This document shows positions 1 through 28,283 of a stretch of DNA of 28,283 nt, piece after piece. How positions within the stretch are numbered: the first letter of the stretch is position 1; each line of letters begins with the position of its first letter. The notes under the pieces were generated by a model. It was not told where the DNA came from. It saw only the letters and a program-made list of their open reading frames with translations, and ran no database searches. Location of the stretch: the IMG/VR virus record IMGVR_UViG_3300030102_001498, positions 1-28,283 of that record. One strand, written 5' to 3'. Made by a program: the position numbers and the translations under genes. This stretch comes from a virus.

Positions 1-98
1 TTCAAAATCAAATTGTGCATTTTCTTCACTTGCATCTTCTTCATCAATTAATTCCCAGTTTTCCAAATCTTCATCTTCACCATAATTAGCTAAAAAAT
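1..98. repeat. Terminal direct repeat, left copy
   Basis: Bases 1-98 are identical to 28184-28281; base 99 differs (g here, a at 28282) and base 100 matches again. The repeat lies inside the portal coding sequence and joining the two ends restores one uninterrupted frame. This is what an assembler leaves when it walks round a circular or circularly permuted molecule. It is therefore read as an assembly overlap, not a physical terminal repeat. Confidence 0.95.
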
Positions 99-1353
99 GA
101 TCTAATGCATTTTCTTCACTTGTAAATTTATTATTTGCTTCAACTTGTTCTAATGGTGCATAACCTAATTCTGCACGTATTTCATCTTGCGTTAATACAT
201 CTGCCAATACATCTGCATCAAATTTACTTGTTAATGGTGATACATCTGCTAGTTTTATTGGTAAATTTATATTGTTTACGTCTAAGACCATTTTAAGCCC
301 TTTTAACGCTAAATCTTGCATTGGTTTAACAACTGTGTTAGAATACAATTCATATGCTTCTAATATTTCATTACGACCACCTAATTGTCCATCTGTTTTT
401 ACACCCAATAACATTGGACTTGTAACCCTGTGTCCTATCATTATATTTTGTATACACAATTCATTAAGTACAGTATATTGTTTGTCTGCATCAGAAAGTT
501 GTATTGGTTGTAAATCAGGTGCATTATTTTTATCATCTGAAAAAGTTAGTACAAAACGTCCTGCTTTATTTGCACCTGTAAATTTCTTTGCTAATTGGTT
601 TTCTAATTTATGCCTTTCTTCATGTGTTGGTATTCCATTATTAAAATTAATCCAAAATGATGGTGAAAAACCATTAGATATATTTGCTAAGTGAAATTCT
701 GATGTTAAATTATCAACTAAAATCCAATTAGTAGATGCCAAATAATCAGGTGTAAAATATGCTTCCATACCAGGTGAATAAACACCACAATAATATAATT
801 GTGATGCATCTGATCTGTTTTTTGTATTGTATGCTTTTACCATACGTGGTGCATATTCTTTTTTTCTATATTGTGACCAGTCAGAAGATAAATAATATTC
901 TTCTGCATGTCCATTTATACCTGTTTTACCAACACGTACTTGTTCAACTGGTACATGATAAACTTCTGCAATACGTGTTTTATCTTTTGACCATATAATA
1001 TTTATTGCATATGCACCAAATAATTTTAAATCAAATGATATTTTTTCTATTAATTCATGTGCAGTATGTCCATGTCTATTTATATTTGCTAAAAACTTTT
1101 TTAATTCAACATATGTACCTAAATTATTACCTTGATCTTCTATTACAATTTCTTTACCACTTATCATTGCTGATGTTGCATTAACAATTGCTGAATGTGT
1201 TGCACTTGAATTATATATATCAATTAAAAATTGTGGGTACATATTTTTATATTCACCATCACCATATAAAATCCAGTCCTGACCATTTGCTTCAGTAATT
1301 TTTGGTGCAGTTTGTTGTTGTAAATAAACTTGTAATAACCTTTCTTTGTCCAT
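1..1353 (-). CDS. Portal protein, N-terminal 451 residues (runs off left edge)
   Basis: The portal forms the dodecameric ring at one capsid vertex through which DNA is packaged and to which the tail attaches. The frame opens at ATG 1353 and has no stop before base 1; I translated it by hand. Features include an early NGQDWILYG motif, a middle domain rich in aromatic residues, and a segment around residues 310-350 (NIMIGHRVTSPMLLGVKT, then GGRNEI) that resembles the stem/clip part of Bacteroidota phage portals. The last visible residues are very acidic. Joined to the right edge of the window it becomes a 623-residue protein. It follows the LamG-like gene by 2 nt. The portal assignment rests on recalled family likeness and on size. 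Confidence 0.8.
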   Translation of the reverse strand, partial: MDKERLLQVYLQQQTAPKITEANGQDWILYGDGEYKNMYPQFLIDIYNSSATHSAIVNATSAMISGKEIVIEDQGNNLGTYVELKKFLANINRHGHTAHELIEKISFDLKLFGAYAINIIWSKDKTRIAEVYHVPVEQVRVGKTGINGHAEEYYLSSDWSQYRKKEYAPRMVKAYNTKNRSDASQLYYCGVYSPGMEAYFTPDYLASTNWILVDNLTSEFHLANISNGFSPSFWINFNNGIPTHEERHKLENQLAKKFTGANKAGRFVLTFSDDKNNAPDLQPIQLSDADKQYTVLNELCIQNIMIGHRVTSPMLLGVKTDGQLGGRNEILEAYELYSNTVVKPMQDLALKGLKMVLDVNNINLPIKLADVSPLTSKFDADVLADVLTQDEIRAELGYAPLEQVEANNKFTSEENALDHFLANYGEDEDLENWELIDEEDASEENAQFDFE

Positions 1354-1355
1354 AA

Positions 1356-2048
1356 TTATAAACTTATACTATTTCTTTCTGCAATATCATTACGTACTTT
1401 GTCAGAATTAGTAGCAGATAATAAACTGCTAAATATTACGACTTCAAATATTGTTGCAGTTGTTAAAGATGATGCACCTGATGATGCACCAATTTGTTCA
1501 AAACCAAAACTACCTGCACCAGTACCAGTACCTAAAGATACACCATTCCTAGCTACTCTTACTAAATTGCTTGAATTTCTACTTACTTCTGCTATTGCTT
1601 TAGTAGTACCAAAACCCTCACTTAATGTAATGTTAGCTACTGTATTACCATTTTTCATTTTAAATGCAGTTGCAGTACCACCATTTGCAAAACGCATAAA
1701 AGATGTATTATTTGCACTACTAATAAAGGTTTCACTATTTTCTTCTGATAAATCTAATACCATAAATACATGATAATCACCACTTTCAACAAATGTTGTG
1801 CTAAAATCTAAATTATCATTATTTTCACTATCTGTTACAAAACCACCTCCACTAAATCCTGATCCCTCTTGTGCATTTGCAGTTTGACTTGCATGGTTAT
1901 TATTACCACTACTATCATTCCATTGTATACCATCAGTTATTGCACCTTGACCTGTATTAAATTTAAACCATACTTTTAAAGTTTCAATATCTGTAATAGC
2001 AAAACCACTACTAACCCTAGATTTTAATACTAATGCTTGATTTAACAT
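1356..2048 (-). CDS. LamG/concanavalin A-like virion protein
   Basis: A 230-residue protein whose body looks like a LamG-type jelly-roll: VWFKFNTG near residue 27, WNDSSGNNNHASQ near 43, then alternating beta-strand and Gly/Ser/Asn loop segments with VARNGVSLGTG near 165 and a C-terminal ATIFEVVIFSSLLS strand. Such domains bind glycans and are often displayed on phage heads or tails for weak attachment to cell surfaces. There is no signal peptide, so it is not secreted by the Sec path. It sits between small virion proteins and the portal (portal ATG 2 nt after its stop), which favours a head-decoration or fibre role. Fold assignment is from pattern only. Confidence 0.65.
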   Translation of the reverse strand: MLNQALVLKSRVSSGFAITDIETLKVWFKFNTGQGAITDGIQWNDSSGNNNHASQTANAQEGSGFSGGGFVTDSENNDNLDFSTTFVESGDYHVFMVLDLSEENSETFISSANNTSFMRFANGGTATAFKMKNGNTVANITLSEGFGTTKAIAEVSRNSSNLVRVARNGVSLGTGTGAGSFGFEQIGASSGASSLTTATIFEVVIFSSLLSATNSDKVRNDIAERNSISL

Positions 2049-2049
2049 A

Positions 2050-2307
2050 TTAGTTGTGATAACCTATTGCAACACCACTAGTCATTGTTATTGCAGTAAT
2101 ATTAGCAAATATAACTGTACCTGCTGGTATTGTTGTTTGTAATGCACTTTCACCAGTACAGTTAGTTATTGTAATTGCACTAACTACACTTTCTGTAACA
2201 AAATGTACTGCGTAAAAGTTTTCTGTCTGTGATGCAGTTGTAAAGACAACACTATTGCCACCTTTACCTAATTGTTCATTTAATAATTGTACTTGATTTT
2301 TAGCCAT
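2050..2307 (-). CDS. Small virion protein, possible decoration protein
   Basis: An 85-residue beta-rich protein with no signal peptide or membrane segment. Visible pattern: an N-terminal KNQVQLLNEQLGKGG, then ENFYAVHFVTESVVSAI, a short Cys-containing turn, and a final half (IPAGTVIFANITAITMTSG) ending in AIGYHN. I recall similar short proteins beside the LamG-like gene in Bacteroidota phages, annotated only as structural. Its ATG lies 2 nt after the previous stop and its own stop is 1 nt before the LamG-like start, so the three genes are one unit. A head-decoration role is an inference. Confidence 0.55.
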   Translation of the reverse strand: MAKNQVQLLNEQLGKGGNSVVFTTASQTENFYAVHFVTESVVSAITITNCTGESALQTTIPAGTVIFANITAITMTSGVAIGYHN

Positions 2308-2309
2308 AA

Positions 2310-2678
2310 TTATATAGTTATATATTGTGTGTTATTTTCTGTTGTTGTATGTTCTGTATAAGTCACTTCATCACCAAATCTTGTTGCAGTTGTAAATGTA
2401 CCATCATATACTATTGCTTTACCTTTTTCTAATGTGACATCATCACCTGTTATTTCATATGTATAACTACCCTCATCTGTCAAAGCAATGTCACCAGGTT
2501 CTGTAATTGTAAACGTATCATATCTTGAATTAGTTAATGTAGGTGTTATTGTTATTTCTTGTTCTACTTGCTTTATATCATTAGTGATTTTTAATTTAAA
2601 AGTTGATATTGATGCAGTCATTTTATCTTTTAATGTAACCTTTAATGTATTTGCTGATGCCTTTTTGATATATAACAC
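2310..2678 (-). CDS. Virion protein of unknown function
   Basis: A 122-residue predicted all-beta protein starting at GTG 2678; no in-frame ATG lies upstream. It opens LYIKKASANTLKVTLKDKMT and continues with paired strands separated by Thr-rich turns (ITITPTLTNSRYDTFTITE, YTYEITGDDVTLEKGKAIVYDG). This N-terminal pattern, where a short hydrophobic strand is followed by N-x-L-x-VTL, is recalled from Bacteroidota phage structural proteins, but I cannot assign a function. The gene is first in a new unit: a hairpin terminator (2732-2755) and the repeated promoter-like motif (2688-2698) lie directly upstream. Confidence 0.55.
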   Translation of the reverse strand: MLYIKKASANTLKVTLKDKMTASISTFKLKITNDIKQVEQEITITPTLTNSRYDTFTITEPGDIALTDEGSYTYEITGDDVTLEKGKAIVYDGTFTTATRFGDEVTYTEHTTTENNTQYITI

Positions 2679-2687
2679 GTCTTTTTA

Positions 2688-2698
2688 TAGTAAATATA
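2688..2698 (-). promoter_or_regulatory. Repeated promoter-like motif, copy A
   Basis: On the minus strand this reads TATATTTACTA followed by TAAAAAGAC and the GTG start of the 122-residue virion gene, only 9 nt away. The 11-mer recurs at 4959-4969 and 14926-14936, each time just before a gene block, and inside the sigma-like gene at 18168-18178. It resembles the Bacteroidota -7 box (TAnnTTTG) with the final G replaced, and no TTG sits at the expected -33 position. Confidence 0.5.
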
Positions 2699-2731
2699 AA
2701 AAAACCTAATTTATTACACATATATATAGAA

Positions 2732-2755
2732 AAAGACAGGTATTTACCTGTCTTT
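2732..2755 (-). terminator. Hairpin terminator after the probable tail-tube gene
   Basis: Minus strand: AAAGACAGGTA, a 2-nt centre, then TACCTGTCTTT followed by more T (five in a row) and CTATATA. This is a strong stem with a U-tract, placed about 40 nt after the stop at 2795. It should end or attenuate transcripts from the capsid block before the motif at 2688-2698 restarts transcription. Confidence 0.7.
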
Positions 2756-2794
2756 AACTAAATAATATATATAATGCCTTAAAAAGGGCTTGAT

Positions 2795-3346
2795 TTATGA
2801 TGCCGTTACTGTAACAGTAAATCCTGCATTGTCAAATGGTGCAGTCGTATATGACTGTACTAATAAACAAGGTTCTGATTCTGCACCTGTAAATGTTAAA
2901 TCATAACCATTCATGTCACCAAATGCAACACCTGATGCAGTTGTACCTGCTGATAATTCTAATCCATGATCTGCACCTAAACACCAAATTACATTTTGTC
3001 CATTTCCTTGTTTTTGATTCAATTCTACAAACACTAATAATCTGTTTTGTGCTAATAATTTAATTTCATTACGATCACCAACAGTCATTTTGTGTAATTT
3101 AATATTTACAGATGGTTCATAAAATACTGTACCATTTTCAACACTTGGTTGTATAGTTTCAGTAAATGAACCTGTACCACGTGGTAATGCGTATTTATAT
3201 AAATTAGTTGTAATATCTAAATCAGTAACTTCACCTGCACTTGATGTAACAGTTGCATCTTCATGTTGTGCAAAATAGATGTTTTTTATTCCACCCATAA
3301 TGTCACGGCAGTCCAATTGTCTGCCTTTACTCAATTCACATGCCAT
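2795..3346 (-). CDS. Probable major tail tube protein
   Basis: A 183-residue soluble protein starting at ATG 3346 with MACELSKGRQLDCRDIMGG. It has a balanced alpha/beta composition, then repeated strand patterns (LYKYALPRGTGSFTETIQ, FYEPSVNIKLHKMT) and ends in FDNAGFTVTVTAS. The MAC-L-KGR-LDCRD-GG opening is a pattern I recall from Bacteroidota phages in the gene following the major capsid gene. Size and beta content fit a tail tube subunit; a second capsid-associated protein is the main alternative. It lies between the capsid gene (a hairpin in the gap) and a terminator, so it is probably made at a high level with the capsid. Confidence 0.5.
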   Translation of the reverse strand: MACELSKGRQLDCRDIMGGIKNIYFAQHEDATVTSSAGEVTDLDITTNLYKYALPRGTGSFTETIQPSVENGTVFYEPSVNIKLHKMTVGDRNEIKLLAQNRLLVFVELNQKQGNGQNVIWCLGADHGLELSAGTTASGVAFGDMNGYDLTFTGAESEPCLLVQSYTTAPFDNAGFTVTVTAS

Positions 3347-3373
3347 ATTTTTATATGTTTTTAGATGCTATAT

Positions 3374-3397
3374 GCAAGGGATTTTTACACCCCTTGC
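3374..3397 (-). other. Hairpin between major capsid and next gene
   Basis: GCAAGGG (3374-3380) pairs with CCCTTGC (3391-3397) around a 10-nt A/T-rich loop. On the minus strand no U-tract follows. It could lower readthrough from the capsid gene or protect the 3' end of its mRNA. It is one of the few G+C-rich spots in the genome. Confidence 0.5.
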
Positions 3398-3414
3398 TTT
3401 AAGCTAGTTAATAA

Positions 3415-4278
3415 TTATGAGTGATATACAAAATCTGATGCTACACCAACCTGAACACCTGCCGTCCATGATGCAACCATTCTTACTGTATCTTCACCTG
3501 TGATGTTTTCTAAATCTAATACTTTAATTGTTGTTAAATCACTATCTAATGATGTACCAAAGAAAATATTTGATTTTTGCCCTGCATACATTACGTTGTC
3601 TGCAATACCTGGACAAACTGCGATTTTGATACCCTCAAATTCAGGTGTATACTGCCCCATATGGTTAAATGGAAACGCTGATAAAGCTGAAATTGCTGAT
3701 ATATATAATCTGTATGTCTTTTTGTTCATATAGATATATAAATCTTCTTTACCATATACTGCTGTTGGTATGTTTGCTACTAAATTACCTAATTCAGTAA
3801 TAATATTACCTGTACCTGATCCTGAAATAAATGCACCACCTGCACTTGAAGATGTCATTGATCCTGTTGCAATTTTGTCAAATTGTCCTGATGTACCAGT
3901 TGTACCCTGCCATATAGACGTTTCAACACTATCTGCAATGCTATCAGCTAAATATGATGTTGCATATGCAGTAAAATCATCTAATTTTTCATATGACCAG
4001 TCACTTATAAACGTACTCTTGCATACGTCAAGGTTAATTTGGAATGGTTCGACAAATAAAACAGATTCTGTCAAAGTTAAAGATGCACTATTTTCATTAA
4101 ATCCACAATCCTTATCTTTTACAAGATTTGCACCTGCTACTTTGTTTACGACTTCTTTAAAATTTACGTTTTCACGTACTGTCATAAACTCTAATGATTT
4201 TGCTTGTTTTAAAGCTACATTCAGATATAAACCTGCATGTTTTCCAGCATACGAGCTGGACGTTATTGATACTCCCAT
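3415..4278 (-). CDS. Major capsid protein
   Basis: A 287-residue protein that builds the head shell. It starts at ATG 4278 with MGVSITSSSYAGKHAGLYL, then LEFMTVRENVNFKEVVNKV, a Cys-containing segment with TLTESVLFVEPFQINLDVC near residue 66-85, and a long Gly/Ser loop around 125-155 that could be exposed on the shell. The second half carries NKKTYRLYISAISAL and a C-terminal block ending VGVASDFVYHS. The opening and the PFQINLDVCKSTF-type segment are recalled from capsid proteins of flavobacterial phages; an HK97 fold is likely but not provable by eye. Its placement right after the acidic scaffold-like gene (4 nt gap) supports the call. No N-terminal prohead-cleaved delta domain is evident. 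Confidence 0.75.
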   Translation of the reverse strand: MGVSITSSSYAGKHAGLYLNVALKQAKSLEFMTVRENVNFKEVVNKVAGANLVKDKDCGFNENSASLTLTESVLFVEPFQINLDVCKSTFISDWSYEKLDDFTAYATSYLADSIADSVETSIWQGTTGTSGQFDKIATGSMTSSSAGGAFISGSGTGNIITELGNLVANIPTAVYGKEDLYIYMNKKTYRLYISAISALSAFPFNHMGQYTPEFEGIKIAVCPGIADNVMYAGQKSNIFFGTSLDSDLTTIKVLDLENITGEDTVRMVASWTAGVQVGVASDFVYHS

Positions 4279-4282
4279 TTTT

Positions 4283-4930
4283 TTATTTATTTAAGTTATT
4301 AAAATTGTATAAATACTTTTGTTGTGATGTCATTTTATCATAATCTTCTTTTGACATTTCAACTTTTTCCTGTAATTTTTTAGGAAATTTTGTTAATTTA
4401 ACAGGTTCTTCAGCTGGTTTTTCACCTAATTCTTTTACCTGTTTTGTTAATTCTGTGTTTTCTTCTTGCAATTCTGCAATGTTTTCATCTTTAGATAAAT
4501 TTTCACCTCTTAATTCATCTAATTCAGATGTTAATCTTGCAATGTCATTTCTAACTTCTTCGAGTAATTCTTTAACTACTGCACCTATTTCTGCAAATAA
4601 TTGTGCGTTGTCATCTGACATTTCTTCTTTTTCTTCATCTTCGTATATTTTATCTTCATCTTCTTCTTTTTCTGCTTCTTCAACCATTGATGCTATGATA
4701 CCCTCTTGTTCAACAATAAATTTCATACCATCTTCAGTTTCATATTCACCAACTGGTAATGGCATTTGTGTACCATCTTCTACTAATACGTTTACTGCGA
4801 CACCCTCAGCAAGAGCATCTGCTTCTGATACAATTATAGTACCATCTGCTAGTTTGCCCTCATATGCTAATTGAGTATTTTCTTCTTTCTCAATTCCCAA
4901 GGCAACTCTAATTCTAGTTTTTAAGTCCAT
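4283..4930 (-). CDS. Capsid scaffold-like protein
   Basis: A 215-residue, strongly acidic protein. Residues 20-80 form a small beta-like domain (YEGKLADGTIIVSEADALAE, PLPVGEYETEDGMKFIV). Residues 82-105 are almost all Glu/Asp/Lys, and about 110-170 form a coiled coil with leucine heptads (LTSELDELRGENLSKDENIA). A basic C-terminal end with KFPKKLQEKVEMSKEDYDKM could contact the shell, as in other scaffolding proteins. Position immediately before the capsid gene is the usual one for a scaffold. It begins a unit: the repeated promoter-like motif lies 28 nt upstream. Confidence 0.7.
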   Translation of the reverse strand: MDLKTRIRVALGIEKEENTQLAYEGKLADGTIIVSEADALAEGVAVNVLVEDGTQMPLPVGEYETEDGMKFIVEQEGIIASMVEEAEKEEDEDKIYEDEEKEEMSDDNAQLFAEIGAVVKELLEEVRNDIARLTSELDELRGENLSKDENIAELQEENTELTKQVKELGEKPAEEPVKLTKFPKKLQEKVEMSKEDYDKMTSQQKYLYNFNNLNK

Positions 4931-4958
4931 TTTTAAAAATTTATATTTAGGTTATTTA

Positions 4959-4969
4959 TAGTAAATATA
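4959..4969 (-). promoter_or_regulatory. Repeated promoter-like motif, copy B
   Basis: Minus strand TATATTTACTA followed by TAAATAAC, 28 nt before the scaffold ATG. Its downstream bases match copy C almost exactly (TAAATAAC), and both copies are preceded by CAAAA(C)TAAAC. It sits between the stop of the frameshifted XkdF-like product (4985) and the scaffold-capsid genes. Confidence 0.5.
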
Positions 4970-4984
4970 ATTAAGTTTATTTTG

Positions 4985-6198
4985 TTACTTTTTTGCATCA
5001 ATTTCTTTTAATTTACTTATTGCCCAATTAATGCCACTTGATCCACCCCATGCATCCCACATTAAACCCCCACAACCCTCACTATATGGTACATCTTTAT
5101 GTTGTTGATGTCTTTTAAATGATGCCATACGTGCAATTGTATCACGTGTTATTGGCTTTTTATTTGCTAATTGATTTGCACGTGTCCAACCTACACGTGT
5201 ACCACAACTACTACCATTTTCTTTTTTCCACTTAATTGCCCTTTTTGCATTGTTTACTGCACCTTGTGGATAATCATTATATGATTCTAGTATTTCTTTT
5301 TTTTCTTTTTTTTCTTTTTTTTTTTAGCATCAATAGGTACACAATTAGGTACTTTTTTACCATCTTTTATTTTATGACCTATTGGTTCATAACCACTAGT
5401 ACATGGATTAGGTGTAATTAATTCAGTTTCCATGCAACCACAATCTTCTTGTAATATTTCTGATAAATTACTAATAATATCATGATCTGCACATGGCATA
5501 TATACTGTTTTACCATCTAATGTGTGTTCATGTATACCATCACAACCTAATTCTTTTGCTTTCTCTAATGCTTCATCTTCATTGTCATATAATGGCAAAT
5601 CTATTGCACCATCTTTACCATCTGTAACCATGCTACCTACACGTGCAAACTTGCTCATTTTAGCCATTTTGTCTACAAAGTACCCCTCAATACTAAGTCC
5701 TTTTAATGTACCCTCTTTTATTTGATTCCATACGTCATCATTGTTTATACGCATTGATACAAACCATGTACCCTTTGGTAAATTATAGCCATATAAATTA
5801 GATTTGTCAATTTCAGAATTTTCTACTATCCAACTTTCAACTGTATGAACACCTGTTACTTTATTGTCATGTTGTACTGTTGCATTATTATTATTGTTAT
5901 ATTTTAAATACATTTCTGATGCTTTTTTTACAGTTGCTTCTGTAAAGTACACATAATATTCTTGGTTTTTATCTGCATCAAATCTAAAAATTTGTTTGTT
6001 TGGTATTAATGCAGGTGACACTAATAAACGTTTTTCTTCATTTACTTTTGCAAAAGTCAAATTGTTTTTTGCTTTATTAAAATATACAAAATCCTGTTCT
6101 ATTGCAGGTTCTGTAACTAAACTTATTGCATCAATTGCTAATTCTTGATTATCATCATCAATAATTAATTCTACTATTTTTGTTGTCTTTTTTTCCAT
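4985..6198 (-). CDS. XkdF-like head protein, disrupted by a poly-A frameshift
   Basis: As written, the frame from ATG 6198 stops at 5287 after 303 residues ending in eleven lysines and Tyr. Adding one base to the A11 run (5315-5325) instead joins it to an open frame ending at 4985, giving 404 residues. Residues 1-190 look like the XkdF-type putative phage serine protease (KIVELIIDDDNQELAIDAIS at the start, HTVESWIVENSEI, GTWFVSMRI, LKGLSIEGYF). A Cys-rich stretch follows (DCGCMETELITPNPCTSGYE). The rescued tail has SYNDYPQGAVNNAKRAIKW, CGTRVGWTRANQLANKKPIT, ARMASFKRHQQ and GCGGLMWDAWGGSSG, a module I recall fused to XkdF-like proteins in flavobacterial phages. The role is probably prohead maturation; neighbours are the tape measure and scaffold. 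The lesion is probably a sequencing undercall, though real slippage is possible. Confidence 0.75.
5315..5325 (-). other. A11 homopolymer at the XkdF-like frameshift
   Basis: The minus strand carries eleven A, then G-A8-G-A8-G. In the assembled phase the run reads as lysines to a stop at 5287. One additional A gives Lys/Glu repeats leading into the conserved C-terminal domain. Such runs are typical sites of indel errors and also of polymerase or ribosome slippage. Confidence 0.8.
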
Positions 6199-6201
6199 AA
6201 T

Positions 6202-7977
6202 TTATATTGTTGCTTTTCTTCTAATATTACTTAATCTTTGTTGTTCATCTGTCATATCATCAGCTACTACAAATGCCTTAACAACACCTGTTGTCATACC
6301 ACCTGATCCTGTGTCTAATGTACCACCATCTGCAAAACCTACACCACCACCTGCTTGATTAATTTGTGATAATATTGGTTTAAACATTCTAGTTGATTTT
6401 GCATTAATTACAGTTTCACCTTTACTTAATCTTGCATTTACACTATCACTTGTACCTGAACCATAACCACCTACCATACCACCCTGTGCAAAACTAGGTG
6501 TAGGAACATTATTTATTGCTGATAAATTTCGTAAACCAGTTGCTATTGCACCTGCCATTGCTATTGGTGCTAAAAACGTACCAATGACTGGTATTTCCAA
6601 TGCACTTTCATATGCTTTTTGTGCTGATGTATATGTAGATATTGTAGTTTCAACTACTTTTATTGCTTTAAATGCACCTGTTTGTTCACCAAATAATCCA
6701 CTAATTGCATTTAATGTACTTGCAGTTTGTTCTAAATCTTGTTGTTGTTGTTGTATTCTTAAATCCCTTAATGCCTTGTTTTTTTGTTTTTCTAAACCAA
6801 CTGTGTCCATTCCTGCTTTTTTTGCTAATCTAAATTGTTCATCAAAATGTGCAGTAACTTCTGCTATTTCACGTTCACGTTCTGTTTGCATTTCTAAACC
6901 AATTGCAATTACTGTATCACGTCTTTCATTTTCTAATGATATTTGGTTTGTCATTTGTTCTGACATAAAACCAGTTATTTGTGCTTCTATTGCCTTTTTT
7001 TCATTTAATGCTTCTTGTAATGCTACTTGATTTTCTGTATTGTTTAAAGTATTTAGTTGTGCCTGTGCTTCTGCTATTCTTATATCAGCTAATGCCAACA
7101 TATCTTTTTTCTGTGTGTCTAGTATTTCTTTTAATTTGTTATTTGCTTTTATACGATCTTCAAAAGTTGCATTCTCATTATCACGTATTTGTCTTTGTTG
7201 TTCTGCTAATCTGTCATTTTCTTCTACTAAACCCTGTAATTGTGCCTGTGCTAATCGTGCAGTTTTTTCTAATTCTTTATTTGTTTTTGCCTGTTCTATT
7301 GCATTTGTAATACTAATATCTTTAATACCACTTACAACTTGTTTTGTTATATTTGTTGCTTCACCTACTGCTTCACTAAAATTTGATACTATTGATTTAC
7401 CTGCATCAACTGCACCAATTGCAGTATCTTCTAATGCTTGTTTAGTATCATTAATTCTAGCAGTAAATTCTATTATTTTTTCATCATCACCAGTAAGTTT
7501 TGCAAATGCTAATATAGTTTGTTCAATAGCTAATTTAATACCAAAAAAACTTAATTTAAAAGGTGTTAATACAATGGTTATCATACCACCTAATACTTTA
7601 CCTAATGCATCAAAATTTTCACTAGATTTTGCAACGTTTTCATATACACCAACTAATACATTAACAATTTCATTAAATACAATAGATACAGTATCAAATG
7701 CTATTGCAATTGCATCTGCTATTTTTTGATTACGCATTAATGCTTCACTAAAAAATTCAAATGCTTTTTGTAATACTATTACAATACCTGATGCTTTTAA
7801 AATAGAACCAAATGATGCACCTACTTTTTTAATACCTTTTGCTAATATTCCAGTATTTTTTTCAGTTTTTTTTGTTGCATCACCAATACCATCAATGCCT
7901 TTTTTAACATCTTCTAATTCTTTTCTTAGATTACCAACGTCTGCTGATAATTTTAATATTACTTCTTCCTGTGCCAT
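6202..7977 (-). CDS. Tail tape measure protein
   Basis: A 591-residue protein that sets tail length and is thought to pass into the host envelope during infection. It opens with MAQEEVILKLSADVGNLRKE. Hydrophobic segments lie near 60-78, 125-150 and 465-490. A long charged coiled coil spans about 225-430 (many Q/E/K and AQAQLQGLVEENDRLAEQQR). The C-terminal region has Gly-rich FAQGGMVGGYGSG then NARLSKGETVINAKST and FADGG, a signature common at tape-measure C termini. Its length is short for the class; at the usual rough ratio of about 0.15 nm per residue the tail would be near 90 nm. A 48-residue gene overlaps its start by 19 nt, and the XkdF-like gene follows after 3 nt. Confidence 0.9.
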   Translation of the reverse strand: MAQEEVILKLSADVGNLRKELEDVKKGIDGIGDATKKTEKNTGILAKGIKKVGASFGSILKASGIVIVLQKAFEFFSEALMRNQKIADAIAIAFDTVSIVFNEIVNVLVGVYENVAKSSENFDALGKVLGGMITIVLTPFKLSFFGIKLAIEQTILAFAKLTGDDEKIIEFTARINDTKQALEDTAIGAVDAGKSIVSNFSEAVGEATNITKQVVSGIKDISITNAIEQAKTNKELEKTARLAQAQLQGLVEENDRLAEQQRQIRDNENATFEDRIKANNKLKEILDTQKKDMLALADIRIAEAQAQLNTLNNTENQVALQEALNEKKAIEAQITGFMSEQMTNQISLENERRDTVIAIGLEMQTEREREIAEVTAHFDEQFRLAKKAGMDTVGLEKQKNKALRDLRIQQQQQDLEQTASTLNAISGLFGEQTGAFKAIKVVETTISTYTSAQKAYESALEIPVIGTFLAPIAMAGAIATGLRNLSAINNVPTPSFAQGGMVGGYGSGTSDSVNARLSKGETVINAKSTRMFKPILSQINQAGGGVGFADGGTLDTGSGGMTTGVVKAFVVADDMTDEQQRLSNIRRKATI

Positions 7978-8105
7978 TTACCTAATATTATACTATTGTT
8001 TTTTGTTTTTACTTTTATTTCTGAAAGTATTGGTAATATTTGTTTTAAGTTTGCAAAACCTACAATTATACCTGATCCGACTAATTTAAAATTTTCATGT
8101 ATCAT
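7959..8105 (-). CDS. Small hypothetical protein (48 aa) before the tape measure
   Basis: A short frame from ATG 8105 to TAA 7959, starting MIHENFKLVGSGIIVGFANL and ending in basic LGKWHRKK. The start overlaps the previous stop by one base (TAATG) and the end overlaps the tape measure start by 19 nt, which is the spacing used throughout this genome and the main argument that it is real. Residues 8-28 are mildly hydrophobic, without a convincing membrane segment. Function unknown. Confidence 0.6.
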   Translation of the reverse strand: MIHENFKLVGSGIIVGFANLKQILPILSEIKVKTKNNSIILGKWHRKK

Positions 8106-8851
8106 TATATAAAACTTGTTTTTAATTCATTTACCATAACAATAATACTCCAATCTATTGTTACTCTTAATTCACCTGTGCATGTAACTTTTATGTAGTC
8201 AGGTGTGTCACTTATAGCAGTAAAATCATTTGTCCAACCATTTATTCCATGATTATGGTTTGTTAAATTGTTTTGTCCAATTCTACTTAATACACCTGCA
8301 TGTACTCTAAATGTATTACGTTGATATTTACCCATACATGCATCATCACTACTATCTATACGTTTTGCTAAAATATAACATTCTAATGCTATTACAGATT
8401 CTTTAGTTTCATCTATTATAAATCTTTTACCACTTTCACCACCAATAAATATTTCTGTTTGTGTTGCATCTGTTGTTCTACCCTCAAACATTAAAACACT
8501 ACGTTGTGTACGTCCTAAACTGCTTGTAATAGCATGATTAAATTCACTATGTCTTGTTGTATGTGCAAATTTGCCTATTGTATGAGTATTATCTACATTT
8601 GCTAATGTGTTATAATCACCAATTATATTATTGTTTATTGCATCTTCATCTATTGTATTACCTATGCCTAAAATATTTCTATTACCTGTATAATTATCTA
8701 CTGGTTTTATAACATTATCAATAATACATGTATTATTCACAAATTTACCACCTACCATTTTACAATCTGTACTATCACCTGCAACTTCTGAACCTTTATC
8801 ACCAATAAAAGTTATTACATTATCAACTATTTGAAATATTCTTTTTGCCAT
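8105..8851 (-). CDS. Tail-associated fibre or adhesin-like protein
   Basis: A 248-residue protein. Residues about 55-100 contain repeated Asn/Gly/Ile turns (NRNILGIGNTIDEDAINNNI, then GDYNTLANVDNTHTIGKF), resembling the short left-handed beta-roll repeats of trimeric adhesin heads. The C-terminal half is beta-rich with His/Asn segments (NNLTNHNHGINGW) and ends in VTIDWSIIVMVNELKTSFI, compatible with a trimeric fibre tip. It is coupled to the large baseplate gene (TAATG at 8851) and precedes the tape measure. A receptor-binding role is inferred from repeats and position; the family was not recognised. Confidence 0.55.
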   Translation of the reverse strand: MAKRIFQIVDNVITFIGDKGSEVAGDSTDCKMVGGKFVNNTCIIDNVIKPVDNYTGNRNILGIGNTIDEDAINNNIIGDYNTLANVDNTHTIGKFAHTTRHSEFNHAITSSLGRTQRSVLMFEGRTTDATQTEIFIGGESGKRFIIDETKESVIALECYILAKRIDSSDDACMGKYQRNTFRVHAGVLSRIGQNNLTNHNHGINGWTNDFTAISDTPDYIKVTCTGELRVTIDWSIIVMVNELKTSFI

Positions 8852-11241
8852 TATATTTTAATTAATTCAACTTTTGCTAAATCTGTTTGTCCTGCTTTAT
8901 AATCTATTTTTGTAACTCTATATTGTTGGTTATTTATAATAATAGTATCTGCAAAACTAAATGCTTGTATGTCGGTTTCTGTTAAATATACTTTTGCTTT
9001 AACTAATACACGTTCTTGCGTATACCTTTCATTAACATAATCAAACCAAAATTTATTATATAGATTTTGGGGTGTTGCAAATGGTGTAGAAATAAAAACG
9101 TTTTGTGTATAACCAAAATTTAAATCGTGATCTGCAATTGTTAAATCATCAGGATATTTTTGGAAATGCCCACCTGATGTATATTTTTGTGATGTCCGTA
9201 CACCTGTAACATCATTTAATGTTGTGTGTATATTTTTTGTATTTCTAAAAATTAATCTTGGTTTGTTTTCAATTTGTTCATATACTCCATCTTCATAACC
9301 ATAACATGTACTGTACCTTAATCCACTTGACAATTGTTGAAAAACTGTTGCACTAAAAACTTCTAATTTTATTTCTTTTTCATCAATATAATCAACTGGT
9401 ATTTGTATACTTATTGAACCATAATCTTCATCTGTCGCATTTTTATATGTAATTAAATTAACATCATTTTCATCATTACTATATGACCATGTAATTTTAC
9501 TTGGTATACGTTCATAATTTTGTAATATTTCTGTTGTATCAATTTTATTTGACCAATTTTTTGTTGTACCACCTTTAATAAAATCATTATATGGTTCTAT
9601 TTTTAATATACCATTTCTGTTTTCTATTACTAGATTAAACATTTTAGTTATGTCTTTGACAATATCTGCTAATTTAACATCACCATGATTATCATGTATT
9701 TTAGTTTGTATTGCATTTGTAGTTGAAGATAATGGTGCAACTGCTAATCTATTAGCAAAAAAACCTGTTAATAAATCATGTCTAAGACACATTGCATGTA
9801 GTGATGAATTTTCAGTAGTATTACCAACACCTTTAAAAAATTTAAAACCTGTACCAACTTGAAATGGTGTTGTGTTTTGTGTAAAATTTGCATTTAAATG
9901 AAATTGACATTCACCTGTAAATACAGTATCATTTAAAAGATGCCAATTATGTGAATAACGTGCAATCCAGGCATCACCACCACTTTTTTTAATTCTAAAA
10001 TCTAATGTATCACCTGCATTTAATACAATTGTTGTTTGACCTTGTATTTTTTTATACATTATTTCTTGTTGTGGTGAACCACCTGCTTGTTCAAAAATAC
10101 TATCTTGTTGGTTAGGCATTGTAAATTCTTGTATAATATGATCTGTGTCTGTTGATCCATCATTTTGCCTACCTATAATTGATATTGTGACTTCTTCAGT
10201 TGCAAATACATGTACTGTTAATGATACAAACACCTTAAAATTATCACTAGGTGATGTAACTGTACCATTTGTACCCATTAAGTTGCCTGGATCATTTGTA
10301 ATACCACTAACTGTTGTTGGTTCAATAGTGTATGGTATATTAGTATAATTAGTTGTAATATTATGTACTTGATCAAATGAAAATTTTGTAAAAATAGTGT
10401 TTGCATTTTGTATAACTGGCACATAATCATTATCAATAAAAAGATGGTCAATACTTGGTGTTGATACAACTGAAGCACTACTATTATCAATAAATCTATA
10501 TGCACTACCAAAGTTTGAATTTATACGACTATCATTTAAACCTGTGTCCATATAAATTTGTTTAAAAAAACTACTATTAAAAAAATCACTATCATATTCA
10601 AAACCTGCAAATTCAAATATTTTATTAATTATATTAAACATTCTAATAAATGGCTGATAATTAGTTGCACCAATCATTTGTGTTATATGTCCTGAAGAAT
10701 TACCAATAATGCCTAAATTTTGCACTAATGAATAATATATTGCCTGTGTATTATTACCATTTAGTAATGTAATACCTGTACTAGAACCAAACACATCTGT
10801 ACTATCATTTATATTTGTATCTGTAAAATCATGTGTAAATTCAGAAAAATTTAAATCTGACAAAGTTGCATCACCTAATACTTCAATCAATCGTACACTT
10901 TCACCTAATAAATTAACTTTATATTTAGTTTCTGTATCTAATTTTACTATTTCATTTAAATACAACAAACCCTCAAATACTGAAATATTATTTACAAATA
11001 ATTCACATTTATGCCCCTTTAAAGTATCATATTGTGACACATCACTTTGCAAATCATATAAATAACCAAAATATCTATTATTATTTTTTGTTGCAGGTAA
11101 ATCAAAACTTTTACTATAATGACCTGTTTTACTTTCAATATCACGTAAATCATCTACACCATATGTAATATTTATACTTTCATCACCATATGTATCTAAT
11201 TCAAAATCTTTTGTGTCTGTATATACAACTAATCGTATCAT
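8851..11241 (-). CDS. Large baseplate/tail hub protein
   Basis: A 796-residue protein, the largest in the genome. The N terminus (MIRLVVYTDTKDFELDTYGD, then DLRDIESKTGHYSKSFDLPA and TKNNNRYFGYLYDL) is a pattern I recall from Bacteroidota phages in the position of a distal tail/hub protein. The middle is Asn/Thr-rich beta structure with an apparent carbohydrate-binding-like region at about 320-450. Residues 510-590 include an ADIVKDITKMFNLVIENRNG segment typical of phage hub domains, and the end is YRVTKIDYKAGQTDLAKVEL. It probably joins the tail tube to the fibres and makes first contact with the cell surface. It overlaps the preceding tail gene by 4 nt (ATGA). Confidence 0.65.
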   Translation of the reverse strand: MIRLVVYTDTKDFELDTYGDESINITYGVDDLRDIESKTGHYSKSFDLPATKNNNRYFGYLYDLQSDVSQYDTLKGHKCELFVNNISVFEGLLYLNEIVKLDTETKYKVNLLGESVRLIEVLGDATLSDLNFSEFTHDFTDTNINDSTDVFGSSTGITLLNGNNTQAIYYSLVQNLGIIGNSSGHITQMIGATNYQPFIRMFNIINKIFEFAGFEYDSDFFNSSFFKQIYMDTGLNDSRINSNFGSAYRFIDNSSASVVSTPSIDHLFIDNDYVPVIQNANTIFTKFSFDQVHNITTNYTNIPYTIEPTTVSGITNDPGNLMGTNGTVTSPSDNFKVFVSLTVHVFATEEVTISIIGRQNDGSTDTDHIIQEFTMPNQQDSIFEQAGGSPQQEIMYKKIQGQTTIVLNAGDTLDFRIKKSGGDAWIARYSHNWHLLNDTVFTGECQFHLNANFTQNTTPFQVGTGFKFFKGVGNTTENSSLHAMCLRHDLLTGFFANRLAVAPLSSTTNAIQTKIHDNHGDVKLADIVKDITKMFNLVIENRNGILKIEPYNDFIKGGTTKNWSNKIDTTEILQNYERIPSKITWSYSNDENDVNLITYKNATDEDYGSISIQIPVDYIDEKEIKLEVFSATVFQQLSSGLRYSTCYGYEDGVYEQIENKPRLIFRNTKNIHTTLNDVTGVRTSQKYTSGGHFQKYPDDLTIADHDLNFGYTQNVFISTPFATPQNLYNKFWFDYVNERYTQERVLVKAKVYLTETDIQAFSFADTIIINNQQYRVTKIDYKAGQTDLAKVELIKI

Positions 11242-12668
11242 AATGTTTGTACCCTTGTATTGTGACCTTTTTTAATTTGTATAACATATTGCATTAACAT
11301 GTCATTTGCACTTGTTTGTTTTATATATTCTTTTTCTTCTACACATACAGGTACAAATTGTACTGTTGTGCCTTTACCAACTTGCATGTATACTTGAGGT
11401 GATATAAATAATTCTTTTAATGCAGTTGCTTCAGCTTCAGTAATATAATCTGTATTGGCTTCAATCATTTCTTCTGCTACTGTCTGTAATGCACGTTTAC
11501 CACCCTGTGCTGATATTTGATCATAACTTCTACCTTGATAATCACCATAATTAGATTTATAATATGTTTTTTTCAGTTGTGTTGTTTTTGTAGATTTTTT
11601 ATAAAAGTTGTAATAATCCCATGTGCCTAAACTATTTACATATGCTAATCTAATAGTTTCAAAACCTTTACAATCATCATCTGTTAATCTGACAGTAATG
11701 GTTTCTGTCATTACTGTACCTAATATACCTGTACCTTGTATAGTATAATATGATGTGTCTGCACTTTGCGTACCATTTCTTATTTCTATGTTGTTAAAAC
11801 CAACACCTGCATAAAATAAAGCAGGTACAGTATTATATGAATGTAATGCATCATGATAATCTAATGACACATTACTTTGTCCTGATGTACCACCTATTGT
11901 ATTACTAAATAAAGTATGATTTATTGTTGCTAATAAACTGTTACTACTATCATATAATTTAAATGTTATAAATACTAAACCTGAATGTTTTGTATTGTCT
12001 GATAAATCAAATTTACCTTGAAAAAATGCAACTAAACCAAAATCACTTTTTCTCCATTTACGATCAATTGTACTTGGCATTGTTGATAAAAATTTCTTAC
12101 TTGTACCATTTGGTAAATATGACAACCAGTCAAAACTTTCAAAACCATCTTCTAATTGTTCAACTGCGTTTGTAACACTAAATATTTCACTATTAATTTG
12201 CCCTGTTATTGCAACGTTACCAGTTGCTGATGTTGCAAATTCTTCACGAAATTGCACAAAAAATCTTCTAAAGTTTTTTCTATTACCTGCAAAACTATCT
12301 ATTTGATGTATTGAATGTTGTTTTGTACTAAACCCTACACCATTAAATTTACTTTCAAATTCAGGTTTACCAGGCACTAATGTGTTTGGTATACCTAATG
12401 TGTCTGTACTGCAATTATCTGCTAATATATTTGCAATATTAAATACTGCAAATCCTTTTGCGTTTGCAGGTGCTTTTAAAGTTGCTACTATATTTTGTTG
12501 TCCATATGGTGTTGTGTCACCCTCTACATCATTCATGTATATATGTGCAACATATTTATGTCTAAATGTGTTTGTTAATGTACCACCACCTACTATAAAA
12601 ATAACATCACCATGTCCTGGTCTTATTCTTAAATCTGTACTTGGTTGTTGTTGTATAATTAATGCCAT
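11238..12668 (-). CDS. Tail/baseplate structural protein
   Basis: A 476-residue beta-rich protein starting at ATG 12668 with MALIIQQQPSTDLRIRPGHG, then FRHKYVAHIYMNDVEGD and KAPANAKGFAVFNIANIL. The C-terminal third contains FETIRLAYVNSLGTWDYYNF followed by a basic stretch, ALKELFISPQVYMQ and VQFVPVCVEEKEY. The IRLAY-N-LGTWDYYNF block is recalled from large structural proteins of Bacteroidota phages. No signal peptide. It lies between the gp10-like neck gene and the hub gene and is coupled to the latter (ATGA), so I place it in the baseplate or distal tail. Exact role unknown. Confidence 0.55.
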   Translation of the reverse strand: MALIIQQQPSTDLRIRPGHGDVIFIVGGGTLTNTFRHKYVAHIYMNDVEGDTTPYGQQNIVATLKAPANAKGFAVFNIANILADNCSTDTLGIPNTLVPGKPEFESKFNGVGFSTKQHSIHQIDSFAGNRKNFRRFFVQFREEFATSATGNVAITGQINSEIFSVTNAVEQLEDGFESFDWLSYLPNGTSKKFLSTMPSTIDRKWRKSDFGLVAFFQGKFDLSDNTKHSGLVFITFKLYDSSNSLLATINHTLFSNTIGGTSGQSNVSLDYHDALHSYNTVPALFYAGVGFNNIEIRNGTQSADTSYYTIQGTGILGTVMTETITVRLTDDDCKGFETIRLAYVNSLGTWDYYNFYKKSTKTTQLKKTYYKSNYGDYQGRSYDQISAQGGKRALQTVAEEMIEANTDYITEAEATALKELFISPQVYMQVGKGTTVQFVPVCVEEKEYIKQTSANDMLMQYVIQIKKGHNTRVQTL

Positions 12669-12674
12669 TATTTT

Positions 12675-13199
12675 TTAGTTTAAAAAATCTTTAGTTGCAA
12701 ATTTCAAAAATTGTTGTACATCATCTGCATATGCTTTAGTAAAATCAGCAGGTAAATTTTTATAGTGTTGTCTAAATGCATTACTAAAAAACCTAGTTGC
12801 AGGTAAACCAAATAATGCAATTGATCTACCTATTAAAAATGCTAAACTTTTACGTTTAATAAATCTACCTTTTTTATCACGTCCTTGTATACCTTTGCGT
12901 TTTGCCCAATTTTCAATTACACCTTTTTTTATGTTTTGTCCTTTAAATTTGTATGGTGATTTATATGCTTTACGTTTACCACCTTTACTGCCTTTTACAC
13001 CTTTATCTACAAATTTACCATAATCTGCCATGAAAAAGTCCAACTCAATTGCACCACTAGGATATACTTTTACATTATAATCCATACCCTGTGCTAATTT
13101 ACCACTATCAATATGATCTTGTTTACTTAAGTTTTGTATTGACTGGTTTATAACCTTTTGTGCAAAACGTTCTAATACTTTTTCTGTGTTTGCGTACAT
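12675..13199 (-). CDS. HK97 gp10-like neck/tail-completion protein
   Basis: A 174-residue basic protein. Pattern: an N-terminal helix (LERFAQKVINQSIQNL), HIDSGKLAQGMDYNVKVYP, then DFFMADYGKFVDKGVKG, a Lys/Gly-rich loop at about 69-108, and a C-terminal helix. The motif of a short beta pair followed by Y-x-x-F/Y-V-D-K-GVKG is typical of HK97 gp10-type proteins, which close the tail tube or the neck. It starts on the stop of the previous gene (TAATG at 13199). A longer-than-usual basic central loop is the only oddity. Confidence 0.7.
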   Translation of the reverse strand: MYANTEKVLERFAQKVINQSIQNLSKQDHIDSGKLAQGMDYNVKVYPSGAIELDFFMADYGKFVDKGVKGSKGGKRKAYKSPYKFKGQNIKKGVIENWAKRKGIQGRDKKGRFIKRKSLAFLIGRSIALFGLPATRFFSNAFRQHYKNLPADFTKAYADDVQQFLKFATKDFLN

Positions 13200-13654
13200 T
13201 ATGCCGTTGCTACTACTATTTCAACATCAGTTTCACTTGCACCTGTACGTACAAATACGTCTGATATACTATGTGCTAATGTTGTAATTGCACCACCACT
13301 TGTATTACTATCAACTACTAATGCTGAAATAACAAAACTTTCACCTGCATCTAATTGAAACGCACAACCAACATTACTTTCTTCTGCAAATGTTATGTTT
13401 ATTGCGTTTGTATCATCAAGATTAGTAATACGCATATACTTAAAATCATCACTATCAAATACATTATTTGTAGGATCAGATGCAAATTCTACTAATGTAT
13501 GTGTTGTACTTGCTTTTAATTGATATACCCTGCTATTGTATTGTGCAATACCTGTAATTTCTTGCGTTGTTGTTTTGTCATATGTTACACCATTTAGTGT
13601 AATAGTTTCTTTTATGTCTACTGTTAATGTAGATGTTGTTACTGTTGTTGCCAT
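13199..13654 (-). CDS. Virion protein, beta-rich, unknown role
   Basis: A 151-residue Thr/Val-rich predicted beta-sandwich. It starts MATTVTTSTLTVDIKETITL, contains NSRVYQLKASTTHTLVEFAS, KYMRITNLDDTNAINITF and FQLDAGESFVIS, and ends EIVVATA. The pairing of RITNLDD-x-x-x-I with LDAGESF is recalled from small phage structural proteins near the neck genes, possibly a decoration or tail protein. No signal peptide. It lies between two neck genes and is coupled to the gp10-like gene by TAATG. Confidence 0.55.
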   Translation of the reverse strand: MATTVTTSTLTVDIKETITLNGVTYDKTTTQEITGIAQYNSRVYQLKASTTHTLVEFASDPTNNVFDSDDFKYMRITNLDDTNAINITFAEESNVGCAFQLDAGESFVISALVVDSNTSGGAITTLAHSISDVFVRTGASETDVEIVVATA

Positions 13655-13661
13655 TTATTTA

Positions 13662-14153
13662 TTAAATTATGTCACCTGCACATGCACTTGCATTAAAGGT
13701 GACTGTTATACTTATATCTGCTACCCAACCCGACACTTCATTGTCAAAACGTTCTGTAAATGGTGAACAACTTACATTGTCATTCATTCTAAAATCATTT
13801 TCCATATCACCAAATGATGTACTATGTTTAAACTGACTTATAAAATCACCAATTACTTGTAATGTATCACTTAGTACATCATTTTCATTTGCTTCATCTT
13901 TACTTACTAAATCCATAACATATAATTTTAATGCGTATGTCAATTCATTAGCAGTATAATTTGCACTTTCAATACTTAAATGTGACAATGCATATGCAGT
14001 ATCATTTAAATCAATTTCAAATATATCACCAAATGTAAATGTTTGTATATAACTGTTATCATCTGCAATTTGTTCATATAATTTAATTATATTTAACAAT
14101 GTTACATTTTTTTGTAATTGTCCTGCGTTATTTGTAAATGTTGGAAATGTCAT
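13662..14153 (-). CDS. Putative neck/tail terminator protein
   Basis: A 163-residue protein: QLQKNVTLLNIIKLYEQIAD helix, then FTFGDIFEIDLNDTAYALSH, a middle YALKLYVMDLVSKDEANEND and LSDTLQVIGDFISQF, and a beta-rich C terminus. The GDIFEIDL plus LYVMDLV-x-x-DE-NEND-LSDTLQ-IGDF order is a strongly conserved pattern I recall from Bacteroidota phages, usually next to the chaperone and gp10-like genes. Its ATG overlaps the stop of the frameshifted tail chaperone (ATGA at 14150-14153), which supports the longer chaperone product. A tail terminator role is inferred from location and size. Confidence 0.55.
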   Translation of the reverse strand: MTFPTFTNNAGQLQKNVTLLNIIKLYEQIADDNSYIQTFTFGDIFEIDLNDTAYALSHLSIESANYTANELTYALKLYVMDLVSKDEANENDVLSDTLQVIGDFISQFKHSTSFGDMENDFRMNDNVSCSPFTERFDNEVSGWVADISITVTFNASACAGDII

Positions 14154-14907
14154 TTTTTTATACTATTTAAATCTTTAGAATAACACAAAAATGTAAAACA
14201 TTCTTCTGCACATAATTCTAATACTTTATTTATTTTTGTTATATCACCATTCGCTAAATTATATATTACTCCATACCAACCCCATTTGTTGCTAAATTGT
14301 TGTTCTGTGTCATGTATGTTTTCTTCTTGTTTTTCTTCTTGTTGGAATATAATTGCAAAACGTTCAGATATTCCTTTGCGATAGTCAAAAAAAAATTTGA
14401 TGCACCATTAACCGTTGCAACACTTAATGCATCTTTAAATATTTCTGCAACTTTTAAACATTTTGTACTATCATAATCTTCTATATTATACTTTTTGTTT
14501 TTACGTTTTACAACTGGTCTGTATAATATAGCCATGATTTTATGCATATTTTTCCATATGTCATTTAAATAATTATCAAGATCAACAAATTCTGCCATTG
14601 TCATATCTTTTAAATTAGGATTAAAACCATATTCTACACCATCAACTTCTATTATATAGTTTAATGTTGTGTTTACTTTTTTTGTCAATAGTTTTGCAAC
14701 ATATTTTAATACAATATCTATGTCTGATTTTTTGCACTTTTCTAATGTTTTAAAAGGTGCGTTTGTAAAACAACTAATTGTGTTTAATGCTTTTGTATGT
14801 TTGTCTGTATCTTTTTCTATTTGCATAAATTTTTGATAACATGACAAACTAACTTCTGTCCATTTTTGTGGTATATAATATTCTTTGTTGTTTAGTGTTA
14901 ATAACAT
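14150..14907 (-). CDS. Tail assembly chaperone with apparent -1 frameshift extension
   Basis: The zero-frame product runs from ATG 14907 to a stop at 14266 (213 residues). A TTG at 14916 could add three residues but ATG is preferred. In the -1 frame an open frame continues from the T9 run (14387-14395) to TGA 14150, giving about 252 residues after a shift at residue 172-174. The alternative C terminus reads protein-like: FDYRKGISERFAIIF, then NKWGWYGVIYNLANGD and VLELCAEECFTFLCYSKDL, whereas the zero-frame end is low-complexity Lys/Asn. Lambda G/GT-type chaperones use such -1 shifts to make two products that coat the tape measure. Position between terminase and tail genes fits. The shift could also be a missing T in the run. 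Confidence 0.65.
14387..14395 (-). other. T9 run: candidate -1 slippery site or sequencing undercall
   Basis: The minus strand reads AAT TTT TTT TTG in the zero frame. A -1 slip gives TTT TTT TTT GAC and joins the open frame ending at 14150. T-T-T-T-T-T-T heptamers are valid slippery sites. A missing T in the assembly would produce the same picture. Confidence 0.6.
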
Positions 14908-14925
14908 TTGTATCAAGTTATTTAT

Positions 14926-14936
14926 TAGTAAATATA
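14926..14936 (-). promoter_or_regulatory. Repeated promoter-like motif, copy C
   Basis: Minus strand TATATTTACTA followed by ATAAATAACTTGATACAA and the chaperone ATG at 14907. It lies about 35 nt downstream of a hairpin (14971-15006), the same arrangement as copy A. No TTG box is found at the host -33 spacing. Confidence 0.5.
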
Positions 14937-14970
14937 AATTGTTTAGTTTTGGTGCGTATTTGTTTATTTG

Positions 14971-15006
14971 ACAGGTAGTGTATTTATGTTTTTGGTCACT
15001 ACCTGT
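14971..15006. terminator. Hairpin just after the large terminase gene
   Basis: ACAGGTAGTG (14971-14980) pairs perfectly with CACTACCTGT (14997-15006) around a 16-nt loop. Read on the plus strand it is followed by eight T; on the minus strand eight A precede it and no U-tract follows. It may therefore act mainly against antisense transcripts, or as a pause or processing site for minus-strand RNA. The stem shares GACAGGTA with the terminator at 2732-2755. Confidence 0.55.
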
Positions 15007-15011
15007 TTTTT

Positions 15012-16325
15012 TTAGTGTATATAGTATTTCCCTATATTAGGTTTTAATTCAAAATACATACGCATCATCAATGCATCAGAATAGTCAGGTGAACGTCCTA
15101 ATATGTTTTTTACTTTTTCTTTTGACACAATTGCTAATTTAGTGTCTTTATCTATTTTATCACGTCTGACTTGGTCTAATTCTTTTGTCATATGTTCTAT
15201 AATCTTTGTATTATTTGTTTTAACATATATCTGACCTGTGTTTATATAATCTGCTAATTTATAATAACATTGTGTTTTTAGATTCATGTAGTTTTCACCA
15301 TTTATTGGTTTACTATTATTGACAAATGGTTTTGCTTTTAATATGTCTGTTAAACCACCACCTACACCATCATCATCAACTACTATATTTTTTAATGGTA
15401 CGTTTTCTAATCTTTGTATTTCTCTTATTTCTTTTGATGCATCTGTTATACTATTTGCATCTAATACTTTAATTTTTTCTGCACGTAAACCATTCCAGTA
15501 TATTATGACAGTTTTATCTTTACCAAATCTTGCAACATCACATGATATATATTTATCACCACCACCAACTATTGTATTATCAAATATAGTTAATATTGCA
15601 TTATAATCTATTAATTTATCTATACTATCATCATATTCCCAGTTGCCAAATAATAACCTTTGTTTGCTTATTTCATCTAATTTTTTTAATTGATCTTGGT
15701 AATGTCTTGAAATGTGTATATTGTCAGTTGCTAATGCCTGGATAAACTTTCTATGTATTGGTAATTCATTTTGTTTGTCAGGTAAATAAAATTCATTGTA
15801 CACCCAGTTTTTAGCAGGATTACATGACATAAATAATTTAGGTATTAAATTATATTCATCTAATTTATACCTTATTCTTGAAGATAATATTGCTTTAGCT
15901 TTTTGCGTAACTTGATTACATTCGTCAATAAATGCCATACTAAGCTCCAAAGAACCTAAATTATCAAAATTAGGATCACTAGGATATAAGAACAAATCCT
16001 TTAATATAACCTCTGATCCATTATAAAATTTAATTACGTTTGATGCACCATTAAATGTATAATCTTTATTTGCTTTTAAACCCCAACTACTGCAAATTTC
16101 GAAAAAGGAATTTAAAGTTGTCTTTTTTAAATTATCGAGCTTAGATCTTCCGATTAAACAACGTATGCCTTTATATTTTATACATGACAATATAATCCAT
16201 GCACAACCAATATATGATTTACCACCACCTGCACCACCACCAAAAAGTATTTCTGTACTTTCATTGTCGAATAAATACTTTATTGCTTGACTTTGTTTTG
16301 GTGTAAATTCACAATCAATTGTCAT
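15012..16325 (-). CDS. terL: Terminase large subunit
   Basis: The packaging motor: an ATPase that drives DNA into the prohead plus a nuclease that cuts the concatemer. The 437 residues show Walker A GGGAGGGKS (29-37), Walker B AFIDE (131-135) with a following Asn, and an SCNPAKNWVYNEFY coupling segment (167-180). The RNase H-like nuclease domain has Asp263 in SCDVARFGKDKT, VVDDDGVGGG (315-324) and SPDYSDALMMRM (412-423). All expected acidic residues are present, so it should be active. It overlaps the small terminase by 11 nt. The tail block starts after the hairpin and motif beyond its stop. Confidence 0.95.
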   Translation of the reverse strand: MTIDCEFTPKQSQAIKYLFDNESTEILFGGGAGGGKSYIGCAWIILSCIKYKGIRCLIGRSKLDNLKKTTLNSFFEICSSWGLKANKDYTFNGASNVIKFYNGSEVILKDLFLYPSDPNFDNLGSLELSMAFIDECNQVTQKAKAILSSRIRYKLDEYNLIPKLFMSCNPAKNWVYNEFYLPDKQNELPIHRKFIQALATDNIHISRHYQDQLKKLDEISKQRLLFGNWEYDDSIDKLIDYNAILTIFDNTIVGGGDKYISCDVARFGKDKTVIIYWNGLRAEKIKVLDANSITDASKEIREIQRLENVPLKNIVVDDDGVGGGLTDILKAKPFVNNSKPINGENYMNLKTQCYYKLADYINTGQIYVKTNNTKIIEHMTKELDQVRRDKIDKDTKLAIVSKEKVKNILGRSPDYSDALMMRMYFELKPNIGKYYIH

Positions 16326-16677
16326 CTGTTAATTTGATGTTGATATGTATAGGTTCATCATCTGTTGTAATATCATGTTGTTGTTTTTCCCAGTAACCAC
16401 GTTTACGTCCTTTAGTTTTTAAATAAAAAATTGTTGCACTTGTATTGTTTTCTTGTATTTGTTCAAACAATTTACTTTCTGCAAAATCTAAACTTACATT
16501 TTCTATTTCTTTTACTTTGTTTGCAAAATCAATATCTGTCTTTAGCCACTTATAAAACGTACTACGTGGTACATCTACTTGTTTACATGCAGTTGTAACT
16601 ACACCTAAACATTGCTCTAATGCATCTAATATTGCTTCTTTTTTTATATGTCTACTTTTGTCTACCACAACATTCAC
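16315..16677 (-). CDS. terS: Terminase small subunit
   Basis: A 120-residue DNA-recognition subunit that binds the packaging site and loads the large subunit. The N-terminal half holds a helix-turn-helix: KKEAILDALEQCLGVVTTAC, then VDVPRSTFYKWLKTD (39-53), typical of terS-type HTH proteins. The middle helix (SLDFAESKLFEQIQENNTSA) should form the oligomer core, followed by IFYLKTKGRKRGYWEKQQ, a well-known phrase of this family. No ATG is in frame near the start; GTG 16677 is used and lies inside the end of the ParB-like gene (26 nt overlap), with GTG 16668 as an alternative. Confidence 0.85.
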   Translation of the reverse strand: MNVVVDKSRHIKKEAILDALEQCLGVVTTACKQVDVPRSTFYKWLKTDIDFANKVKEIENVSLDFAESKLFEQIQENNTSATIFYLKTKGRKRGYWEKQQHDITTDDEPIHINIKLTDDN

Positions 16678-17074
16678 ATTTAATAGGTAATTTATCTAAA
16701 TTAAAACCAAAATCTATTGATTTAAAACCCCATTCTTTTAATCTGTCTATTTCAAACCAATTAGCTAATTTGTCCTTATCAAATTTACCACCTAATTTAT
16801 TTAATTTTATATTAGTTTCTATTTCTTTGTCATATTCATAATTAACTTCTATACAAGGTAATTTATGTATGCCTAATTCAACTGCTATATTATAACGTTG
16901 ATGTCCACCTATTATAATATTTTTTCTGTCTATGTTACTATTTATAACTAATGGTTGTAATATACCTTTTTCTTTTATGTCTGCTTTTAATCTACTATAT
17001 TCTGTTTTTGTAATTTGTCTAGGATTATAATCAGCAGGTATTAATTCCCATGTATTTTTATTGATTATTTTCAA
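16652..17074 (-). CDS. ParB/sulfiredoxin-like N-terminal domain protein
   Basis: A 140-residue protein with a ParB-type fold: ADYNPRQITKTEYSRLKADI (14-33), GILQPLVIN (37-45) and the nucleotide-binding-type IIGGHQRYNIAVELG (54-68). The C terminus ends in IKCECCGRQK (Cys133, Cys135, Cys136), a likely zinc site or the remnant of a longer partner. In phages such domains often precede DNA methyltransferase or terminase genes and may mark DNA or regulate packaging. It begins at TTG 17074, overlapping the previous stop; no better start exists since the conserved WELIPADYNPR begins at residue 9. It overlaps the small terminase start. Confidence 0.8.
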   Translation of the reverse strand: MKIINKNTWELIPADYNPRQITKTEYSRLKADIKEKGILQPLVINSNIDRKNIIIGGHQRYNIAVELGIHKLPCIEVNYEYDKEIETNIKLNKLGGKFDKDKLANWFEIDRLKEWGFKSIDFGFNLDKLPIKCECCGRQK

Positions 17075-17333
17075 GTTGTTCTATTTCAAATTGTAAATGT
17101 GCAATTGCTTTTTTTAAATCTTCTATGCCACCATCATTATGTTTACGTTTACTGCGTAAACAATATGAAACGCATGTACCAACATTATATGATAAATCAA
17201 ATTGCCAAATAACATCTTTAGCCATTAATCCATTACGACCTAAATAATATGGAGGTACTTTTTTATTATCTTCTAACATTTCATCACATTCCATATTTCT
17301 GTCAAAATCATAATAATATTTACTTTTTTCCAT
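17058..17333 (-). CDS. DUF3310-like small protein
   Basis: A 91-residue protein with the DUF3310 pattern: PPYYLGRNGLMAKDVIWQFD, LSYNVGTCVSYCLRSKRKHN and GGIEDLKKAIAHLQFEIEQL. These proteins are common in phages and sometimes labelled nucleotide kinases, without solid proof. I chose ATG 17333 rather than the longer frame from 17357, whose extra eight residues lie over the end of the previous gene. It overlaps that gene by 14 nt and the ParB-like gene by 17 nt. Confidence 0.8.
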   Translation of the reverse strand: MEKSKYYYDFDRNMECDEMLEDNKKVPPYYLGRNGLMAKDVIWQFDLSYNVGTCVSYCLRSKRKHNDGGIEDLKKAIAHLQFEIEQLENNQ

Positions 17334-17547
17334 TTTTCTTTTTAGGTTTATCAACAATAGATTTTATAAATTCAAAACAAGAATTTAAACATGATCCACA
17401 ATTAGTAGTGTATTTATAATTTCTATTATTTAATTCATTATAAAATTTAATCATTTCAACTTTATAGTGATGTGTTTTTGCTTTGCCTGTTTTTATACCC
17501 TGCCATATATATTTGGCTTTTTCTTTTTGTTCTTTACTTAATTTCAT
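17320..17547 (-). CDS. Small Cys-motif phage protein (75 aa)
   Basis: A basic 75-residue protein: an N-terminal helix with YIWQGIKTGKAKTHH, then MIKFYNELNNRNYKYTTNCG and CGSCLNSCFEFIK with Cys50, Cys53 and Cys57, and a Lys-rich tail. The FYN-L-N plus CG-CL pattern is recalled from short Bacteroidota phage proteins of unknown function. It overlaps the previous gene by 14 nt and is part of the run of small early genes. Confidence 0.65.
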   Translation of the reverse strand: MKLSKEQKEKAKYIWQGIKTGKAKTHHYKVEMIKFYNELNNRNYKYTTNCGSCLNSCFEFIKSIVDKPKKKNGKK

Positions 17548-17779
17548 ACCATTTATTTTTTGGACAACTTTCTGTTTTCCATTTTGCTTTAGTTTCTATT
17601 GGACAACCACATACAGTGCATTCATAATCTACATAATCAAATTTTGGACAACGTGTGCATGTATGTATTCTGTCATAATACGTTGATTCATCAACATCTT
17701 TAAAACCACCTACTGCACGTTTATAACTTGCTTTCAGGAGATTGTATGCCTTGACCATTAAATCTGGTTTTTTCATCAT
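17534..17779 (-). CDS. Small zinc-ribbon-like phage protein (81 aa)
   Basis: An 81-residue protein whose second half carries CTRCPKF (Cys41, Cys44), ECTVCGCPIETKAKWKTE (Cys54, Cys57, Cys59) and SCPKNKW (Cys72). Six cysteines spaced in pairs suggest zinc binding. The N-terminal helix (AYNLLKASYKRAVGGFKDVD) is basic. Such proteins are frequent in the early regions of Bacteroidota phages and could bind nucleic acid or host proteins, but no function is established to my knowledge. The start is ATG 17779 or 17776. It overlaps both neighbours. Confidence 0.7.
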   Translation of the reverse strand: MMKKPDLMVKAYNLLKASYKRAVGGFKDVDESTYYDRIHTCTRCPKFDYVDYECTVCGCPIETKAKWKTESCPKNKWYEIK

Positions 17780-17954
17780 TTCTATATAATTTAATTATAC
17801 CATAAGGTTCAAAATATCTGCCATACACAACATCAATATCATCTAATTCATAATCATATAAATTAACACTATATTCTAATTCACCATATTCATTATAAAA
17901 TTCAATAGCAGGTATGTCATAACCTTTATATTTAGTCAAATCTTCTAATTTCAT
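17721..17954 (-). CDS. Hypothetical early protein (77 aa)
   Basis: A 77-residue acidic, tyrosine-rich protein: KGYDIPAIEFYNEYGELEYS, then DYELDDIDVVYGRYFEPYGI. It has no recognisable domain, membrane segment or signal. It lies between the sigma-like gene (23 nt overlap) and the zinc-ribbon-like gene (59 nt overlap). That long overlap makes its exact C terminus less sure than its core. A small early host-takeover factor is possible, but nothing in the sequence shows it. Confidence 0.5.
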   Translation of the reverse strand: MKLEDLTKYKGYDIPAIEFYNEYGELEYSVNLYDYELDDIDVVYGRYFEPYGIIKLYRNDEKTRFNGQGIQSPESKL

Positions 17955-18456
17955 TTATACGTTTCTTTATATATGTTTTAACGTTTTTTATTGTTGTAAA
18001 TATTGAACGTCTACTTATACCTGTTTTATCTGCTAATGACTGCAATGTATAACGTTTACCATTTATTTCACCAAAATGATATAATTTAAACATTTCACGA
18101 TCATACCAATACAATTCATCTAATAAAGATTCAATTAATTCTATATTTTCCTGTTGTGTTGTATCATTAGTAAATATAAACTTTGATATTTTCGTGCAAT
18201 CTTGCAATGTATGTTTGTCATAAAACCTTGCAATTTTATAATAGTATTGACTTGTTTTACTATGATACATATTTGCCATAATACGTGCTACAAAAAAAAA
18301 GAGTTTACCATCTTTTTTGATAAACTCAATTTGTTCTTCAGGATATTTAAACGTTGCATACAATGCTTCATGCAATAAATCTTCTGCTAAATCTGTTTTA
18401 CAAATGTTTTTTGCAATGTCTAACATTTTATTATATTCACGTTCTGTTAATTTCAC
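17932..18456 (-). CDS. Sigma-70-like transcription factor
   Basis: A 174-residue protein built like a small ECF-type sigma factor. Residues 22-70 have the region-2 pattern (DLAEDLLHEALYATFKYPEE, FFVARIMANMYHSKTSQYYY). Residues 105-168 have a region-4 pattern with ELYWYDREMFKLYHF and a helix-turn-helix YTLQSLADKTGISRRSIFTT ending in KNVKTYIKK. It would redirect host RNA polymerase to phage promoters. GTG 18456 is used as start; no ATG fits. It sits at the end of the early block, after the NinG-like gene and just before the late genes. The repeated motif TATATTTACTA also occurs within its coding sequence (18168-18178). Confidence 0.7.
   Translation of the reverse strand: MKLTEREYNKMLDIAKNICKTDLAEDLLHEALYATFKYPEEQIEFIKKDGKLFFFVARIMANMYHSKTSQYYYKIARFYDKHTLQDCTKISKFIFTNDTTQQENIELIESLLDELYWYDREMFKLYHFGEINGKRYTLQSLADKTGISRRSIFTTIKNVKTYIKKRINEIRRFD
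18168..18178 (-). promoter_or_regulatory. Repeated 11-mer inside the sigma-like gene
   Basis: TATATTTACTA on the minus strand, extended to TTTATATTTACTAAT as in copy C. Here it encodes the F-I-F-T-N stretch of the sigma-like protein. It may be chance, or an internal promoter for the small genes downstream. Confidence 0.25.
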
Positions 18457-18511
18457 GTGTTAAGTATAACAAAATAAATGACATATATGTAAATTGTTGA
18501 TAATTATTTAT

Positions 18512-18895
18512 TTACATCAATTTGTTTAATTCTTTTTTGTAGTATGCTATCATATCTTCATAATCTTGTTGTGTGTATTTAGCAGTTGAATTTGATAGTT
18601 GTATTAATTCATTAAATTTAACATCACCAATTTCTGCTTTTAGTTTGTTGCCAAAAATAAACTGTTGCCCCTGTTCCCAAATATTACACTTTTGGCATTG
18701 TACTCTACAATTATTTGTGTGCCAACGTGTTGCATAATGTCTACGACTTTGAAAATGTCCTGCTTGCATTTCTTTTACTGGTTTTGTAACTCCACATGTA
18801 TAACATTCTACATAACCATTTGCATCAGCATAATACCATCTAATGTATTTGCTAAAAATAACATCTAATTTTTTAGATAGTTTCTTCTTTGTCAT
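18512..18895 (-). CDS. NinG/Rap-like recombination nuclease
   Basis: A 127-residue protein matching the lambda NinG (Rap) pattern: CYTCG (Cys31, Cys34), QAGHFQSRRHYATRW (44-58), then CRVQCQKCNIWEQG (Cys67, Cys70, Asn71). Rap proteins bind and cut branched DNA such as Holliday junctions and help phage recombination and concatemer processing. The metal-binding Cys/His set is complete. The start overlaps the HTH gene end by 23 nt. A 55-nt gap separates it from the sigma-like gene, with a perfect ACATATATGT palindrome at 18481-18490 of unknown use. Confidence 0.8.
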   Translation of the reverse strand: MTKKKLSKKLDVIFSKYIRWYYADANGYVECYTCGVTKPVKEMQAGHFQSRRHYATRWHTNNCRVQCQKCNIWEQGQQFIFGNKLKAEIGDVKFNELIQLSNSTAKYTQQDYEDMIAYYKKELNKLM

Positions 18896-19103
18896 TTAAT
18901 GTGTATTTACTAAATGATACTTTTTCATCAAATCTGTTTAAACTACTTACTAATTCTGATTTTATTATATAACCCTCATTTTTTAATTCACATATTCTAC
19001 TGGTCAAACGCATTATTGCATAATCATTAAATGCTTCTAATGGTGTTATTGATCCATATGTTTTTAAATGTCTTAATACTTTTTGTTTTTGATTTAGTTT
19101 CAT
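18873..19103 (-). CDS. Small helix-turn-helix protein (76 aa)
   Basis: A 76-residue protein with a compact winged-helix/HTH pattern: LNQKQKVLRHLKTYGSITPL, then AFNDYAIMRLTSRICELKNE and GYIIKSELV. Proteins with this QKVL-x-HL-x-x-YGSIT-x-x-EA order are frequent in phages and are annotated as helix-turn-helix domains. It could be a small transcription regulator; no repressor/operator pair was found. It starts at ATG 19103, 12 nt after the 41-residue membrane protein. Confidence 0.75.
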   Translation of the reverse strand: MKLNQKQKVLRHLKTYGSITPLEAFNDYAIMRLTSRICELKNEGYIIKSELVSSLNRFDEKVSFSKYTLNDKEETI

Positions 19104-19114
19104 AATTGTTTAAT

Positions 19115-19240
19115 TTAATATTTATTAATTCTGTCTTTAAATTTTTTTTGTTTTCTTTTATATTTTATATTATCTACTACCAACCATATACAAGTATATA
19201 GTAATGACAATATTGCTAATGTCAATATTAATATATTCAT
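19115..19240 (-). CDS. Small membrane protein (41 aa)
   Basis: A short frame from ATG 19240 to TAA 19115. Residues 2-23 (NILILTLAILSLLYTCIWLV) form one clear membrane helix, followed by a strongly basic tail with IKYKRKQKKFKDRINKY, which should stay in the cytoplasm. The start overlaps the previous stop (ATGA at 19237-19240), the usual coupling here. Function unknown; a membrane-acting early inhibitor is possible. Confidence 0.6.
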   Translation of the reverse strand: MNILILTLAILSLLYTCIWLVVDNIKYKRKQKKFKDRINKY

Positions 19241-19632
19241 TTTATTTGTTTTGCTTTATTTATTGTATGACTTATTTGTTTAATATTTTCTTGATGTTTT
19301 TGATAATCTGTAATTAATTTTTGTTGCCTTTTTAATTGTTCACTTGTTTTATGTTGTTTAATCCATACATTCCAGGAACGTGCATTAATAAAACAATTTA
19401 AATCATCACCATCTTTAATACCTTTTTCTAAAGCATATTGTATTTCTTGTATTGTCATTGATGAATACCTATTAATTAAATCTTCATATAATAAACTAGA
19501 CATCATTACTATTTGTTTTGCATCAGGTTTTTGTCCTAGCATTAAATAACATCTACTTAATACATCAACACAATCATTTTTTAATTGTTTATTATCATTA
19601 TTGTATCTGTACCAAATTTTATTATTGTCCAT
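19237..19632 (-). CDS. Hypothetical replication-region protein (131 aa)
   Basis: A 131-residue, helix-rich basic protein. Visible pattern: KPDAKQIVMMSSLLYEDLIN, MTIQEIQYALEKGI, then the strongly conserved-looking INARSWNVWIKQHK near residues 82-95 and a charged Gln/Lys-rich C-terminal helix. The IN-RSWN-WI phrase is recalled from proteins next to phage replication genes, perhaps helicase-loader related, but the family is not certain. It follows the methyltransferase by 7 nt. Confidence 0.55.
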   Translation of the reverse strand: MDNNKIWYRYNNDNKQLKNDCVDVLSRCYLMLGQKPDAKQIVMMSSLLYEDLINRYSSMTIQEIQYALEKGIKDGDDLNCFINARSWNVWIKQHKTSEQLKRQQKLITDYQKHQENIKQISHTINKAKQIK

Positions 19633-19639
19633 TTTATAT

Positions 19640-20254
19640 TTAAAATAATTTGTTTTGTTTTATTGTATTGTTATTTTTATGTTTTATTGCACAATCTAAA
19701 ATATGTTTACCAACTTTTGGTTCAACTGAATTTCTTAAAAGTAATGCACCTTTTATTCTTGGTATTGGCATACCTAAATAATTACTTAATTCTTCTTTGC
19801 TACTTCTTGAAACATCTATATTTTTAACTTCTAAATATTGTATTTTAAAATTTGACCAGTATGCATGACGACCAATAATTATTGTTGGTTCTATAAGATA
19901 TTTATAATATGGTATTACATTTTCTATAACCCATAAACCTTTAAACCAACTTTTTAAAAGTATTATTTGTTGGTATAAACTCATATCTACATAACGTTTT
20001 TCTTTTTGCGAATAACACAACTTTGAATGACTTGGACATGGGGGCGACGACCAAATAAAATCAAATTCTTTATAATTATGTAATAAAAATTGATGACTAT
20101 CTGTCTCTATAACTGTGTCATTTGCAAACCTATATTTATATTCACTTGCAATATCACTATTTATTTCAATAGCAGTAACATCATGATCATTACCCCATAA
20201 CGTCCTGTTGCCACCAATACCACTATATAAATTTAATATTTTAAATTTAGTCAT
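19640..20254 (-). CDS. Compact C5 cytosine DNA methyltransferase
   Basis: A 204-residue enzyme that would add a methyl group to C5 of cytosine in DNA using S-adenosylmethionine. Motif I is LNLYSGIGGN (7-16), motif II includes AIEINSDIA (28-36), motif IV is WSSPPCPSHSK (68-78) with the catalytic Cys73, motif VI is WVIENV (108-113). Near the end RNSVEPKVGKHIL (174-186) looks like motif X. It is short for the family, with almost no target-recognition region between motifs VIII and X. No restriction partner is nearby, so protection against host restriction is the likely role. It overlaps the replisome organiser by 8 nt. Confidence 0.8.
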   Translation of the reverse strand: MTKFKILNLYSGIGGNRTLWGNDHDVTAIEINSDIASEYKYRFANDTVIETDSHQFLLHNYKEFDFIWSSPPCPSHSKLCYSQKEKRYVDMSLYQQIILLKSWFKGLWVIENVIPYYKYLIEPTIIIGRHAYWSNFKIQYLEVKNIDVSRSSKEELSNYLGMPIPRIKGALLLRNSVEPKVGKHILDCAIKHKNNNTIKQNKLF

Positions 20255-20888
20255 TATTTATAATATTTTTTGCTTCTTGCCATACATTAAACATATGATC
20301 TGTCTGTGATACTTTTGGTTTATTAAAATCATTTTTTTGCCACCTTAACATTCTTCTTTTGACATCAAATGTTTTTTGTTTTTGCCATCTCATTTTTTTT
20401 CCATTAGGTGATTTTTCAGTCCAATAATCTATAAAATTATCTATGTCAATAAAATTTATATCTTCTGCAATTTTATTCCATTCTAATATATAATTACTTT
20501 GTATAGTATTTACTTTATTATTATTAGTATTTAGTAGTTGTTGATTTTCTTTATTAGAATTTCTTTGATTAAGGTTTTCTACATTAAGGTTTTTTAAAAT
20601 AGGTGTTTCTGATATAATGTAATCTATGCCACCTAGCTTACCATCAATACGTTCACGTTTGCGTGTAACATAACCTAATTGTATTAATTCTTTAAATGCT
20701 GAATAAATTGCACTTGTACCATCTTTATGATGTTCTGATAATTCAGTTACATATAAAACCCAGTCATTTGGTAATGATAATACATATGCCAATAAACCTT
20801 TTGATTTTAATGACAACCTTTTGTCCTTTAAAAACACATTAGATATTACTGTATAATCTGTTTTTTTCTTTACTACTATTTTTTTCAT
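20247..20888 (-). CDS. Winged-helix replication initiator/replisome organiser
   Basis: A 213-residue protein. Residues 14-95 have the winged-helix pattern of phage replisome organisers: YTVISNVFLKDKRLSLKSKG, LLAYVLSLPNDWVLYVTELS, HHKDGTSAIYSAFKELIQLG and YVTRKRERIDGKLGG. An Asn-rich linker (about 120-140) precedes a C-terminal domain with WNKIAEDINF and a basic KSPNGKKMRWQKQKTFDVKR. Such proteins bind the origin and recruit host helicase loaders. With no phage polymerase or helicase seen, this is the main candidate for replication start. It overlaps the DnaA-like gene by 4 nt. Confidence 0.75.
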   Translation of the reverse strand: MKKIVVKKKTDYTVISNVFLKDKRLSLKSKGLLAYVLSLPNDWVLYVTELSEHHKDGTSAIYSAFKELIQLGYVTRKRERIDGKLGGIDYIISETPILKNLNVENLNQRNSNKENQQLLNTNNNKVNTIQSNYILEWNKIAEDINFIDIDNFIDYWTEKSPNGKKMRWQKQKTFDVKRRMLRWQKNDFNKPKVSQTDHMFNVWQEAKNIINND

Positions 20889-21313
20889 AAACCTAACAAT
20901 TTACATTCCTGTTCTAAAAGTAATAATTTTCTGTCTAAACTTTTTTGTTGGTTTTTAATAGTATCTAATTGTTCAAACCATTCCCTAGTTTTTGGATTTT
21001 TTAATAATGCTTCATTATCAAAATATGTTTGTAATAGTTTATCATAAAACATATTGTAGTCAGGATATATTTTTGGATTTTCCATATATTCTTCATGCTT
21101 TTTTTGATATACATTAAAACTTGTTCTGTCACGTTGCATTAATTCACTTGCTTTTTCTTTATGTATTCCTAAACCTGATACTAACATTGCACCAACACAA
21201 TGACGTGCCAATACAATATCACGTTTTCTTGATTTACTTTTGATACTACCAAATGGTATATTTGCAATTTCTTCTGCTAAGTAAATAATTTTTCTAACTT
21301 CTTGATCTAACAT
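20885..21313 (-). CDS. DnaA domain IV-like DNA-binding protein
   Basis: A 142-residue protein. Residues 28-80 (SRKRDIVLARHCVGAMLVSG, then EKASELMQRDRTSFNVYQKK) follow the DnaA C-terminal domain order: a basic helix with R-x-x-AR, then the RDR/H-S/T signature (61-67) that reads DnaA boxes. No AAA+ domain is present, so it cannot be a full initiator. A coiled C-terminal helix follows (IKNQQKSLDRKLLLLEQECK). It may bind the phage or host origin, or compete with host DnaA. It overlaps the previous gene by 7 nt and the replisome organiser by 4 nt. Confidence 0.7.
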   Translation of the reverse strand: MLDQEVRKIIYLAEEIANIPFGSIKSKSRKRDIVLARHCVGAMLVSGLGIHKEKASELMQRDRTSFNVYQKKHEEYMENPKIYPDYNMFYDKLLQTYFDNEALLKNPKTREWFEQLDTIKNQQKSLDRKLLLLEQECKLLGL

Positions 21314-21531
21314 TGTATTTTATCTTTAGAATATTCTTCAATACTTTCTATTACATTTTCATACCAGTCATTTGCAATATTAATTAATAAATCTTGCACT
21401 TCTATACCTTGATATTTCATACTTAATATTTCAACTTCTGTATGTGGTGGATTTTCCCAGTCACCACCATCTACATTATATTCATATTGTATTAATACAT
21501 CATCTATTTCATATATTCCTTTATATATCAT
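21307..21531 (-). CDS. Hypothetical early protein (74 aa)
   Basis: A 74-residue acidic protein: GIYEIDDVLIQYEYNVDGGD, WENPPHTEVEILSM and LLINIANDWYENVIESIEEY. The double PP after a Trp and the alternating strand/helix pattern are recalled from short phage proteins without known role. No membrane segment or Cys pairs. It begins the pair that is coupled to the DnaA-like gene. Confidence 0.5.
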   Translation of the reverse strand: MIYKGIYEIDDVLIQYEYNVDGGDWENPPHTEVEILSMKYQGIEVQDLLINIANDWYENVIESIEEYSKDKIQC

Positions 21532-21546
21532 AATAAATATTTTAAA

Positions 21547-21750
21547 TTATTTATAACTTTTATGTTCAATTTTTGGTTTATAATTTTCATTTTGTTGCAT
21601 TTTAAGATAATTAAAATAATGTAATTTAACTTCATCTAATGCACGTTCAAAATCAATCATTTCATAATCTATATTACATTTTTTTACGTGTTTACAAACA
21701 CTTTCTAATACCTTAATTGCTTTTATTTTATGTTGTTTGTAATAACTCAT
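21547..21750 (-). CDS. Hypothetical early protein (67 aa)
   Basis: A basic 67-residue protein, mostly helical by eye (KIKAIKVLESVCKHVKKCNI, then FERALDEVKLHYFNYLKMQQ), with a Lys-rich tail. No domain recognised. It starts 2 nt after the SSB-like gene, so it belongs to the early replication unit. Confidence 0.5.
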   Translation of the reverse strand: MSYYKQHKIKAIKVLESVCKHVKKCNIDYEMIDFERALDEVKLHYFNYLKMQQNENYKPKIEHKSYK

Positions 21751-21752
21751 AA

Positions 21753-22196
21753 TTAAAATGGTATATCATTAATAATATCATTTATTTTATCACTATTAGT
21801 TGTTGGTTTATCACCTTTTAAAACCCAGTTTGTAAATATTTCAGCAGTATCAATTATTGTTTTTACATCACCACCATTTGCTATTACAAAATCTGTTGCA
21901 CATTTTAAACTACTTTGTTTTACTATGTATTGTTGCACATCATCTTTTGATTTAGGTGTAAAATTACTTTGTTGAAATGTGTTTACTGGTTTTATTTTTG
22001 GAAATTTACCATCAATAAATTCATATTCAGTTTCTTGACCTACTACAAATTTTGTCTGATCTTGCATAATACTGCTATATTCACCAGTATCACCATTATC
22101 AAAACTAACTTCATGTTTGTAAAAAGTTTTACTGCCATCTTTTAATTGCCATGTACCATTTGCTTGTACATTTTTTACTACTCCTTTTTTTATCAT
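21753..22196 (-). CDS. Single-stranded DNA-binding-like protein
   Basis: A 147-residue protein. Residues 1-70 look like a compact OB-fold (GVVKNVQANGTWQLKDGSKT, KHEVSFDNGDTGEYSS, YEFIDGKFPKIKP). A Gln/Ser/Asp-rich linker and a helical part follow, and the last residues are INDIINDIPF. This acidic, Pro-Phe-ending tip copies the C-terminal tail of bacterial SSB (DIPF), which docks replication and repair proteins. So it likely coats single-stranded phage DNA and recruits host partners. It lies at the start of the early unit, 2 nt before the 67-residue gene. The OB-fold call is by pattern, the tip by direct reading. Confidence 0.7.
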   Translation of the reverse strand: MIKKGVVKNVQANGTWQLKDGSKTFYKHEVSFDNGDTGEYSSIMQDQTKFVVGQETEYEFIDGKFPKIKPVNTFQQSNFTPKSKDDVQQYIVKQSSLKCATDFVIANGGDVKTIIDTAEIFTNWVLKGDKPTTNSDKINDIINDIPF

Positions 22197-22200
22197 TGTT

Positions 22201-22329
22201 TTAAATATATAAATTAATAAATCCTTTTTGATGCATTAACATTATTGCTAATAAAATCATTAATGCAATTGTATAGCATATAATAGGTGCTATATTTTTG
22301 TCTATAAAATTAATAATATTATTTTTCAT
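22201..22329 (-). CDS. Small membrane protein (42 aa)
   Basis: A short frame from ATG 22329 to TAA 22201. It opens MKNNIINFIDKNIAPIICYT and continues into one membrane helix (about 13-33) followed by a short HQKGFINLYI tail. The start overlaps the previous gene by 11 nt and the next gene begins 4 nt later. Function unknown. It is the second gene after the early promoter. Confidence 0.6.
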   Translation of the reverse strand: MKNNIINFIDKNIAPIICYTIALMILLAIMLMHQKGFINLYI

Positions 22330-22558
22330 TGTTAATCTTTTTTAATTGTAATGCCATAATATCTGTATTAATAAAACACAATTCATTTATTGCTAATTCA
22401 ATACCTTTTGCTATTTCAGTATCACCATTATATTGATGTTGTGCTTTTAATTGACGTAAATCATTTTTGATTTTGTCTGTAATAGTTTCAACAGTTGATA
22501 AATAAACATGATGTTCTTTACTATTAACTGTATAATAATCTGCGAATTTTTTAAACAT
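22319..22558 (-). CDS. First early gene, hypothetical (79 aa)
   Basis: A 79-residue, mainly helical protein: MFKKFADYYTVNSKEHHVYL, then TVETITDKIKNDLRQLKAQH and ELAINELCFINTD. No known domain or membrane segment was recognised. It directly follows the Bacteroidota-type promoter (22583-22615), so it should be the first phage protein made. Such first early proteins often counter host defence or host functions, but nothing in the sequence shows which. Confidence 0.6.
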   Translation of the reverse strand: MFKKFADYYTVNSKEHHVYLSTVETITDKIKNDLRQLKAQHQYNGDTEIAKGIELAINELCFINTDIMALQLKKINNEK

Positions 22559-22582
22559 TTGTATTTGTATTGATTAATGACA

Positions 22583-22615
22583 CAAATATACAACTATTTT
22601 GTAATTACTAACAAA
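22583..22615 (-). promoter_or_regulatory. Bacteroidota-type early promoter
   Basis: Minus strand: TTTG (22612-22615), 21 nt, then TATATTTG (22583-22590), matching the Bacteroidota -33/-7 consensus TTTG ... TAnnTTTG. It lies 24 nt before the first early ATG in the only long non-coding gap (22559-22674). It should be read by the housekeeping sigma factor of the host directly after infection. Confidence 0.7.
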
Positions 22616-22640
22616 AAAAAGTTAAGAAAGTAAACAAATA

Positions 22641-22672
22641 ATTAACAATACTAGATATAATTGTATGTTAAT
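22641..22672 (-). terminator. Inverted repeat at the end of the circle-long gene run
   Basis: ATTAACA(A)TAC at 22641-22651 pairs with GTATGTTAAT at 22663-22672 (one bulge, 11-nt loop). It lies 3 nt beyond the metallophosphoesterase stop and about 25 nt upstream of the early promoter. No strong U-tract follows on the minus strand, so it may be a weak terminator or an operator for the promoter. Confidence 0.35.
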
Positions 22673-22674
22673 AA

Positions 22675-23415
22675 CTATAATTCCATTGGACAAATTATAG
22701 GTAATTTACCATTGTCTAATACTACTGAACACCCTAATATAGGTTTTGCAGTATGAAATTTTGCATATGAATATGCCCAACTTTTGTAATCAATTCCAAC
22801 AGGTACTTGCATTTGCCACTTCAGATCATTAAGTGATGCAGTATAATTTATAAATGCCTGTGTATGTATATGCCCTTGTACCATTGACATGCCCCAGTTT
22901 TGACTTCTTTTAATAATACCTTTACCACTACAACCAGTACCATGCACATATAATACGTTGTCATGCACAAATTTTTCTTCAAAATTCCAACCTGAACAAC
23001 CTAAAACATCATTAAAATCCCTGATCCATCTTTTATCAATACCACCATCTTCTGCTTTCCTATGTACTATTAAATCATGATTACCAATTGTGACATCAAC
23101 TTTTGGAAATGCTTTATTCCAATCTTTCATCTGTTCTATACACATATCTAATTCATACTTTGCACCATGTGTCTGCGTATTTGTATGATGAAAACTTCCA
23201 AAATGTGAGTCAATCACATCACCAGTAGCTGAAAATACAGTACAATTATATAATTCTGCTATTTTTTGACAATGTTCTAAGTATTTTGGATGTGTGTATG
23301 GTAAATGTATGTCACCAATGACTAATCTATTTATTTTTGGTCTACGTATATCTTTTAATATAGTAATTTCATTTGGTTTTAATCTAAATCTATTATTTGG
23401 TTTTTTTGTGTCCAA
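22675..23415 (-). CDS. Calcineurin-like metallophosphoesterase
   Basis: A 246-residue enzyme with the full two-metal signature: GDIH (34-37), GDVIDSH (65-71), GNHD (111-114), VHGT (157-160) and GHIHTQ (181-186). The family includes phosphodiesterases, phosphatases and DNA-end nucleases; the substrate here cannot be told from the motifs. The start is TTG 23415, 2 nt after the holin stop; no in-frame ATG precedes the conserved core. It is the last gene of the run, right before the early promoter. A role in nucleotide salvage or nucleic-acid end processing is possible. Confidence 0.85.
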   Translation of the reverse strand: MDTKKPNNRFRLKPNEITILKDIRRPKINRLVIGDIHLPYTHPKYLEHCQKIAELYNCTVFSATGDVIDSHFGSFHHTNTQTHGAKYELDMCIEQMKDWNKAFPKVDVTIGNHDLIVHRKAEDGGIDKRWIRDFNDVLGCSGWNFEEKFVHDNVLYVHGTGCSGKGIIKRSQNWGMSMVQGHIHTQAFINYTASLNDLKWQMQVPVGIDYKSWAYSYAKFHTAKPILGCSVVLDNGKLPIICPMEL

Positions 23416-23417
23416 AA

Positions 23418-23804
23418 TTATTTTTTTACTTTTTCAATAGAACGCCCACCAAAATATGCACCAATAACAGTTATTAATACTAATTGTAATAAATCAACCC
23501 AACTTGCTTTTACATTAAATGTAATAATACCTGCATCAATAAAAATTAATAAAACAGTTGATACACATAAAAATATTAATACTAATGGTCTAATGTTTTT
23601 TGATAACCAACTATCTGACTGCATATCTAATTTCCAACGTTCTGTGACTTGTTTTTGCATTTCTGCTTCATAACCTAAAATCATATTTTTGATTTTTTGT
23701 TCAGCTTCTAATTTTTCTTCTTTGCTTGTATGCAAATTATCTATTACATTACCAACGTTTTTTATTAATTCATTTGCACCACTTGTAAATAATTTATTAA
23801 TCAT
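23418..23804 (-). CDS. 3-TM-family holin
   Basis: A 128-residue protein matching the holin of 3TMs family. An N-terminal amphipathic helix (NKLFTSGANELIKNVGNVID) and a charged coiled region with Trp (QKQVTERWKLDMQSDSWLSK) are followed by a conserved N-IRPLVLIFLC (70-80), a first membrane helix to about 96 and a second at 103-120, ending in FGGRSIEKVKK. Such proteins form pores in the inner membrane at the end of infection. It overlaps the lysis candidate by 8 nt. Confidence 0.85.
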   Translation of the reverse strand: MINKLFTSGANELIKNVGNVIDNLHTSKEEKLEAEQKIKNMILGYEAEMQKQVTERWKLDMQSDSWLSKNIRPLVLIFLCVSTVLLIFIDAGIITFNVKASWVDLLQLVLITVIGAYFGGRSIEKVKK

Positions 23805-24261
23805 AATCTATATATTGTATTGTAACACGTTCACCATTTTCTAATGCCTTTGCAATTTTTGGATATATACGTTTATATGCATTACCTGATTTTCCAATAA
23901 AACCATCTTTTATTATGATGTTATTTTCTTGACTATCACCGACAAGTAAACACCCTGCCGAATGGCTATCATCATTTCCTATGTGTATTAGTATATATTC
24001 AAAATTTGGTACGTTCATAACTTGTAACATGCCTTTATGAAACGCAAATTTTTTACTATATCTTTGATGAAATCCACCAACTGTTCTAAACTCTATATCA
24101 TATATACCTGCTGGTACTCTAGTTTCACCTGGTATTTTTAATGCTCTACGTTCATCTTCTAATGTATAACATAAAAAATTATTACCTAAATCTGTACGTT
24201 CAAATAATAAACCACTTGTACTATCTTCTTGACTGCTAAATCTTAATACGATTAATTCCAT
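23797..24261 (-). CDS. DUF5675-like protein, candidate endolysin
   Basis: A 154-residue protein with the DUF5675 pattern: LRFSSQEDSTSGLLFER at the start, NNFLCYTLEDERR, IPGETRVPAGIYDIEF (43-58), GMLQVMNVPNFEYILIHIGN and HSAGCLLVGD (100-109). The segment His93-x-Gly95 followed by Ser101-x-Gly103-Cys104 copies the active-site order of L,D-transpeptidase-like folds (HxG ... SxGC), suggesting an enzyme acting on peptidoglycan peptides. There is no signal peptide, so it would need the holin next door (8 nt overlap) to reach the wall. It starts at TAATG after the basic 43-residue protein. Lysis is inferred; no other endolysin was found. Confidence 0.7.
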   Translation of the reverse strand: MELIVLRFSSQEDSTSGLLFERTDLGNNFLCYTLEDERRALKIPGETRVPAGIYDIEFRTVGGFHQRYSKKFAFHKGMLQVMNVPNFEYILIHIGNDDSHSAGCLLVGDSQENNIIIKDGFIGKSGNAYKRIYPKIAKALENGERVTIQYIDYD

Positions 24262-24392
24262 TATCTACCTTGACCTTTATATAGCTTTAGGAATTGTTTA
24301 CCACCTTTTGTTCTTGATCTATTTTTTGAATGTATATTTTTACGTTTCTTTTTTGATTTTTCTCTATATGTAAAATTAATTCCCTTTGCCAT
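24261..24392 (-). CDS. Small very basic protein (43 aa)
   Basis: A short frame from ATG 24392 to TAA 24261, coupled to both neighbours by TAATG. It starts MAKGINFTYREKSKKKRKNI, continues HSKNRSRTKGGKQF and ends LKLYKGQGR. About 40% of residues are Lys/Arg. The K-R-K-x-x-H-x-K ... Y-x-GQGR order is recalled from many short, unannotated Bacteroidota phage proteins. The composition suggests binding to nucleic acid or the ribosome, though position is among lysis genes. Function unknown. Confidence 0.65.
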   Translation of the reverse strand: MAKGINFTYREKSKKKRKNIHSKNRSRTKGGKQFLKLYKGQGR

Positions 24393-24769
24393 TAGTTAAA
24401 CTTGTTTAAAATTATGTTATCAACAAAGTTTTGCACATCTTTACGTGTTGCATCTAACTTCATCATTATGTTTGCTTCATACCTTACTTTTTCTTTACCA
24501 TCAAATATTATGACAGTAGGCACTTTGCTTACGTTTAAGGCACTTGCATGTGCTATGTCCATATAATACACTACACAATCATTTAAGTTGCTTAAATCTA
24601 ATGTATTTGCTTTATTAAAATCTGCATTGATTTGTAATACAACAATGCCATTTTTAGTTTTATTTAAATTTGTTATTGTTTGTTGTGCATTTGAGGTTTT
24701 TATTATGCACAATAAGAATAGTATATATATTAAAAATATACCTATATATTTATTTAGTAGATAATTCAT
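24392..24769 (-). CDS. Exported thioredoxin-fold protein without CXXC
   Basis: A 125-residue protein. The first 28 residues (LLNKYIGIFLIYILFLLCII, then KTSNAQQ) look like a signal peptide cut after Ala-28 or a membrane anchor. The rest follows a thioredoxin fold: GIVVLQINADFNKANTLDLS (41-60), DCVVYYMDIAHASALNV (64-80), and VPTVIIFDGKEKVRYE (83-98) with the cis-Pro84. Where active thioredoxins have WCxxC, this has FNKAN, so redox activity is not expected. It lies between the one-TM and the basic protein in the lysis block. A chaperone-like or periplasmic binding role is inferred. Confidence 0.65.
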   Translation of the reverse strand: MNYLLNKYIGIFLIYILFLLCIIKTSNAQQTITNLNKTKNGIVVLQINADFNKANTLDLSNLNDCVVYYMDIAHASALNVSKVPTVIIFDGKEKVRYEANIMMKLDATRKDVQNFVDNIILNKFN

Positions 24770-25031
24770 ATAATCTAGCGTCTAATTTATTAAGCTGAGA
24801 TTTTATTTCTTGTAAATCATTACCATTGTTGATTACTTCCAAACCAATTGCTTCAATTCTAAGATCAAATTCAACACGTTCAATAGGTGATTTTGGTTCA
24901 ACCATTGCTTCTTGTATTTTTGCTTCTAATGTATACCACATGCCAGTCATTGACACTAATACAACACCTAATCCAATAATACTTTCTAAACTTAATTTTA
25001 GTTTTGTTTGTTTGCTAATTTCAGTTGCCAT
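24750..25031 (-). CDS. One-TM coiled-coil membrane protein (lysis-region)
   Basis: A 93-residue protein with one membrane helix at about 16-36 (SIIGLGVVLVSMTGMWYTLE) and a C-terminal coiled coil (VINNGNDLQEIKSQLNKLDA). The N terminus is short and basic. Layout and position resemble the holin-like or inner-membrane spanin-like proteins of Bacteroidota phages. It is coupled to the Cys-rich peptide before it (TAATG at 25031), a pairing that could form an envelope-spanning complex. The start overlaps nothing else; its end overlaps the thioredoxin-fold gene by 20 nt. Confidence 0.6.
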   Translation of the reverse strand: MATEISKQTKLKLSLESIIGLGVVLVSMTGMWYTLEAKIQEAMVEPKSPIERVEFDLRIEAIGLEVINNGNDLQEIKSQLNKLDARLYELSTK

Positions 25032-25114
25032 TATTTTTTACAATTTTTTTCACATTTATTAAAACATACTAATCCAAATGTTAAAAATGTTATTATTTTA
25101 CAAATTGTTTTCAT
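25031..25114 (-). CDS. Tiny Cys-rich membrane or secreted peptide (27 aa)
   Basis: A frame from ATG 25114 to TAA 25031: MKTICKIITFLTFGLVCFNK then CEKNCKK. Residues 4-18 are hydrophobic and there are four cysteines (5, 17, 21, 25). It starts within 2 nt after the barrel gene stop and shares TAATG with the next gene. It could be a minimal lipoprotein (outer spanin-like) but the residues before the Cys do not match a good lipobox. Confidence 0.45.
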   Translation of the reverse strand: MKTICKIITFLTFGLVCFNKCEKNCKK

Positions 25115-25116
25115 AA

Positions 25117-26208
25117 TTAATAAAATAAATAATTAATACCTGCTTTTACACTATAAAATTCACGTTGCCACATGTCATTGTAGTCACCCTCTATAAAAAA
25201 ACCTAGACGTTTCTTTTTACCTATTTTTGTACCCATTATAAAACCTACACTATAATCTATTCTGTCAGGTTCTAAATCTATATAACGTTCTACATCTTCA
25301 TTTACATCATCTAACCAACGTTTTGGATATATGTCTGTCCATGCATGTAACCAAAATTTATCTGTATACGTATAATAACTTGTACCTATTGCTAAAATCA
25401 TTTCACGTACCATACCTAAACTGTCTTGAACGTCTAATGTATATTCACGTACTATTTTACCAAAATGATATTTGTAAAATTCGTGATCTGTTTGTGCTAT
25501 TTCTACACCATCAGGATTATACCATTTCCAATCATACCAATCATACCAGTCATCAACACCATTATTTTCACCATCAACATAATAATATTGATCACTATAA
25601 TCATAATCATATGCTAATTGATAAAATGGATTACCTTGATCAAAATATGCTTGTATTGCATTGTAACCATAACCTAATGGTCGCCAACTATTCATTAAAC
25701 CAAACGTAAAATTTAATTTGTTACCTGCTTTTAAACGTAAACGTGTGTCTAAATTTGTATATTTTATATCTGCTAAACCATTAAATCTTTGTTCTGCACG
25801 TATTGTATAAAAATCACCTAAATATCTAACAAATATATGTCTGTTTTCAAATTCCCTGCCTTGTTGTCTTTTTAATTCTATTTGTGCCTTATATTCAAAA
25901 CCATGTACTGCACCAATTAATCCATTGTCAGTATGATATTTTTCTGTACCATCATAAAAATTACCTGGTTTAGTTTGATAATCAAATCTTGCAATTTTTC
26001 TAATACCTAAATGTATACTAAAATCATATGGATTTTCACGTGTTAAATTGACTAATTCATTTTCTTGCATTTGCCAATTGCCTTGCTGAAATAATGAATT
26101 GTTTACACTAATTGATGTGTAAATAGTAGACCATTTTAATAAATCGTACTGTGCAAATAAATTATTAGTTGCAAATAAAATTAATATTGTGTATATTATT
26201 TTTTGCAT
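25117..26208 (-). CDS. Phage-encoded outer-membrane beta-barrel protein
   Basis: A 363-residue protein with a clear signal peptide (MQKIIYTILILFATNNLFAQ, cut near Ala-19) in Bacteroidota style. The mature part alternates polar and aromatic residues in long amphipathic strands (RHIFVRYLGDFYTIRAEQRF, LDTRLRLKAGNKLNFTFGLM, IDYSVGFIMGTKIGKKKRLG) and ends in FYSVKAGINYLFY with the aromatic terminal residue typical of outer-membrane barrels. A Trp/Tyr/Asp-rich loop (DDWYDWYDWKWYNPDG, about 220-235) would face outward. It lies between the connector and lysis genes. Possible roles: blocking superinfection, altering the surface, or helping outer-membrane disruption. The barrel call is by pattern. Confidence 0.7.
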   Translation of the reverse strand: MQKIIYTILILFATNNLFAQYDLLKWSTIYTSISVNNSLFQQGNWQMQENELVNLTRENPYDFSIHLGIRKIARFDYQTKPGNFYDGTEKYHTDNGLIGAVHGFEYKAQIELKRQQGREFENRHIFVRYLGDFYTIRAEQRFNGLADIKYTNLDTRLRLKAGNKLNFTFGLMNSWRPLGYGYNAIQAYFDQGNPFYQLAYDYDYSDQYYYVDGENNGVDDWYDWYDWKWYNPDGVEIAQTDHEFYKYHFGKIVREYTLDVQDSLGMVREMILAIGTSYYTYTDKFWLHAWTDIYPKRWLDDVNEDVERYIDLEPDRIDYSVGFIMGTKIGKKKRLGFFIEGDYNDMWQREFYSVKAGINYLFY

Positions 26209-26261
26209 TTTTTTAAATACGTTTTAAGTTTTTTTTCATTACTAGCTTTTGGTCTATACAT
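26196..26261 (-). CDS. Possible tiny basic peptide (21 aa)
   Basis: A frame from ATG 26261 (TAATG with the connector stop) to TAA 26196: MYRPKASNEKKLKTYLKKCK then K. It overlaps the barrel gene start by 13 nt. The coupling matches other genes here, but the length is too small to be sure. It may only serve to reinitiate translation for the barrel gene. Confidence 0.35.
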   Translation of the reverse strand: MYRPKASNEKKLKTYLKKCKK

Positions 26262-26824
26262 TAGTACATTCTTAAATCAGGTGTTAAAAAATCATTTAAT
26301 GTTATTTTATAATCAGGTGCAACTGGATCAAGATTCATGCCACTATAATAGTTTTGTGTAGTTGGTGTTAAATCTTCATTTGTATTACTGCTATATTCAG
26401 GAAATAAAGATGTATTATGACGTATATAATCAATCATACGTTCAGTATACCATTCTGCTGTATTACGTACAACTTCACGTAAATAGTTTAATTCATCTAA
26501 ACCTGCGTTTTCACTAGTTTCACTTGTTTTACGTACAATGTTTTTGTTCATAATTTTATAACCTAAAAAAGGTATACATTCATATAATGTCCAATGTACC
26601 AATGCATCTTGTATATAACTTTCTACTAATTTTTCATAATTACCTGATAAACTAGAACCTGTTATATCTGTTTGTAATTTTTCATATAAATCAGTACCTA
26701 ATTTTGGATGTATATGTATGTCCTGTGCAACTTTCATATATGGACGTAACAATTCTACATCTACATTACCATTTATAGTAGTTGATTTTTTAAGTTTGTT
26801 TTCTGATATAAATAATACTGCCAT
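26261..26824 (-). CDS. DUF6712-like head-tail connector protein
   Basis: A 187-residue, mainly helical protein: LRPYMKVAQDIHIHPKLGTD (26-45), DLYEKLQTDITGSSL, VESYIQDALVHWTLYECIPF, then a helical REVVRNTAEWYTERMIDYIR (115-134) and a Pro/Asn-rich end. The IHPxLGTxLYxKL plus Y-Q-A-VHWTLYE-IPF-YKI pattern is recalled from DUF6712 proteins in Bacteroidota phages, probably head-completion/connector proteins. It follows the coiled-coil pair and portal, which fits a neck role. Confidence 0.7.
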   Translation of the reverse strand: MAVLFISENKLKKSTTINGNVDVELLRPYMKVAQDIHIHPKLGTDLYEKLQTDITGSSLSGNYEKLVESYIQDALVHWTLYECIPFLGYKIMNKNIVRKTSETSENAGLDELNYLREVVRNTAEWYTERMIDYIRHNTSLFPEYSSNTNEDLTPTTQNYYSGMNLDPVAPDYKITLNDFLTPDLRMY

Positions 26825-26843
26825 TTATTAATTATTTAATTTT

Positions 26844-27269
26844 TTAAACATCAGATGCATCACGTCTTGCGTTTCTGATATCATTTATACTATCACCTAA
26901 TTCTACTGCAATTTCATCTAATTCAAATGCAACAGGTATATCACCTACGTCAGTACCTAAATCTTTTGCACCTTTTTCTAATTTATCATACATGTCATTT
27001 GCTTCTTTTTGTATTTGTTCACCATCTTCAACCATACCTTTAGTATCATCTAAAAAATCTAATATTTTTGCATAAACTTTACCATATTCTGCTTCTATTT
27101 TTTTATATGGCTTATATGCTGATATTAATTTCTTATTTAAATCTTTACCTGCTTTTAAAATTTTTTTTGCATCATCTACTAATGATAATTCAATTCTATT
27201 TAATTCTGTTTTTTTATATTCTGCAAATTCTTGTTTTGCTTTTTCTAATTGTGTGTATATCTTTTTCAT
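26844..27269 (-). CDS. Coiled-coil protein, paralogue B (141 aa)
   Basis: A 141-residue charged helical protein starting MKKIYTQLEKAKQEFAEYKK, then RIELSLVDDAKKILKAGKDL, a long Lys/Glu-rich helix and GAKDLGTDVGDIPVAFELDE before a last helix. It aligns along its length with the gene just upstream (shared MKKIY-x-x-E-AK, ELS-x-x-DD-K and DLG). The two are a tandem duplication. Location between portal and connector suggests a head or neck scaffold-like role; no family was recognised. Confidence 0.6.
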   Translation of the reverse strand: MKKIYTQLEKAKQEFAEYKKTELNRIELSLVDDAKKILKAGKDLNKKLISAYKPYKKIEAEYGKVYAKILDFLDDTKGMVEDGEQIQKEANDMYDKLEKGAKDLGTDVGDIPVAFELDEIAVELGDSINDIRNARRDASDV

Positions 27270-27279
27270 TTTATTTATT

Positions 27280-27663
27280 TTATACTAATAATTTTTCTAA
27301 ACTTTTTGATAAATTTTTTGCAAAATCTTCAACTATGTCTTTTTTAATTTTATCTAAATCATCTAATAATCCAAATGTATTTCTATTAACACCTAAATCT
27401 TCAATTGCTTTTTCTGTTTTTTTATACAATGCTTCTGCTTCTTTTGTAATTTTTGCCCTATCTGTTACCCATTTTTTAACATCATTTCTAACTTTTGATA
27501 CTGGTGCAACAATAGTATCAAATTCTTCAGTTAAATCAATGTATTTAGAATATAATGATTTTACATCATCTTGTATTGACAACTCTAATTTTTCTAATTT
27601 AGATTTTTCAGTTTCTAAATATATTTTCTTTGCAGTTTCAATGTCTTTATATATCTTCTTCAT
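27280..27663 (-). CDS. Coiled-coil protein, paralogue A (127 aa)
   Basis: A 127-residue charged helical protein. ATG 27663, 1 nt after the portal stop, is chosen over a longer frame from 27735, because the latter lies over the portal end and the paralogue also begins MKKIY. It reads MKKIYKDIETAKKIYLETEK, then LELSIQDDVKSLYSKYIDLT, DVKKWVTDRAKITKEAEALY and IEDLGVNRNTFGLLDDLDKI. It shares the N-terminal pattern with the next gene (paralogue B). Function unknown; perhaps both assemble around the portal. Confidence 0.65.
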   Translation of the reverse strand: MKKIYKDIETAKKIYLETEKSKLEKLELSIQDDVKSLYSKYIDLTEEFDTIVAPVSKVRNDVKKWVTDRAKITKEAEALYKKTEKAIEDLGVNRNTFGLLDDLDKIKKDIVEDFAKNLSKSLEKLLV

Positions 27664-27664
27664 T

Positions 27665-28283
27665 TTATCTTGGATTTTTAAAACCTTTGTTTGGCATGTC
27701 AATTGGTGCAACTGGTACTTGTTGTGGATTAGCAACAGGTTTAAACCCTTGACTTCTTGCTTTTGTTGTTGTTATTACTTTATCTGTTTTTATATTTGGT
27801 TTACCACCACCAAATTTTCTAAAATATATTCTTCTAAACCATTTATGGTGACAATTTGCACCACCTTTAAAACGCCATATATCATATACTCCACTTTTAT
27901 TACCTGCTAATTTTGGATTTGCTTTAATATTGCTTAATGAATGTTTTAAACCACCATCTTTTGTTGGTGCAATATCTTCTTTACGATATACTTTATTTGC
28001 TAACATCATTTTTTTACAAAATTCCCTTTCACCTGTGTCTGATTTTGATTTACCTGTATAAACATATCGTACCCTATATAAATTTAAATCATCATCAAAT
28101 CCATCTTGTTTACTCTTTTTTTCTGCACGATCTGTTGCAGTCCTGACTAAATTTGTTTTTTTGTATAATTCATTTAAATTATATTCAAAATCAAATTGTG
28201 CATTTTCTTCACTTGCATCTTCTTCATCAATTAATTCCCAGTTTTCCAAATCTTCATCTTCACCATAATTAGCTAAAAAATAA
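27665..28283 (-). CDS. Portal protein, C-terminal part (continues from left edge)
   Basis: This frame is open to the right edge and, once the repeat is collapsed, continues the portal gene in phase: portal residues 452-623, stop at 27665-27667. An ATG at 28249 lies within the repeat and is an internal Met in a Leu/Trp-rich stretch, so I do not use it as a start. The extension has a conserved-looking module: RVRYVYTG, EREFCKKMM, VYRKEDIAP, then SGVYDIWRFKGGANCHHKWF and a basic RRIYFRK. A similar Cys/His-bearing domain is recalled at the C terminus of head proteins in flavobacterial phages; its function is unknown to me. The tail is Pro/Asn-rich. The next gene starts 1 nt after the stop. Confidence 0.8.
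   Translation of the reverse strand, partial: YFLANYGEDEDLENWELIDEEDASEENAQFDFEYNLNELYKKTNLVRTATDRAEKKSKQDGFDDDLNLYRVRYVYTGKSKSDTGEREFCKKMMLANKVYRKEDIAPTKDGGLKHSLSNIKANPKLAGNKSGVYDIWRFKGGANCHHKWFRRIYFRKFGGGKPNIKTDKVITTTKARSQGFKPVANPQQVPVAPIDMPNKGFKNPR
28184..28281. repeat. Terminal direct repeat, right copy
   Basis: Second copy of the repeat seen at 1-98. The single mismatch at 28282 changes a portal His codon to Tyr and sits two bases from the contig end, where assembly errors are common. Removing this copy gives a unit genome of about 28,183 bp. Confidence 0.95.

Follow-up and report, generated by a model that had tools for sequence, protein, structure and literature searches.

Predicted bipartite late promoters and a putative ECF-like sigma factor in an uncultivated phage, with one site inside the sigma gene

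The window analysed here, a 28,283-nt stretch of DNA comprising positions 1 to 28,283 of the IMG/VR virus record IMGVR_UViG_3300030102_001498, contains an 11-bp sequence, TATATTTACTA, that recurs on one strand, raising the question of what the copies do and what reads them. The gene map lies on the minus strand, and a 98-bp direct repeat at the window ends makes it probable that the window is a complete genome, assembled as a circle. From the letters alone, a sequence-only reading had described an 11-mer preceding three late gene blocks and recurring once inside a sigma-like gene. The follow-up analysis leads us to propose, with a probability of roughly 80%, that the sites are four bipartite late promoters, GYAMNAAA-N11-TATATTTACTA, which would be read by the core polymerase of the host together with a sigma factor that the phage itself encodes.

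A repeated core and its upstream box

An exact search of the window found four copies of TATATTTACTA, at 2688-2698 (A), 4959-4969 (B), 14926-14936 (C) and 18168-18178 (D), all on the minus (coding) strand, exactly as the sequence-only reading had placed them. Dinucleotide shuffles gave a mean of 0.19 copies, and at least four copies were reached in 0 of 100 shuffles, in agreement with its rough estimate of fewer than one copy by chance. With one mismatch allowed, the window showed no excess (9 observed versus 5.7 expected), so the signal is the exact 11-mer. The flanks of copies B and C were alike, as had also been noted, with TAAATAAC in common downstream and CAAAA(C)TAAAC in common upstream.

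The exact 11-mer is real but incomplete, being half of a bipartite element: a second box, GYAMNAAA, precedes the core by exactly 19 nt in all four copies. Because GYAMNAAA occurs on the coding strand at a frequency of 0.0018 per position, its presence in register at 4/4 copies is not due to chance. Predicted late promoter A (2688..2717, minus strand) consists of the box GTAATAAA (2710-2717), an 11-nt spacer and the core, and is followed by gene 2310-2678, genes 2050-2307 and 1356-2048, and the portal gene, which runs across the window ends. Predicted late promoter B (4959..4988, minus strand; box GTAACAAA, 4981-4988) is followed by 4283-4930, encoding a probable scaffold-type protein, and a capsid-like gene (3415-4278). 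Predicted late promoter C (14926..14955, minus strand; box GCACCAAA, 14948-14955) is placed between TerL (15012-16325) and gene 14266-14916. Predicted late promoter D (18168..18197, minus strand; box GCACGAAA, 18190-18197) lies in the linker codons of the sigma-like gene, upstream of genes for a ParB-like protein (16652-17074), TerS (16315-16677) and TerL. Elsewhere on the map are NinG (18512-18895) and the tape measure gene (6202-7977).

Two hairpins accompany the sites. Just upstream of A, an intrinsic terminator (2732..2755, minus strand) combines a AAAGACAGGT/ACCTGTCTTT stem with a T-run; as this terminator, which follows gp2795, precedes A, A would restart transcription after the B unit. 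Between the TerL stop codon and C lies a hairpin (14971..15006, minus strand; ACAGGTAGTG...CACTACCTGT) with no T-run. None of the four sites has a TTG at the right distance, which bears out the earlier remark that the host -33 box is missing. The sites are promoter-like elements ahead of late (morphogenesis) blocks and lack the host TTG/TAnnTTTG pattern. An E. coli-type promoter scan of the window scored below shuffles.

Conservation and concerted change in related phages

Searches with TerL, capsid and sigma yielded 183 loci in uncultivated viral contigs, and the motif search in related phages that had been proposed from the sequence found the element kept at the same places. In 18 relatives that were retrieved (TerL 73-80% identical), site C stood after TerL and before the following gene, as AAATACGCACCAAA-N10-TTTATATTTACTA, with AAATACGCACCAAA nearly invariant among 14 relatives. 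All four sites (D, C, B and A) were found in the near-complete close relatives G002, G005, G011, G019 and G020, and partial contigs of close relatives had those sites that they cover. Site A was at the same place in these five genomes and in G007, and as a one-mismatch copy in G015. The full contigs have a single gene order in common, every relative covering the stretch has the hairpin and T-run after gp2795 and before A, and most have a hairpin fold between TerL and C, with differing stem sequences.

The box is conserved together with the core. Among the 11 genomes of the window's lineage (lineage 1), a relaxed form of the box accompanies 38 of 40 forward core copies and 0 of 4 reverse copies; the two forward copies without it come from the sigma genes of G002 and G015, each of which has an additional copy that appears to be there by chance. 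The reverse-strand copies, in G001, G002, G007 and G015, likewise have no box, and both groups were judged to be chance occurrences. In distant lineages the box at D is weaker and less well placed. A scan of the whole collection for the bipartite pattern had chance matches among the matches listed and was not counted as evidence.

TerL relatives sit in Flavobacterium, Pedobacter and Bacteroides genomes, and the hosts are therefore probably Bacteroidota. In the stretches examined of cultured phages with related TerL (11b, phi10:1, P12002L) and of Flavobacterium and Pedobacter genomes, we found no sigma (one insignificant match) and no element. The TerL-related contigs with no detectable sigma (L055, L059, L061, L062) had no such repeated core after TerL; at that place L062 has TATCTTTG, a host-type -7 box.

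More distant syntenic lineages have different cores (TATATTTTATA, TATATATTATA, TATATACTnTA, TATATTATATA and TCTATTATATA), but within each genome one core is common to A, B and C. In an equal-effort search, the C-cores of a lineage fitted that lineage's own sites best, at 1/5040 permutations for A, for B and for A and B combined, and at 3/5040 for D; since the C-cores had served to define the seven lineages, this test covers A, B and D given C. Across 29 genomes, C-core copies with at most one mismatch numbered 57 forward versus 12 reverse.

Core divergence correlated with the divergence of TerL (Spearman 0.53) and of sigma (0.49), and in a distance-matrix test the partial correlation was 0.15 (p=0.03) for sigma given TerL and 0.27 for TerL given sigma. 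As core divergence tracks TerL as well as sigma, coevolution of sigma and core is inseparable from common descent except in recombinants such as G040. The TerL of this genome is 77-85% identical to that of the window clade and its sigma 35-40%; the sigma belongs to lineage 2 (55-69%), as do its late cores. L009 and L019 look like G040, the case in which sigma is set apart most strongly from the rest of its genome. Any coevolution beyond common descent is weak in the matrix test, and it is these recombinants that would carry the claim.

The changing cores also bear on whether the sites might be weak host primary-sigma promoters that are activated late by a phage activator bound to GYAMNAAA. The core does resemble the -7 box of Bacteroidota primary-sigma promoters (TTG/TAnnTTTG; PMC9723704): TATATTTA differs from TAnnTTT(G) in one fixed letter, in F. 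psychrophilum the main sigma-A motifs are variants of TAnnTTTG (PMC9723704), and the window's own predicted host-type promoter before the early/replication block (22583..22614, minus strand), TTG-N21-TATATTTG, uses such a box. However, TATATTTA is paired with no correctly spaced TTG at -33 in 4/4 sites, its final G is replaced at all sites in all close relatives, and the cores of other lineages (TATATATTATA, TATATTATATA, TCTATTATATA) depart further, whereas at the corresponding place the early promoter has retained TTG/TAnnTTTG. Equivalents of the window's early promoter occur there across lineages (G016, G019, G028, G030, G035, G036, G039 and G041). As predicted from these motifs, the late signal differs from lineage to lineage and the early one remains host-like, and we regard activated host promoters as an unlikely account of the sites.

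The copy inside the sigma gene

The sequence-only reading had set three block-leading copies apart from one within the sigma-like gene. The occurrences stand, but the division does not: all four sites form one class, as D is conserved in relatives. Wherever the sequence recovered from a close relative included this part of the sigma gene, D occupied the same position in it, even at protein identities as low as 58-62%. It has the 15-mer TTTATATTTACTAAT in common with C, and its box is at the same 19-nt register.

D could instead be a by-product of a conserved FIFTN peptide in an AT-rich genome, leaving three late promoters and not four. In favour of this, TTT, ATA, ACT and AAT are codons often met where DNA is AT-rich, and three neighbouring F codons elsewhere were also invariant. 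The codons of the FIFTN residues were invariant in 5/5 cases versus 7/63 for other invariant residues (Fisher p=7.6e-5; 14 non-redundant sequences), a comparison in which amino acids were not matched. The excess of invariant codons, together with the 15-mer identity to C and the box in register, speaks against a by-product. In distant relatives, moreover, the peptide differs (LYIN/IYI) and the core falls in another codon phase (TTA TAT ATT versus TTT ATA TTT) while TATAT is kept, so that the constraint at D looks to be on DNA. In several of the lineages with no D core in the sigma gene, a copy with 0-1 mismatch is found directly before ParB (G031, G032) or TerS (G034, G041); such intergenic substitutes reveal the purpose of D. 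On this comparative evidence D is a member of the site set, not a stray copy, and the peptide explanation appears improbable. We also weighed, and rejected, the production of a shortened sigma from D, there being no conserved in-frame start after it.

The sigma-like protein and the proposed late programme

The sequence-only reading had taken a phage-modified polymerase as the simplest reader. A reader that depends on the phage still seems likely, but host core RNA polymerase with a phage ECF-like sigma is the likelier form of it; no RNA polymerase gene was recognised in the subset of ORFs scanned. The proposed reader is the 174-aa product of 17932..18456 (minus strand), which has a homologue in 29/29 syntenic contigs. 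By sequence profiles the sigma assignment is weak (PHROG E 0.0017; Pfam region 4 below cut-off), a profile search against PDB sequences returned unrelated matches only, and tblastn against 50,697 phage records gave no match at E 0.01. In its AF2 model (pLDDT 79), five helices are followed by a disordered linker (84-96), in whose codons D lies, and by a four-helix C-terminal domain, with helices spanning 5-81 and 99-173. Foldseek E-values were not significant. The top structural matches were all sigma factors, with ECF types among the best: SigL (6dv9, Z 9.0) and E. coli SigE (1or7, Z 8.9), aligned over 132-139 residues, whole-chain matches whose large rmsd reflects domain placement, and SigE region 4 on -35 DNA (2h27, Z 8.4, rmsd 2.3 over 69). 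In the model and structure alignment the protein consists of regions 2 and 4 with a short linker between them and no further region, as in ECF factors. The genome therefore encodes, to judge from the model and structural matches, a protein with sigma regions 2 and 4, and it has a repeated non-host promoter motif before late genes that is conserved in relatives. We conclude that the protein is likely to be an ECF-like sigma factor and the reader of the sites.

We suggest that the early genes, including that of the 174-aa sigma, are transcribed early in infection from the TTG/TAnnTTTG promoter at 22583-22614 by the host polymerase bearing its primary sigma. The phage sigma would then redirect the host core polymerase to D, C, B and A, region 4 contacting the GYAMNAAA box and region 2 melting the TATATTTACTA core. 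D would start the packaging block (ParB, TerS, TerL), C the tail block that follows, B the scaffold/capsid block, and A would take up transcription again past the terminator closing the B unit. Because D lies within the disordered linker of the sigma gene itself, it cannot yield more full-length sigma. A broader proposal, which we hold tentatively and at somewhat less than even odds, is that the sigma and its three to five late promoters constitute a self-contained code whose specificity has switched on several occasions, in all promoters of a genome at once, with one promoter inside the sigma linker codons and with leaderless late mRNAs in several lineages.

T4 late promoters (TATAAATA), which are read with gp55, lack an upstream box and depend on the sliding clamp. 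The present sites are similar in their short AT-rich -10-type core and small phage-encoded sigma, and differ in their conserved upstream box: they are not single AT-rich elements, since GYAMNAAA is at the 19-nt register in 38/40 sites. Phage sigma factors with their own late promoters are known already from phages phiEco32 and 7-11. In phiEco32, sigma gp36 serves middle/late promoters tAATGTAtA (PMC8948821, PMC7881722); a small phage sigma called ECF-like and low-copy late promoters are common to both systems, but phiEco32 has a single promoter element and a gp36 without region 4, whereas here there are two elements and a region 4. The closest experimentally shown system is that of phage 7-11, in which sigma gp47 reads bipartite late promoters GTAAtg-(16)-aCTA (PMC8948821). 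The resemblance is notable, and the system of the window may work in the same way: both have a region 4 in the phage sigma, a small number of bipartite promoters ahead of late genes, early genes served by host-sigma promoters, a GTAA.. box and an ...ACTA end. The distance from GTAACA to ACTA is 20 nt here versus 16 in 7-11, the host is of another phylum, and here one promoter is inside the sigma gene. The tblastn search of the 50,697 phage records detected no sequence relationship to the phiEco32/7-11 sigma lineage, and we do not assign the protein to it.

What appears to be new is the predicted intragenic promoter, the lineage-wide drift and the probable leaderless late mRNAs. If the proposal is true, these phages would offer about seven sigma/promoter pairs as a natural series, in closely comparable genomes of the same gene order, in which the joint change of specificity of a sigma and a handful of promoters is directly testable, as well as a clear case of a promoter conserved within the coding sequence of its own regulator. 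They would likewise supply a working annotation, with early and late units and terminators, for marine Bacteroidota phages of a group that is uncultivated yet abundant.

The sites might also be bound by another phage DNA-binding protein, for instance a packaging or replication factor, and not be promoters at all; the phage does encode ParB-like, HTH (HTH_36) and DnaA-C-like proteins, and D is within a gene. This we consider highly improbable, as all sites point in the same direction at a short fixed distance before genes, A comes after a terminator, and D is replaced in other lineages by copies directly before ParB or TerS. Start codon positions suit promoters as well: the distance from the start of the TATAT core to the start codon is in most cases exactly 13 nt in lineages 2 and 6, with counts for lineage 6 that overlap through one-base shifts.

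In Bacteroidota the -7 box extends from -12 to -5 (PMC9723704), and this geometry predicts, in the window's lineage, leaders of about 4-9 nt at A, 16-18 nt at C and ~28 nt at B. The 13-nt distance in lineages 2 and 6 would set the transcription start at about the AUG, from which we infer that their late mRNAs are probably leaderless, a type that is rare in F. psychrophilum (5.5%; PMC9723704).

Variation in the number of putative late promoters

Among the related uncultivated viral contigs, an additional copy of the own-lineage late core (the downstream half of the putative bipartite late promoter) lies immediately 5′ of the prohead-protease-like homologue of window gene 5287–6198 in G029–G034, G037 and G038, indicating that the number of these putative promoters varies among lineages. 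The window gene encodes a predicted head-maturation-protease-like protein, gp5287, whose C-terminal end is a run of approximately 11 lysines (KKKKKKKKKKKY). An exact own late core was also found close upstream of the gene pair encoding NinG and the ECF-like sigma-factor-like protein in G024 (13141) and G037 (9655), as if the sigma-like protein positively regulated its own expression.

The boundary between TerL and putative promoter C

Window-type TerL is followed by a putative promoter of non-window type in contig G040 and loci L009, L012 and L019, which points to recombination near the boundary between TerL and promoter C; the sigma-like protein is likewise diverged in G040, L009 and L019. 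In the window, a hairpin without a T-run (14971–15006, minus strand) separates the stop codon of TerL from putative promoter C. Most relatives have such a T-run-less hairpin in the equivalent stretch, with differing stem sequences and a similar, AAACAA-rich loop. This hairpin may serve as an attenuator, a processing element or a stability element.

Other window proteins

The 363-aa protein encoded at 25117–26208 of this phage genome begins with a signal-peptide-like segment and matches no Pfam family, and 24392–24769 encodes a short exported thioredoxin-like protein. The 204-aa protein encoded at 19640–20254 matches C-5 cytosine methylases, the match being limited to their N-terminal third.

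Follow-up and report, generated by a model that had tools for sequence, protein, structure and literature searches.

The 28,283-base virus record analyzed here (the window) carries three genes, encoding a predicted outer-membrane beta-barrel, an inner-membrane coil protein and a thioredoxin-fold protein without its active site, that form a unit conserved far beyond the window phage. The trio has the look of a device, so far undescribed, that would open or remodel the envelope of the host, and we consider it slightly less than evenly probable (roughly 0.47) that its products form a trans-envelope complex that helps to breach the outer membrane at lysis, spanin-like without being a spanin. The phage very probably infects a flavobacterium, because the window terminase shares 54% identity with its counterpart in Flavobacterium phage 11b and the DUF6712 protein resembles that of Nonlabens phage P12024L.

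The barrel gene (25117–26208, minus strand, ATG start codon) encodes 363 residues. Homologues with 75–78% identity are present on five other contigs (four full-length and one cut by the contig end), and dozens more share 31–35% identity. Comparison of the window barrel with its homologues gives dN = 0.16–0.19 and dS = 0.74–0.91 (dN/dS approximately 0.2), and the open reading frame is therefore a real gene under purifying selection. Its N-terminus, judged from the sequence and from recurrence in the family, is of signal type and Bacteroidota-like, MQKIIYTILILFATNNLFA/Q (NLFA/Q), and its C-terminus is LFY; the final aromatic residue is Tyr in the window copy and Phe in 62 of 72 homologues. A lipobox-like start occurs in 17 of 72 homologues, and by eye none was found in the window barrel or its neighbour proteins.

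The structure of the barrel was predicted with AF2 using 34 family rows (31–78% identity to the window barrel), giving a model (pLDDT 74.4, pTM 0.66) with a signal helix, 12 long strands and a conserved insert of approximately 88 residues (178–265) between strands 7 and 8; only five close homologue rows were uninformative (pLDDT 37). The top PDB matches in Foldseek are outer-membrane proteins (NanC, 2wjr, E = 5.8e-5; OmpG; FapF; autotransporters), with low TM-scores of 0.2–0.35 on the query. The best of them, NanC of the NanC/KdgM porins, is 12-stranded like the window protein but differs from it in size (204 residues), in having no insert and in sequence (9% identity, TM 0.33 on the query). 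Over 89 aligned sequences, the difference in hydrophobicity between strand faces is 0.81, compared with 0.45 ± 0.10 after shuffling within strands (p = 0.0005), and an amphipathic-window count on one barrel sequence was marginal (p = 0.004–0.1). Conservation of the predicted insert (3.1–3.5 bits) is similar to that of the strands (3.0–3.8 bits), so that the predicted exposed part is unlike a surface decoy. An earlier note on this DNA had proposed an exported outer-membrane barrel and had let the proposal depend on structure prediction; a barrel is what the model shows, and the 12 strands, the Foldseek matches, the strand faces and the C-terminal aromatic residue all bear the proposal out. Insertion in the outer membrane is well supported as a prediction.

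To collect relatives, IMG/VR was scanned with the neighbouring DUF5675 gene and the barrel profile was then run on the recovered loci. The profile recognizes distant homologues at E values of 2e-49 to 2e-39 among the matches listed, a 16-member alignment confirmed at least 589 barrel relatives among at least 600 pattern matches in IMG/VR, and the 89 unique complete barrels fall into 35 clusters when grouped at 80% identity. A narrower alignment had suggested that the cassette is unique to six close phages, which the wider one proved wrong. No credible barrel match was obtained in Pfam, PHROGs, NCBIfam or a PDB sequence search, or by tblastn in isolated phages, consistent with the earlier description of the envelope module as a candidate for an undescribed system; weak matches to DUF3316, Laminin_G_3 and ribosomal L31 were taken as chance. 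A viral model in BFVD (A0A516LKJ4) does match the barrel in fold (E = 2e-26, TM 0.68, 25% identity). A pattern scan of GTDB genomes returned no barrel, and neither did a search of 400 Flavobacteriaceae genomes, run without a positive control. Among 398 genomes of the order Flavobacteriales there were only two matches, both on phage-like contigs (L344 and L345); neither the family nor the order-wide set yielded a cellular barrel homologue. The module is also undescribed in the open-access literature searched.

The envelope-directed neighbours that had been proposed for the barrel do exist, as proteins of 27 (25031–25114), 93 (24750–25031) and 125 residues (24392–24769), all on the minus strand, and the latter two are its constant partners. 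The 93-residue coil protein, assigned from its sequence and linkage, has a short basic N-terminus, one transmembrane helix and a charged helical tail, and reads as an inner-membrane protein with a periplasmic-type tail. The 125-residue protein carries an export signal and shares with thioredoxin the fold, the F.A.W strand and the cis-proline region, and the profile of its family finds the solved thioredoxin 2vim (E = 1.2e-7). It differs from thioredoxin in being exported, in its linkage to the barrel and coil genes and in having NxxN for CxxC: the window protein reads INADFNKAN at the former CxxC site, of 86 unique sequences, 78 have Asn at the two cysteine positions by pattern and the other 8 by eye, and both residues are invariant in alignment A8. 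On these profile and pattern matches the protein is classed as a thioredoxin fold without the CxxC redox site, a fold kept by selection after the loss of its chemistry. Host thioredoxin serves phage T7 as a cytosolic polymerase factor, a role that is unlikely here because the protein has an export signal. A WNxxN thioredoxin-like relative (L346:110–475) adjoins seemingly ordinary chromosomal genes, which may point to a cellular origin for the active-site-less thioredoxin.

The linkage of the three genes is tight. The coil and thioredoxin-fold genes share the locus and strand of the barrel in all 35 clusters and lie directly downstream of it in 31 (a count that pools all locus sets, including loci fetched with DUF5675), and the coil stop overlaps the thioredoxin start by one base in 35 of 65 loci fetched with the barrel. 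The cassette also behaves as a unit, since the same cassette stands in a different phage backbone in locus L003 and is thus shared by two backbones. The envelope module proposed in the earlier note therefore stands as a module, with its limits redrawn: the true unit is the barrel, coil and thioredoxin trio, which in the window belongs to a single string of overlapping genes that also includes DUF5675 and the holin. In three further loci (L210, L249 and L256), coil and thioredoxin genes lie beside a holin and near DUF5675 without this barrel; in the last of these, a 132-residue secreted barrel-like protein (L256:1630–2028, weak OMP_b-brl match) precedes them in its place.

As had been claimed, the barrel sits between connector-type genes (the portal end and DUF6712) on one side and lysis genes on the other. 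The gene order in the window is MYRPK peptide, barrel, Cys-rich peptide, coil, thioredoxin, basic peptide, DUF5675 and 3TM holin, all on the minus strand, and from barrel to holin each junction either overlaps or spans 2 nt, so that the trio is translationally coupled to DUF5675 and the holin. The MYRPK peptide (26196–26261; 21 residues, MYRPKASNEKKLKTYLKKCKK), read in the sequence, shares 13 nt with the start of the barrel gene, and in relatives its MYKPK... counterparts come after DUF6712. The Cys-rich hydrophobic peptide of 27 residues starts 2 nt after the barrel; hydrophobic CF(N/G)KC peptides of 27–31 residues are found in lysis cassettes with or without a barrel (L009:4075–4170; L071:5497–5583). 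The 43-residue basic peptide (24261–24392, HSKN...GQGR) likewise recurs in relatives' lysis cassettes without a barrel, and very basic peptides of 40–44 residues ending in GQGR occupy the lysis region throughout the phage group (L021:7293–7427; L081:8777–8899). The DUF5675 protein (23797–24261; Pfam PF18925, E = 3.1e-25), with a conserved H.GN...S.GC and a weak match to Tlde1 (L,D-transpeptidase type), may be an uncharacterized cell-wall enzyme, and it stands where relatives have an M15 endolysin. The 3TM holin (23418–23804) matches the holin family phrog_3427 at E = 4.8e-33, with PF11351 just below the cut-off.

Outside the window, the association with lysis genes is broad and variable. Among 80 related loci tabulated, 68 have an M15 endolysin and none of those 68 has the trio; in four the trio occurs, always together with DUF5675, and six have DUF5675 alone. 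In trio-less relatives, other small transmembrane proteins fill the slot. The link with DUF5675 is partly a sampling effect, one locus set having been fetched with that gene, and 13 long DUF5675 contigs lack any barrel, so DUF5675 does not need the barrel. Considering only loci fetched with the barrel, a holin or DUF5675 lies no more than 7 kb downstream in 39 of the 50 with sufficient room, and the other 11 have neither in that span. Of the two phage-like contigs from Flavobacteriales genomes, L345 has an M15 endolysin gene (Peptidase_M15_3) overlapping the barrel start and L344 has an amidase endolysin (Amidase_2 with PG_binding_1) after the thioredoxin gene. In large phages, tail-fibre-type genes intervene between the trio and the lysis genes.

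Many of the larger phages add a gene for a secreted repeat protein beside the trio, directly after the thioredoxin gene in many loci and ahead of the barrel in L344 and L319. Of 51 secreted proteins encoded after the trio, 42 match the type A sorting tail of the type IX secretion system (T9SS) (E ≤ 0.01, alignment A9), which suggests that phages with such linked cargo also deliver proteins to the surface of the host. No T9SS cargo adjoins the trio in the window or in L003. Cysteine-rich GCTD...DDGSC repeats are seen in several of the secreted proteins (L344:10202–13186, L275:11687–13669, L227:5301–7127; alignment A9). Phage-encoded T9SS cargo has already been reported for Cryophage (PMC7468147), with the same type A sorting tail; that cargo comprises enzymes and PA14 proteins, and a barrel–coil–thioredoxin module is not known to accompany it.

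Together, these features lead us to propose action at lysis. By sequence reading, the coil protein would reside in the inner membrane, its charged helical tail probably outside it, with the thioredoxin-fold protein in the periplasm and the barrel in the outer membrane. The fixed linkage of the three genes suggests one complex, and the coupling of the trio to a holin and to different cell-wall enzymes (DUF5675, M15 or amidase) suggests that it acts at lysis. Made together with the holin and the putative cell-wall enzyme, the three proteins would bind one another in an assembly that spans the envelope and, after the wall has been cut, help to open the outer membrane, the job of spanins in other phages of Gram-negative hosts. 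Like the spanins (Rz/Rz1 and unimolecular), the trio has overlapping genes in a lysis neighbourhood, a putative inner-membrane protein whose helical tail would be periplasmic, and a predicted outer-membrane partner; unlike them, its partner is a predicted 12-strand barrel and it has a third, thioredoxin-fold protein. As there is neither a lipoprotein partner nor a sequence match, it is not a spanin by membership. The bolder proposal, of a new machine in which barrel, coil and a redox-dead structural thioredoxin open the outer membrane from inside at lysis in spanin-less Bacteroidota phages, we regard as doubtful. How a stable barrel would break a membrane is not obvious, and the 11 loci with no nearby holin or DUF5675, the intervening tail-fibre-type genes, the lack of a lipobox in the window protein and the surface traffic suggested by the T9SS-tailed partner of many modules all count against lysis.

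The chief rival, a serious one, is that the phage remodels the cell surface or excludes superinfecting phages: a displayed barrel, alone or with type IX cargo, would block, hide or replace receptors while the coil and thioredoxin-fold proteins aid its assembly. It draws on the predicted outer-membrane location and on the sorting tails of the secreted proteins, and prophages are known whose porins and lipoproteins keep other phages out. The window and L003 lack cargo beside the trio, however, the predicted extracellular insert is not hypervariable, and the trio is tightly coupled to lysis genes, so that we hold this explanation to be rather improbable. Of the functions offered in the earlier note, lysis is favoured by gene neighbourhood over a superinfection block or receptor release. 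The same absence of cargo from the window and L003 weakens the idea that the trio is an export or anchoring device, a dedicated outer-membrane partner of phage T9SS cargo. PorP/SprF-type barrels do partner some host T9SS cargo at the outer membrane and cargo genes do adjoin the trio, yet no NCBIfam model matches the barrel at E ≤ 5 in a library that covers T9SS barrels, and we judge such a device unlikely.

Two other roles have still less in their favour. A nutrient or solute channel supporting the infected cell, that is, an auxiliary metabolic gene, is hinted at by NanC and OmpG among the top PDB matches, but the TM-scores are low, no cellular barrel homologue was found, and the fixed partners and the lysis linkage would be left unexplained; we consider it highly improbable. 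A virion protein, which the adjoining connector-type genes in the window and the nearby tail-fibre genes in large phages might indicate, is the least probable of all, given the family's export signal and outer-membrane fold; no match to a virion family, and no homologous virion protein, was found.

Other phages also make outer-membrane barrels, among them the cyanophage OMP family PF24653, the phage porins and prophage outer-membrane proteins such as Lom and Lc. These barrels belong to other families and are smaller or different, and they are not known to have fixed coil and thioredoxin partners; the PF24653 (Phage_OMP) profile matches none of 34 members of the barrel family at E ≤ 1. Little is known of how Bacteroidota phages get past the outer membrane at lysis. 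A survey of North Sea flavophages inferred the canonical holin/endolysin model and described candidate unimolecular spanins in just two phages (PMC8776804). The module described here offers three concrete genes with recognizable outer-membrane and inner-membrane parts and a dead thioredoxin of striking conservation, and it recurs in hundreds of matching stretches, with a barrel unmatched in the annotated isolate collection. Elsewhere in the window (1356–2048), a protein with ...LKVWFKFNTGQGAITDGIQWNDSSGNNNH is similar to the lectin-like proteins encoded after the trio in several of the large phages (L301, L267).
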